Shown in pieces: positions 1 to 64,000 of a stretch of 64,000 nucleotides of DNA. The position numbers and the translations under genes were made by a program. This DNA is from Periplaneta americana (Eukaryota > Arthropoda > Insecta > Blattodea > Blattidae), in the NCBI RefSeq assembly GCF_040183065.1, contig NC_091127.1:19682891-19746890 (forward strand), in the 5' to 3' direction. Below the pieces are notes generated by a model. That model worked only from the letters and a program-made list of their open reading frames with translations, made no database searches and was not told the DNA's origin. Numbering within the stretch: the stretch's first letter is position 1; each line of letters starts with the position of its first letter.

Positions 1-911
1 ACCTAATGAAAATTATTAAACTCAAAAGCGCAATATTTGCTAGTTTACGTAAATGGATGAACTATTTTCTTCCCTCCTATACCTAGTAAAGTGATTTGTT
101 TGTATATTAGCCAACGCCAGTTATCATCGAACTCCAGTTGTGGAAGGGGATAGCAAACGGCGTTGATCCAGAGGTATAGGCAAGTTAATATTAAAAATGT
201 TAGTAAAAATAAAATGATGTCCCTGTATATGAATGTACGTAAATAGTAACCAAAACTCATATTGCGGTGGTTATACTATGCGGGATGCAACAGAGAGTGG
301 AACAGTCACACGGCACGGCAGACGCTGCTGGCAGGTCTCTCCCACTGCAGAAGGAAGAAAGAGCCGCACGGGTTATCTGAGGCCACAGCTAATTATTGTC
401 CTAAAAGCAGAGCGGAGTGTCTGTTTGCCACCCACCCCCAGACGCTGATAGGGAAAAGAGGGGTCGCCAGGGGTCACCAGCGTCTGCGAGTGCAGAAACA
501 TTCCTGTATAAATAGCACGAGGGCTTGATCACCCGCTGTTGCCAGGCAACGCTCACCGGTTCGTGTGACTTGTTTACTATTGCATGCAGCGAGTGGGTAA
601 TTAATTAAAGGACACATAAAACCACTCGTAAAACGAAATAACTTTCTCGCCGCCGCTTGGATGCAATCTGCCGATGAACCGCGTTTTTGCTGCAGCGAAG
701 AGATGCAACACCGCTCGGAGTCGCGTCTCTCTCGTTTAACGATGCTTCATCAAGTAAACTCGACTCGCATTCCTTCGCTTAACGTCTCCTTTAAATTATG
801 AAATGTAATAAGAGAAAACGGTAGTATGACATAGTGATGGTGGAATGTTACCAATATTGTTTAAAATTGCAAATTAACGAGAACCCACAATTTTATTCAC
901 GTAATCCAAAA
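1..911. other. Left flank, no gene recognised
   Basis: No coding region is supported here. The first 250 bases are AT-rich. From about 255 to 790 the sequence is more GC-rich and CpG-rich than its surroundings and looks single-copy within the window. The short ORFs in it (up to 88 codons) overlap each other in different frames and resemble nothing I know. The LINE-A fragment begins at 912. Confidence 0.5.
507..550 (+). promoter_or_regulatory. Candidate core promoter: TATA box plus RFX-type X-box
   Basis: A TATAAATA box lies at 507-514. A palindrome, GTTGCCAGGCAAC, follows at 538-550 and fits the two half-sites of the RFX X-box consensus (GTNRCC and RGYAAC) with a 1-bp spacer. Both are in the GC-rich patch at 255-790. 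The motifs are seen directly; promoter activity is inferred. I find no ORF downstream that it would obviously serve, since LINE-A sequence starts at 912. Confidence 0.35.
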
Positions 912-1445
912 CTTTTATCATCCAGTCTCCTGTCGAAATATCTGAAAGTTAGAATTTATAAAAGTTATGTCACCGGTTGTTCTGTATGGTTGTGAAACTT
1001 GGACTCTCACTTTGAGAGAGGAACAGAGATTACGGGTGTTTGAGAATAAGGTGCTTAGAAAATATTTGGGGCTAAGAGGGATGAAGTTACAGGAGAATGG
1101 AGAAAGTTACACAACACAGAACTGCACGCATTGTATTCTTCACCTGACATAATTATGAACATTAAATCCAGACGTTTTTGATGGGTAGGGCATGTAGTAC
1201 GTATGGGAAAATCCAGAAATGCATATAAAGTGTTAATTGGGAGGCCGGAGGGAAAAAGACCTTTAGGGAGGCCGAAACGTAGATGGGAAGATAATATTAA
1301 AATGGATTTGAGGGAGGTGGCATATGATGATAGAGAATGGATTAATCTTGCTCAGGACAGGGACCAATGGCGGGCTTATGTGAGAGCGGCAATGAACCTC
1401 CGGGTTTTTCTTTAAAAGCCAGTAAGTAAGTAAGTAAGTAAGTAA
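912..1445 (+). mobile_element. LINE-A copy 1, 3' fragment of a non-LTR retrotransposon
   Basis: This encodes the C-terminal end of a LINE ORF2-like protein: the [17 protein letters not shown] block and the [18 protein letters not shown] block, then a (TAAG)n 3' tail. The reverse-transcriptase core is absent and the frame is broken between about 1070 and 1200. The same family recurs at 1963, 13104, 18366, 20708/21182, 24226, 31006, 38523 and 39768. The clade (RTE, Jockey or I) is not settled by eye. Confidence 0.85.
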
Positions 1446-1962
1446 CCCAAAACAAAATAATTTTATAATGACGCGTTTCTTTGCCGAAGGCCATTTGCTT
1501 ATTTCCAATGCCTGAAAAATCCGCAGAAATCAGTACAGCTCGATTCAACGATCTTGGTCCTTGTCCTTGGTTGTTTGGCTAGTGAGCGAGTGTGTGTTGC
1601 GTCGTAAGAAAGAAATTTAATCACAAACGTCCATAGGAGAGGAGAGGAAGAGGAAAGCGAAAACAATATCTATGCTCGTAGCTGAGGGGCACTTCATGTC
1701 AAGAAAATATGTCATCATGACATTGTTTAATCAACAGAAGTAGTGGTTATTAATAGTACCGGGACGTGTGAAAGAATATTGTTTTTAAGATGGAGTTTAC
1801 AGCGACATGATAAGAAGTGTTTTGTGTTATGTATGCGGACTGACTTGTGCGACCCAGCTCGCCAGTAGTGACCTCGCTCTAGTCTATCTGCTTGCATTTT
1901 GCACGAGCCGCTAAAAACCCTGAATCATGCTTTACTTCTTTTTCTGTTTATGCCTAACCTCC

Positions 1963-2707
1963 ATTAGGGAAAACAAGGGAATTTTACTGGAAGCAAGTAA
2001 AGAGATAGGTTTGGAAGTAAATCCCGAAAAGACAAAGTATAGGATTATGTCTCGTGACGAGAATATTGTACGAAATGGAAATATAAAAATTGGAAATTTA
2101 TCTTTTGAAGAGGTGGAGAAGTTCAAATATCTTGGAGCAACAGTAACAAATATAAATAATACTTGGGAGAAAATTAAACACAGAATAAATATGGGAAATG
2201 CCTGTTATTATTCGGTTAAGAAGCTTTTATCATCCAGTCTGCTGTCAAAAAATCTGAAAGTTAGAATTTATAAAAGTTATATTACCGGTTGTTCTGTATG
2301 GTTGTGAAACTTGGACTCTCACTTTGAGAGAGGAACAGAGATTACGGGTGTTTGAGAATAAGGTGCTTAGAAAATATTTGGGGCTAAGAGGGATGAAGTT
2401 ACAGGAGAATGGAGAAAGTTACACAACACAGAACTGCACGCATTGTATTTTTCACCTGACATAATTAGGAACATTAAATCCAGACGTTTGAGATGGGCAG
2501 GCCATGTAGCAAGTATGGGCGAACCCAGAAATGCATATGGAGTGTTAATTGGGAGGCCGGAGGGAAGAAGACCTTTGGGGAGGCCGAGACGTAGATGGGA
2601 AGATAATATTAAAATGGATTTGAGGGAGGTGGGATATGATGATAGAGACTGGATTAATCTTGCTCAGGATAGGTTCCTTAAAAGCCAGCAAGTAAATAAG
2701 TAAGTAA
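1963..2707 (+). mobile_element. LINE-A copy 2, 3' fragment
   Basis: An open segment (1927-2307) encodes the region between the reverse-transcriptase YADD box and the YGCETW block, including [19 protein letters not shown] and [15 protein letters not shown] second (2443-2703) encodes the C-terminal [19 protein letters not shown] segment. The frame is lost between them. The copy ends in a short TAAG-like tail and belongs to the tandem duplication at 912-3227. Confidence 0.85.
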
Positions 2708-3227
2708 TCCAAAACAAAAGAATTTTATAATGACGCGTTTCTTTGCCGAAGTTCATTTGCTTATTTCCAATGTCTGAAAAATCCGCAGAAATCAGTAAGC
2801 TCGATTCAACGATCTTGGCCCTTGCCCTTGGTTGTTTGGCTAGTGAGCGAGTGTGTGTTGCGTCATAAGAAAGAAATTTAATCAGAAACGAGGGGAAGAG
2901 GAAAAAGAAACAATAAAAACAATATCTATGCTCGTAGCTGAGGGGCACTCCATGTCAAGAAAATATGTCATCATGACTTTGTTTAATCAACAGAAGTAGT
3001 GGTTATTAATAGCAACGGGATGTGTGAAGGAATATTATTGTATTTTTAAGAAGGAGTGTACCGCGACATGATAAGAAGGAAGTGTTTTGCGTTACGTATG
3101 CGGCCTGACCTGTGCGACCCAGCTCGCCAATAGTGACCTCGCTCTAGTCTATCTGCTTGCATTTTTCAAGAGCTGCTAAAAACCCTGAATCATGCTTTAC
3201 TTCTTTTTCTGTTTATGCCTAACCTCC

Positions 3228-4130
3228 TCCCTTACTACTGACTTATCGGTGGAGGGGAGAGTATTTAAAATATGTAACTAATATAATCCTACCATTTGTC
3301 ATAGGCCCTATACATACGTAAGTGTTCTGTACTAATTGAAACCCAGTACCAAAATTTAAACACACGTTTATCTCATTTTAGTGAATTTCAATGCATGAAC
3401 ACTTCACAATTAACACGTATTTTCATTGGAAAGTATTTTTTTTTCTTTTAGAGAAACATAATCTGAATTTAAAATGTGATATAATTCTATGCACGAAATG
3501 GTCTAATTATATTTCAATTTTAGAGTATTCCTAAGACTTGTTTTGATATGTTTCTCGTCTCCAATATTGATTAATAGAACCAAACAGTCCCTTAGTTCTG
3601 CAGTTTCATCCAGGTAAACAAAATATGAATTCAATTACAATGCCAAGAGTTGATCAACACAAGCTTTTATGAAAATCACGTAAAAATTTTATATTTTATT
3701 CCTTACAAAGTAGGCATTGAGACTAGCCTATTAATGTGTTCCGGTTTTTTTCTAAAAATTTTTTGGGAAAAAAATGTAGTAGGCTTAAGCTATTGTAGAT
3801 ATGGTCCAACACCTTCGCAATAAGTCACTTCCACACGGTTCTATCCTATGATTGCCTCTTCCAGTATGTTGTTGTAACCTAGCCATACTTCTTTGATCAT
3901 GTTCAACAGCATAATGTAGGTCTATATCCATCTTACCTTGGTCGACGATATTCCGTATCTCACATGTCTTGTGATACATTTTTTTTATCATTGTACTCCT
4001 GTGAAATTCACCTCTTGCGTCTTAGTTTCGTATCATTCTGAGCTCTTCAAATAGGCCTATGGATAGTAAAGAAGAATTTCTAATGGCGTCTAGTTTATTT
4101 GCTTGTGTTATTTATTGTTGCTAATCATTT
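3228..4130. other. No gene seen
   Basis: AT-rich sequence with short runs of A and T. A 68-codon ORF on the minus strand (3785-3991) resembles nothing I recognise, and I do not call it. One TAGGCCTA octamer lies at 4052. Confidence 0.5.
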
Positions 4131-4322
4131 TAGGTGCTATTCATAGACATTTCGCTAGCCCGCGCTACGAGCTTGCTAAACTAGCCCCGGCTATCCATGG
4201 TTACTTGTACAGGATTCATATCATATCATATCGCTAACACTGGTTTATGAACACGAAAAACGTTAGTTCGCTGATCATCCACCGGAAGCCCGCGCTAAGA
4301 ATGTCTATGAATACGGCCCTAA
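4131..4322. mobile_element. Small MITE with terminal inverted repeats
   Basis: About 190 bp with inverted ends that share the word ATTCATAGACATT (left from about 4138, right complement at about 4300-4312). A further inverted stretch, CTAGCCCGCG against its relative near 4288, lies inside them. No coding capacity. The superfamily is not assigned and the target duplication is unclear. Confidence 0.6.
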
Positions 4323-4806
4323 CAAATTGTCAAGCTGTTTTTATCATGGTCGGTGAAATCTGCTGTTAATTTTGGTGATTTTTTTACTTTGTTATTTAAC
4401 GAAACTGTATCAACTTCTGGGTTATTTAACGTCCATGGAATTTGTAATAGCGGAATGGTAATTGGCGAGATAAGTCCGAGAATTTGATACGAATTACCTA
4501 ACATTCTCCTACAATTGGGGAAAAACATCTTCTTCTTCTTTTTCATTCTTTCATTAGGCCTATAGGCTTATAACCTCTTCTGTCTTCAGTTCTCGTTGCT
4601 TTATCCCAAGTCGTCATACCATCGTTTTCTGTGTCGTCCCTGTCTTCGTCTAACTTTAGGAAGATTATGCTTACAATTTCAACAGTTGTGTTACTATCCA
4701 ACACCTTTGCTGCACGTGTCAATCCATCACCAGATTCAACGACACAAATATTTAAGCATAATTTGCAACTCGAACTTCAAGCATTGGATTTTAGCTTTAT
4801 CCTTGG

Positions 4807-4807
<1 letters not shown>
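4323..4807. other. No gene seen
   Basis: AT-rich sequence. A TAGGCCTA octamer is at 4555, next to a TAGGCTTA variant at about 4563. The ORFs that run through this stretch into the trinucleotide repeat are artefacts of that repeat. Confidence 0.4.
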
Positions 4808-4867
<60 letters not shown>

Positions 4868-4882
4868 TTCTTCTTCTTCTTC
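4808..4882. repeat. (CAT)n then (CTT)n microsatellite
   Basis: About 19 CAT units run into a short CTT tract. On the minus strand they form the GAA/GAT tail directly downstream of the LINE C-terminus at 4883-5140, so they probably grew from that element's 3' end. They create spurious poly-Ile, poly-Ser and poly-Asp reading frames. Confidence 0.9.
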
Positions 4883-5140
4883 TTTTGACATACAGCTCTT
4901 ATAGTTAGGTAACGCCTTCTTTAAAACAATAGCCCAGTCACTTCTGTCCTCTGCCTTCTTTCTCCATCTCCTTATTCCCACTTTCCTCAAATCTTCCTCA
5001 ATGCAGTCTAACCATCTCAATCTGGGACGACCCCTATCTCTCTTTCCCTCCAGTGTTCCAATGAAGATCATCTTCGCCATTCTTTCGTCCTCCATTCTAA
5101 TTAAGTGACCTACCCATTCAAATCTTCTAATTTTTATCGA
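4883..5140 (-). mobile_element. LINE-C 3' fragment
   Basis: The minus strand encodes a LINE C-terminal motif containing RMAKMIFIGTLEGKRDRGRP, then RLRWLDCIEEDLRKVGI and a DRSDW block. This resembles the GKR-GRPR-RW tail of many insect non-LTR elements but differs in sequence from LINE-A. Only about 80 codons survive. Its 3' end runs into the microsatellite at 4808-4882. Confidence 0.75.
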
Positions 5141-5639
5141 AGTTACTAATCGAAAAACTCGAAAAATCGAAAGAGAATTGGGAGGACAAATTTAAAAGGT
5201 ACGCAAAACGCGTCCTTGCAAGGGGTTGGGGGCTGTACAAAACTAAATATGTGAGCTCCAAGCCTGTTGGCCACTAGTCTCACTTCGGGTTACGCTGCTC
5301 CACTGAAGGAGCTCTAGAAAATTTTGAAGGCGAAGCCGAAATTGGACGTAACCTCTTAGGTACCACATACGCGAGGGGGACGGAGATTTGATCAAGTGAT
5401 CACGGAACGGGGCGAGGAGGAGTTGGCTGGTGTTTGCCGTTAGGATGGCAAGACGCTGTCATCTGTTGTTCGATGACAAAGCATGTGAAGGCCGTCGGAA
5501 GAAGCGCCGTGAAATCTAAATCTGCAATTTGAGAGGTCCCTGTCCTTTCAAATTGCGACTAATTGAGTGACCTCGTATATTTAATAGACAATTTATAGGT
5601 TCTGAACTAGGGCATACGTCGTTTATAATAAAGGAGGAA
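5141..5639. other. No gene seen
   Basis: Moderately GC-rich, non-coding sequence without a feature I can name. No other copy of it appears in this window. Confidence 0.4.
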
Positions 5640-6545
5640 TATATGGGGAAGGGCATATAGGTCCGTGGCCCATTTCTTATAGGGCTCATGCCGACATTTG
5701 TCTTACACCTGAGGAAAACCACGGAATACCTTAGGCAGGATGAGTTGTCTCATATATAAAAGACTAGCCAATTTGGCTATTATGTAGGAGGTGATTGTTG
5801 TCATGAGCCTTGTTGAATCGTCTCAATTTTGAGACAAGCCATTTGGCTATATGATGGCTCAATTACGAAGAGGGGGGAGAAATGTAATTGTTAATTAATT
5901 TAGAGTAATTAGGGAGATTCATGGGGATATGAGTGCAGGTCCGTGGCCCATTTCTTTTAGGGCTCATCCCGACATTTGTCTTAGTGCCTTAGGAAAACCA
6001 CGGAAAAACCTTAGGCAGGATGGAGATTACTAAGTATATTAGGTTCCTTATATACTTGTTCTAATTCGTAGTTACTACGGATTCTCCAAGTATTTTGTTC
6101 TTTAACTGGACCATAAATCTTTCTCAGAATTTTCCTTTCCCATTTTCTAAGTTGTTGTTGTTGCTGTTCGGTCATGGTCCATGATTCACATCCATAAACC
6201 ACTATGGGTTTAATTACTGTTTTGTATATTAGTAATTTTGTCTGCTTAAAAGTATACCTACTTAGTTCGTGTGACTTTGCCTAAGGCATAATAACGTTTA
6301 TTCCCTGCTGAATTTCTAGCTTTTATATCTTTACTGAAATAATTGTTCCATTGAACCACTGAACCCAAGTATTTAAACACATTACATTCCTTAAATTGCT
6401 CTGAGCCAATAGAAACCATCTTATTTTCTTCCGTTCTTATCCTATTTTTTATGTGTTCAAAAATTCTGTTTTATCAATATGAATTTCAAGTCCAATCTCT
6501 TTTGTTATCTCCTTTATTTCCTCATATACTTCATTTATCCTTGTG
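5640..6545 (-). mobile_element. LINE-D 3' end with duplicated 3'UTR piece
   Basis: On the minus strand, 6022-6545 encodes a degraded LINE C-terminus (GLEIHIDKTEF-like upstream, then VYGCESWTMTEQQQQQLRKW, frames broken). Its 3'UTR lies at about 5930-6021. A second copy of about 82 bp of that 3'UTR, with the words GGTCCGTGGCCCATTTCTT and CCTTAGGCAGGATG, sits at about 5660-5737, some 280 bp away. So two 3' ends of the same family, or a local duplication, are present. Confidence 0.7.
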
Positions 6546-6649
6546 CACCTAATTGGGCTTCTTCGCCTTTGCCGAGTCAACCTTTTTGTCAGCCATCCTG
6601 TCCGCTATGAAGGATGGGAAAAACTTCAGAAAAAAAAACACAGATAAAC

Positions 6650-6715
6650 GGTCGAAACGGGAATCGAACTCACGCCAAGCGCAGTTCCGGATAAGCAGGC
6701 AAATCTATATGATAA
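6650..6715 (-). repeat. tRNA-like SINE relic
   Basis: The complement contains GAGTTCGATTCCCG, a good tRNA B-box, in a short tRNA-like context just left of the satellite element. No complete A-box or tRNA fold is visible. I take it as a SINE fragment and not a tRNA gene. Confidence 0.4.
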
Positions 6716-6728
6716 ATAAAAATAGTGC

Positions 6729-9700
6729 AGACCCAGAATGAAAATTAGGGCCACCTGAATTTTCCAAGTTCCAGTTATAACATATTGCGCATGGTCAGTA
6801 AGCATTAACTGGAACTTGGAAAATTCAGGCGGCCCAAACTGAGGATGCGCAGTTTGTTATAACTGGAACTTGGAAAATTCAGGCGGCCCAAACTGAGGAT
6901 GCGCAATATGTTAAAACTGGAACTTGGAAAATTCAGGTGGCCCAAACTGAGGATGCGCAGTATGTTATAACTGGAATTTGGAAAATTCAGGTGGCCCAAA
7001 CTGAGGATGCGTAGTATGTTATAACTGGAACTTGGAAAATTCAGGTGGTCCACAGTGAGCATGCGCAGTTTGTTATAACTGGAACTTGGAAAATTCAGGT
7101 GGTCCACAGTGAGCATGCGCAGTTTGTTATAACTGGAACTTGGAAAATTCAGGTGGTCCACAGTGAGCATGCGCAGTTTGTTATAACTGGAACTTGGAAA
7201 ATTCAGGTGGTCCACAGTGAGCATGCGCAGTTTGTTATAACTGGAACTTGGAAAATTCAGGTGGTCCACAGTGAGCATGCGCAGTTTGTTATAACTGGAA
7301 CTTGGAAAATTCAGGTGGTCCACAGTGAGCATGCGCAGTTTGTTATAACTGGAACTTGGAAAATTCAGGTGGTCCACAGTGAGCATGCGCAGTTTGTTGT
7401 AACTGGAACTTGGAAAATTCAGTTGGCCCACAGTGAGCATGCGCAGTTTGTTATAACTGGAACTTGGAAAATTCAGGTGGTCCACAGTGAGCATGCGCAG
7501 TTTGTTATAACTGGAACTTGGAAAATTCAGGTGGTCCACAGTGAGCATGCGCAGTTTGTTATAACTGGAACTTGGAAAATTCAGGTGGTCCACAGTGAGC
7601 ATGCGCAGTATGTTATAACTGGAACTTGGAAAATTCAGGTGGTCCAGAGTGAGCATGCGCAGTTTGTTATAACTGGAACTTGGAAAATTCAGGTGGTCCA
7701 CAGTGAGCATGCGCAGTTTGTTATAACTGGAACTTGGAAAATTCAGGTGGTCCACAGTGAGCATGCGCAGTTTGTTGTAACTGGAACTTGGAAAATTCAG
7801 TTGGCCCACAGTGAGCATGCGCAGTTTGTTATAACTGGAACTTGGAAAATTCAGGTGGTCCACAGTGAGCATGCGCAGTTTGTTATAACTGGAACTTGGA
7901 AAATTCAGGTGGTCCACAGTGAGCATGCGCAGTTTGTTATAACTGGAACTTGGAAAATTCAGGTGGTCCACAGTGAGCATGCGCAGTTTGTTATAACTGG
8001 AACTTGGAAAATTCAGGTGGTCCACAGTGAGCATGCGCAGTTTGTTATAACTGGAACTTGGAAAATTCAGGTGGTCCACAGTGAGCATGCGCAGTTTGTT
8101 ATAACTGGAACTTGGAAAATTCAGGTGGTCCACAGTGAGCATGCGCAGTTTGTTGTAACTGGAACTTGGAAAATTCAGTTGGCCCACAGTGAGCATGCGC
8201 AGTTTGTTATAACTGGAACTTGGAAAATTCAGGTGGTCCACAGTGAGCATGCGCAGTTTGTTATAACTGGAACTTGGAAAATTCAGGTGGTCCACAGTGA
8301 GCATGCGCAGTTTGTTATAACTGGAACTTGGAAAATTCAGGTGGTCCACAGTGAGCATGCGCAGTATGTTATAACTGGAACTTGGAAAATTCAGGTGGTC
8401 CACAGTGAGCATGCGCAGTTTGTTATAACTGGAACTTGGAAAATTCAGGTGGTCCACAGTGAGCATGCGCAGTTTGTTATAACTGGAACTTGGAAAATTC
8501 AGGTGGTCCACAGTGAGCATGCGCAGTTTGTTATAACTGGAACTTGGAAAATTCAGGTGGTCCACAGTGAGCATGCGCAGTTTGTTGTAACTGGAACTTG
8601 GAAAATTCAGTTGGCCCACAGTGAGCATGCGCAGTTTGTTATAACTGGAACTTGGAAAATTCAGGTGGTCCACAGTGAGCATGCGCAGTTTGTTATAACT
8701 GGAACTTGGAAAATTCAGGTGGTCCACAGTGAGCATGCGCAGTTTGTTATAACTGGAACTTGGAAAATTCAGGTGGTCCACAGTGAGCATGCGCAGTTTG
8801 TTATAACTGGAACTTGGAAAATTCAGGTGGTCCACAGTGAGCATGCGCAGTTTGTTATAACTGGAACTTGGAAAATTCAGGTGGTCCACAGTGAGCATGC
8901 GCAGTTTGTTATAACTGGAACTTGGAAAATTCAGGTGGTCCACAGTGAGCATGCGCAGTTTGTTATAACTGGAACTTGGAAAATTCAGGTGGTCCACAGT
9001 GAGCATGCGCAGTTTGTTATAACTGGAACTTGGAAAATTCAGGTGGTCCACAGTGAGCATGCGCAGTTTGTTATAACTGGAACTTGGAAAATTCAGGTGG
9101 TCCACAGTGAGCATGCGCAGTTTGTTATAACTGGAACTTGGAAAATTCAGGTGGTCCACAGTGAGCATGCGCAGTTTGTTATAACTGGAACTTGGAAAAT
9201 TCAGGTGGTCCACAGTGAGCATGCGCAGTTTGTTATAACTGGAACTTGGAAAATTCAGGTGGTCCACAGTGAGCATGCGCAGTTTGTTGTAACTGGAACT
9301 TGGAAAATTCAGTTGGCCCACAGTGAGCATGCGCAGTTTGTTATAACTGGAACTTGGAAAATTCAGGTGGTCCACAGTGAGCATGCGCAGTTTGTTATAA
9401 CTGGAACTTGGAAAATTCAGGTGGTCCACAGTGAGCATGCGCAGTTTGTTATAACTGGAACTTGGAAAATTCAGGTGGTCCACAGTGAGCATGCGCAGTA
9501 TGTTATAACTGGAACTTGGAAAATTCAGGTGGTCCACAGTGAGCATGCGCAGTTTGTTATAACTGGAACTTGGAAAATTCAGGTGGTCCACAGTGAGCAT
9601 GCGCAGTTTGTTATAACTGGAACTTGGAAAATTCAGGTGGTCCACAGTGAGCATGCGCAGTTTGTTGTAACTGGAACTTGGAAAATTCAGTTGGCCCACA

Positions 9701-12416
9701 GTGAGCATGCGCAGTTTGTTATAACTGGAACTTGGAAAATTCAGGTGGTCCACAGTGAGCATGCGCAGTTTGTTATAACTGGAACTTGGAAAATTCAGTT
9801 GGCCCACAGTGAGCATGCGCAGTTTGTTATAACTGGAACTTGGAAAATTCAGGTGGTCCACAGTGAGCATGCGCAGTTTGTTATAACTGGAACTTGGAAA
9901 ATTCAGTTGGCCCACAGTGAGCATGCGCAGTTTGTTATAACTGGAACTTGGAAAATTCAGGTGGTCCACAGTGAGCATGCGCAGTTTGTTATAACTGGAA
10001 CTTGGAAAATTCAGGTGGTCCACAGTGAGCATGCGCAGTTTGTTGTAACTGGAACTTGGAAAATTCAGTTGGCCCACAGTGAGCATGCGCAGTTTGTTAT
10101 AACTGGAACTTGGAAAATTCAGGTGGTCCACAGTGAGCATGCGCAGTTTGTTATAACTGGAACTTGGAAAATTCAGGTGGTCCACAGTGAGCATGCGCAG
10201 TTTGTTATAACTGGAACTTGGAAAATTCAGGTGGTCCACAGTGAGCATGCGCAGTTTGTTATAACTGGAACTTGGAAAATTCAGGTGGTCCACAGTGAGC
10301 ATGCGCAGTTTGTTATAACTGGAACTTGGAAAATTCAGGTGGTCCACAGTGAGCATGCGCAGTTTGTTATAACTGGAACTTGGAAAATTCAGGTGGTCCA
10401 CAGTGAGCATGCGCAGTTTGTTATAACTGGAACTTGGAAAATTCAGGTGGTCCACAGTGAGCATGCGCAGTTTGTTATAACTGGAACTTGGAAAATTCAG
10501 GTGGTCCACAGTGAGCATGCGCAGTTTGTTGTAACTGGAACTTGGAAAATTCAGTTGGCCCACAGTGAGCATGCGCAGTTTGTTATAACTGGAACTTGGA
10601 AAATTCAGGTGGTCCACAGTGAGCATGCGCAGTTTGTTATAACTGGAACTTGGAAAATTCAGGTGGTCCACAGTGAGCATGCGCAGTTTGTTATAACTGG
10701 AACTTGGAAAATTCAGGTGGTCCACAGTGAGCATGCGCAGTATGTTATAACTGGAACTTGGAAAATTCAGGTGGTCCACAGTGAGCATGCGCAGTTTGTT
10801 ATAACTGGAACTTGGAAAATTCAGGTGGTCCACAGTGAGCATGCGCAGTTTGTTATAACTGGAACTTGGAAAATTCAGGTGGTCCACAGTGAGCATGCGC
10901 AGTTTGTTATAACTGGAACTTGGAAAATTCAGGTGGTCCACAGTGAGCATGCGCAGTTTGTTGTAACTGGAACTTGGAAAATTCAGTTGGCCCACAGTGA
11001 GCATGCGCAGTTTGTTATAACTGGAACTTGGAAAATTCAGGTGGTCCACAGTGAGCATGCGCAGTTTGTTATAACTGGAACTTGGAAAATTCAGGTGGTC
11101 CACAGTGAGCATGCGCAGTTTGTTATAACTGGAACTTGGAAAATTCAGGTGGTCCACAGTGAGCATGCGCAGTTTGTTATAACTGGAACTTGGAAAATTC
11201 AGGTGGTCCACAGTGAGCATGCGCAGTTTGTTATAACTGGAACTTGGAAAATTCAGGTGGTCCACAGTGAGCATGCGCAGTTTGTTATAACTGGAACTTG
11301 GAAAATTCAGGTGGTCCACAGTGAGCATGCGCAGTTTGTTATAACTGGAACTTGGAAAATTCAGGTGGTCCACAGTGAGCATGCGCAGTTTGTTATAACT
11401 GGAACTTGGAAAATTCAGGTGGTCCACAGTGAGCATGCGCAGTTTGTTATAACTGGAACTTGGAAAATTCAGGTGGTCCACAGTGAGCATGCGCAGTTTG
11501 TTATAACTGGAACTTGGAAAATTCAGGTGGTCCACAGTGAGCATGCGCAGTTTGTTATAACTGGAACTTGGAAAATTCAGGTGGTCCACAGTGAGCATGC
11601 GCAGTTTGTTATAACTGGAACTTGGAAAATTCAGGTGGTCCACAGTGAGCATGCGCAGTTTGTTGTAACTGGAACTTGGAAAATTCAGTTGGCCCACAGT
11701 GAGCATGCGCAGTTTGTTATAACTGGAACTTGGAAAATTCAGGTGGTCCACAGTGAGCATGCGCAGTTTGTTATAACTGGAACTTGGAAAATTCAGGTGG
11801 TCCACAGTGAGCATGCGCAGTTTGTTATAACTGGAACTTGGAAAATTCAGGTGGTCCACAGTGAGCATGCGCAGTATGTTATAACTGGAACTTGGAAAAT
11901 TCAGGTGGTCCACAGTGAGCATGCGCAGTTTGTTATAACTGGAACTTGGAAAATTCAGGTGGTCCACAGTGAGCATGCGCAGTTTGTTATAACTGGAACT
12001 TGGAAAATTCAGGTGGTCCACAGTGAGCATGCGCAGTTTGTTGTAACTGGAACTTGGAAAATTCAGTTGGCCCACAGTGAGCATGCGCAGTTTGTTATAA
12101 CTGGAACTTGGAAAATTCAGGTGGTCCACAGTGAGCATGCGCAGTTTGTTATAACTGGAACTTGGAAAATTCAGGTGGTCCACAGTGAGCATGCGCAGTT
12201 TGTTATAACTGGAACTTGGAAAATTCAGGTGGTCCACAGTGAGCATGCGCAGTTTGTTATAACTGGAACTTGGAAAATTCAGGTGGTCCACAGTGAGCAT
12301 GCGCAGTTTGTTATAACTGGAACTTGGAAAATTCAGGTGGTCCACAGTGAGCATGCGCAGTTTGTTATAACTGGAACTTGGAAAATTCAGGTGGCTCAAA
12401 TTTCGGTTCTGGGTCT
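6729..12416. mobile_element. TIR-bounded element expanded by a 54-bp internal satellite
   Basis: The first 54 bases (6729-6782) and the complement of the last 54 (12363-12416) match at about 49 of 54 positions, starting AGACCCAGAA on both sides. Everything between them is tandem 54-bp units. The first unit (6748-6782) is inverted relative to the array and forms a hairpin with the next unit's arm at 6806-6834, around a 28-bp loop. I read this as a short foldback or MITE-like element whose arm was amplified in tandem. No target-site duplication is obvious and there is no transposase. Confidence 0.7.
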
Positions 12417-12579
12417 ATACATTCTGCATAGGACGGCTGTCAGGTTCGATATTAATAGGTCTATAAGGATTAGTCAAGTGATCAAGTCCGATAGACTACA
12501 CCTGCATATCCGATTACTAGCATTGTATGTAAATACAATGCATATTGTAAGTGACCAACAAGCTCGGTACACCCTGTAG
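6805..12579. other. Long overlapping ORFs are satellite artefacts, not genes
   Basis: Both strands stay open across the array (plus 7045-12579, 1,844 codons; minus 6805-12399, 1,864 codons). The unit is 54 = 3 x 18 bp and has no stop in one frame of each strand. The predicted proteins are pure 18-residue repeats such as VVHSEHAQFVITGTWKIQ. There is no signal peptide, domain or splice signal. Many substitutions are shared between units because of homogenisation, so they do not show selection on protein. Confidence 0.85.
6806..12395 (+). repeat. 54-bp satellite array, about 103 units, with 2,376-bp higher-order period
   Basis: The consensus unit contains CACAGTGAGCATGCGCAG, then TTTGTTATAACTGG and AACTTGGAAAATTCAG. 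Three marker variants show the higher-order structure. An A-to-G change (GTTGTAACT) falls at 7399, 7777, 8155, 8587, 9289, 9667, 10045, 10531, 10963, 11665 and 12043. A T-to-A change (CAGTATG) falls at 7610, 8366, 9500, 10742 and 11876. A CAGTTGGCCC junction usually follows the first. From 8155 onward the markers repeat exactly 2,376 bp (44 units) later. Only the first five or so units, on the left edge, are diverged. Confidence 0.95.
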
Positions 12580-13095
12580 ATTCGACTGTCGGGGTTCGCT
12601 GCCCGAGGCCCAGCTCCGAATTTCTTGAATGCACCCGTTCGCGCCAACAATGGGGAGCGACACGTCGAGGTGACGTTTCCGCAGGCGAATCCGTCTCATT
12701 ATATGTATTCACCCTTGTGTGCACCACAGATAGAGAAAGAAGTCAACCCCCATGAATTTCTCAACTTTGTTCCCCTCCCACCCTATTCTTTCCATCGTCC
12801 CCACCCCCAAGCCTCATATTTCTATTCAGAACTTTTAAAACCCCAGAGTAGCAGCCGCACAATCGCCCCCTGATGGTTACAACCCCCAACCACCCCATCT
12901 TTCTAGTCAATAGACCCACAAGCACAGTGCTCAATCGGAAACTTTAAATTGGAAAGCAGCACCGCTGTGGCTCTGCGGTCCCGGGCTCGATTACTGGCAC
13001 TTTGCCTCAGTTTCAGATGGGTCGTGACAGATATGATGACTCTTACAACTGTACTGGCTGTTGGTTGGAAATTAACGCGTAAGAAAGCTGGAATT
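12417..13095. other. No gene seen; mixed single-copy and C-rich sequence
   Basis: 12540-12730 is GC-rich with short ORFs on both strands (up to 82 codons) that I do not recognise. 12740-12890 is a C/T-rich stretch. Around 12970-12990 the words GCGGTCCCGGGCTCGATT suggest a decayed tRNA-derived B-box. TAGGCCTA occurs at 13096. Confidence 0.4.
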
Positions 13096-13103
13096 TAGGC
13101 CTA

Positions 13104-14015
13104 TACTTACTTACTTACTTACTTACTGGCTTTTAAGGAACCCGGAGGTTCATTGCCGCCATCACATAAGCCCGCCATTGGTCCCTATCCTGAGCAAGAT
13201 TAATCCAGTCTCTATCACCATATCCCACCTCCCTCAAATCCATTTTAATATTATCTTCCCATCTACGTCTCGGCCTCCCCAAAGGTCTTTTCCCCCCCTC
13301 TGGCCTCCCAACTAACACTCTATATGCATTTCTGGATTCGCCCATACGTGCAACATGCCCTGCCCATCTCAAACGTCTGGATTTAATTTTCCTAATTATG
13401 TCAGGTGAAGGATACAATGCGTGCAGCTCTGCGTTGTGTAACTTTCTCCATTCTCCTATAACTTCATCCCTTTTAGCCCCAAATATTTTCCTAAGAACCT
13501 TATTCTCAAAAACCCTCAATCTCTGTTCCTCTCTCAAAGTGAGAGTCCAAGTTTCACAGCCATACAGAACAACCGGTAATATAACTGTTTTATAAATTCT
13601 AACTTTCAGATTTTTTTGACAGCAGACTAGATGACAAAAGCTTCTCAACCGAATAATAACATGCATTTCCCATACTTATTCTGCGTTTAATTTCCTCCCG
13701 AGTGTCATTTACATTTATTACTGTTGCTCCAAGATATTTGAATTTTTCCACCTCTTCGAAGTATAAATCTCCAACTTTTATAGTTCCATTTCGTACAATA
13801 TTCTGATCACGAGACATAATCATATCCTTAGTCTTTTCGGGATTTACTTCCAACCCTATCTCTTTAGTTGCTTCAAGTAGAATTTCCGAGTTTTCCCTAA
13901 TCGTTTGTGGATTTTCTCCTAGCATATTCACGTCATCCGCATAGACAAGAAGCTGATGTAACCCGTTCAATTCCAAACCCTCTGTGTTATCCTGAACTTT
14001 CCTAATGGCATATTT
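13104..14015 (-). mobile_element. LINE-A copy 3, 3' part
   Basis: On the minus strand, 13599-13976 encodes the end of the reverse transcriptase, including the catalytic YADD in [17 protein letters not shown]. 13133-13666 encodes the YGCETW block through to the [12 protein letters not shown] tail. A frameshift near 13610 separates the two. The 3' end, on the left in this view, is a (TTAC)n tail at 13104-13126. The copy is 5' truncated at about 14015. Confidence 0.9.
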
Positions 14016-14237
14016 AGGTCTATAGTAAAGTAATTAAAAACGGGAATTAAATTTTATAATTTATGAAAGAATTGGAAATTACAGACAAAATGAAGAGACA
14101 AGCAAAACATTCTTGACGTCATCTAATTCTTAAGGACTGAATTCTTAGAACTTCTCCACCTTTCTTCTTCGAATCATCATCTGACATTCAGCAGTGAGCG
14201 TGCTGGTGCTTGGTTAGTCTGTATCAGGGCTGTGGAA

Positions 14238-14845
14238 TCTTGCAAGCAAACATTCTGATGGAGGCAGATAAAAAAGTTAATTTTTTTCTTCCCCCATGTT
14301 AATAATATCAAAAGAAGTGCTCATACGAATTTTGGCCACTCGACCGCAATTACAAGGCCGTCCAGAAAGTAATTTTCACTGGAGCTGTTTACAGAAAAAT
14401 GCATAATTTTCTGGAAAGATTTATTGAAACAGATACAGCAATGTTGCGGTATTTGTCAACATATTCCCTACTGGAATTGAGACATTTGTCATACAATGGG
14501 ATCATTAATTTTTGTATCCTCGTGTCGTAGAAGTCAGCCGCTTGGGATCGGAACCAGCGTTTCACAGCCGTCTGCACCTTTCTATCGATCCCATGATATG
14601 ACAAATGTCTCAATTTCAGTGGAGAATATGTCGAAAAATAGCTCAGGAATTGCTGTGTCTGTTCCAATAATTTTTCTAATGAAATTGTGTTTTCTTTCTG
14701 TTAACGACCCCTCACGAACTTATTTATTCATTATTGCGGTCGAGTTTCCAAAATTTGTATAAGCACTTCTTTCGACATTATTAACATGATGAAAGAAAAA
14801 ATAAATAAATTTTTTATCTGCCTCCATTAGAATGTTTGCTTGTGA
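14238..14845. mobile_element. Mariner-derived inverted-repeat relic
   Basis: Outer arms at 14238-14352 and 14730-14845 are inverted copies (one starts GCAAGCAAACATTCT; its complement ends the other). Inside, the minus strand at 14389-14667 encodes a mariner-like transposase C-terminus with GIDRKVQTAVKRWFRSQAAD, FYDTRIQKL and YDKCLNSSREYV. Part of it is repeated in inverted orientation (around 14460-14500 against 14592-14640). No catalytic D,D34D core remains. This is a dead, rearranged element. Confidence 0.7.
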
Positions 14846-15069
14846 GTGGAAAGATTCTGTGTTGAGTAAGTCATTAAAAGTGTACCCACTCCGTTTCTAA
14901 CTCGATATAAAATATTTTAATAAGTAGGCCTACTATTTTAGTCCTCTGCAGATGATGTGCTCCTAGGTAAAATGAAGAATAGCCTACATCAAGCACCTGT
15001 CCAGAATTATTATTATTGAGACAAAAGAGACTGGTTTAAAAATAATGCTTATGAATTTAAGTACCTATA

Positions 15070-15260
15070 TTCAATTCATTCCTAATGTTCTGCCCAAGAA
15101 CAGGTCCTTCACTGCAAACCCAGCATTCTCCAGTCTTTCCTATTTTCTGCCTTCCTCTTTGTCTTCTCATATGATCCTCCTAACTTAATTTCGTCTAACA
15201 TCTGTTATTTTCTTCTCCTCCGAACTCTTCTCCCGTTCACGATTCCTTCCAAACTTAAAA
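15070..15260 (-). mobile_element. LINE-E 3' fragment
   Basis: The minus strand reads GIVNGRRVRRRRK, then ENAGFAVKDLFLGRTLGMN, with broken frames. It matches the plus-strand fragment at 19725-19925, which ends FAVKDLSLGRKL, so both are 3' ends of one LINE family. Confidence 0.6.
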
Positions 15261-15660
15261 CAACTTATTTGAGAAGGACTGTCTCTACTTTCTTTCAGAG
15301 ATCGGGAAAAACCGACTGTGTATTGTCTCAAAAAGAGGGTTGTGAGAAGGGATTAGAGACTTCAAAGTACGCGTGACTTGTGCGTGCAAGCGACAACAGT
15401 AACGGGACCTGGAGACTTGCTTTAATACTTCCCTCGTCCCCTTTCTTTCGCTGGTAAACCCAGGAAGTGACCTCAGCACTGAGGGTTATACTGTTCAAAC
15501 ATCTTTGCTAAGTGACATAAAAGATGGAATCGGTAGGGGAGAAATGTTTACGACTTCTTAAAACATATGTATTGCTGGAGAATAAGATTCTCAGCAGATA
15601 TTTGTGTGAGGTGAATATATATTTTTAATTTGTACAACCTTTTTCTTTTGTTTTTTTTAT

Positions 15661-16625
15661 ACAGGGTGATTCACGAGGAAAGGTAAAAAATTTAGGATAC
15701 GATATCTTAGGCCATTTTGAGTGAAAAAGTTCATATGAACATAGGTCCGTTTTCGAACGATGGCGGAGCTAGATGCATTTTTTTGGTAAAACGTCTCGCC
15801 CCAATGTGAATCAGACGTTACCATATGCTGCTGACTTGAGACAAGATCACCGATGAATGACGTAACATTGGAATCTGCATTGTGAGCGATGTAGATAAGA
15901 GAAGAGAAACAAACCGGGTGGTGGAGCATTACAAATGTCACAACAAATACGCTATCACTTATCGGTTCACAGCAGTTAAGTCAGCTACCTACAGTACAGT
16001 AGTTATACAGGTACAGTTATCGGAAGTGTTAAGTTGTGTTTTTCAAGATGCCTTATAAATTTTCGACTGCAGAATACGCCGATATTGTGTATGTTTATGG
16101 TTTGTGCGCTGGAAATACCTTGCATGCCGTCGCTGAATATGAACGACACTTTCCGAACAGAAAGGTACGATATCGAAGAGTATTTACTGTCTATGGGGTT
16201 GGGTAAAAGATTTGATATAGCAAAGGAACGAGGAAACGAGAGAGGCGCTAATCGACCGTATTTTGGATGAGGCGTAAAGATAGCCACGTGCAACTCTCCC
16301 GAGCGACCAGCGCGATTCACGCCCGAGCGTAACAGTGCATTGAATCAGGAGGAGGTGCCTTTGAAAACGCGCGAAAACATCGACCCCAACTTCTAGAATA
16401 TTAGGTATGTATGCATACGTGAATATAAACTTTAAATTTGTCCGTTATCTGTCTCTAAATGCGAGTTAGTACAATGGAATCTCAGACGTTTTTGTGACAT
16501 CAAAGAGCCATATCTCCGTAACCGTTCGAAAATGGACCTATAGTCATATATGAACTTTTTCACTTAGAATGACTTCAGAATTCACATCCTAAATTTTTTA
16601 CTTTTTCTCGAGAATCACCCTGTAT
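15661..16625 (+). mobile_element. DNA transposon relic with ACAGGGTGATTC ends and DUF4817-like ORF
   Basis: The ends are long imperfect inverted repeats of about 140-150 bp, both beginning ACAGGGTGATTC (left 15661, right complement ending at about 16624). They continue with matching GTAAAAAATTTAGGAT and GTGAAAAAGTTCATAT words. The internal ORF begins at 16048. Most of the transposase is missing. Confidence 0.75.
16048..16200 (+). pseudogene. N-terminal fragment of a DUF4817-like transposon protein
   Basis: The ORF opens at 16048 with MPYKFSTAEYADIVYVYG, then GNTLHAVAEYERHFPNRKV, about 47 residues before the frame is lost. This resembles the helix-turn-helix DUF4817 domain found at the N-terminus of insect transposon ORFs. 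No DDE catalytic domain follows. It sits centrally between the inverted repeats of the element at 15661-16625. The family name is from memory and needs a profile search. Confidence 0.6.
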
Positions 16626-16820
16626 TTAATTTATGTGCGATTTAATTTAAATGCATTAAAATATAGAAATGTACAATAACGACGTAAGAAGGCTAAAATA
16701 AAGGTATTTAACCTTAAAATAGGTAACGGGAGCTAAAATAGGCAATAAAGGCAAAATAAAAATTGGGTCTATCGTCCCCAAATATGTGGAAACGTGTTTA
16801 TCTCTAATAGGTCTTTCATA

Positions 16821-16821
16821 C

Positions 16822-16859
<38 letters not shown>

Positions 16860-17658
16860 TAATCAAACTCCTGTTTCTCCACATGAGGAGCATAGGGCAT
16901 TCACAAAGTGCCTCCATCGGACCCTATTTGTAGCCAACTTCTTCACTTCGCTCCATGTTTTCCCCTCCCTAGCAATTTCCTCCAAAACTGTTCTCTTCCA
17001 TGTATTTTTTGGCCTTCCTCTTGTTCTACTACCCTGGGGGTTCCAATCCAAAGCCATTCTTTCTACTGCTCCATCTTCTTTCCTGACTGTGTGCCCTACC
17101 CAATTCCACTTTCGTCTTTTGATTTCTATTGTGATTTCTTTCTGATTTGTTATCTTCCATAGTTCTGAGTTTGTGATTATATCTGGCCAGCTAATTTTTA
17201 AGATTCTTCGTAAACATCTATTAACAAATGTTTGCAGTTTATTTTGTATAATTCTGTGGTGTTTGGGTAAAGGGAGATAAGTCATAAAAATGAGTTCGGA
17301 GATAAATGAAAATTAAACTTGGAACCCTTATTACAAATAATTTTCTACACAAAACACATCAACTGCTAGTATTCTTTGATTTTTACACACCCACTTGTAT
17401 AATTTAACTTGTGTGTTCATCTGGCGAACAAAATTCCACCTGGACAAAAAAATGACTTATAGCCTACCCCTTTACCCGAACTCCACAGAATTTTACTTGT
17501 TTTCCATGTCTCACAGCCATATAATAAGATTGATTTCACGTTACTGTTAAAGATTTTAATTTTTGTAGATCTAGATATAATATAAGATTTCCATATAGGG
17601 TACAACTGGACAAATGCACTATTTGCATTTAGTTTAAAAAAGGCATTTTTCCTGACAT
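16821..17658 (-). mobile_element. LINE-B 3' region, interrupted
   Basis: The minus strand at 16863-17285 encodes a C-terminal region with QNKLQTFVNRCLRRILKISW, EIKRRKWNWVGHT, ALDWNPQGSRTRGRP and LCSSCGETGV. This motif series is widespread in insect RTE-type elements. Upstream sequence at about 17500-17658 carries ILLYGCETWKTSK of the same ORF. The 3' tail is (TTGA)n at 16821-16862. About 240 bp between the two parts (17252-17490) do not belong to the ORF. Confidence 0.8.
17252..17490. repeat. Short inverted-repeat insertion or foldback inside LINE-B
   Basis: TTCTGTGGTGTTTGGGTAAA at 17252 and the complement of the stretch ending at 17490 (TTCTGTGGAGTTCGGGTAAA) match closely, bracketing about 190 bp of AT-rich filler. 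The arms include LINE-B sequence. The structure could be a foldback rearrangement of the LINE as easily as a separate MITE. Confidence 0.45.
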
Positions 17659-18228
17659 CCGGGCTCTAGACATAATATATTTCCAGTTCATTACCGGAAA
17701 TGAAATTCGGGTCTAATGAATTTATAACTAGAAACGTTACCACACGAGCCACGGTGGAGGACATGTGAATTTATCGTGTTTACTAAATCAAAATGGCGCG
17801 CATCCGTGGGTTGGATTAGCCTTTTTCTAGACAGCGTGTGCGGATCGACAAATAAAGTAGCGTCCGCGGAAGAAGTCAATACGGGAGGATGAAAGCGACG
17901 GTGGCAGAGGGATGTAATGAAAGCACAGGACATGTAATCAGACCGCAGCGGTATTGGAAAACGTCAAGGGACTTGAAAGGAAGGGTAGTGGAGGTCTTCA
18001 GGCCCGGCTGATACGGTTGTGGGTCGGCGTAATAACCGCACACAGCGCCACGTATTGACAAAAATCCGCAGCCCCCGGGGGACGGAACGGGGCGCAGTCT
18101 TGCTTTTAAATCAGGAGCCGCCTATATCCACCGCCGCTACTACACCTGACTCCACGCCACACACTTCTTAATCAAAGCAACCCCAGTTCCAGGGTTTCAA
18201 TTTTCCTGACGCTTTCACTTAACCAATT
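17659..18228. other. No gene seen; locally GC-rich
   Basis: 17700-18150 is unusually CpG-rich for the window and not repeated elsewhere in it. Short minus-strand ORFs (61-80 codons) have no recognisable motif. A cryptic regulatory or ancient repeat origin is possible. I make no call. Confidence 0.35.
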
Positions 18229-18231
18229 ATC

Positions 18232-18232
<1 letters not shown>

Positions 18233-18297
<65 letters not shown>
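18233..18297. repeat. (ATT)n microsatellite
   Basis: About 21 uninterrupted ATT units. Confidence 0.95.
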
Positions 18298-18299
<2 letters not shown>

Positions 18300-18365
18300 T
18301 TTAACGCCTTCACTTCCACTCAACCAGATCTACAATTACAATTGAAGACCTAACATTCTAAATGT

Positions 18366-19525
18366 GCTACTTACTTACTTACATACTTACTTACTGGCTT
18401 TTAAGGAACCCGGAGGTTCATTGCCGCCCTCACATAAGCTCGCCATTGGTCCCTATCCTGAGCAAGATTAATCCATTCTCTATCATCATATCCCACCTCC
18501 CTCAAATCCATTTTAATATTATCTTCCCATATACGTCTCGGCCTCCCTAAAGGTCTTTTTCCCTCCGACCTTCCCATATGCATTTCTGGATTCGCCCATA
18601 CGTGCTACATGCCCTGCCCAACTCAAACTTCTGGATTTAATGTTCCTAATTATGTCAGGTGAAGAATACAATGCGTGCAGTTCTGTGTTGTGTAACTTTC
18701 TCCATTCTCCTGTAACTTCATCCCTCTTAGCCCCAAATATTTTCCTAAGCACCTTATTCTCATATATCCTTAACCTAAGTTCCTCTCTCAAAGTGAGAGT
18801 CCAAGTTTCACAACCATAAAGAACAACCGGTAATATAACTGTTTTATAAATTCTAACTTTCACATTTTTTGACAGCAGACTAGATGTGAAAAGCTTCTCA
18901 ACCGAATGATAACAGGCATTTCCCATATTTATTCTGCGTTTAATTTCCTCCCGAGTGTCATTTATATTTGTTACTGTTGCTCCAAGATATTTGAATTTTT
19001 CCACCTCTTCGAAGGATAAATCTCCAATTTTTATAGCTCCATTTCGTACAATATTCTGGTCACGAGACATAATCATATACTTAGTCTTTTCGGGATTTAC
19101 TTCCAACCCTATTGTTTTACTTGCTTCAAGCAGAATTTCCGCGTTTTCCCTAATCGTTTGTGGATTTTCTCCTAACATATTCACGTCATCCGCATAGACA
19201 AGAAGCTGATGTAACCCGTTCAATTCCAAACCCTCTCTGTTATCCTGAACTTTCCTAATGGCATATTCTAGAGCGAAGTTAAAAAGTAAAGGTGATAGTG
19301 CATCTCCTTGCTTTAGCCCGCAGTGAATTGGAAAAGCATCAGATAGAAACTGGCCTATACGGACTCTGCTGTAAGTTTCACTAAGACACATTTTAATTAA
19401 TCGAACTAGTTTCTTGGGAATACCAAATTCAATAAGAATATTATATAAAACTTCTCTCTTAACCGAGTCATACGCCTTTTTGAAATCTATGAATAACTGA
19501 TGTACTGTACCCTTATACTCCCACA
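18366..19525 (-). mobile_element. LINE-A copy 4, longest open copy
   Basis: The minus strand at 18519-19526 is open for 335 codons. It contains reverse-transcriptase motifs in order: [11 protein letters not shown], then the fingers/palm [20 protein letters not shown], the catalytic [13 protein letters not shown], and the connection region [19 protein letters not shown]. The thumb side and the [13 protein letters not shown] block follow. A small deletion near 18570 shifts the frame before the GRPRRIWED tail. The endonuclease is absent (5' truncation at about 19525). The 3' tail is (TTAC)n seen from the plus strand. It is the least decayed LINE-A copy here. Confidence 0.9.
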
Positions 19526-19724
19526 TGAGAATATCATACTAAATTGTCCTTTTTCGTAGTTCAAATGTAAATGACTTACTCGTGCGCCAAAAGATGGTTG
19601 ATGTCAGAAAGTTGTTTTTGGCACTTAGAACATTTAGAATGTTAGGTCGAAATAAAGAAGTAACAATGACAGGTGTTCGTTATCGACGAATTGTTAATGT
19701 ATGACGAATTACTTGTGACCAATT

Positions 19725-19925
19725 TTCCAGAGTCCGAAACTGTCTACTGAAAGAATAGAAGGAATGATGAACGGGAAAGGAGTTCGAGGCAGAATAAGAT
19801 ATCAGATGATAGACAACGTATGGATGGTATGCGGAGACTTAAGAGGAAGATCGGAGAAAGCTAGATTTGCAGTGAAGGACCTGTCCTTGGGCAGAAAACT
19901 ATGAATTAATGATATGAAGAAATGT
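19725..19925 (+). mobile_element. LINE-E 3' fragment
   Basis: The plus strand reads RKLSTERIEGMMNGKGVRGR, then RIRYQMIDNVWMVCGDLRGR and ARFAVKDLSLGRKL, a typical LINE C-terminus. It shares its last block with the minus-strand fragment at 15070-15260. Confidence 0.65.
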
Positions 19926-19935
19926 ACCTACAAAT

Positions 19936-20181
19936 GAAGCGTCGGCTGGAAACACGTTGTAAGTTACAAAATTTTCATTCGGCGTGTTTCCGTGTAATAA
20001 TGTTGTGTCATGTTACCTTGCTATACTCCTTGGCTTGCAACTGTCAATCAATGCAGTACGTGAAATTTGTCCACTCAAAAGTTTGCTATCCTATAAGAAC
20101 AATGTTGTACGTGTACACATTTTTGCAGCTCCTGTAAATTTTACCAAATGTAACTTATAACGATGTTCCAGCCGACGCTTC
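19936..20181. mobile_element. MITE with 35-bp TIRs and AAT target duplication
   Basis: The ends are GAAGCGTCGGCTGGAA on the left and its near-perfect complement on the right, and the match continues to about 35 bp including GTAAGTTACA. AAT directly flanks both sides (19933-19935 and 20182-20184). It is 246 bp long with no coding capacity. Confidence 0.75.
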
Positions 20182-20389
20182 AATTATTGAAATAGTATAA
20201 AAAGAACACAATGTCCGATTTCCTATGTTGAAAATTGAGTTAAGAAAAGCTTCACTGTAACAATATGCCTAAGTATTGCTACTATCCGTTGAGTATTCTA
20301 CTTTACCCTAAACCCTAGACTCTCGTGACGAAAAACTAGCCAAGCTTTCGATCTGTACGGAACATAAAGCATGTAATTATCATATCAGT

Positions 20390-20495
20390 TGTAGTTCATA
20401 TCCGAAAACCTGGGTGGGATTCGAACCCACGGACGTTGTGTCAACCCAATGTTCTAGTTGCATGATATATCCTTTCCGTAAACCACGGCTGACGT
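20390..20495 (-). repeat. tRNA-derived SINE relic
   Basis: The complement contains GGGTTCGAATCCC, a perfect B-box, and further 5' GTGGTTTACGG, which resembles an A-box. The spacing is too long for a tRNA gene. A (GAT)n tract adjoins it at 20497-20552. A second weak B-box-like fragment lies at about 20665-20690. Confidence 0.45.
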
Positions 20496-20496
20496 G

Positions 20497-20497
20497 G

Positions 20498-20552
<55 letters not shown>
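20497..20552. repeat. (GAT)n microsatellite
   Basis: About 18 GAT units next to the SINE relic. They create a poly-His frame on the minus strand. Confidence 0.95.
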
Positions 20553-20553
<1 letters not shown>

Positions 20554-20707
20554 TTTACTTACGAATGTTATTATGATGTACCGAAGTACATATGATATTT
20601 CCGTGCAGATATTCTGCGTCATCATATGATGAAAGATGAGTGGAACGGAGAAACATTCTCTCTGGCACCGGGATTTGAAAACCCGGGTTTTCAGCTCTAC
20701 GTGCTGA

Positions 20708-20833
20708 TACTTACAAATGGCTTTTAAGGAATCCGTAGGTTCATTGTCGCCCTCACATAAGCCCGCAATCGGTCCCTATCCTGTGCAAGATTAATCCAGT
20801 CTCTATCATCATATCCCACCTCCCCTCAAATCC

Positions 20834-20929
<96 letters not shown>

Positions 20930-21700
20930 TCGCGTTCTGTCATAGGTCTACAGATTTCCCTTGCACGCATTTGCCTAGCTATTGGATCTTTGCTTGCTTC
21001 AGTTGTTTACTAATAACGTCTCACGTCTGTTGGTAGAGATCGATAAAAAATCAGTGGGCCGTAACTATTCATATTTTATTGCTGTCCATGCCAGGGCTGT
21101 ACAAACACGGTGCGTTGGAATGGATGAATAGTTAAAAAGTACATTTCGAAGGTTGACCAGTGGTTGGAATTGTCATCTGTAATGACCCCAAACATTTTCC
21201 AAAGAACCTTATTCTCAAACACTCTTAATCTCTGTTCCTCTCTCAAAGTGTGAGTCCAAGTTTCACAACCATACAGAATAACCGGTAATATAACTGTTTT
21301 ATAAATTCTAATTTTCAGATCTTTTGACAACAGACTAGATGACAAAAGCATCTAAACCGAATAATAACAGGCATTTCCCATATTTATTCTGCATTTAATT
21401 TCCTCCAGAGTGTCATTTTGTCACTGTTGCTCCAAGATATTTGAATTTTTCCACCTCTTCGAAGGATAAATTTCCAATTTTTATATTTCCATTTCGTACA
21501 ATATTCTGATCACTTCGTCTTTTCGGGATTTACTTTCAAACATATCGCTTTACTTGCTTCAAATAAAATTTCAGTGTTTTCCCTAATCGTTTGTTGATTT
21601 TCTCCTAACATATTCACGTCATCCGCATAGACAAGCAGCTGATGTAACCCGCTCAATTCCAAACCCTCTCTGTTATCCTGAACTTTCCTAAAGGCTTATT
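20708..21700 (-). mobile_element. LINE-A copy 5, split in two
   Basis: The 3' end is at 20708-20833 and the YGCETWTHTLREEQRLR-to-YADD-proximal part is at 21182-21700, both on the minus strand. Between them lie a microsatellite (20834-20928) and about 250 bp of unrelated sequence. Several small deletions break the ORF, including one at about 21415 and one at 21512. The 3' tetranucleotide tail is nearly lost. Confidence 0.8.
20834..20928. repeat. (AAC)n-(AAT)n compound microsatellite
   Basis: About 14 AAC units turn directly into about 17 AAT units, inside the split LINE-A copy. Confidence 0.95.
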
Positions 21701-21710
21701 GTAAGGTTTC

Positions 21711-21832
21711 GTAACAAGCTGTTTTTTTACGGTGATGGGTTGTTAGCCCTTCGTCCAACCCCCAAGCTGGAGGACTATCTCTTATCGGCTGTCCACGACT
21801 GCTTATTCAATATATTCGCAGCTACTCTCCTA
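21711..21832 (+). repeat. Fragment of a dispersed repeat (unclassified)
   Basis: The words TTACGGTGATGGGTTGTTAGC and CCAAGCTGGAGGACTATCTC resemble a repeat I associate with cockroach assemblies, probably part of a LINE. The identification is from memory. No other copy is in the window. Confidence 0.35.
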
Positions 21833-22984
21833 TGGCTTAAGATTAGTATATTAAATCTGAAAATTGAATTTGATAGAAGTTGTGTTAATGCAAGAATTAA
21901 GTGCAACCAAAACTTTAAATTTATTTATCTCAAAAAGTAATTTTCTACGTTTTCAATGACTAATATTAAATTTATTTTTCATTGATTAAAGCTAGATTGA
22001 TGAAAGTTGGCACATTTATTCATTAATAAATCTGTTATGAAACGTAGCATTTGATTGGCTGTATTCAGCATAGTTTTATTATTAGAGATTAATATATGTA
22101 AAGCAGTATTATTTATTTTATTAATGTTTGAACATTGAAGAAACTGTATATTTTTCTTTACAAATGAAGAATTTAGAGTAGACCATTACTAATGCTCCAT
22201 TGCACAAAATGCAGTGCTACCTTCAAGAAAAAAATTAGATTTTTTTTTTTTTTTTTTTTTTAAAGAAATAGGATTTTCACTAAGAAAAATAAAAAAAAAA
22301 TGAAAACAAAATAAGTTTAATTTTTAAGTATTTATGAGAAAAGACAAATTTACAATGTGTGATTATGATATTGATATCCATATTCTATAAAAATTTTAAC
22401 TCTCTAGCTAAAAAATAATGTGGATTTTAGAAATTTCAGTAGCACATCGCCTTAAGAATTCTAGCGTTTGGCAATCATATTTTCCTCAATCTAACTGCTC
22501 CTCTACTTAGGACTGGAACGCCAAGGAATCTTTCTCTGTGTTGCCTACACACATCTAAAATGAGTGGGTTTTCACTTATTTGTCATATATAAACATTCCT
22601 TTTTCTAGTGTTAACTTTTCAGCTGGAATTTCAGTGTCTAACAATCTAACAATGTATGATATACTTAAGTTACATTTCAAAGAACTAGCACCAAATGTAA
22701 CAACAAGTCTTAATGTTTAAGAGACTTACCACACTGCACGATAAGGCAACTATGGAACTGCACTGCGCGGCCTTGAGGTGGCGTGACACCAGCTGAATGT
22801 AATTCGGCCCGCTCTCTCGGCCCAGACCTGAAGCGGACACTATGTGTAAGTACAGTATTTGTAAAAGAGGGTGGTTTTACATTATTGAATTTAAATATTC
22901 ACATCTATTAATAACTTTATCACATAGATATAGATAATACTATATATAAATTACCCAATATCAATGTTAATATGCTAAATAGAA
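21833..22984. other. No gene seen; AT-rich
   Basis: Strongly AT-rich with a poly-T run at about 22240-22260. A short CG-richer patch lies at 22750-22850 (GCGCGGCCTTGAGGTGGCG). No coding or structural feature is supported. Confidence 0.45.
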
Positions 22985-23715
22985 TTTATTTCACTACTGT
23001 TGAATCTAGATTATTATATGGATGCGAGCTATGGGAATGAGAAGAAAAAGCATTGATAAATTTAAATAAAATAAGAGCCACATATTGTAAAAAAAGTATC
23101 AAATATTAGTTTAAATGCATCTAATAATGCAGCTGGAATATAAATGGGAATTGAGAATATCATGAGTACAATCCTAGTTAGAAACACAAAATATTTAATT
23201 AAAAGAATCCAAAGTAACCAAAATACGTTTATGAAACAATATTTATTAAATGAAATTGCAAATACAACAAATAAAGCAATCGTGAAAATTAAAAATAATA
23301 CTTTTAATATAGAATTAGTATGGTTATGGGATAACTTGGATACTAGAAACAGGGCAGCAAGCCTACATTTAATTAAATCAAGATGCAAAAATATTACTAG
23401 ACAAAATTATTTTAATAGTATCAATGAAATGCGATCCCTGATATTTTTTTAATGAATATAAAAAGATATGGAGTAGGAGTACATATATAGATAATATGAA
23501 AATGAAGGAAAGATTTGGACTGGCCTGGTTCAGACTAGGGATTTGGAGATTAAGAAATAATAGATGTAATATACCTCAAGGCATGAGCTCATTATGTGCA
23601 CAAAGAGAAGATGACATTCATAATGTTCTTGAATGTAAACATACAAAAGATATACGAATGAAATTTATAAATGAGAAGTTCCTACAAATGAATAAAGAAA
23701 TAGCTATCCTATAAG
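22985..23715 (+). mobile_element. LINE-G C-terminal relic
   Basis: The plus strand begins with ESRLLYGCELWE. After frame breaks it continues at 23144-23452 with TILVRNTKYLIKRIQ and WLWDNLDTRNRAASL. At 23496-23714 it has RFGLAWFRLGIWRLRNNRCN and a Cys-rich end, CAQREDDIHNVLECKHT. The last part resembles the C-x-C...H...C knuckle at the end of many LINE ORFs. It is decayed by stops and shifts. Confidence 0.6.
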
Positions 23716-24040
23716 AAAACTTATGAATAATAATAACACAAAGTTACAAAAGCAATTAGATCTATATCTATTTTTGGCTAAAAAATTAGAATGGAAAGAA
23801 TAAATGAAATAGCTAGATTTGAATGAAAAACCCTTTTTGTTAAACAACCTATGTCTTTTAACGCGTCGTTTCGAAGTTATCGTTGAAAATGTTTTTGCGC
23901 GGTTGTACGTCAATGTATGCGAATGTGTGCATCCTTGTTTGTTTGTTGAGATGTTTGTAAGAGACGAGAAGAATTGTTGTTGTTTACGTTTAATGTTCAA
24001 TACCTTTTCCTTTCAGGTCAGTGTAACCATCAATTGAGAA

Positions 24041-25435
24041 TGGATGTCTATGCGGTCTTCCACCAATTCGCCGGGGATGAAGAGACCCATCGTCTAGAAG
24101 GCGCTGATAAAGTCTAGCAAACATTGTGTGGTGAGGGTGATTTCTGTTCTGAAACTGTTGTTGGTACATGTGGAGAGCTCTTCTTCCGTTTCCGCGAGCC
24201 TCCCCATAACACATTACCATGTCGGCTTACTTACTTACAAATGGCTTTTAAGAAACCCGAAGGTTCATTGCCGCCCTCACATAAGCCCGCCAGCGGTCCC
24301 TATCCTGTGCAAGATTAATCCAGTCTCTATCATCATACCCCACCTCCCTCAAATCCATTTTAATATTATCTTCCCATCTACGTCTCGGCCTCCCTAAAGG
24401 TCTTTTTCCCTCCGGTCTCCCAACTAACACTCTATATGCATTTCTGGATTCGGCCATACGTGCTACATGCCCTGCCCATCTCAAACGTCTGGATTTAATG
24501 TTCCTAATTATGTCAGGTGAAGAATACAATGCGTGCAGTTCTGTGTTGTGTAACTTTCTCCATTCTCCTGTAACTTCATCCCGCTTAGCCCCAAATATTT
24601 TCCTAAGCACCTTATTCTCAAACACCCTGAACCTATGTTCCTCTCTCAGAGTGAGAGTCCAAGTTTCACAACCATACAGAAGAACCGGTAATATAACTGT
24701 TTTATAAATTCTAACTTTCAGATTTTTGGACAGCAGACTGGATGATAAAAGCTTCTCAACCGAATAATAACACGCATTTCCCATATTTATTCTGCGTTTA
24801 ATTTCCTCCCGAGTGTCATTTATATTTGTTACTGTTGCTCCAAGATATTTGAATTTTTCCACCTTCGAAGGATAAATCTCCAATTTTTATATTTCCATTT
24901 CGTACAATATTCTGGTCACGAGACATAATCATATACTTTGTCTTTTCAGAATTTACTTCCAAACCGATCGCTCTACTTGCTTCAAGTAAAATTTCCGTGT
25001 TTTCCCTAATCGTTTGTGTATTTTCTCCTAACATATTCACGTCATCCGCATAGACAAGAAGCTGATGTAACCCGTTCAATTCCAAACCCTCTCTGTTATC
25101 CTGAACTTTCCTAATGGCATATTCTAGCGCGAAGTTAAAAAGTAAAGGTGATAGTGCATCTCCCTGCTTTAGCCCGCAGTGAATTGGAAAAGCATCAGAT
25201 AGAAACTGACCTATACGGACTCTGCTGTATGTTTCACTGAGACACATTTTAATTAATCGAACTAGTTTCTTGGGAATACCAAATTCAATAAGAATATCAT
25301 ATAATACTTCCCTCTTAACCGAGTCATATGCCTTTTTGAAATCTATGAATAACTGATGTACTGTACCCTTATACTCCCATTTTTTCTCCATTATCTGTCG
25401 AATAGGCTAACTCGGGAAAAGTGTAGACATCCATT
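24041..25435 (-). pseudogene. DUF4817-like N-terminal ORF, split by a LINE
   Basis: The minus-strand coding sequence (about 25435 to 25408, then 24231 to about 24041) reads as a helix-turn-helix-type N-terminal domain. The interruption falls between the codons for PELA and DMVM, and the reading frame agrees on both sides once the LINE is ignored. A short AGCC-like repeat at the two junctions could be the target duplication. The C-terminal catalytic part is missing because the ORF runs into the inverted arm near 24040. Confidence 0.6.
24226..25407 (-). mobile_element. LINE-A copy 6, inserted in the DUF4817 ORF
   Basis: The minus strand at 24816-25391 encodes [20 protein letters not shown] through [15 protein letters not shown]. 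24248-24883 encodes [18 protein letters not shown] through [16 protein letters not shown] 2-3 bp deletion near 24864 (CCTCTTCGAAGG reduced to CCTTCGAAGG) shifts the frame. It is 5' truncated just upstream of IRQIMEKKW and its 3' TTAC tail is short (24226-24237). Both borders with host DNA can be placed to within a few bases. Confidence 0.9.
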
Positions 25436-25489
25436 CTCAATTGATGATTAGACTGCACTGAATGGAAAAGGTATTGAACATTAAACGTA

Positions 25490-25703
25490 GGGGAGAGTTG
25501 GGTAGTATCGCACATCGGGTAATATCGGACAGTGAGTTTCCTTCATCTACCACCAGATGATAGTACCTGAATGACATGGTTACGTTTCTGTGAAGTCGCA
25601 TACAGAAATGTAACCATGTTATTCAGGTACTACCATCTGGTGGTAGGTGAAAGAAACGCACTGTCCGATATTAACCGATGTCCGATACTACTCTACTCTC
25701 CCC
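25490..25703. mobile_element. GGGGAGAG foldback MITE, copy 1
   Basis: A 214-bp near-complete palindrome: GGGGAGAGTTGGGTAGTATC at the left and its complement at the right, flanked by TA on both sides (25488 and 25704). Each arm holds tandem words of the type GTAATATCGGACA. The closest empty site is in the window: ATTAAACGTAAACAAACAAC at 25750-25769 against ATTAAACG-TA-[MITE]-TA-AACAAACAAC here. That shows insertion at TA with duplication of TA. Confidence 0.9.
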
Positions 25704-26079
25704 TAAACAAACAACAACTAGACTGAACTGAAAGGAAAAGGTATTGAACATTAAACGTAAACAAACAACAACAGCCCTTCTCGTCTCTTACAAACATCTC
25801 AACAAACAAACAAACAGGGGTGTACACATTCGCATATATTGACATACGCCCGCGCAAAAACTTTTTCAACTGTAACTTCGAAACGACGACGCGTCAAAAG
25901 ACATAGGTTGTTTAACAAAAAGGTTCTTTATTGTTAGATCTCTCACCTCTCAGAATTTGTCGCAGAAGTTTTTGAATCACTCTGTATATTGAAAAGATTT
26001 AAATAAGTAATAATTAGACAAATATGTTTATACGCTTGTTTTTGTGTTATAGGTGTAGAATTATGCATGGAAGAAAGTA

Positions 26080-27165
26080 GGGGAGAAGTGGGTACAGTGA
26101 GACAGGGAGAACAGTGAGACATTTTTTATTAGATGGTAAATTTTGATGTTGAGATGTTGGTAACAGTGGAGTTGTATGTTGCATGAGTAAAATAACAGTA
26201 TTTGCATACTCGATTTGATTCAAGTTATAAAGGTGAGTGATGAAAAAATAATTCGTAATTTTTCACTCTAGAAGTAAAATTTTGGCTTGTGTTTAATGAA
26301 GGTTATATTGGATATACAAATGAGATGTAACTATGAATATTTTGTTACCTAATACGTACTATGGTATTTGAGATCATGTTTGGCAAATTTTCGTCTTTCT
26401 TGTTTTAATTTTGAAGTGATGGCGTCATTTTAAAATGAACTATGCGTAAAGGGAACAGTGAGACATGCCATTGAAGGGTACACTGAGACGTCTCACTGTT
26501 CCCATGTACCAATGATTTGCAACAACAAACTGTAATTATATTACATTTACCGGTAACTAACATTACAAATGAACATACTAGTAACCAATTTAGGAACTGT
26601 AGCTTAAAATAATGGATACATTACATTTTAATGGTTTCATAAATAAAAAATTATTAACAAAATTTAAGAAAATGTTAAAAAATAATAAAGAATTACATTA
26701 AATTCTTATAATCATAAGCTTTGTTGTCACCAAAAATTCATTTCATTTTTTCATAAAAGTTTAAAGTGTCATGGAAAATTCGCTTTTCCAAATGTTCCAG
26801 ATGTTTCAATGATTTCGAAGTCAGACATCAAAATGATTCTAAATAAGCCTACAGAACATGTCAAGATAAAGAGACAGCAAGTTTTTGTTTTCTTTTGAAA
26901 TAAATGTAAATCATTTCAATGTCCGTTAATAGACGCTGTGGTGTCTCACTGTACCCTCCTGAATGGGTACAGTGAGACATTTGCATTTTTTTGACAAACA
27001 CGTATTGTATATTATGTCCTTCATCTATTAACATTTTTGTTTATGTATTATTATACTCCATGTTTTAATATCTATTTCTATTGCACTTGATTTTAAAAAT
27101 ACTTCAATTATCACTTGCATACATATGTCTTAATATTTTGTGTCTCACTGTACCTACTACTCCCC
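26080..27165. mobile_element. 1.09-kb TIR element related to the GGGGAGAG MITEs
   Basis: The ends are GGGGAGAAGTGGGTACAGTG on the left and, complemented, GGGGAGTAGTAGGTACAGTG on the right, flanked by TA (26078, 27166). The motif CAGTGAGACA recurs inside in both orientations (around 26107, 26456, 26486, 26945 and 26970). This suggests several protein-binding sites or nested foldback arms. It is AT-rich with no transposase ORF. It shares the first eight or so bases and the GGGTA block with the shorter MITEs. Confidence 0.75.
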
Positions 27166-27167
27166 TA

Positions 27168-28200
27168 CAAAGTGTTGAAGTATGGAGAAATTGGAGGAAA
27201 ACCAGCCTCTCTTAATAATGAACAAATACATTGAAACTAAAACACCGGAGAAAAAAATTGCTATCAGATAAGTTAATGTAATTGTCAGACGATCATTTTT
27301 GTATAGGAGATCTGTCCAATGAACGCATTGTTCCCCCATTACATCCATCGCTCTTGGCTAGTTTTGAATCTCGAACTTCTGATTCCGTGACAGTATCCCA
27401 GTAATGACCACCAGACTTGATATTATTGCTGTTCAGGCTGAATTATTAATTCCTCCGATGAGGATTACATATTCGAAATTTTTCACTTCAAACGTTCGAC
27501 TAAACTTGAAGTATACGAGTAATACTGCAGAAGAAATTACGTTTCCCTAGAGACATTATTCCCATTGCAGACGAGATATCCATCTACCACCACTCAAACA
27601 ATAATTCTGTTCGGTTTCCCTTGTGATCCGATTTCTGCAATTCGTTATGTTTTCTGTGATTGTCACTTCCACAGAAACTAAAATATTTACAACTGAAAAA
27701 TTAAATTACGAACTTCATACAGATATTCCTGATTTATGTACGAGTATTAAAGGCAGCCTTGTCAAACGGACAGCAGAAAGCTTTCAAAGCTTTGTCGTAC
27801 TCATAACGTGGACTACATGTATTACAAGGACCACATAAAAGTTACATGGAAAGGCATCATGACCTTGTAGCATGTGGGCAGCATTTTGCGAAACCTCACC
27901 AGTTACCGGGATTTGTCCAGGCTTCAAGATCTAACGAGCATTTCCAACGTTAGGGGGTTGCCTGCCTTCGTGAGGTAGGCCTATATGTACTGCATGTAGG
28001 AAGCAGCTCAGCTGTTATCTGTAATATACAGCCCCTACCAAAAGTTTAAGGACACCCTACCATAAGAAATATTTCACTCCTGTGCTTATACTTATGTGAA
28101 ACTCCCTGATGTTTATACAGGGACAAAATGCCTGTCAAAAATGAAGTTTTTACTGCAAACACAATCTGTTTATCTTCCAAACAGCGGAGTATATATTGTA
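27168..28200. other. No gene seen
   Basis: No supported coding region. Near 28029 the words CAGCCCCTACCAAAAGTTTA and GGACACC resemble one tip of a Tc1-like element, but no opposite end is visible. TAGGCCTA occurs at 27976. Confidence 0.4.
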
Positions 28201-28201
28201 A

Positions 28202-28581
28202 AGGCTCATTCACAATGTGAAAATTAAACATAACCGTAACATAAACACAGAAGTTTGCGCCCAGGCTACCAAATGGGATCATTCACAATGATTCACATAA
28301 GCATTGACATAAGCATTACCGTAAGACGTTAACGTCAAAGTTTACAAACTCCAAACTTTCGTGCTTATGCTTAAGTGATTTGCAAACAGAACACAATCGT
28401 GGAGCGCTGAAGTATATGACAGAATATGAGGAAATGGCATCGTTGTTATTTTTCCATGGTTACGAAGTATGTTTGCTATTCTGTTTATGTTCCCATCGTG
28501 AATGATGGTATGACTTCTTGATTTTACTGTAACGTTAAGTTAACGCTTGCGTTATGTTTAATTTTCATTGTCAATGAGCCA
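28202..28581. mobile_element. MITE with GGCTCATT ends
   Basis: Inverted ends of about 35 bp: GGCTCATTCACAATG with GAAAATTAAACATAAC on the left, and GTTATGTTTAATTTTC with CAATGAGCC on the right. About 380 bp, no ORF. No clear target duplication. Confidence 0.65.
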
Positions 28582-28698
28582 TAACAATTTGTCTGTTATG
28601 AAACTTATTGAAAAATTACATATTTTGTAGGAAAAAAATTAATGAATCCAGAATGGATTGACTTAGATCAATGAATTTTGGAATCGAATTAGATATTA

Positions 28699-28885
28699 TC
28701 ACAGTCTAGTATATATATAGTCGCGAAGCTCAATACGTAGGAAATATGCAAACATTAGATAGTTGCTCACCACTAGGATCGCTAATATCGCCTCATTACA
28801 GGCAGTGCAAAATAGTACCGTCACAGTCTATTGTTTCTAGCACCCTCAAAACTCAAGCTTCGTGACTGTATATAGTAGACTGTGA
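28699..28885. mobile_element. 187-bp MITE with TATTA target duplication
   Basis: The ends TCACAGTCTAGTATATATAT and its complement form inverted repeats of about 35 bp that reach the AGTCGCGAAGCT word. TATTA flanks both sides exactly (28694-28698 and 28886-28890). No coding capacity. Confidence 0.8.
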
Positions 28886-29042
28886 TATTATCTCCAGTCA
28901 CTCTTCCACATCCCAATAATCTGCAACTTCACGTCCACACTCACAGAATTTCGACCTATTTTCATTTTTTTTTCAAGGGAGAAATTCAACCTTTCCACAC
29001 TTGTAGCAAACTCTACAGCTGATTACTAAAAATGGAGGGAAT

Positions 29043-29776
29043 AAGCTAATTGACCAATGTTACCAACTTCCAATGTTATGATGTAAATGGCAGTGGCGGA
29101 TCCGGGTGCATTTGCCGCGAATTTCAAACTCAAGAAGATTTTAGAAAATGACAATTTTTTCTTAAAGGAAAAAAAAAAAGACTTTTCATTTTTTTACACT
29201 TTATGAAAGTATGGTTAATTGTGCCTAATTTAGTGTTAGGTTTATTATAATACTCGAATATTTACTATTTTATATATATTTCTTTAAAGTACGAATGTTT
29301 TAGAGGACAAAATTTACCATTTTTCATAAAAAACATTATCTCAGGAACTAATAATTGTCTTAGAAGTCTGTGGTTTCGCTTGTTTTGTTGTAGTTTTTGT
29401 AGTAAAATTAAGCTAATTGACCAATGTTACCAACTTCCAATGTTATGATGTAAATGGCAGTGGCGGATCCGGGTGCATTTGCCGCGAATTTCAAACTCAA
29501 GAGAATTTTAGAAAATGTCAATTTTTTCTTAAAGGAAAAAAAAAAAAAAAGACTTTTCATTTTTTTACACTTTATGAAAGTATGGTTAATTGTGCCTAAT
29601 TTAGTGTTAGGTTTATTATAATACTCGAATATTTACTATTTTATATATATTTCTTTAAAGTACGAATGTTTTAGAGGAAAAAAATTACCTTTTTTCATAA
29701 AAAACATTATCTCAGGAACTAATAATTGTCTTAGAAGTCTGTGGTTTGGCTTGTTTTGTAGTAAAATTAATGCTTC
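29043..29776 (+). repeat. Direct tandem duplication, 367-bp period
   Basis: The block starting AAGCTAATTGACCAATGTTA at about 29043 repeats at about 29410 with few differences, including the length of an A-run. Each copy contains CAGTGGCGGATCCGGG, which resembles hAT-type terminal sequence. The repeat may therefore derive from an element end. Confidence 0.85.
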
Positions 29777-29857
29777 ATGAAGCCTGTGTATCAAGATCTT
29801 GACTATCCTGATTTACTAAAAAAAAAAAGTATTTGAAAGGAAGAACTCGGAATACTA

Positions 29858-30400
29858 ATTTATTTATTTATTTACTTATCTATTTTGCTAATAATTGTAA
29901 CATAAAATATAAATAAACAGAAAAACTTTAGCTAGCCCCTGAAAGCGTAGAACTCGTACTCAGGGGCGGATTCCTGAATTGAAATTAAGAAGTATATAAT
30001 ACAATTTGTCTTATGTCTACTGCGCAGTAAGAATATATAAATTTAAATTTACAATTTTTCAGTTTTTATAAAATCCATACATAACTTTTTAAATTTAATA
30101 CTAGAACTATTAGAATTGACAAGATTAGGGTATTTAAATATAAATTTGTTATATAGGCTATTCTTGGGCCTAAATTACTACTATGATTAAATATTGTAGC
30201 AGTGTTGCATTTTGATTCAAACAATCTTAAAGAATTCATACCTTTTGTTTCATAACTATGAGAATACAATTCAAAATTATTTCGATTTTTATGTATGCAT
30301 AAAATTAATTTATCTGATTTTAAGAACATAAAAGTCCAAAAACAATTTCTGAGATGGAAAATCAATAGGTTTATGAAGACATATTTTAATTATTTTGTTC
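29858..30400 (-). mobile_element. LINE-F 3' fragment, copy 1
   Basis: The minus strand at 30066-30365 encodes NRNNFELYSHSYETKGMNSL and IFNHSSNLGPRIAY, a C-terminal pattern shared with the fragment at 38724-38957. The 3'UTR word CGTAGAACTCGTACTCAGGG (about 29948) also has a counterpart at 38395. A (TTTA)n-like tail lies at 29858-29885. Confidence 0.6.
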
Positions 30401-31005
30401 TGTAATAAATAAAGTGGATTAAAAATGAATTTAAATAAGCTACCCCATTAATCGTTCAATAACGTTGTTTGGTACGTTGGAACTTGGTGTACTAGATGCT
30501 GTACTCACATTTAATTATGGATACACTGCAATAATACAGGTGTTGAAGGATCTAGGTATTCAAATAGAATACAATACTTCGAAAAAGCATGGCAAATAAG
30601 GAAGGCAGAGATCGCACTAACAAACACAAACAAAGAGGCAAGATCCAAGAGAAAGACAGCATTAGGTGAGCAGAATAGAGAAGAAAAAGAGGACTGCCAA
30701 CCAGAAGGGTTTTAAAACATTTTATTGTGTAATAGGTGAGATTTTATGGAAATGTTTACTTCAAACCCGATTTACTTAAAACTTCATTTTTCAACACAAA
30801 TGACCCGTTTTCTTAGAAACTACTAGGTGTATCCAAACGAAATTTTTACCATACATTTCAGATACCACTTCGATGATGTGAAAAATTACTTTAATCGAGT
30901 TCGCTTTAATAGTTTATTTTAAAAAATGAAGTGTCTGATTTTTTTAATGAAAATTTTAGAGGTTTTTAAAAAAATCATATATTTTTTTCTATTTGATATT
31001 TTATC
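30401..31005. other. No gene seen
   Basis: AT-rich with purine-rich stretches (30590-30690). No supported ORF up to the 5' end of LINE-A copy 7. Confidence 0.4.
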
Positions 31006-32140
31006 GGGTACAGTGCATCAATTATTCATAGATTTTAAAAAGGCATATGACTCGGTTAAGAGAGAAGTTTTATATGATATTCTTATTGAATTTGGTATTC
31101 CCAAGAAACTAGTTCGATTAATTAAAATGTGTCTCAGTGAAACGTACAGCAGAGTTCGTAGAGGTCAGCTTCTGTCAGATGCATTTCCAATTCACTGTGG
31201 GCTAAAGCAAGGAGATGCACTATCACCTTTAATTTTTAACTTTGCTCTAGAGTATCCCATTAGGAAAGTCCAGGATAACAGAGAAGGTTGGAATTGAACG
31301 GGTTACATCAGCTTCTTGTCTATGCGGTGACGTGAATATGTTAGGAAAAAATCCACAAACGATTAGGGAAAACTCGGGAATTTTACTGGAAGTAAGTAAA
31401 GAGATAGGTTTGGAAGTAAATCCCGAAAAGACAAAGTATATGATTATGTCTCGTGACGAGAATATTATACGAAATGGAAATATAAAAATTGGAAATTCAT
31501 CTTTTGAAGAGGTGGAGAAGTTCAAATATCTTGGAGCAACAGTAACAAATATAAATGATACTCGGGAGGAAATTAAACACAGAATAAATATGGGAAATGC
31601 GAGTTATTATTCATTTGAGAAGCTTTTATCATCCAGTCTGCTGTCAAAAAATCTGAACGTTAGAATTTATAAAACAGTTATATTACCGGTTGTTCTGTAT
31701 GGTTATGAAACTTGGACTCTCACTTTGAGAGAGGAACATAGGTTAAGGGTGTTTGAGAATAAGGTTCTTAGGAAAATATTTGGAGCTAAGAGGGATGAAG
31801 TTGCAGGAGAATGGAGAAAGTTACACAACACAGAACTGCACGCATTGTATTCTTCACCTGACATAATTAGAAACATTAAATCCAGACGTTTGAGATCGGC
31901 AGGGCATGTAGCACGTATGGGCGAATCCAGAAATGCATATAGAGTGTTAGTTGGGAGGCCGGAGGGAAAAAGACCTTTAGGGAGGCCGAGACGTAGATGG
32001 GACAATAATATTAAAATGGATTTGAGGGAGGTGGAATATAATGATTAATCTTGCTCAGGATATGGACCAATGGCGTGCTTATGTGAGGCCGGCAATGAAT
32101 CTCCGGGTTCCTTAAAAGCCAGTAAATAAGTAAGTAAGTA
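31006..32140 (+). mobile_element. LINE-A copy 7
   Basis: The plus strand encodes, from 31012, [20 protein letters not shown] through [20 protein letters not shown] frameshift near 31290 follows, and a short deletion at about 31327 removes part of the catalytic YADD box. The downstream ORF at 31332-32048 carries the connection region through to GRPRRRWDNNIKMDL. A further deletion of about 13 bp lies near 32044. The tail is (TAAG)n. The damage to YADD makes this copy catalytically dead even apart from its 5' truncation. Confidence 0.9.
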
Positions 32141-32314
32141 TATATTTATTTGTTTTTATTTGTTTATTCTGGTGTAGTTAAGGCCATTAGGCCTTCTCTT
32201 CCACAACGCCAAAAATACAAATAAAATAATAGAAAAATCAAACTATGAACGAAACCAAACGAAAATATTATTCCTTTTCCTCTTTCTGATCAGTTTCAGC
32301 ATCGAATCAATATG

Positions 32315-32364
<50 letters not shown>

Positions 32365-33860
32365 AATTTATATTGGAAGATTTTTTTACCCCTTGACTGC
32401 TGTGCACCCATTTATATCATACCTAATTTATTTAATATGACTAGGAAAACTATAATTATCTCATAAATTCAGAAGATATTATATTAATTATTATTTTATA
32501 CACAGAATACAGATACAATATAAACTTGCAATAAGTCATTTTTAACGTAAATACTAATATTCTGGGAGACATATAGGCTTAACGGTATTTTAGAAATTAA
32601 GAGATTGTTATTTCAACAACGAATAACATACTACATTTGCAACGTGATTATAGAGATAGAATTTCGCAGTAACATATTTTCGGACGTGAAAAAAAAAATA
32701 TTTTGAGAGACGTATATTTTTGAATTAATACATTGTTATTTTCAGTCTCTTACGTACATTCTCATACTACATTAGCAACATGACAGAAATATCATTGAAT
32801 TGCTTTATGTGTAAAATCTTTTTTTTTCTTCCGCTCCTTTGTACAAAATATAGTCGAGGATGTGAAAAACACGCAGTTTTTAAGTCAATGTCTGCAACTT
32901 CGAGCGACTGTCCTTAAGCTTCATTTTAATATGGCCATTACAAATGCTAGTCGCACCGAAATTGCAGTGCTTGAAATCGAATGGGTATCATAGCAATACG
33001 TGAGATAAAAACATCTTCTTCTTTCATTTTTCCAGTTAATATTGCCACTTCTATTACGTTTCGCATGAGTTCTTCACACCAATTCTTGTTGGTGCATCAT
33101 TTTGGTGGGTCAATATTTTGCAGTAGTACTTCTGGTTATACAATATTAGGTAAAATACGTGGTAGCAATCCTTGTAGTTTGAAAGAATTCAAGCTTTTAG
33201 ATGCTGAATAAAAACGAACCCTGGCCAATAGTTCAGGACAAATCGCTGCAAGCCTACAGAGACTTGCAGACAGATACAAACATTTTTAACCAGAGATGCT
33301 TGAAAAAGCCTATGATACAGATCTGCGTATGCTACAGATGATTCAAGGCCGCGAACAAATTCGGCTTGATTATTTTTAACTACAGGGGTCAATAGGAGCA
33401 ATGGCTGAACGAGAACGGCAGGGAAAACCCAAATAATAGGAAGACATCTGCGACACAAGGTCGAGTGCTGTCTTGTTTCAGTTCGTGTTAATACCCTGGA
33501 CGGCTCTACGTCATCAAGAGAAGCTCTCCCTCGCGGTACGACCTCCTCTCGGCGGAGCAGGTACAGGGGACACTGTCACGAGACATGCCGACTGCACGGG
33601 AATTTTATTTCTTTTCCGAGAATCTGCGTTAAACGCTTAATTGAAAGACGTTTTTGCTCCATAATACATCTAGCTGAGTTGCAAAAATCGGAAGCTGAAC
33701 TTACAGGTTTATGGTATCGCTGTAAATGTATTCTTTTTTCCCCGTTAGTACAGAGGAGGGACCCGAATGCTTGCACTGCACCCTCTACTGGGCTTATTGT
33801 GCCTTACCGCTTCAAACTGGGAATAATTTTTCAAGTCCGAACGGTCGCGCTTTTGTAGAT
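32141..33860. other. No gene seen; (TA)n at about 32318-32360
   Basis: AT-rich sequence with a TA dinucleotide run. 33430-33620 is more GC-rich. ORFs of up to 89 codons are unrecognised. Part of 33230-33860 may belong to the transposase relic that follows. Confidence 0.4.
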
Positions 33861-33868
33861 ATCGTGAC

Positions 33869-34276
33869 TCAGCTATGTGTTGCTGATCTGAGCTGATTCG
33901 GACATTCCTTTACTTGAGCATAATCATGTGAAATGCAAGCGAGAAGTTGCTTCCTTGTTTCCACTTTCCGCTTGTAGCCTTCGCTCTTAAGGCAACCCCA
34001 CACACAGCAATCCAATGGAGTAAAGTCAGGTGACCTCGGTGGTCAAGAAATGACTCCACCACGACCGAGTCAACGCCCAGGATAAGTTTCATTGATCCTA
34101 CTGCAATCTAATATCGTTTTGGTCGCGTTAGCATGTGAGTGTTGAAGCACATGAGACTGACACCCGTGTTACTGTTAAGGACAGGGCATATCTTCATATA
34201 AACTTTTTTTGTTTAGAATCACCAATATTATCACCCCTCACAATATCTACCTTTCCTCCTGAATCACCCTGTGTAT
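33869..34276 (-). pseudogene. DDE transposase C-terminal relic
   Basis: Reading the minus strand from about 34042 to the stop at 33869 gives PPRSPDFTPLDCCVWGCLKS and a further 39 residues. The RSPDFTPLD-WG motif is the hallmark of the third catalytic Asp region of IS630/mariner-like transposases. An in-frame stop lies directly upstream. The plus-strand right border reads CTGAATCACCCTGTGTAT at about 34260, like the tips of the DUF4817 elements, so this may be the missing C-terminal half of that family. The left end was not found. Confidence 0.65.
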
Positions 34277-35135
34277 TGCGATTTCTCTTCTAAACTACTG
34301 AATGATTGAATGGATCTTGTTCAAATTCAATGTATAAGAGTCGATATATTCTGGATTGAGGCAATGAAATGCAGACCTATAAATTATAAAACATTAATGA
34401 ATCTTTATCTGAAATTAAAAACATGTTTTGGCGCTACAGTCCAAAAGAAAGCCAAACAAATTTTTCGTGATAACTTTATAGGCCTATATAACTTACATAA
34501 GGTTTTTTCTAGGAAAAGAGGTATTGTATATGAACTCTATATTGATCACAAACGATGGGTAATTGTTCTATAAAACAGGCCTACTTACTGGACCTAAACT
34601 ATTGAATGGATTTTGTTCACATTCAATGTGTAAAAGTCAATTTGAAGGGTTCACAGTAGGCCAAGCGCCATTTATTAAAAATAGAGACAGCAAGAGTGAA
34701 AGTTAAGTGAATACCATAGTTTAATGAAGATTAACATATAATTTAGTTTTAATGTGTATACTTTATATTACTTGCTATATATTCCATTGAATTATGGTAA
34801 TAACTTAATTTTAATCCTTATTTTCTACGTCTTCGGTAAATGGCATTTGGCCCACTGTGGTTCTTTACCCTTCATTTATTCTGGATTGAGACACATGAAA
34901 CAAAAGACCTATAAATATTATAAAACATTAATGAATCTTTATCTGAAATCAAAAACATGTTTTGGCGCTACAGTTCAAAACAAAGCCAAACAATTTTTTC
35001 GTGATATAGGCTACTTTACAGGCCTATATACATAAGGTTTTTTCTAGGAAAAACATATTGTAGATCTATAGGAACTCTATATTGTCCACAAACGATGGGT
35101 AATTGTTCTATATAATAGGCCTACTTACAGATCTA
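34277..35135 (+). repeat. Imperfect direct duplication
   Basis: Two copies of a block with TAAAACATTAATGAATCTTT, ACATGTTTTGGCGCTACAGT and AAGGTTTTTTCTAGGAAAA lie at 34293-34585 and about 34595-35135. The second has an insertion of about 225 bp (34650-34876). Copy 2 also has GTGATATAGGCTACTTTAC where copy 1 has GTGATAACTTTAT. No coding function is supported; the ORFs at 34310 and 34754 span the duplication by chance. Confidence 0.7.
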
Positions 35136-35344
35136 AACTTTTAGAATTATCTTATTACAGTTTAAAGTTAGAAACAGTCTACTTAAATAAAACACATTTT
35201 AAAACTTGGCCTAGACTAACTTTTTACAAAATCTTTCACACTTCTGACATGTCTGTTTATTCTTCCCGATTACGCACTTTACTTTTGATCTCCACAGCAG
35301 AATTATGACCTTGAAGAAGCTATAACAATAATCTATATTTTAGA

Positions 35345-35585
35345 TCAGCTAAGGTGCTTGCCTGCCGATCCGAAGTTACGCTCGGGCGCGAGTTCGATTC
35401 CCGCTTGGGCTGATTACCTGGTTGGGTTTCTTCCGAGGTTTTCCCCAACCATAAGTTAAGGCAAATGTCAGGTAATTTATGGCGAATCCTCGGCCTCATC
35501 TCGCCAATTATCATCTCGCTATCACCAATCGACGCTAAATAACCACGTAGTTGATACAGCGTCGTTAAATAAACGAGTAAAAAAC
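35345..35585 (+). repeat. tRNA-derived SINE-1, copy 1 (5' truncated)
   Basis: It contains the B-box AGTTCGATTCCCGC and the same body as the copy at 35876: CCTGGTTGGGTTTCTTCCG, AATGTCAGGTAAT, GAATCCTCGGCCTCATCTCG and a GACGCTAAATAACC end. The A-box region is degraded. Confidence 0.8.
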
Positions 35586-35875
35586 ATATTTTAGAGTCTA
35601 TAGGGTCAAAAATGATGTTATTGTAGCTCCAACAATCTTAATCAAGAGTAGATAGGAAAGTATGACGGGGAAAGGGAGGATTTATTGCCAAGGATTTACC
35701 GTCCACTTCAGATCTATTTGTTGCGGATGAACTACAAGAGGAAGATCTTATAGTCTATATTTAGAATTAAAAGGGAGGGGTTCCAATGTACAGCTTCTAC
35801 ACTACTATTTATATTTCCAGCACTTTTAAGAGCCGATTTTCTTTAGTATAAAAATATTAGAAATTATTACAGCAG

Positions 35876-36322
35876 CCACCGGCGTAGCTCGGTCGCCTGA
35901 GGCGCTTGCATGTCGATATGGAGTTGCGCTCGGGCGTGGGTTCGATTCCCGCTTGGGTTGATTACCTGGTTGGGTTTTTTCCGAGATTTCCCCAACTGTA
36001 AGACGAATGTCAGGTAATCTGGCGAATCCTCGGCCTCATCTCGCCAAATATCATCTCGCTATCACCAATTCCATCGACGCTAAATTCATTCATTCATTCA
36101 TTCATTTTATTTCATAGATCTTACATGAGCAATGAAGCTTTAAGATGTGGAACAAGTCTAAATTTTACAATATTACAATTACAATTTTTAAAAATTTTTA
36201 CAGTTTTACAATTTAGTAATTTTCTATAATTTTTACAATTTTGTGCAATTTTTTACAATATTTTGGCGAGATGTAGTGAGATGAGGTAGTTGATACAACG
36301 TCATTAAATAACCATGTAATAA
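35876..36322 (+). repeat. tRNA-derived SINE-1, copy 2, with insertion
   Basis: The A-box TAGCTCGGTCG is at 35885-35895 and the B-box GGTTCGATTCC at 35939-35949, a tRNA-like polymerase III promoter. The SINE body follows to the word GACGCTAAAT at about 36083. About 180 bp of (TTCA)n plus AT-rich sequence then interrupts it, and the 3' end resumes at about 36283 (TTGATACAACGTCATTAAAT). Confidence 0.8.
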
Positions 36323-36429
36323 TAAAATTATTACAGTATGCATATGGGCCTAGGCATTTCATGTAAATTTGTGGAAGTTAATTACATATAACTATTCAAA
36401 TAGTAGGCCTATAATGAATTTAAATGTAT

Positions 36430-36720
36430 TAATTATTGGGTTACAGAGATGAGCCTGCCTGGAGAGAAATAAAAAATAGTTTGCAGCCGCAAAATTACTC
36501 TTCAAGGAACGACCACTCATATAAATTGAGGGAAAGAAGACAGAGGACGGACACTGGAAAGTTTTCTTTTCTCAATCGTACTATTAGGGACTGGAATGCT
36601 ATACCTACAGACTTACTAAAGGCTTTACCAACAACCAAACATGTATTTAAAAATAGGCTTAAGGACTTTACTAATAGACGGAAGTGTTGTATCAGTGATG
36701 AAGTGTTGTGTCAGTGAAGT
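36430..36720 (+). mobile_element. LINE-H C-terminal fragment
   Basis: The ORF at 36436-36717 encodes RERRQRTDTGKFSFLNRTIR, then DWNAIPTDLLKALPTTKHVF and KNRLKDF. This matches the end of CR1/Jockey-type ORF2 proteins (R-R-T...FF..RTIRDWN.LP). Directly after it come degenerate repeats of about 15 bp, GTGTCAGTGAAGTGT, to about 36900. Confidence 0.65.
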
Positions 36721-36900
36721 GTGTTTTGTCAGTGAAGTGTGCTGTGTAAGTAAAGTGTGTTTGTGTCAGTGAAGTTTTATAGATTATAGTGGTAGTACAA
36801 AGTATTTGAACAGTGAAATGTATTTGAAGTGTTAGTGAATTCAGGATAGTATCAGTGAAATGTGTCGTAGTTCCAGTGCAGTGAGTGAGTTGACAGCGAA
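36690..36900 (+). repeat. Degenerate minisatellite after LINE-H
   Basis: Repeated words of the GTGTCAGTGAAGTGT type vary by small indels. They start inside the last codons of LINE-H and fade out downstream. Confidence 0.6.
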
Positions 36901-37520
36901 ATGAGTGTAGTGCTGAAGGGTACTTGTGCAGGTATGAACATAGGCCTATCATAGTCGTGGGTTTTAGTTCGAACTTAGGGTTAAGATACAAATTAGATTT
37001 AGGCCTACTTTAAATGTTCTCTCTCACTTCAGTAACAGATACAAAATGAATATTAATACATGGGAAGTGAAAGGACTTCTTTTTAGCGCTAGGGGAACTT
37101 CATTTAAGTTAACCAAAACCATTCTCCTTTCTCTTAAATTTTCTAATGAGGACATTAACAAAATTTGTCTAATGGTAATGAGAGATTCATTATCCATTTT
37201 ACACAATCACTTCTATAATACTATGTAATTTTTTTTACTTCATTTCGTTACTCTTAAATGTATTTTCATCTGTTTCTCCGAAATCAAATTGTACTTTATT
37301 TTTAAATTTATCATTGTTCCGTATTCTCTCCGCAATCATATTGTATTTTTCATTTAACCTCTGCTTTGTATTCCGGATCCTAGAGGTCAGTCGTAGATTT
37401 CGGCCAGATGTCCCAAATTTTGGAATTTGTTGTGCGCATACGTACGATACATTTTCTAGCCATTTTCGATGATCCATAAGTGATCGTGTTTCATTTAATT
37501 TAGGATGCTCCTTGTTGTTG

Positions 37521-37571
<51 letters not shown>

Positions 37572-38319
37572 ATTATTATTTATTATTAGTAGTAGTATTA
37601 TTAATTTATTATTAATTGTATTATTTTATTAATTGTGTTTATTATTCATTGTCATTATTGAGTGTAATTAGTTACCACTGCCACCGAGTATTTATCCATT
37701 TTCAGTGTGAATATACAGACTACATACATAGACCTAAATAGTGTCTTTTACACGTAATTCAAAGAACGAAAGTTCATCCTCTTACCTGGGTGCATTTGTT
37801 ACTTATAGGCCTACTGCTAAAGTATGTGCTTCGTTCGTGACTTTTAAAGTCTTCCGTTAAACAATTCTGAGAGCGATCACTAGCAGTTACTGCTCACCAG
37901 AGATCTCGCGTGGTGGTCGGGAAGGGGAGAATGAAGAGCACATAAAACTGAGGGAATTTTACATAACTTGGCTGAAACTGTCAACTTCTATTGCCTGATA
38001 AATATACAAACAAGTTAACTGCACAAGTAACTGTCGTAGATCTGGCAACAGTGCGAGGAAAAGAACTGATGAGGACAAATGAAACCAAATATAGGCTACC
38101 AGTGGTCGTCAGCACTCACTGAAATGGGTAAAGGGTAAGCGGAGAAACGTGATATGCCCCGTCGTGCAGCAGGAAGAGGTAGAGAGCATACCCGCCAGCA
38201 GCCACGGATGCACCATAGTGCAGTCTCTTCTCCGCGGGTAAGAGAGGCTAGCCCGAGGGTGCAGTGTGCTGATGACCGCTGAAATATACTGTCTATTAAC
38301 CTCAATAGAGCATGACATG
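36901..38319. other. No gene seen; (ATT)n at about 37505-37566
   Basis: AT-rich sequence with a microsatellite. 38100-38290 is more GC-rich and carries overlapping minus-strand ORFs of 69 codons without recognisable motifs. An 80-codon minus-strand ORF at 37235-37477 is unidentified. TAGGCCTA occurs at 36941, 37010 and 37806. Confidence 0.4.
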
Positions 38320-39360
38320 CTGATTTAATTTAATTTAATTTAATTTATTTAATACTTTACACTTGAGCTACATTAGGCATTGCAGCCCGAAAGAGCAGAA
38401 GCTCGTGCTCGGGCGCAGTTCAGATCAGTTATACAAAATATATCACAAAATTACGAGAGTTCATTGAGCACAATAACATTAATAAACGGTAAAATACATA
38501 CAGCATGTAATAATAGGGTATATATACTTACTTATTTACAAATGGCTTTTAAGGAACCCGAAGGTTCATTGCCGCCCTCACATAAGCCCGCCATCGGTCC
38601 CTATCCTGTGCAAGATTAATACAGTCTCTATCATCATATCCCAAATACGGTATATATACAAGTAGGAAATACAAAAGTACATAAATATAAGATATCAATT
38701 TTTAACTCAATTAGCTTAAACAACTAAATAATTAATCTGATTTGTTTATTAAATCTACATGTGTTAAGTGTATTTAGCTCAGGGTAAGCTCTAATTAATG
38801 CATTATATATTTTGGGTCCAAAATTTCTGCTGTGTTTTAATCCAGCAGTTGTGTGGCATTTGAGAGTATTTAGAAAGAAACTGTAGTTTTGTCTCGTATG
38901 GTATTCGTGAGGATCAAATTTAAATTTATTGTGGTTTTTATGGAAGTAAATCAGCAATGTTTGTTTATAAATTTGTTCTAGATTTGATACACCAAATTCC
39001 TGAAAAATTTATTTTGTTGGGTAATGAAAAGATTTATATAGACAAATTTTGATAATTCTTTTTTGGAGCAAATTTAAAGGATGGAGAGTCGATTTTGCCA
39101 TTCCTCCCCAACCTAAAATACCATACTGAATTATTGATTGAAACAGAGCTAAGTACACAGTACGCAGAACAGAAACAGGTAAATAAGAGCGTAGAATGGA
39201 AAATTTGCGGATTGTTTTACGCGATTTGGTACACAGGAAGGAGATATGCTTGTCCCATTTTAAATGTTGGTCAATAATAATGCGTAAATATGTAACCTGT
39301 GAGGATATACTCAAAGCATTACAGAATAATACGAAGGTTGTTAAGTTCAGCATGGATTAC
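38320..39360 (-). mobile_element. LINE-F copy 2, interrupted by a LINE-A fragment
   Basis: The minus strand at 39009-39353 encodes a LINE connection region with KWDKHISFLCTKSRKTIRKF and YGILGWGGMAKSTLHPLNLL. 38724-38957 encodes the C-terminus with NKFKFDPHEYHTRQNYSFF and LKHSRNFGPKIYNALI; the frame is lost between them. The 3'UTR at 38380-38410 matches that of the copy at 29858. The tail is (TTTAA)n at 38322-38350. The LINE-A piece at 38523-38643 is nested within it. Confidence 0.7.
38523..38643 (-). mobile_element. LINE-A copy 8, short 3' fragment
   Basis: About 120 bp of the LINE-A 3' end with a TTAC tail (from the plus strand: CTTACTTATTTACAAATGGC, then AGGAACCCGAAGG). It is inserted in the LINE-F 3' region. 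Confidence 0.85.
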
Positions 39361-39412
39361 ATTATTTAGTCACTTGTAAACAATCAGTACCTAGTTAATA
39401 ATAAAAAAAGCA

Positions 39413-39455
<43 letters not shown>

Positions 39456-39767
39456 CTTGACTGTGGTGCTAGTTACTGGAGAAATAATGAAACGACAAAC
39501 CAAATGAGAATAAGCTACGTCGAGAAAACGTGCTTCAACAGCGTCTTGTTGCAGAACACATTCGACTCATTTTTACAGCTTGAACGCTAGTCTCCAGCGT
39601 GGAAAGATTTCAATATGCTATAGCCCATCTGCTAACGACGTGCCACGATTTTTGCGGTGATGAATGTCAGATTGCGTATAAATAAGAACACTGTCTACAG
39701 TAGTACTACGATAGAGAAATACTTGAGGAATCAACTCTCAGGCAACCTTACGTTGGAAATATTTACA
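39361..39767. other. No gene seen; (ATT)n at about 39415-39452
   Basis: A microsatellite followed by about 300 bp with no supported feature. Confidence 0.4.
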
Positions 39768-40409
39768 AAGATTTTGAAAAGGTGGAAAAGTCCAACTATC
39801 TGGGAGCAACAGTAACAAATGTAGTATAAATGACACTCGGGAGGAAATTAAACGCAGGGTAAATATGGGAAATGCCTGTTATTATTCGTTGAAAAGTTTT
39901 TGTCATTCAGTCTGCTGTCAAAAAACCTGGAAGTTAGAATCTATAAAACAGTTATACTACCGGTTGTTCTGTATGGTTGTGAAACTTGGACTCTCACTTT
40001 GAGAGAGGAACAGAGATTAAGGGTTTTTGAGAATAAGGTTCTTAGAAAAATATTTGGGGCTAAGATGGATGAAGTTACAGGAGAATGGAGAAAGTTACAC
40101 AACGCAGAACTGCATGCATTGTATTCTTCACTTGACATAACTAGGAACATTAAATCCAGACGTTTGAGATTGGTAGGGCATGTAGCACGTATGGGCGAAT
40201 CCAGAAATGCATATAGAGTGTTAGTTGGGAGACCGGAGTGAAAAAGACCTTTGGGGGGGGCAAGACGTAGATGGGAGGATAATATTAAAATGAATTTGAG
40301 CAAGGTAGGTAGGGACTGGATTAATCTTGCCCAGGGTAGGGATCGATGGTGGGCTTATATAACGGCGGCAATGAACTTCTGGGTTCTCTAAAAGTCGTTT
40401 GTAAGTAAC
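39768..40409 (+). mobile_element. LINE-A copy 9, 3' part
   Basis: It begins at the [12 protein letters not shown]-equivalent sequence with frameshifts. It is open at 39900-40241 through [20 protein letters not shown] to the LVGRPE block, where a premature stop (TGA at about 40239) cuts the tail. A G-run near 40253 shifts the frame again. It ends near GTAAGTAACC. Confidence 0.85.
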
Positions 40410-40534
40410 CATTGAAAAAATTCGAGAAAAAGTAAAGGACAAGAATCTTCGGGTTTCTATCGATGCAAGGATGGACGCTTGCAGCCGTTATATTGTGAAT
40501 GTATTTTTTTCTTCTAGTAGATTATTTTGCGATG

Positions 40535-40770
40535 CCTTATCAACATCTTAGGTTATTTAGCGTCTGAATGAGATGAACGTGATAATGTCGGTGAAATGAG
40601 TTCGGAGTCCAGCACCGAAAGTTACCCAGCATTTGCTCATATTGGGTTGGGGAAAAACCCCGGAGAAAACCTCAACCAGGTAACTTGCCCCAACTGGGAA
40701 CCAAACCTGGGCCCCCTGGTTTCGCGCCCAGACGCACTAACCGTTACTCCACAGGTGTGGACTTGTGAAT
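40535..40770 (-). repeat. tRNA-derived SINE-2
   Basis: In the complement, GGAGTAACGGTTAGTGCGTC resembles an A-box region and CAGGTTTGGTTCCCAG a degenerate B-box. A body with ACCTGGTTGAGGTTTTCTCC and a GACGCTAAATAACC end follow. It shares the 3' half with SINE-1 but has a different tRNA-like head. Confidence 0.6.
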
Positions 40771-40904
40771 GTAACTGTAGGTATTTTAGAGACTGAGAAA
40801 GGTAAGGAGACGGCTTTAGTGAATGTTGAAGAGATAGAAAGAGCAAATCATTCCACCATTTTCCAGTTTTTTTAATTCCATGAATAACCTATTTCCAAAA
40901 CGCG

Positions 40905-41168
40905 AGAATAATTTTGCTGTTTGTTACAAACGCAGCATCTTATAGGCCTATGATGAAAGCAGGAGCGGAACTTAAAGTTATTTACCCAAAAATGATTCAT
41001 TTAACATGTTTGGCACATGGACTTCATATAATTTGTGAAGAAATACGTGTTCAGTACTCTAATGTAGGTATATTTATTTCGAACATGAAAAAAGTGTTCC
41101 TAAAACCACCATCTTCATGCAAGGCAATCAAAGAAATTGTACCTGTACACTTGGCTGGAAGGCGTTGA
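40905..41168 (+). pseudogene. hAT-type (DUF659-like) transposase fragment
   Basis: The plus-strand ORF contains LLFVTNAASYRPMMKAGAEL, then KVIYPKMIHLTCLAHGLHII and KKVFLKPPSSCKAIKEI. The D/N-AA..M...G...L....HLTCLAHGLH series is characteristic of the DUF659/hAT catalytic region, around the second acidic residue. The first position is Asn (TNAAS) where a catalytic Asp is usual in the family. It ends in a stop with neither N-terminal zinc finger nor C-terminal dimerisation region. It may be a sibling of the relic at 62985-63525. Confidence 0.65.
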
Positions 41169-41266
41169 TTACTATTGTGAATAACTTATTTTTCTGTTAG
41201 CCTATTGAAAAAGTGATGGAAACATTTCCTTCAGAGAGTAGGCTAGTGCAGCCGTAAAAGTAGTTA

Positions 41267-41480
41267 GGGAAGAGTTGGGTAGTATCGGACATCGGGTAAT
41301 ATCGGACAATGAGTTTCTTTCATCTACCTCCAGATAATAGTACCTGAAATACATGGTTACGTTTCTGTGATGTCGCATACAGAAACGTAACCATGTCATT
41401 CAGGTACTATCATCTGGTGGTAGATGAAAGAAACGCACTGTCCGATATTACCCGATGTCCGATACTACCCAATTCTCCCC
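41267..41480. mobile_element. GGGGAGAG foldback MITE, copy 2
   Basis: A 214-bp palindrome of the same family as 25490-25703, with ends GGGAAGAGTTGGGTAGTATC and its complement (one arm tip changed), flanked by TA on both sides (41265 and 41481). Confidence 0.88.
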
Positions 41481-41654
41481 TAAGGACTCCAAGGTAAGAT
41501 CAGGGAAGGTTTAGCATAGTCTATACTTACTTCAAATTTTAGAATGATTTTTTTCAAGTAGGTATCACTGAATTAGACACAATTGGCATGTTACTGACTC
41601 ATTCTCTTCAGATTATTGAAAAGTAGAGAAGAAAATGTCAGTGACGATTGGTCC

Positions 41655-41810
41655 AACTAGTACTGCAGCCCTTTAAGGGCCCAGACCGACCAGCCGGGCT
41701 GCTGGCCTCACGCCCACATGTCGAAACAGAGGTGGACGATCATCCAACCAGAATGGAGGTATCGTGTGGTTAGCACGACGATCTCATCACCCGTTATAAA
41801 CTAGTACCAA
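41655..41810 (+). repeat. SINE-like repeat fragment
   Basis: The words CAGCCCTTTAAGGGCCCAGA, AGAGGTGGACGATCATCCAA and TGGTTAGCACGACGATCTC resemble a tRNA-related insect repeat; the last looks like an A-box. No B-box follows, so the 3' half is missing. Confidence 0.45.
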
Positions 41811-42630
41811 TGCAAATTTAGAACTTCAGGACTTTTGAAAAAAAAATACCCCGGGTATAGAACACTGAAAGAAATTAGAGGAATTTTATGTGAAGACAGA
41901 TTAAGTTTATGTTCGTTAGAAAATAAAGATGAATAATAACGGCACAAGATGTAAGCAGCTTCTATAGACATGGAACGCGCTTTTTTCTAAACATAAAACC
42001 CTGCAGTTTTAGTATCAACAATATGAAGATGATTTTTGCTGTAGGCCTACGTTGCAATTCATGAAGAAGGCTATGTTCATACTTCTCCAAATTGTATTCA
42101 TATTGTTTGCAAATCTCAGTTGAGTTAATTTTGGTTTTTATCATTTATGATCGTGTCTGTATTATTGCAGTTCAACAAGAGTTGTTGCATATTTTAACAT
42201 TTTCATATAAATATTTCGTAATTTGATAGAGCATTAACTTCCGGGTCCTAGTTATAACTTAATAACTTCATTGGCAGCAGAAATTCTAAGTCCAAGATTG
42301 TAGCGCTAGCAGTTCTGTCATTGACGAATACTGCATAATGTTTTGCTTGTAACGTCGGTGATACTACTGCAATTGAAATTGATGTTTCTGTTGGATCTCC
42401 TTTGTATCAGATTATTCTCTGAAAGCGACCACAGTCTTCAGAAAGATTTTCTCGTGTTTAGGCCTACATGCTATTGGTAGCACCTAGTAGGCCTGCCACA
42501 CTATCCTGTCAGACGAAAAGTATTTCCGTCTATTAACTTATTTCTAGACTGACAGAAATAATTTCAATAGGCCTAACTGTTAGCAAATTTTAACCAAATC
42601 TAGTACAAATAGGCATAACTTATTCTACCG

Positions 42631-42664
<34 letters not shown>

Positions 42665-42942
42665 TAATAATAATCTGAGCGGCGTTCTATAAAGCAAGCG
42701 TGGCGAAAATGTCATCGTGCGCCGAGCCACTGTGTAACCTGCAACGTGCATAGCACCTATGGAGGAAGGCGGACACCCGAAGGGGAAGTTAATCAACTGT
42801 CTTAGTAACGAATTTTCATTTTCTTTACGTGAAGCACTTAAATATAATATGATACAGTACAAGGCTACAAACTAATGTTTAGTACGTGTAACGAAGAAAG
42901 AAATGAACAATGAAACATACGACACATTATCACACCCTAAAA
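41811..42942. other. No gene seen; (AAT)n at about 42630-42672
   Basis: AT-rich, with three TAGGCCTA octamers (42042, 42459, 42568) and a TAGGCCTG variant (about 42488). A GC-richer patch lies at 42675-42790, next to the microsatellite. Confidence 0.4.
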
Positions 42943-43304
42943 TTAACTCTCTTCAGAATGTCTCTGCGACAGAGTTTCAAAATCAGGAATTATGTCACTC
43001 ACTGCCAGTCATAGTTGATCACGAAGGTATTCGTCTGTCAGTCGTGATCTAAATTGGTTTTTACAATTTTCATTGTTGAAAATAATTTTTCACAGACGTA
43101 AGTTGTAGCGAACATGGCTTCAACAGAGCAAGCGAAAGAACGAAGCTTCGGATATTTATTTTTTGGGAAAGATTTGAAAGTTAAACATTTGTCAAGTCCT
43201 TACGTCTAGCTTTCATTTAACATCACATTGTAAATCTGTGGGTTTAAATTGAAGATCTAACCCCATTATTCGTACATCTGCTGAAAAAGAATAGACGTAC
43301 AGAG

Positions 43305-43357
<53 letters not shown>

Positions 43358-43540
43358 CAACAACACTTAACCTTTTAATGTTTCATCAGTAACATGTAGT
43401 ATAATGCCGTTTTATGTTATACAACCGTTTTCCTCGTAATACTTGTAAACAAATCATACATTTAATATTCTCATCATATTGGCAGCAAAAAAATGCGTCC
43501 TCCCATCCTACTTGAAACTTTCGTTTTTGTAAGGTGTACA
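42943..43540 (-). pseudogene. hAT/ZBED-type (GTF2IRD2-like) transposase remnant
   Basis: On the minus strand, 43386-43540 encodes KRKFQVGWEDAFFCCQYDEN and a C-x2-C...H pattern (CMICLQ...YNIKRHYTTCY). This resembles a BED-like finger, with Cys where the last His is expected. 43115 to 42943 then encodes a C-terminal dimerisation-type segment: MFATTYVCEKLFSTMKIVKT, a frameshift, NQFRSRLTDEYLRDQL, an in-frame stop, and LAVSDIIPDFETLSQ. The whole catalytic middle is gone, and a (AAT)n tract lies between (43306-43366). Confidence 0.6.
43306..43366. repeat. (AAT)n-(AAC)n microsatellite
   Basis: About 15 AAT units followed by a few AAC units. Confidence 0.9.
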
Positions 43541-43850
43541 TGTATTCGAGAGAGACATTGCGATGATATGCCACTCGCAAATCAGAGAAAAATACAAATG
43601 GAACGGAGTTTGACTCCAGTGAGTGATAGGGTGGGGGTTGTGGGAGGTAGAAAGCAAGAGATGCACAGCTACCAGTGCGAGCCAAGATGTGCTCGTGAGT
43701 CAGATTTTCGCCGCTGCTGCTCTAAACTAAAACAATTATTATTTACAAGAGGAATATCACGGTAATGAAGGACGGCAACCCCGAGACAATACGCAAGTTA
43801 CGACCTAGTCTAATAATAGCGTCTTCTTGAGAAGATGTATCTGCGCGCAA
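43541..43850. other. No gene seen; transition to CpG-rich DNA
   Basis: Ordinary composition up to about 43850, then abruptly GC-rich. No TATA box could be assigned. Confidence 0.4.
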
Positions 43851-44308
43851 TTTGTGTGCTGTCAGACAAGACGCCGAGGTGGGCACGTGGGAAGATGGCG
43901 CGCGCCATCCGCCCCGGCCGGGTCAGGGGGTGCGACCGCGCCGCGCACCCCGGCGCTGGCGAGTGGGCGCCCTTCGACCCGGCCACGACGCAGCTTGTCA
44001 AAGACCGACGCCCCCTGGCCCGGCCCATTTTTAGCACCTCGTCGGGCGCTCCGATTGGTGCCCCGCCGCCGTCCGCTGCGAGGGGGGGTGACCTTTTGGC
44101 ATGCGCCCTCCGCGAGGGGCACCGCGGAGCGCGACTTTGGCGGGGCCTAGAGTTGGCGACCCCCGCCCGGGTCGCCTCGCCCCCCTCCCCGCGCCCGGGC
44201 GGCCGGAGCGCGAACATTGCGCGCCGCCAATCCCCGCGTAACGGATGCGGCTCGGGCCAATCAGAGCCGTGGCCTCTGGTCGGGGGCGCGCCCGGGCCGC
44301 CCTCTGCC

Positions 44309-44322
44309 GTCGCCATGGCAAC
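44309..44322. promoter_or_regulatory. RFX X-box candidate
   Basis: GTCGCCATGGCAAC fits both half-sites (GTNRCC, RGYAAC) of the RFX palindrome with a 2-bp spacer. It lies about 270 bp upstream of the svp ATG. Binding is inferred. Confidence 0.4.
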
Positions 44323-44378
44323 GCGGCAGCCGGCCGGGGTCCCGCGGCGGCCGCTCAGTCTGGTGCCCGCGCGTGTGA

Positions 44379-44915
<537 letters not shown>

Positions 44916-44928
44916 TGAGATTCACCGA

Positions 44929-45289
44929 GTGCCAACCATGTGCTAGCAGAAGTTACGGTGTGACACGGCCGTGTGGTGGATCAGCGTAGGCAATTGCACC
45001 TTCCTGCTCCACTGCGGAGTAAACGACATGACAACCGTATTATCTATCTCTCTCTGTAATTTTCGGAAAGGCGAACTATTCATTTTGGGCCGTTTAATTC
45101 TAGATTGTCTTGACAGCAGATTACGTGACTCACGTCCGTCATCGATTAGTTCTTAATCAGTTGGAGCCGTGGAAAATCACTGTCACGTTCCAGGCACTTC
45201 TCGAGCAACACGGTATGAATACATAAACCCACTTTGATGCACAACGAACTTATTGCCAATTTCATATAAGTTACCACGATGCGAGTTTG
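44929..45289. other. Start of intron, unique sequence
   Basis: Intronic sequence of ordinary composition before the 336-bp array. No feature recognised. Confidence 0.45.
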
Positions 45290-48200
45290 TGATATCTGGC
45301 GTAAAGTTTCTAACAAATCTAAATACAGAAGTGCTACCATTAATTACGCATAGAATGACTCGAATTTTGTGATGTGATATTTTTGGATAGTAGAACATAG
45401 TGTTGGAGGAAAATATTGTGGTACTCCTCTGGCATAAACTACTAATATTAATCAGATGCGATTTAAATGCGTAATTTTGTTCCTTCGTCACCTTGTTGTG
45501 GTAATTATGGTAGCTTAGTTAAAGATTCTCAGGGCAAGCTAGGCGTGACAATGACGGCAGTTGGCTTGTGGGCTTATGTGACGCAGAAGCATTTAGAGTT
45601 TCCTAGGGGACGGAGTCTTAGATAGCCTACCAAATCCTCAGTTTCAGAGAAGTATAGGTCCCTTGTGCTATACCATTTATTACCCATAGAATGACTCGAA
45701 TTTTGTGATGTGATATTTTTGGATAGTAGAACTTACTGTCGGAGGAAACTATTGTGACACCCCTCTGGCTCCAACTACTAATATCAATGAGATGCGATTT
45801 AAATGCGTAATTTGGTTCCTTCGTCACCTTGTTGTGGTAATTATGGTAGCTTAGTTAAAGATTCTCAGGGCAAGCTAGGCGTGACAATGACGGCAGTTGG
45901 CTTGTGGGCTTATGTGACGCAGAAGCATTTAGAGTTTCCTAGGGGACGGAGTCTTAGATAGCCTACCAAATCCTCAGTTTCAGAGAAGTATAGGTCCCTT
46001 GTGCTATACCATTTATTACCCATAGAATGACTCGAATTTTGTGATGTGATATTTTTGGATAGTAGAACTTAGTGTCGGAGGAAAATATTGTGACACCCCT
46101 CTGGCTCCAACTACTAATATCAATGAGATGCGATTTAAATGCGTAATTTGGTTCCTTCGTCACCTTGTTGTGGTAATTATGGTAGCTTAGTTAAAGATTC
46201 TCAGGGCAAGCTAGGCGTGACAATGACGGCAGTTGGCTTGTGGGCTTATGTGACGCAGAAGCATTTAGAGTTTCCTAGGGGACGGAGTCTTAGATAGCCT
46301 ACCAAATCCTCAGTTTCAGAGAAGTATAGGTCCCTTGTGCTATACCATTTATTACCCATAGAATGACTCGAATTTTGTGATGTGATATTTTTGGATAGTA
46401 GAACTTAGTGTCGGAGGAAAATATTGTGACACCCCTCTGGCTCCAACTACTAATATCAATGAGATGCGATTTAAATGCGTAATTTGGTTCCTTCGTCACC
46501 TTGTTGTGGTAATTATGGTAGCTTAGTTAAAGATTCTCAGGGCAAGCTAGGCGTGACAATGACGGCAGTTGGCCTGTGGGCTTATGTGACGCAGAAGCAT
46601 GTAGAGTTTCCTAGGGAACGGAGTCTTAGATACCAAATCCTTAGTTTCAGAGAAGTTTAGGTCTCTTGTGTCATACTATTTATTACCCATAGAATGACTC
46701 GAATTTTGTGATGTGATATTTTTGGATTCTAGAACCTAGTGTTTGAGGAAAATATTGTGACACCGTTCTGGCTCCAACTACTAATAGATGCGATTTGAAT
46801 GTGTAATTTGGTTCCTTCGTCACCTTGTTGTGGCAATTATGGTAGCTTAAAGATTCTCAGGGCAAGCTAGGCGTGACAATGACGGCAGTTGGCCTGTGGG
46901 CTTATGTGACGCAGAAGCATGTAGAGTTTCCTAGGGAACGGAGTCTTAGATACCAAATCCTTAGTTTCAGAGAAGTTTAGGTCTCTTGTGTTATACCATT
47001 TATTACCCATAGAATGACTCGAATTTTGTGATGTGATATTTTTGGATAGTAGAACCTAGTGTTGGAGGAAAATATTGTGACACCCCTCTGACATCAATTA
47101 CTAATATTAATCAGATGCGATTTAAATGCGTAATTTGGTGCCTTCGTCACCTTGTTAATATAATTATGGTAGCTTAATGATTCTCAGGGGAAGCTAGGAG
47201 TGACAATGACGGCAGTTAGACTGGGCTCATGTGACGCAGAAGCATGTAGAGTTTCCTAGGAGACGGAGTCTTAGATACCAAATCCTCAGTTTCAGAGCAA
47301 ATGTAGGTCTCTTGTGTTATACCACTTATTACCCATAGAATGACTCTAATTTTGTGTTGCGATATTTTTGGATTCTAGAACCTAGTGTTTGAGGAAAATA
47401 TTGTGACACCGTTCTGGCTCCAACTACTAATAGATGCGATTTGAATGCGTAATTTGGTTCCTTCGTCACCTTGTTAAGGTAATTATGGTAGGTTAATGAT
47501 TCTCAGGGCAAGCTAGACGTGACAATGACGGCAGTTAGCCTGTGGGCTTATGTGACGCAGAAGCATGTAGAGTTTCCTAGGAGACGGAGTCGTAGTTACC
47601 AAATCCTCAGTTTCAGAGAAGTGTAGGTCTCTTCTGCTACCATTTATTACCCATAGAATGTCTCGAATTTTGTGATGTGATATTTTTGGATAGTAGAACC
47701 TAATGTTGGAGGAAAAATATTGTGACACGCCTCTGGCTCCAACTAATATTAATCAGATGCGATTTAAACGCGTAGGCTAATTTGGATCCTTCGTCACCAT
47801 GTTAAGGTAATTATGGTAGCTTAGTTAAAGAGTCTCGGGGCAAGCTACGCGTGACAATGCCGGCAGTTGGCCTGTGGGCTTACGTGACGCAGAAGCATGT
47901 AGAGTTTCCTAGGAGACGGAGTCTTAGATACCAAATCCTCAGTTTCAGAGAAGTTTAGGTCTCTTGTGTTATACCATTTATTACCCATAGAATGACTCGA
48001 ATTTTGTGATATATTTTTGGATAGTAGAACCTAGTGTTGGAGGAAAATATTGCGACACTCCTCTGGCATAAACTACTAATATTAATCAGATGCGATTTAA
48101 ATGCGTAATTTGGTTCCTTCGTCACTTTGTTAAGGTAATTATAGTAGCTTAGTTAAAAATTCTTAGGGCAAGCTAGGCGTGACAATGACGGCAGTTGGCC

Positions 48201-48400
48201 TGTGGGCTTATGTGACGCAGAAGCATGTAGAGTTTCCTAGGAGACGGAGTCTTAGATACCAAATCCTCAGTTTCAGAGAAATGTAGGTCTCTTCTGTTAT
48301 ACCATTTATTATCCATAGAATGTCTCGAATTTTGTGATGTGATATTTTTGATAGTAGAGTTTCCTAGGAGACAGAGTCTTAGGTACCAAATCCTCACTTT
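45290..48400 (+). repeat. 336-bp tandem repeat array, about 9 units
   Basis: Each unit carries CATAGAATGACTCGAATTTT, TTCCTTCGTCACCTTGTTG, TGACAATGACGGCAGTT and TGACGCAGAAGCAT. Units starting near 45627, 45963 and 46299 are almost identical with an exact 336-bp period. Flanking units are shorter (about 320-335 bp) and more diverged, and the last (48263-48400) is partial. The three identical units share a 5-bp insertion (GATAGCCTACCAAAT against GATACCAAAT elsewhere). The minus-strand 66-74 codon ORFs in each unit are repeat artefacts. Confidence 0.92.
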
Positions 48401-49060
48401 CTTAAATTCGTAAATTTTGAAGTTACGAGTTGGCGTTCGATTTCATTGTGATCTAGTACAGCTACATTTCAGAGCGGTGCTATTGAGTTTGAAGGAACCA
48501 CCTCTTTTCTCTGACCCTACACGCACCTGTTAATTCTTTCCTATCAACTTGGCAGATTCCCTGGCCGGCTGGCACAGCTCCTCAATGTCTTTTCTGCTTT
48601 GTATGGGGGTGGAGTGAGTAGGCCGTGGATTCGGTCGTCGCTCGTCATTTGTGCGGTGCTTGAATTTCTGTAACTAATCAGAAATTACGACTGAGTAGGG
48701 GGACGGAACGGACTGCTGCTTGTGTGGGATTCTTAATTCCATCAGCGCACGTCGGGTCGGGGTTGTAATTCGAAGCATCGAAACAAAAACCGCGGAGTTA
48801 ATTGTGCGTGCAACGCGTGGTCGGGTTCGGTTCCAGGCTGCGATCAAGCGGCTCGTGTTACGCCCTCGATAAATTGAGAATTTGCTATTGAAAGAAAGCA
48901 TTATCACGCTGAATGTAACACTGATTGTAGCCTGAGCCTGTAATGTGTGATTTGTTGTGAGTGCTGGCTCTACAAGTAGAGAGTTCCTACTTTCGTGTCA
49001 AATTCATTGTAGGCCTAATATTGCTTTTGAACTTGCTCTTGTTTACATCTGTTTGATTTG
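48401..49060. other. Unique intronic sequence between arrays
   Basis: Higher GC than the arrays and single copy in the window. A 77-codon minus-strand ORF (48674-48907) is unrecognised. It is one of the better places to look for an intronic enhancer, but no specific motif cluster is claimed. Confidence 0.35.
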
Positions 49061-50858
49061 GAGAGTACGGGATGAAAAATTGAACAAGAGACATTCGTGA
49101 CCAGGGAGAACTACGGGATAAAAAATTGAACAAGAGACATTCGTAATCGGGGAGAACTACGGGATAAAAAATTGAACAAGAGACATTCGTGATCAGGGAG
49201 AACTACGGGATAAAAAATTGAACAAGAGACATTCGTAATCGGGGAGAACTACGGGATAAAAAATTGAACAAGAGACATTCGTGATCAGGGAGAACTACGG
49301 GATAAAAAATTGAACAAGAGACATTCGTAATTAGAGAGAACTACGGGATAAAACATTGAACAAGAGACATTCGTGATCAGGGAGAACTACGGGATAAAAA
49401 ATTGAACAAGAGACATTCGTAATCGGGAAGAACTACGGGATAAAAAATTGAACAAGGGACATTTATGATCAGGGAGAACTACGGGATAAAAAATTGAACA
49501 AGAGACATTTATGATCAGGGAGAACTACGGGATAAAAAATTGAACAAGAGACATTCGTAATCGGGGAGAACTACGGGATAAAAAATTGAACAAGAGACAT
49601 TCGTGATCAGGGAGAACTACGGGATAAAACATTGAACAAGAGACATTCGTGATCAGGGAGAACTACGGGATAAAAAATTGAACAAGAGACATTCGTAATT
49701 AGAGAGAACTACGGGATAAAAAATTGAACAAGAAACATTCGTGATCAGGGAGAACTACGGGATAAAAAATTGAACAAGAAACATTCGTAATTAGAGAGAA
49801 CTACGGGATAAAACATTGAGCAAGAGACATTCGTGATCAGGGAGAACTACGGGATAAAAAATTGAACAAGAGACATTCGTAATCGGGGAGAACTACGGGA
49901 TAAAACATTGAACAAGAGACATTCGTGATCAGGGAGAACTACGGGATAAAAAAATTGAACAAGAGACATTCGTAATTAGAGAGAACTACGGGATAAAAAA
50001 TTGAACAAGAAACATTCGTGATCAGGGAGAACTACAGGATAAAAAATTGAACAAGAGACATTCGTAATTAGAGAGAACTACGGGATAAAACATTGAACAA
50101 GAGACATTCGTGATCAGGGAGAACTACGGGATAAAAATTGAACAAGAGACATTCGTGATCAGGGAGAACTATGGGATAAAAAATTGAACAAGAGACATTC
50201 GTAATTAGAGAGAACTACGGGATAAAAAATTGAACAAGAAACATTCGTGATCAGGGAGAACTACGGGATAAAAAATTGAACAAGAGACATTCGTGATCAG
50301 GGAGAACTACGGGATAAAAAATTGAACAAGAGACATTCGTAATCGGGGAGAACTACGGGATAAAAAATTGAACAAGAGATATTTGTGATCAGGGAGAACT
50401 ACGGGATAAAAAATTGAACAAGAGACATTCGTAATCGGGGAGAACTACGGGATAAAAAATTGAACAAGAGACATTCGTGATCAGGGAGAACTATGGGATA
50501 AAAAATTGAACAAGAGACATTCGTAATTAGAGAGAACTACGGGATAAAAAATTGAACAAGAGACATTTGTGATCAGGGAGAACTACGGGATAAAAAATTG
50601 AACAAGAGACATTTGTGATCGGGAGAACTACGGGATAAAAAATTGAACAAGAGACATTCGTAATCGGGGAGAACTACGGGATAAAAAAATTGAACAAGAG
50701 ACATTCGTGATCAGGGAGAACTACGGGATAAAAAACTGAATAAGAGTCATTCGTGATCAGGGAGAACTACGGGATAAAAAATTGAACAAGGGACATTCGT
50801 AATCAGGGAGAACTAAGGGATTAAAAATTGAACAAGAGACATTCGTGGTCCGGTAGAA
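49061..50858 (+). repeat. 46-bp tandem array, about 39 units, alternating types
   Basis: The unit is GAGAACTACGGGATAAAA, then AATTGAACAAGAGACATTCG and a variable hinge. Three hinge types occur: GTGATCAGG (A), GTAATCGGG (B) and GTAATTAGA (C). A mostly alternates with B or C, so the array behaves as A-B and A-C dimers of about 92 bp. The edges are degenerate (GTGACCAGG at the left, GTGGTCCGG at the right). Confidence 0.93.
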
Positions 50859-51086
50859 CTTTTCCCAATATGATGTTAATTCAACATATCGGCCAAATTA
50901 GCAACTCGTATCGCTTTGACTGAATTATTTTCTGATATAGCCTATGTTATAAGTACCAGAGAATTACAGCAATGATGGACAGTAAATACGTTGTGTCGAT
51001 CGGCTCTTGAGTCTTAAAACGAGTTATATAGCCTGAGATTTTTATACTGGAAATCATCTTTATCTGTACTATTATTTTATTTAAGC

Positions 51087-51311
51087 TATTTAACGTTGTT
51101 GTATCAACTAACAGGTTATTTAGCGCGATGATATTTCACGAGATGAGGCCGATTCGCCATAGATTACCTGTCATTCGCCTTACGGTTGGGAAAACTGTGG
51201 GGAAAGAAGTCCATGTAGGTAATCAGCACAAGCGGGAATTGAACTCACGCCCGAGAGCAACTGTGGATCGGTAGATAAGCGCCTTAGTCGACCGAGCTAC
51301 GCCGGTGGCTT
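51087..51311 (-). repeat. tRNA-derived SINE-1, copy 3
   Basis: In the complement, TAGCTCGGTCGACTAAGGC is the A-box region and GAGTTCAATTCCCGC a B-box with one change. The body and the end with the CTAAATAACC word follow. Same family as 35345 and 35876. Confidence 0.8.
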
Positions 51312-51885
51312 TTATCTGTATTCAATCCAAGAAATTCCACATGGAATACTTTAAATTCTGGCTGGTAAATGCGGGAACTTCCTTGTAGAAACACTGTATG
51401 AAACTTTGATTGTGGCAGGGGAAATAAACCGTGTGGAGAAGTTAGAAGGCTCTAAGTAAGTTACGTTGAAGCGAAATTATCGGATATGGATTTTCGCACG
51501 CTCAGAAGTCCGAGGATCAAGTCCAGGGGGTCGAACAATCAAAATTCGATCATTCCTTCCTCCCTAAAAATTATCGCTTAGGTAGTTCTGGTGATATCGG
51601 AAGTGAAAATCATTGAATTTATAATGAAGATGCAGTTGATCGTATATGCAAGGCATAACAAAAGCCTAAACAAACGTAACCAGTCACGGATACGTATATC
51701 CAAGGTGTGCAAGCGGAGTGCGAAGGGAACTACCTCAGCGCTAGTTTACCTAAAAAGGAGTCTTGTAAACGGTCCACTTGATACGTTTACTTTCCAAACA
51801 AATTCCAGGCTTTGTGTGACCAGGACACACAAAAAGTCAAGCGATCGTACACTAGCAGTCCCTGCTCCAAATTCATAATAGTAAT
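51312..51885. other. No gene seen
   Basis: A 95-codon plus-strand ORF (51591-51878) has no recognisable motif and is not called. Confidence 0.4.
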
Positions 51886-52600
51886 ATGCGATACAAGAGC
51901 GGTATGTTGAAGTTTTCATGTTCGAGGAAAAGTTTGAAAAAGCGAAACGTAGTTGAGCTTTTTTAATTTCCGAGAATTGAAAGAAAACATACCGCTCGTG
52001 TATCGTACATTATTTTGTGCGAATATCGTTTATTACATACCTGAAAGAGGAATTTCTAATTAGTTGCAATGAAATCTCCATCTTGGTTTCTGTTCAATGA
52101 CGGCAAATTTGCAAAACAAAAATATCTATCTTCAACATTGTTGCTTTAAAATGTTTTCTGTGTTTACTATACTCCAGCAGGCCGTGATATACGTCTGTCT
52201 TCCCCCCCCCCAAGTCTATGATGAGTCTGGAATCTTGTTGGTTTTTTTCACGGCTTTCTTAATGTTACTTGCATCACGAATGCAGTAACTTTAGTGGAGT
52301 TGTAGAGTTTATTTAATTTTTGCAAATATTTAAAAACAATAATTAACAGTGCAATTTAGGTGAAATTACAGTGGTAAGTTTCCAATTTATAATTATTACT
52401 ATATTGAACGTCTCTAAAAATAATAACTTATGTTAAAAGCCTAAAGCAGTAAAATCAATATGTCACTTAAGCGGTAAGAAGAGGGAAATTGTTATGTGTG
52501 TTAGGTTGGGAATACTGAATGTGGAATTTTAGACTTTCCGCGGATTGGTTTTGTGCGGAAACCAAGCAAATACGCACGATCTCGCACAAAATATATATTA
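51886..52600 (+). repeat. Repeat-X copy 1, begins with a 115-bp hairpin
   Basis: It starts with inverted arms ACAAGAGCGGTATGTTGA and TACCGCTCGTGTATCG around a GAAAAAGCGAAACGTAGTTG loop region. About 600 bp shared with 54882-55650 follow, ending near GCACGATCTCGCACAAAATA. Non-coding, probably a non-autonomous DNA element. Confidence 0.7.
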
Positions 52601-53251
52601 GTTTATTAGAATAAAATATAGGCCTATGTAACTCTCGTTGCTATGGACACCAGAATCAAGTTTTATTTGATCGTCCTTTGTTGTAGAATTCAGCACCAAG
52701 TTGTGTGTAGTCACTATGTTGCGCGTTATAAAAGGAGCAGCGGCTTTCAGTGGATAAAAAATAACGTCCAAGGTTGGATGTACCTTCATCACGAGGTGAA
52801 GGGAAACCTGCTGAGAGCGCTGTTACCTGCAGCTCTCCCGAGGAGACGCAGGATTCCGCAGATCTGTTTCGAGGTTCTGAAGCTGCCACGGTCGCTGAGA
52901 GGCGTAATTGCCTCAGTGATACGTTCAATTACGCGAATCTGACGCAGTTGTCTGCGTGAAGAGGTCCCGTCTCTCTTGATCATCGTGAAAGGGCTGTAAA
53001 CCCTAAACCCCCTTGTTCTATCTGGATTCCTGTACCCTAGTTGGGATTTTTCATTTTCATTGTACCCCCCCCTTTCGTGCTGTAGTAGCCTAATTAGAAT
53101 AGGGAGGAACTAAGGCTGGATTCCCATCACGAAGGTTTGAATATTAGTTTCTTGAGAGAAGTAAAACTCTTTGAGTTCAGTACGTTATACAGAAGTACAA
53201 TAATCTGTTAAAGTTGTAGCACGTCTGATTAATAGGCTACTTGGGACGCAA
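52601..53251. other. Unique sequence with TATA and Inr-like motifs
   Basis: TATAAAAG at 52727 and TCAGTG at 52747 are separated by about 22 bp. They are followed by a GC-richer block with overlapping short ORFs in several frames (52643-52983). The spacing is short for a canonical TATA/Inr pair. No protein similarity is recognised. A small nested gene, or a repeat with its own promoter, is possible; I do not call a gene. Confidence 0.3.
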
Positions 53252-54219
53252 TCTATAGTACTAATAAATCTGTAGCCAAAATTTTTCTGGTAATTTTCGA
53301 TTTTCCAAAAATAATTGGTATTAACATGTATAATTAACCATCCTGAAACCGAAAATCGCTTTTTTGAAATTTTTGTTTGTATGTCTGTATGTTTGTTACC
53401 TTTTCACGCGATAATGGCTGAACCGATTTGTATAAAAATTGGAATATAAATTAAGTTCGTTGTAACTTAGATTTTAGGCTATATGGCATTCAAAATACTT
53501 TATTTAAAAGGGGGGTTATAAGAGGGCCTGAATTAAATCGAAATATCTCGCTTATTACTGATTTTCATGAAAAATATTACATAACAAAAGTTTCTTTGAA
53601 AATAATTTCCAATAAGTTTTATTCTATACAAAGTTTTGAGAGGACTGATATTTAATGAGATAAATGAGTTTTAAAATTACAATAACAACGCCATCTAAGG
53701 CGCTGTACTGAAATAAAAACAAATGATTTCGTCTATAAGGGGCCTTGGACAACAACAATCGAAAGCTATTTAAACATAGCCGAAGAGAATGTTTCTGTGT
53801 TTGTATGAAGTAATATCGGAAGCTAATTGTTTAATTATTATTTCACCATTGGAAAGTGTAGGTTCTCTAGATGGACATAATGCTATAATGTTATTACAGT
53901 AACTTCTGAAACATATAGCAAGTAATATAAAGTATACACATTAAAACTAAATGAAATGTCAATCTTCATTAAACTATGGTTGCATGTAATAACAATTAAG
54001 AAACATGTTAAAGGAATTGTCATTGCACCTAATTATTTCTCTCTGGGCCAAAATGACCGCATTTTAATTATTTAAATACAATTTAAATTAAGTAACATAT
54101 TAAACGATTTATCCTTCTATCAAACACGAATGTTCCCTGGATCAAACGTCCTGTTTTAATTATGTAATTACTTTATATTTATTTCTAACAGGTGCAGCGG
54201 AGCGCACGGGTACGGCTAG
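53252..54219 (+). mobile_element. Non-autonomous Helitron, 968 bp
   Basis: The 5' end is A/TCTATAGTACTAATAAATC and the 3' end is a short GC hairpin (GTGCAGCGGAGCGCAC), a spacer, and CTAG/T. Insertion lies between A and T. These are the textbook Helitron features: 5' TC, 3' CTRR, 3' hairpin, no target duplication. No Rep/helicase ORF is present. Confidence 0.8.
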
Positions 54220-54445
54220 TACAGTAATAGCGAACAGGGTGAAGTAGGCCTAACTACAGAGAAATGATCCCAGACACAATTAGATAAAACTTCACTTGCA
54301 AGTTTTCAGATAACACGTAAAGTGAATAATTAGTGATTTTTGTTGATAATTTTCATTTTCACATGTCATTGCTTATTTTATGGCGTGAAGAACGTTGGGT
54401 TTTACAAAACCGTTTGTAAACAATTAATAACGTAGACGGTGCCAG

Positions 54446-56127
54446 ATTTAGGTATAGTGCCGCCCCTAGGCAGTGATAAAATTTGCCGCCCCCCAACTCT
54501 CGCAAACAGTTTATGAGCAGCTGTTACACAGGTCATGTTTAGTTTAAATTAGTTTTAAATGAGATGTTACAATTCAGAAAATTACTGGAATCAAAATACA
54601 TGCATCTTACTTGTAGACTAAATTATAAAGATTTCCTTCGCACTTTCTTCACAGAGTAAGCATTGATGATGTCATCAAAGTCGATCTGATGAGCCACATC
54701 AGATTAGATGCAAAGAAATATAGGTCCTATTCAAACTTACTCATTATTGAAACAAAATTGAGTCCTTTGTGAAAGGCAAGCTGTGGTTTATTTTTAAGTA
54801 TTGGTTTTGTTGGTGGTATAATATTATTTCGAGTATTTCTTACTTCGATACGAACTATAAAGTAAATTGAAATAGTAATATCCGTTACAAGAGCGGTATG
54901 TTGATGTTTTCATGTTCGAGGAAAAGATTGAAAAAGCGAAACGTAGTTGAGCTTTTTTAATTTCCGAGAACATGAAAACAAACATACCGCTCGTATATCG
55001 TGCATTATTTTGTGCGAAGATCGTTTATTACATACCTGAAAGAAGAATTTCTAATTAGTTGCAATGAAATATCCATCTTGGTTTCTGTTCAATGACGGCA
55101 ATTTTGGAAAACAAAAATATCTCTCTTCAACATTGTTGCTATAAAATGTTTTCTGTGTTTACTATACACCAGCAGGCCGTGATACACGTCTGTCTTTTTT
55201 TCCCCCAATCTATAAATGGGAACTTAAAACAAACGGTAAGGTTATGTAATGATTTATTTTTCATTTTAATATTTTAACAATATTATTTATATAACATATT
55301 GCAGTAATAACATCGGCATCTGGAATCTTGTTACTTTTTTTCACGGCTTCCTTAATGTTACTTGCATTACAAATGCAGTAACTTTTGTGGTGTTGTAGAG
55401 TTTACTTAATTTTTGCAAATATTTAAAAACAATAATTAACAGTGCAATTTAGGTGAAATTGCAGTGGTAAGTTTCCAATTTATAATTATTACTATGTTAA
55501 ACGTCTCTAAAAATAATACGTTAAAAGCCTAAAGCAGTAAAATGAATGTCGCGCTTAAGCAGTAAGAAGAGGGAAATTGTTATGTGTGTTACACTGGGAA
55601 TACTGAATGTGGTATTTCACACACTATTTCGCACGATCTCGCACAAAATAAACTCCAACTCTTTGCGGAATAAACCTTTCATATCGAAGTATACCGAAAG
55701 TTTGATTAAATAGTATTGTTGACAATATATTATATTGGAAATGTAACTGAAAGCTGTGGTTAGTATTCATAGCGATAATATAATCAACACACATCCAATT
55801 TTATTTTCAACAATGCATTCTTGTTTATACAAGCAGTTAAATTTAAACACTTTCATAGCATATTAATGTGATACCAGCATTACAATATAGGCCTAACTAT
55901 GCAGCTGCACACTTTCCTTTTACTCTCGCCACGACCACGACATGACAAAACAATATTCGACTTCCACTAGGTGTTCAAGAACAAGCTTCAGAAAAGATTT
56001 ACTAACAAGTGTTTAAAAACCAAATTTCACTGTAAAATGAAAATGTAAAAAAAGAAAAAGGAACACAAAGAGAGAGAGAAAATGTCGCCCCCGCAACTGC
56101 CTAGGTTGCCTAGGCCTAAATCCGGCA
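54446..56127. mobile_element. hAT-like element with repeat-X nested inside
   Basis: The ends are imperfect inverted repeats, CGGTGCCAGATTTAGG on the left and CAGTGCCGGATTTAGG in the complement of the right, resembling hAT tips. AACGTA lies next to both ends, which suggests an imperfect 8-bp target duplication. Inside are repeat-X copy 2 and AT-rich filler. No transposase was found. Confidence 0.55.
54882..55650 (+). repeat. Repeat-X copy 2, with about 110-bp insertion
   Basis: The second copy of the 51886-52600 repeat, same orientation. The 5' hairpin is more regular here (arms about 54887-54918 and 54972-55001). An insertion lies at about 55213-55320 relative to copy 1. Confidence 0.75.
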
Positions 56128-56131
56128 CTGA

Positions 56132-57300
56132 AACGTACACTCATACATCTGAGATAATGTGTCATCCAAATAATAGGCCTATTTATTTGAAGCAGAGATT
56201 TAATTTATTCTGTAGACTGTTCAGGAAGACAAAGCAAAGTTTTATCAGATTATGATTATAAAAATAGTTTTATCTCTGGAAACTTGTATTAGACTTTATC
56301 CTATTATGAATATAAGAACAAAAGTTTTAGGAAAATATAAACTATTTCAACACCTTTCGAATTATACAAAGCAGGGATGTTAAAGCGCCTGCACTGTATG
56401 TTGCCAAGAACCCGCACAACATTTCCTTAAGAGCGATGATTGTACTTCATTTTGCTAAAAAGTGAAGCTTGTTGGATTTGTATTGCTTGTAGCATGAGCA
56501 TGTAATAGAGGCGCTTTGACATCCCTGGATAAAGAGTTGTTCCGTACAGTCTGAATTCCTTCCAGAAGATTAAAGTAAAATTAAAAGAAAATGCTTCGCT
56601 AGTAAATGTAAAGAAATCGACAAGAACCCCTGTGACAATAAGATATGTTTCAGTTGAAAGTAGTACCTACATGTAACACACAATTAAAATATTTAAAATA
56701 TCTTTTCACAGAATTGATTATGAAAGCATTTCATCACTATCAAATCAGCATTAAACTCGGACTGTGCTTGAAGCACGTTACTGTCATTGCTATAGGCCTG
56801 TACTTAATTAAAACTAATTCCAGTTCTTCCACAAGGTGACACTTTTTGGGATTTTTAAGGCTGCTAAAATTTAAGAAGACACGAGCAATTTAAATTTCTC
56901 TGATATTTGAAAAAATCTTATATGACATCAAATTCATTTCAAAGTATGGTTTCTTCAACTGTAAATTGTTTATCTTACATAAATGAGGGGGCATCCTGTG
57001 TTAGGATGGCGTTTTTCAGTTCTTGCATGCATTGCTGTGTACTTATTGTCTACCTAAGATGAGTCGCGAGTTCGACTCTCGCGTCGAGGAGGTTCGCTCA
57101 ATCGCTTGCTCATTACCGGCGTAGAACCGGGAAACGAACTTCAGGTCTCGGAGTCAGCTCGCAGGAAGTCTGTTGGCAGCAACGCAGAAAATTTGCGTAA
57201 TTCAGAGATGACATTCCTATTCACAAGCGCATGATATTTCAACTCACGTTTCTCTGAACTTACCTGTTGCAAGCGCAGCCGTTGAAATCCAACAATTATT
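56132..57300. other. No gene seen; possible SINE fragment near 57065
   Basis: AT-rich. GAGTTCGACTCTCGC at about 57068 looks like a B-box but no A-box is clear. A 64-codon ORF (56645) is unrecognised. Confidence 0.4.
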
Positions 57301-57923
57301 ATTAGTATAATTCTGAATCTCTAAACTTGTCTGTTTCAAACACAACTAATAAAATCCAACAATTATTATTAGTATAATTCTGAATCTCTAAACTTGTCTG
57401 TTTCAAACACAACTAATAAAATCCAACGATTATTATTAGTATATTCTGAATCTCTAAACTTATCTGTTTCAAGCGCAACTAATAAAATCCAACAATCATT
57501 ATAATTGGGGCCTAGTATAATTCTGAATCTCTAAACTTATCTATTTCAAACGCAACTAATAAAATTCGACAATGATTATTAATATATTCTGAATCTCTAA
57601 ACTTATCTGTTTCAAGCGCAACTAATAAAATCCAACAATCATTATAATTGGGGCCTAGTATAATTCTGAATCTCTAAACTTATCTATTTCAAACGCAACT
57701 AATAAAATTCGACAATGATTATTAATATATTCTGAATCTCTAAACTTATCTGTTTCAAGCGCAACTAATAAAATCCAACAATCATTATAATTAGGGCCAA
57801 GTATAATTCTGAATCTCTAAACTTATCTATTTCAAACGCAACTAATAAAATTCGACAATGATTATGAGTATATTCTGGATCTCTAAACTTATCTGTTTCA
57901 AGCACAACTAATGAAATCCAACA

Positions 57924-57980
<57 letters not shown>

Positions 57981-58433
57981 ATTATTATATTCTGAATCTC
58001 TAAACATGTTTGTGCTGTATCGGAGGTGGCCCTGGCACTGAGCTGATCCCTCGTCCGGGGAGGCCCTCCATGTCCTTGTGTGGTCAAAAAAGTATGTATA
58101 TGATCCATAGATTATTTCCTCTCCCGACAGGTAACGGCCCTGTAAGGCCCGTGTGGCGTGGGTCGTGTAAATGAACCTACAAGGGAGAGGATAAACTAAG
58201 GGAAAGAAAGAAAGAAAGAAAGAAGGAAAGAAAGAAAGAAAGAAAGAACGAAAAGAATCTCTAAACTTGTCTGTTTCAAGCACAACTAATAAAATTCAAC
58301 AATTAGTATTAATATATTCTGAATCTCTAAACTTGTCTGTTTCAAGCACAACTAATAAAATTCAACAATTAGTATTAGTATATTCTGAATCTCTAAACTT
58401 GTCTGTTTCAAGCACAACTAATAAAATCCAACA

Positions 58434-58494
<61 letters not shown>

Positions 58495-58860
58495 TCTGAA
58501 TCTCTAAACTTCTGTTTCAAGCACAACTAATAAAATCCAACAATCATTATAATTAGTATAATTCTCAATCTCTAAACTTATCTATTTCAAACGCAACTAA
58601 TAAAATTCGACAATGATTATTAGTATATTCTGGATCTCTAAACTTATCTGTTTCAAGCGCAACTAATAAAATCTACCAACAATGATTACCGTATTAGTAG
58701 GCTTATAATTCTGAATCCATAAACTTGTCTGTTTAAAGCGCAACTAATAAAATCCAACAATCATTATTATTAGACTAGTATAATTCTGAATCTCTAAACG
58801 TATCTGTTTCAAGCGCAATTAATAAAATCCAACAATTATGTTATTAATATAATTCTGAAG
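57301..58860 (+). repeat. About 66-75-bp tandem array with embedded (ATT)n tracts
   Basis: About 19 units contain TTCTGAATCTCTAAACTT, TGTTTCAAGCGCAACTAAT and AAAATCCAACAA. The A/T-rich hinge between units has expanded twice into long (ATT)n tracts (57928-57986, 58437-58492). Hinges also vary by GGCC- or GGCTTA-type insertions. ORFs through it are artefacts. Confidence 0.9.
58010..58255 (+). mobile_element. Retroelement 3' fragment with (GAAA)n tail inside the array
   Basis: GC-richer sequence with GAGCTGATCCCTCGTCCGGG and GACAGGTAACGGCCCTGTAA, ending in a (GAAA)n tail (58199-58250). It breaks the array abruptly, and the repeat resumes in phase afterwards. Probably the 3' end of a LINE or SINE; the family was not identified. 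Confidence 0.55.
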
Positions 58861-59012
58861 AAAAATTTTACACAAATTGTATTCTATTGGGACTTCCAAT
58901 TCGCGGAAGTGATAGACAGATACTGGCAGAATCATTGGGCTAAGTTTTATTTTAAATGAAAAACTAAGATAATATTACTGCTTCGATCGTTAATATAGCA
59001 GGAGCAAGTATA

Positions 59013-59227
59013 GGGGAGAGTCGGGTAGTATCGGACATCGAGTAGTATCGGACAGTGCGTTTCTTTCATCTACCACCATATGGTAGTACCTGAATGACAT
59101 GGTTACGTTTCTCTATGCGACATCACAGAAACGTAACCATGTCAATCAGATACTATCATCGTGTGGTAGATGAAAGAAACTCACTGTCCGATATTAACCC
59201 GATGCCCGATACTACCCGACTCTCCCC
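59013..59227. mobile_element. GGGGAGAG foldback MITE, copy 3
   Basis: A 215-bp palindrome with ends GGGGAGAGTCGGGTAGTATC and its complement, flanked by TA (59011 and 59228). Its arm sequence differs from copies 1 and 2 by scattered substitutions, some compensated on the other arm. Confidence 0.9.
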
Positions 59228-59229
59228 TA

Positions 59230-59924
59230 AAGCGTATTTACTTCTATAAATAATTAGTTTTAGGTAGATTAATGCTATTGCAATACCAACTTTTTATATA
59301 TTTATTTATTTTTAGAAATTTGGAACTGCTATTCTTTTGTCATAATAAATTCTTAACGTAGCCTAGATAAAATAAATGCACCTCTGCATTGTTAAGGAAT
59401 ATTTTAAAAACCTGTTTTTGTTTAATGACCGTTTATTACAGCTATCCCTACCAGATTCAGGTATATTTTCCTTAAAAATTGTACTATTTAATACTAAATG
59501 CATTGTTCATCTTACTCGATTTGCCAACTTCGGCGCGATGGCTCTTGAGCATGTCGGCTACAAATTCAGAGTACTCTAGTTTGAATTCATGGAGGAAAAG
59601 TGGAAATGTTATCTCCATAACGACTGGATGTTTGTTTGTTGTTTTGTTTGGCTTGTTATCAGTCACACTGATGTTGCGTTATAGTGACCGCGTGACCAGA
59701 GCGTTTGGCTGCTCGTGATTGTTTAATGTTCATGATCTTCACAACTCTGAACGGGTGAAAAATCTCAGTTTTTAACAATAGGTGACGTAATAGTTTTTCA
59801 TAATTAAATGAGGCGCCCATGTCATCGTCGATACTCGTAATAAGACCGGCTGGTCTTCCTCGTATTCTTCGTCTTCATCTATCATCTTTAGAATTAGGGC
59901 GATGTGTAGTATTTCAGCCCCAGA
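59230..59924. other. No gene seen
   Basis: AT-rich intronic sequence. Overlapping ORFs of 60-79 codons on both strands (59376-59718) have no recognisable motif. Confidence 0.4.
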
Positions 59925-61635
59925 CATAAAAATCGTTTGTTGATACCTCATTTTTCTTGTGAAATCTAAGATACGTTTTACATATCGTCCTTCATAAGAC
60001 TGACCTTATTTAAAAATCGTTTGTTGATACCTCATTTTTCTTGTGAAATCTACGATACGTTTTACATATCGTCCTTCATAAGATTGGTCTTGTTGATACC
60101 TCATTTTTCTTGTGAAATGTAAGATACGTTTTACATATCGTCCTTCATAAGATTGGTCTTGTTGATACCTCATTTTTCTTGTGAAATGTAAGATACGTTT
60201 TACATATCGTCCTTCATAAGATTGGTCTTATTTAAAAATCGTTTGTTGATACCTCATTTTTCTTGTGAAATCTAAGATACGTTTTACATATCGTCCTTCA
60301 TAAGATTGGTCTTGTTGATACCTCATTTTTCTTGTGAAATGTAAGATACGTTTTACATATCGTCCTTCATAAGATTGGTCTTATTTAAAAATCGTTTGTT
60401 GATACCTCATTTTTCTTGTGAAATCTAAGATACGTTTTACATATCGTCCTTCATAAGATTGGTCTTATTTAAAAATCGTTTGTTGATACCTCATTTTTCT
60501 TGTGAAATCTAAGATACATTTTACATATCGTCCTTCATAAGATTGGTCTTATTTAAAAATCGTTTGTTGATACCTCATTTTTCTTGTGAAATCTAAGATA
60601 CGTTTTACATATCGTCCTTCATAAGATTGGTCTTGTTGATACCTCATTTTTCTTGTGAAATGTAAGATACGTTTTACATATCGTCCTTCATAAGATTGGT
60701 CTTATTTAAAAATCGTTTGTTGATACCTCATTTTTCTTGTGAAATCTAAGATACGTTTTACATATCGTCCTTCATAAGATTGGTCTTATTTAAAAATCGT
60801 TTGTTGATACCTCATTTTTCTTGTGAAATCTAAGATACATTTTACATATCGTCCTTCATAAGATTGGTCTTATTTAAAAATTGTTTGTTGATACCTCATT
60901 TTTCTTGTGAAATCTAAGACACGTTTTACATATCGTCCTTCATAAGATTGGTCTTATTTAAAAATCGTTTGTTGATACCTCATTTTTCTTGTGAAATCTA
61001 AGATACGTTTTACATATCGTCCTTCATAAGATTGGTCTTATTTAAAAATCGTTTGTTGATACCTAATTTTTTTTGTGAAATCTAAGATACGTTTTACATA
61101 TCGTCCTTCATAAGATTGGTCTTATTTAAAAATCGTTTGTTGATACCTCATTTTTCTTGTGAAATCTAAGATACGTTTTACATATCGTCCTTCATAAGAT
61201 TGGTCTTATTTAAAAATCGTTTGTTGATACCTCATTTTTCTTGTGAAATCTAAGACACGTTTTACATATCGTCCTTCATAAGATTGGTCTTATTTAAAAA
61301 TCGTTTGTTGATACCTCATTTTTCTTGTGAAATCTAAGATACGTTTTACATATCGTCCTTCATAAGATTGGTCTTATTTAAAAATCGTTTGTTGATACCT
61401 CATTTTTCTTGTGAAATCTAAGATACGTTTTACATATCGTCCTTCATAAGACTGATCTTATTTAAAAATCGTTTGTTGATACCTCATTTTTTTGTGAAAT
61501 CTAAGATACGTTTTACATATCGTCCTTCATAAGATTGGTCTTATTTAAAAATCGTTTGTTGATACCCCATTTTTCTTGTGAAATGTAAGATACGTTTTAC
61601 ATATCGTCCTTCATAAGACTGATCTTATTTAATTT
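59925..61635 (+). repeat. 84/69-bp tandem array, about 21 units
   Basis: The unit is GTTGATACCTCATTTTTCTT, GTGAAATCTAAGATACGTTT, TACATATCGTCCTTCATAAG and ATTGGTCTT. Long units (84 bp) add ATTTAAAAATCGTTT; short units (69 bp) lack exactly these 15 bp and mostly carry GAAATGTAAG where long ones have GAAATCTAAG. So two linked subtypes are interspersed. Confidence 0.93.
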
Positions 61636-62230
61636 TCACATAGCCTATATTTTCTTTTTAGGGTAAGTGAGGGTATTAAAGTCATTAATTCAAAAATTTG
61701 TTTACAACTGACCAACAATACGGGCAATAATATTGATATTTTAGATATTAATCATTTATAGCCTTTCCTATGGAATGTAAATCTCAAAAGTTGTAATTGT
61801 GGCAAGGTTTTACAACAATACAAGTAAATAAAAGTATGTCGCATACTGGCACTATTTCCTGCAGTAAAGGAAATAACACCACTTATTTTTTTAGAACAAG
61901 AACATGTTTATAAGCAAAAGTGACAAATGTAAGAATATGTTATAGAATTAAACAACTATAAATGATTAAGGACAACAAGAAAGTCTCAATACTCATTACC
62001 ACATAACTTTAAAATATTCAATCAAGATCACTGTCATGGAGTCAAGTCTTACTAGTGGCTTGCAGTGATTTGTAGCAGCAATTGCTGCTTGATAGACATT
62101 GAAAACCACAATAAAATGCTGCCACTTATGATGCTGATGATGACGACGACGACATCGACATATTTCGTTCATTGTACTAATATCGTAATATGTAATACTG
62201 TCTCCATGCATAACTTTTTTCATTGAAACG
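61636..62230. other. No gene seen
   Basis: AT-rich. The 88-codon minus-strand ORF (61996-62262) has no recognised domain; it runs into the TTAA element border at 62231. Confidence 0.4.
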
Positions 62231-62234
62231 TTAA

Positions 62235-63842
62235 GGGGAGGCAGAGGTGAAATTTTGAACAAAACTGAAGAAAAAATGAAAATTTGTTTTTTTATTATCT
62301 TTATACACTAAATTTTGATATTCCGATGTTAGTTTCTTATTTTGTGCCCTTTAAAAGTATGAAATTAAAACCAAGATAACTGTATTACTATATTATTCCC
62401 ATAATAAACTAATACTTATTATTTATATACCTTCTCTGAACATAAGCTTATAAATAAAAAGAAATATTGAAAATTTCTTACAATATGGTGCATGGAGCAT
62501 TTTATATCAAACGATATAAAGTTTTATACAATTATTAATATTTACAGAACTATTGTACTTAGAAAGTTGAAACTTGGTATGTCCATTACCAATAACTAGA
62601 CTTCGTGGAATTGCCACGAGATTCGCAAGGTTTACTGTGCACGCAGTATAGACTGTATGAGAAGGGGTCGTGTCTCTGATGTAAATACTGAGGAGTATAC
62701 TGCGGTTACAATAAAACATGTATCCTGCATTCAAGAAATATAATGAATGATCATTGAAGTAGGAAATGTCTAAACATGTAAATATACAATTATTTTATAG
62801 TTGGATATATTAGTCTAACTCTTAAAATTTAATGTAAGATATATCATCCTTGAATATGTGCATTGCAGTGAAGAGTTACGTACATTTTGACCGACTGCAA
62901 AGTAAGCTCCTCCGATGGTCACTTAAACAGTTTGTATATTAGGAACTTGTAGTTCAACATCACACGATGTAATACGTGCATTTCTTAAGAACGGGAAGTC
63001 ACTACTTTTAGTAGGCCTACACCAACTTCAGACGTCTTGTCGTGATCTGATAGTACATAATTTATAATACGAAGTTGTGAATAGGCAGAATTTTTAGCAA
63101 TAATGTTTCTCAACTTACATTTCACTTTTTCTGAAATTAGTGAATTGTTATTTTGGATAACGGTTTGTGATACTTTATCCACTATATTAAGGGCTTCTGA
63201 GAGTTGTAGTTTAGACGATTCTAACAGGATGATGCTTTTGGACACGATTTTAAAATTAGAATCAATGACAGAATATCTTTCAATAGCTGTTCAGAAAGCA
63301 ATGATTTTACAGCTGCAACAGCGCGGAACTGTCTGTGCTATCCAATGTATGAATTACCTCCATTATTTTTCCGTAATGTTCAGCATAATAATTAACAGAA
63401 TTCAACCACGTTCCCCAACGGGTCAAGAATGGCTGCGGGGGTAAGGGTATTCCAGGAGTAATTGTTTGGAACAGCAACACTCTCATTGTAGTATGTTTGA
63501 TTGAATTCTTGTCTGCACTGAACAAATGTTAAACTTTGACTATTCCAACCACAATAATGCAAAAACAAGTGCTTACATAGGTATACATTAGCTGCAGCTG
63601 ATCTATCTATTTGGACCGGTCACAACTCTTAACATGAACTGCTTATACTACGAGACCGGGCGGTCGCTCACCTCCTCTATACTACCGTACATCGGCAACC
63701 TGATTGCATGCTGCGTGTGGCAATTCAACGAAGTCTACTAATAACATACTTAGTATCCATGATCCATACTTAGTATCCATGATCAATTTCAAACAAATCG
63801 GATAAATTTTGTGGATTTTTAAATATTCACCTCTGCCTCCCC
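62235..63842 (-). mobile_element. TTAA-flanked element, 1.6 kb, with DUF659/hAT relic
   Basis: The ends are perfect inverted repeats GGGGAGGCAGAGGTGAA (left 62235, right complement ending 63842), each preceded or followed by TTAA (62231-62234, 63843-63846). TTAA duplication is typical of piggyBac and Kolobok elements, whereas the coding relic inside looks hAT-like. Either the ends belong to a non-autonomous element that captured a hAT fragment, or the superfamily is unusual. Confidence 0.65.
62985..63525 (-). pseudogene. DUF659/hAT-type transposase fragment
   Basis: The minus strand at 63307-63525 encodes TPGIPLPPQPFLTRWGTWLN and SVNYYAEHYGKIMEVI; the PPxP..TRWGTW block is typical of DUF659/hAT proteins. 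After a frame change at about 63290-63245, 62985-63245 continues with SKSIILLESSKLQLSEALNI and KVKCKLRNIIAKN. In its family this segment directly follows the HLTCLAHGLH region, which is the part preserved at 40905-41168. No zinc finger or C-terminal dimerisation region is present. Confidence 0.65.
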
Positions 63843-63859
63843 TTAACAAACAACATTAT

Positions 63860-63943
63860 TTATACCTGTCGTTTATAAGTTCTTGATGCAGTTACATTTC
63901 TAAAAGTTCTACCACGTTTTCTTGGTCGACCAGTTGTACTCAT
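63860..63943 (-). other. Very short ORF with AT-hook-like motif
   Basis: A 27-codon minus-strand ORF starts MSTTGRPRKRGRTFRNV, containing GRPRKRGR, similar to an AT-hook. It lies just outside the TTAA element. It could be the broken N-terminus of a transposon protein or a chance ORF. No continuation was found. Confidence 0.25.
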
Positions 63944-64000
63944 AATAATGACCTAATAAAGAGGAACTAAATTCATAACATAACAAAACTATTACCAAAT

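Follow-up and report, generated by a model that had tools for sequence, protein, structure and literature searches.

Heptamers TAGGCTA and TAGCCTA and the octamer TAGGCCTA in the Periplaneta americana genome as probable excision scars of TA-inserting DNA transposons

The heptamers TAGGCTA and TAGCCTA and the octamer TAGGCCTA of Periplaneta americana are very probably excision scars of Tc1/mariner-type DNA transposons (estimated probability about 0.88). In several repeat families, these words were insertions at TA, and single TA sites of a LINE carried a whole set of TA-x-TA alleles, many of them paired as reverse complements. The analysis covered one assembly (3.23 Gb, 91 contigs), and scars were recognised by comparing repeat copies (paralogues, array units, and LINE copies) within this one genome. 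The window was a stretch of 64,000 nucleotides, of which 48.7 kb was left after masking for the test against dinucleotide expectation. The masked 64-kb window and 20 sampled stretches of the genome together formed a 246-kb sample.

A Tc1/mariner-type element would insert at TA and duplicate it. On excision, the transposase would cut within the element, a few nucleotides from each 5′ end, and leave short 3′ overhangs of terminal bases on both flanks, the overhang chemistry described in an excerpt of PMC7827188. End joining would then seal the overhangs and turn a plain TA into TA-(2–5 nt)-TA. With GGC overhangs, a full overlap with a mismatched middle base would give TAGGCTA or TAGCCTA, two-base GC pairing would give TAGGCCTA, a one-base overlap would give TAGG(G/C)CCTA, and joining with no overlap would give TAGGCGCCTA.

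Insertions at TA between repeat copies

The heptamers and scar octamers compared between copies in the window were as follows, with no strand assigned.

45623..45629: TAGCCTA scar in an array unit; 6 of 9 units without the scar
45959..45965: TAGCCTA scar in an array unit, site shared with 45623
46295..46301: TAGCCTA scar in an array unit, site shared with 45623
47773..47779: TAGGCTA scar in one array unit; TA in 7 of 8 units
30154..30160: TAGGCTA scar; TA in a paralogue (locus L009)
36941..36948: TAGGCCTA scar; TA in three paralogue alignments
37000..37007: TAGGCCTA scar; TA in two paralogue alignments
35007..35013: TAGGCTA of ambiguous scar status; net +6 relative to the paralogue at 34467
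53475..53481: TAGGCTA, common to the paralogue at L013:192

In the 336-bp array, a word search of the window located GATAGCCTACC at 45621, 45957, and 46293. Nine units were found for this site, reading TAGCCTA in three, GATACC in five, and GTTACC in one. The three TAGCCTA units of the original prediction were thus recovered, but its statement that all other units had GATACC failed for the GTTACC unit. At the second site, GCGTAGGCTAATTTGG was located at 47770 in one of eight units, and the other seven read G(C/T)GTAATTTGG. This single inserted unit had been predicted, and so had the nature of the differences: both were net 5-bp insertions that turned TA into TAGCCTA or TAGGCTA. The TAGCCTA triple probably represents one event spread by array homogenisation.

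The position at 35007 had been offered as a similar case. An insertion relative to the paralogue was indeed present, but GTGATATAGGCTAC differed from GTGATAAC at 34467 by the addition of TAGGCT after GATA, which is not a clean change from TA to TA-x-TA. Outside the window, TAGCCTA at L009:5889 stood opposite TA in its window paralogue, and a heptamer stood against TA between repeat copies at L020:8139 and L021:4680. In addition, TAGGCCCTA occupied a place in locus L010 where LINE copies have TA.

Insertions of 5 bp between repeat copies were found at 59 sites, including those in arrays. Six of these sites belonged to the TAGGC class, or four with the array triple counted once, and the only larger class was the microsatellite-like AATAT (11). 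After removal of the window arrays and simple repeats, TAG(G/C)CTA made up 3 of 50 5-bp sites and TAGGCCTA 2 of 28 6-bp sites. Three octamers differed from their paralogues by substitution and three more were ambiguously aligned; for the heptamers outside the array, 5 of 14 showed a substitution or an ambiguous alignment. An artefact of somatic excision was considered unlikely because scars were common to repeat copies, namely L005 and L018, 53475 and L013:192, and the array triple.

Insertion alleles at two LINE sites

Excision repair of the Tc1/mariner type predicts TA-(2–4 nt)-TA alleles in reverse-complement pairs. Insertion alleles at one fixed TA were counted by pattern in roughly 10^5 LINE copies, with the reversed pattern as the control; these copies are not fully independent, and a scar in a later-amplified copy would be counted several times. 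Both test sites were empty in the window copies.

18658..18677, plus strand: LINE copy with test site 2 empty (GGTGAAGAATA, CAATGCGTG); RVT_1 domain
18917..18936, plus strand: LINE copy with test site 1 empty (CATTTCCCATA, TTTATTCTG)

At site 2, 184 insertion alleles were found against none for the control. TA-(2–4 nt)-TA made up 83 of the first 100, many of which came in reverse-complement pairs. These 100 alleles included TAGGCTA (8), TAGCCTA (8), TAGGCCTA (9), TACTCGTA (4), TACGAGTA (2), TAGGTA (4), TACCTA (2), and TAGCTA (4). TACAGTA (6) and TACTGTA (5) shared the canonical form of Sleeping Beauty footprints. TACATA (6) and TATGTA (2), the excision footprints of Tc1 and of the 2-nt-stagger type, were a minor class, and neither was among the first 100 alleles listed at site 1.

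At site 1, 251 insertion alleles were found, again with none for the reversed pattern. The first 100 included TAGGCTA (10), TAGCCTA (3), TAGGCCTA (8), TACCGGTA (4), TAGACTA (2), TAGTCTA (2), and TACGAGTA (1). The 10:3 ratio of the two heptamers (p = 0.09) counts against even pairing. LINE sequence lay on both sides in 65 of the 100 GG-initial alleles listed (of 114), including TAGGCTA in 32 and TAGGCCTA in 26.

Short insertions at TA with plain TA as the empty form were present both between repeat copies and at the LINE sites, and TA-flanked inserts occurred as reverse-complement pairs at single LINE sites. These results supported the prediction for heptamers and octamers alike: both arise by insertion at TA, are spread across the genome, and show the spectrum that excision repair of TA transposons would give. 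The further proposal that TAGGCTA is TAGGCCTA minus one base was not required: the TAGGCTA to TAGCCTA ratios of 8:8 and 10:3 are compatible with the heptamers as primary joining products.

Abundance of the scar words

The octamer occurred 22 times in the window, and within the masked 48.7 kb it was enriched 45-fold over the dinucleotide expectation. In addition to the two scars above, it was located at the following positions, with no strand assigned.

4052..4059: TAGGCCTA, one of the 22; no paralogue found for comparison
4555..4562: TAGGCCTA
13096..13103: TAGGCCTA
14925..14932: TAGGCCTA
27976..27983: TAGGCCTA
34479..34486: TAGGCCTA; CAGGCCTA in the copy near 35020 (substitution)
35116..35123: TAGGCCTA; CAGGCCTA in the paralogue (substitution)
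36404..36411: TAGGCCTA
37806..37813: TAGGCCTA
40943..40950: TAGGCCTA
42042..42049: TAGGCCTA
42459..42466: TAGGCCTA
42568..42575: TAGGCCTA
49010..49017: TAGGCCTA
52619..52626: TAGGCCTA
54245..54252: TAGGCCTA
55888..55895: TAGGCCTA
56111..56118: TAGGCCTA
56174..56181: TAGGCCTA
63012..63019: TAGGCCTA

In the 246-kb sample, TAGGCCTA was the leading 8-mer outside simple repeats, with 48 occurrences against 1.9–2.2 expected, and TAGGCTA reached 39 against 17 expected. Across the whole genome, the octamer occurred 457,526 times, compared with 16,914 for the reversed word and 21,066–28,337 under Markov models. Its 24 one-base neighbours summed to 122 on both strands of the sample, against 106–122 expected. 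With one of each complementary pair counted, transition neighbours numbered 32 (17–21 expected) and transversion neighbours 29 (36–40 expected). These neighbour counts were not used to date the scars, since TAGACCTA also occurs among the alleles of LINE sites 1 and 2.

Source of the main scar class and comparison with known systems

On a slight balance of probability, the source of the main class would have ended in 5′-GGC and left 3-nt overhangs; the estimate went no higher because the flank evidence bears on a single GGGGAG family, the hairpin MITE. An end-pair scan of about 323 kb, which longer or poorer terminal repeats would escape, detected no GGC-ended element; six candidate GGC end pairs had the octamer at one or both ends of each and were taken as chance. 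At LINE site 1, no filled site was seen in 11 of the 35 listed non-LINE rows, 100 of the 114 GG rows being listed. A candidate filled site (L040/L050), with LINE sequence on the left followed by GGCAACATTTGCCTA, was rejected, having neither a terminal repeat nor a right-hand LINE within 4 kb. A search for that string had no hits, though the first letter of its pattern shut out the locus as well.

Ten loci with PF01359 (L029–L038) and nine with PF13358 (L051–L059), each set drawn from 150 scored rows, were surveyed for the ends of abundant transposase families. CGAG ends were found in L033, L034, L036, and L038, CAG in L052, L053, and one end of a 352-codon family, and CAC in L056; clear ends were not found in L029–L032 and L051. 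None of the surveyed loci with ends found had GGC, and these families were set aside as its source. A mariner with ends TA-CGAGGGGG matched the scar pair TACGAGTA/TACTCGTA of LINE site 2 and the TACGAGTA of site 1, for that class only and not for GGC. TACGAGTA occurred 13 times against 5.8 expected in the 246-kb sample, and its 4-nt core falls outside a plain 3-nt rule. The GACTTCG-ended element at 62597–63737 was discarded as a control for GAC scars, since the empty counterpart in L021 points to a target duplication of ~10 bp.

The window also contained GGGGAG-ended elements, listed with no strand assigned.

25488..25705: GGGGAGAG hairpin MITE, including its TA pair; source originally proposed
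59011..59229: GGGGAGAG hairpin MITE, including its TA pair
41265..41482: GGG(A/G)AG hairpin MITE, including its TA pair
26078..27167: GGGGAG-ended, TA-flanked element of a non-hairpin family, candidate source

A derivation of the main class from such elements, the hairpin MITE or its relatives, by a 2-nt stagger appears doubtful; it concerns another source under the one excision reading, so its odds overlap those of the best explanation. GG overhangs would give TAGGCCTA without overlap and TAGGCTA or TAGCCTA with one mismatched base. These elements are abundant and TA-flanked, with 11,609 exact hairpin-family ends genome-wide, and in non-hairpin families G preceded TA in 8 of 12 TAGGGGAG sites, a sample of 12 sites only; octamers favour G too. 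The 6-mers expected from GG overhangs were present at LINE site 2, and TAGG(G/C)CCTA (18 against 8–10 expected) would also fit. However, the hairpin family and the octamers differ in their flanks: G preceded TA at 20 of 100 hairpin ends and in 106 of 290 flanks of octamers, and the base at −2 was C in 28 of 100 and about 35 of 290, respectively. Neither product of a 3-nt stagger at GGGGAG ends was enriched (TAGGGTA, 21 against 19.7 in the 246-kb sample; TAGGGCCCTA, 3 against about 9), whereas TAGGCGCCTA was (21 against about 8), counts of 9-mers and 10-mers being small. Flanks and products together led to rejection of the GGGGAGAG hairpin MITE as the main source. TAGGTA was not enriched in the 246-kb sample, and TAGGTA/TACCTA accounted for 6 of the first 100 alleles at LINE site 2 against 25 for the TAGGCTA/TAGCCTA/TAGGCCTA class. 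TAGGGGCCTA reached 26 against 18–21 expected, 9 of them in two tight clusters, and the CA-class no-overlap product TACATGTA was not enriched in 246 kb.

A repair or polymerase process independent of transposons, in which short G/C-rich additions are made where TA is broken, would do without a source element, and the scanned sequence yielded none for the main class. Such a process is nevertheless highly improbable: the alleles at LINE site 2 recurred as defined words, with their reverse complements, around several distinct cores, and one core matched the ends of the mariner found here. HIP1, an iterated octamer of cyanobacteria, provides the model for TAGGCCTA as a selected or protein-binding palindrome. 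The sharpness of the word, with neighbours near expectation, and its enormous copy number suit that reading, but it is the least credible of all, since TAGGCCTA arises as an insertion at TA alongside the heptamers and unrelated TA-x-TA words at the same LINE site, and a binding-site model predicts neither the insertion alleles nor the companion words.

Under transposon excision, it is tentatively suggested that a TA transposon with GGC ends, which often inserted and readily left, may account for most of the ~430,000 excess octamers and for the accompanying heptamers. Its scars would then exceed its surviving copies by more than tenfold, the scar word would be the leading octamer outside simple repeats of the 3.2-Gb genome, and LINE copies would read out the scars of every TA transposon active since the LINE spread.

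Most excision scars of DNA transposons described so far come from isolated cases or from assays. The cockroach words resemble the Sleeping Beauty and mariner footprints described in the same excerpt (PMC7827188) in the TA target, short 3′ overhangs, end joining, and scars made of the overhangs; they differ in being a natural, genome-wide record whose main class has the core GGC and an element not found in about 323 kb. Stowaway MITE footprints in Triticeae genes, according to part of PMC1925063, are likewise natural, with a few terminal bases between TA duplications and several footprints at one site. Those reports concern single plant introns, whereas the cockroach scar word was the top octamer outside simple repeats of 246 kb. 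A two-rice comparison counted insertions and excisions genome-wide and, according to PMC4423477, gave Mariner insertions to excisions of 2.6–2.8 to 1, an excess of insertions that contrasts with the more than tenfold excess of scars that would hold in the cockroach if the source is GGC-ended.

In the cockroach, the scars appear so abundant that one of their words leads all octamers in a genome sample, and counting a simple pattern in a high-copy repeat is enough to read their spectrum. If the excision reading is true, one assembly would suffice to measure how many transposons left relative to those still resident, how each family cuts, and by which rules the host joins the ends. Motif finders should bear in mind that strong enrichment of a palindrome may reflect scarring instead of protein binding. 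No title on the octamer appeared among the literature matches listed (CC-licensed papers); a German cockroach retrotransposon primer given in an excerpt of PMC7650587 contains TAGGCCTA.

Probable excision scars in the array and across the genome

The heptamers TAGGCTA and TAGCCTA and the octamer TAGGCCTA were well supported as transposon excision scars at TA, the origin put forward in the original prediction. Excision scars are a known kind of thing; new to us were their scale, the fact that one LINE site lets their spectrum be read, and the missing source element. In the 336-bp tandem array of the window (45620–47780), the three GATAGCCTACC sites and the one GCGTAGGCTAATTTGG site were found where they had been reported, and both changes were 5-bp insertions turning TA into TA-GGC-TA on one strand. 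The first site, located in nine units, read TAGCCTA in three, GATACC in five and GTTACC in one, and the second read TAGGCTA in one of eight located units. The site at 35007, proposed as a similar case, did differ from its paralogue, but by 6 bp and without a clean TA case.

The window (G000:C11:19682891–19746890) was compared with the whole Periplaneta americana assembly (3,231,669,367 bases, 91 contigs). An excerpted description of assembly PAMFEO1_priV1 gives 3.23 Gb, a count of 91, an N50 of 188.1 Mb and 35.5% G+C, with DNA elements, chiefly Tc1-Mariner and hAT, at 24.3% of the genome and commoner at a Kimura level of 5% (PMC12774602); G+C was 34.9% in 200 kb sampled here. The octamer occurred 22 times in the window and stood at 45 times its dinucleotide expectation outside masked repeats. 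In a 246-kb sample (the masked window and 20 further 10-kb stretches, which we set at round positions) it was the strongest 8-mer outside simple repeats, with 48 occurrences against 1.9–2.2 expected, and TAGGCTA occurred 39 times against 17. Genome-wide, 457,526 octamers were counted, compared with 16,914 copies of the reversed word and 21,066–28,337 predicted by third- to first-order Markov models. Flanking sequence, viewed for 145 octamers, looked varied; beside the TA, G was more frequent and C less frequent, and no link between left and right flanks was visible. Octamers were clustered at C1:742000–820000, where 38 fell within 78 kb (4.9 per 10 kb; average 1.4). Among the papers listed by literature searches for the octamer, none was about it; a German cockroach retrotransposon primer contains TAGGCCTA in an excerpt of PMC7650587, which hints that another cockroach may have the word too.

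All repeats in 288 kb (the window, 20 stretches of 10 kb and eight of 3 kb) were aligned, giving 2,512 alignments. Of the heptamers outside arrays, 14 had an aligned copy. This copy read TA for four (30154, L009:5889, L020:8139 and L021:4680), and 30154 and L009:5889 were reciprocal, the insertion in each facing TA in the other. The other ten comprised the 6-bp case at 35007, four heptamers common to both copies (two pairs) and five with substitutions or unclear alignment. Octamer 36941 faced TA in three alignments and octamer 37000 in two; octamers in L007 and L008 also faced TA, as weak cases. One octamer was common to L005 and L018, copies of three differed by substitution (35116, L003:1501 and L013:2852), and the alignment was unclear for L004:1501, L012:6056 and L020:7327. 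A LINE copy in L010 carried TAGGCCCTA where aligned copies read TA. Once arrays and simple repeats of the window had been taken out, TAG(G/C)CTA accounted for 3 of 50 sites with 5-bp insertions and TAGGCCTA for 2 of 28 with 6-bp insertions. Seven more 6-bp sites, whose cores consisted of G and C only (TACCGGTA, TAGCGGTA, TACCCGTA), lay close together in L014 and are probably one tandem array.

Insertion alleles at two TA sites of a LINE

The LINE had copies in the window, and a reverse transcriptase domain was found in two of seven frames scanned. Two 20-base words, each around one TA of this LINE, were each present eight times in the 20 stretches sampled, corresponding by extrapolation to ~130,000 copies. 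The whole genome was searched for the left and right flanks separated by 3–24 bases, with the reversed pattern as control. Site 1 gave 251 insertion alleles and site 2 gave 184, and the reversed pattern gave none at either.

Among the first 100 alleles of site 1 were TAGGCTA (10), TAGCCTA (3), TAGGCCTA (8), TACCGGTA (4), two each of TAGACTA, TAGTCTA, TAGACCTA, TAGCTA and TACTTA, and singles including TACGAGTA; many of the remainder were A+T-only, such as TATTA (8). TACAGTA, TACTGTA, TACATA and TATGTA were absent from these 100. Among the first 100 of site 2, 83 had the form TA-(2–4 nt)-TA: TAGGCCTA (9), TAGGCTA (8), TAGCCTA (8), TACAGTA (6), TACATA (6), TACTGTA (5), TACGTA (5), TACTCGTA (4), TAGGTA (4), TAGCTA (4), TACCGTA (3), TAGGTCTA (3), two each of TAGTCTA, TATGTA, TAACTTA, TACCTA, TAAATA and TACGAGTA, and TAGACTA with five other singles. 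Among the remaining 17 were tandem duplications of local sequence, for example TGAAGAATA (4), and both TAAATA alleles could be duplications as well. The CAG scar class has the form of Sleeping Beauty scars and the CA class that of Tc1 scars.

Of 114 site 1 alleles beginning with GG, 100 were listed; 65 had LINE on both sides (TAGGCTA 32, TAGGCCTA 26, others 7) and 35 did not. The reversed GG pattern was found 39 times, and therefore about 39 chance matches were expected. Among eleven of the 35 that were read, one, L040, had LINE on the left side alone. In L050 (236–320; C13:162290835), a LINE copy was broken exactly at the site 1 TA by GGCAACATTTGCCTA, followed by unrelated sequence; either a rearrangement or an imperfect scar is possible.

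Joining products and the source of the main scar class

According to an excerpt of PMC7827188, the transposases of Sleeping Beauty and mariner place their nicks three nucleotides into the element, which produces 3-nt 3' overhangs, and the scars that result from end joining have the same sequence as these overhangs. If the source ends were GGC, the overhangs could meet in four ways. A three-base overlap with a middle mismatch would give TAGGCTA or TAGCCTA; their ratio among the first 100 alleles was 8:8 at site 2 and 10:3 at site 1 (p = 0.09), or 18:11 combined. Perfect pairing of two bases would give TAGGCCTA. A one-base overlap would give TAGG(G/C)CCTA, found at 18 sites against 8–10 expected in ~2.84 Mb, where TAGG(A/T)CCTA was found at 12 against 9–15 (counted by hand, with 29 rows of one C1 tandem array dropped). 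Joining without overlap would give TAGGCGCCTA, found at 21 sites against ~8 expected over the initial 32 Mb of C1; in the same interval TAGGGCCCTA was found at 3 against ~9 and TAGGGGCCTA at 26 against 18–21. The 10-mer counts point to GGC rather than GGG ends for the main source.

GGGGAG terminal bases were common to several TA-flanked families:
window 25488–25705, hairpin MITE
window 41265–41482, hairpin MITE, with GGGAAG at one end
window 59011–59229, hairpin MITE
window 26078–27167, TA-flanked element
L012:2599–3496, TA-flanked element
L019:7209–8110, TA-flanked element

The hairpin MITE (5,826 and 5,783 exact ends genome-wide) had been proposed as the main scar source. It was not supported as such, on these 10-mer counts and on its flank bases, which were unlike those of the octamers: G stood just before TA at 20 of 100 MITE ends and at 106 of 290 flanks of octamers, and C occupied −2 at 28 of 100 ends and about 35 of 290 flanks. 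It is possible that the main class came instead from a 2-nt GG overhang of GGGGAG-ended relatives of this MITE, which would also account for TAGGTA, TACCTA and TAGCTA. G preceded TA at 9 of 17 TAGGGGAG sites in the sample and at 8 of the 12 of these outside the hairpin family. Against a GG overhang, the analogous CA-class product TACATGTA was not enriched. In the elements at L012, L019 and 26078, the TA pair was preceded by G and followed by C at each of the six ends.

For the proposed GGC-ended source, no element was seen in ~323 kb; in each of the six end pairs found, at least one end involved an octamer. The scan took ends 25–6,000 bp apart with the first three bases exact and at most two mismatches in 12, and would miss poorer or longer elements. 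By the rule of three, with a sample not strictly random, GGC-ended elements would number fewer than ~30,000 genome-wide, against an octamer excess of ~430,000. Such a ratio would be unusual, because in rice Mariner insertions outnumber excisions 2.6–2.8 to 1 in an excerpt of PMC4423477, whereas octamer scars would outnumber elements here.

Elements possibly related to other scar classes

For mariner (PF01359), 19,038 first-look candidates of any kind were found, 150 were scored and 10 loci were read. A stop interrupted the match in four of the 150, and inspection by eye found 34 whose frame was exactly 387 codons long. L033, L034, L036 and L038 carried TA-flanked pairs of ends near CGAGGGGGATCC; L035 began with TACGAGGGGG and aligned with L037 over 1,331 bp. 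This family (L033–L038, on C15, C9, C6, C7, C14 and C11) had ends near CGAGGGGGATCCAGGAAATAACGA, and its many 387-codon open frames suggest recent activity. The first four bases of these ends, taken directly and as the complement, matched the scar words TACGAGTA and TACTCGTA, seen two and four times among the first 100 site 2 alleles, and TACGAGTA occurred 13 times against 5.8 expected in the 246-kb sample. The scar core is four bases, and therefore the plain 3-nt rule does not cover this class.

A 202-bp TA-flanked element with matching ends CCGTCATTTCCCAT (L014:396–597) may have given rise to the TACCGGTA and TACCGTA alleles seen at the LINE sites. A Tc1-like element of more than 3.7 kb in L054, L055 and L057–L063 had 352-codon open frames and copies 98–99% identical; its right end was ...CAGGGTAACTG before TA, and the sequence read stopped short of the left end. 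The element at window 62597–63737 had ends GACTTCGTGGAATTGCC, and the empty site in L021 suggests a ~10-bp target duplication (TACYAATAAC), more like a Mutator-type element. Each strand of the 54-bp array at window 6806–12394 (103.5 copies, 98% matches) had one frame that stayed open for more than 1,850 codons, and an inverted arm lay near 6745–6797.
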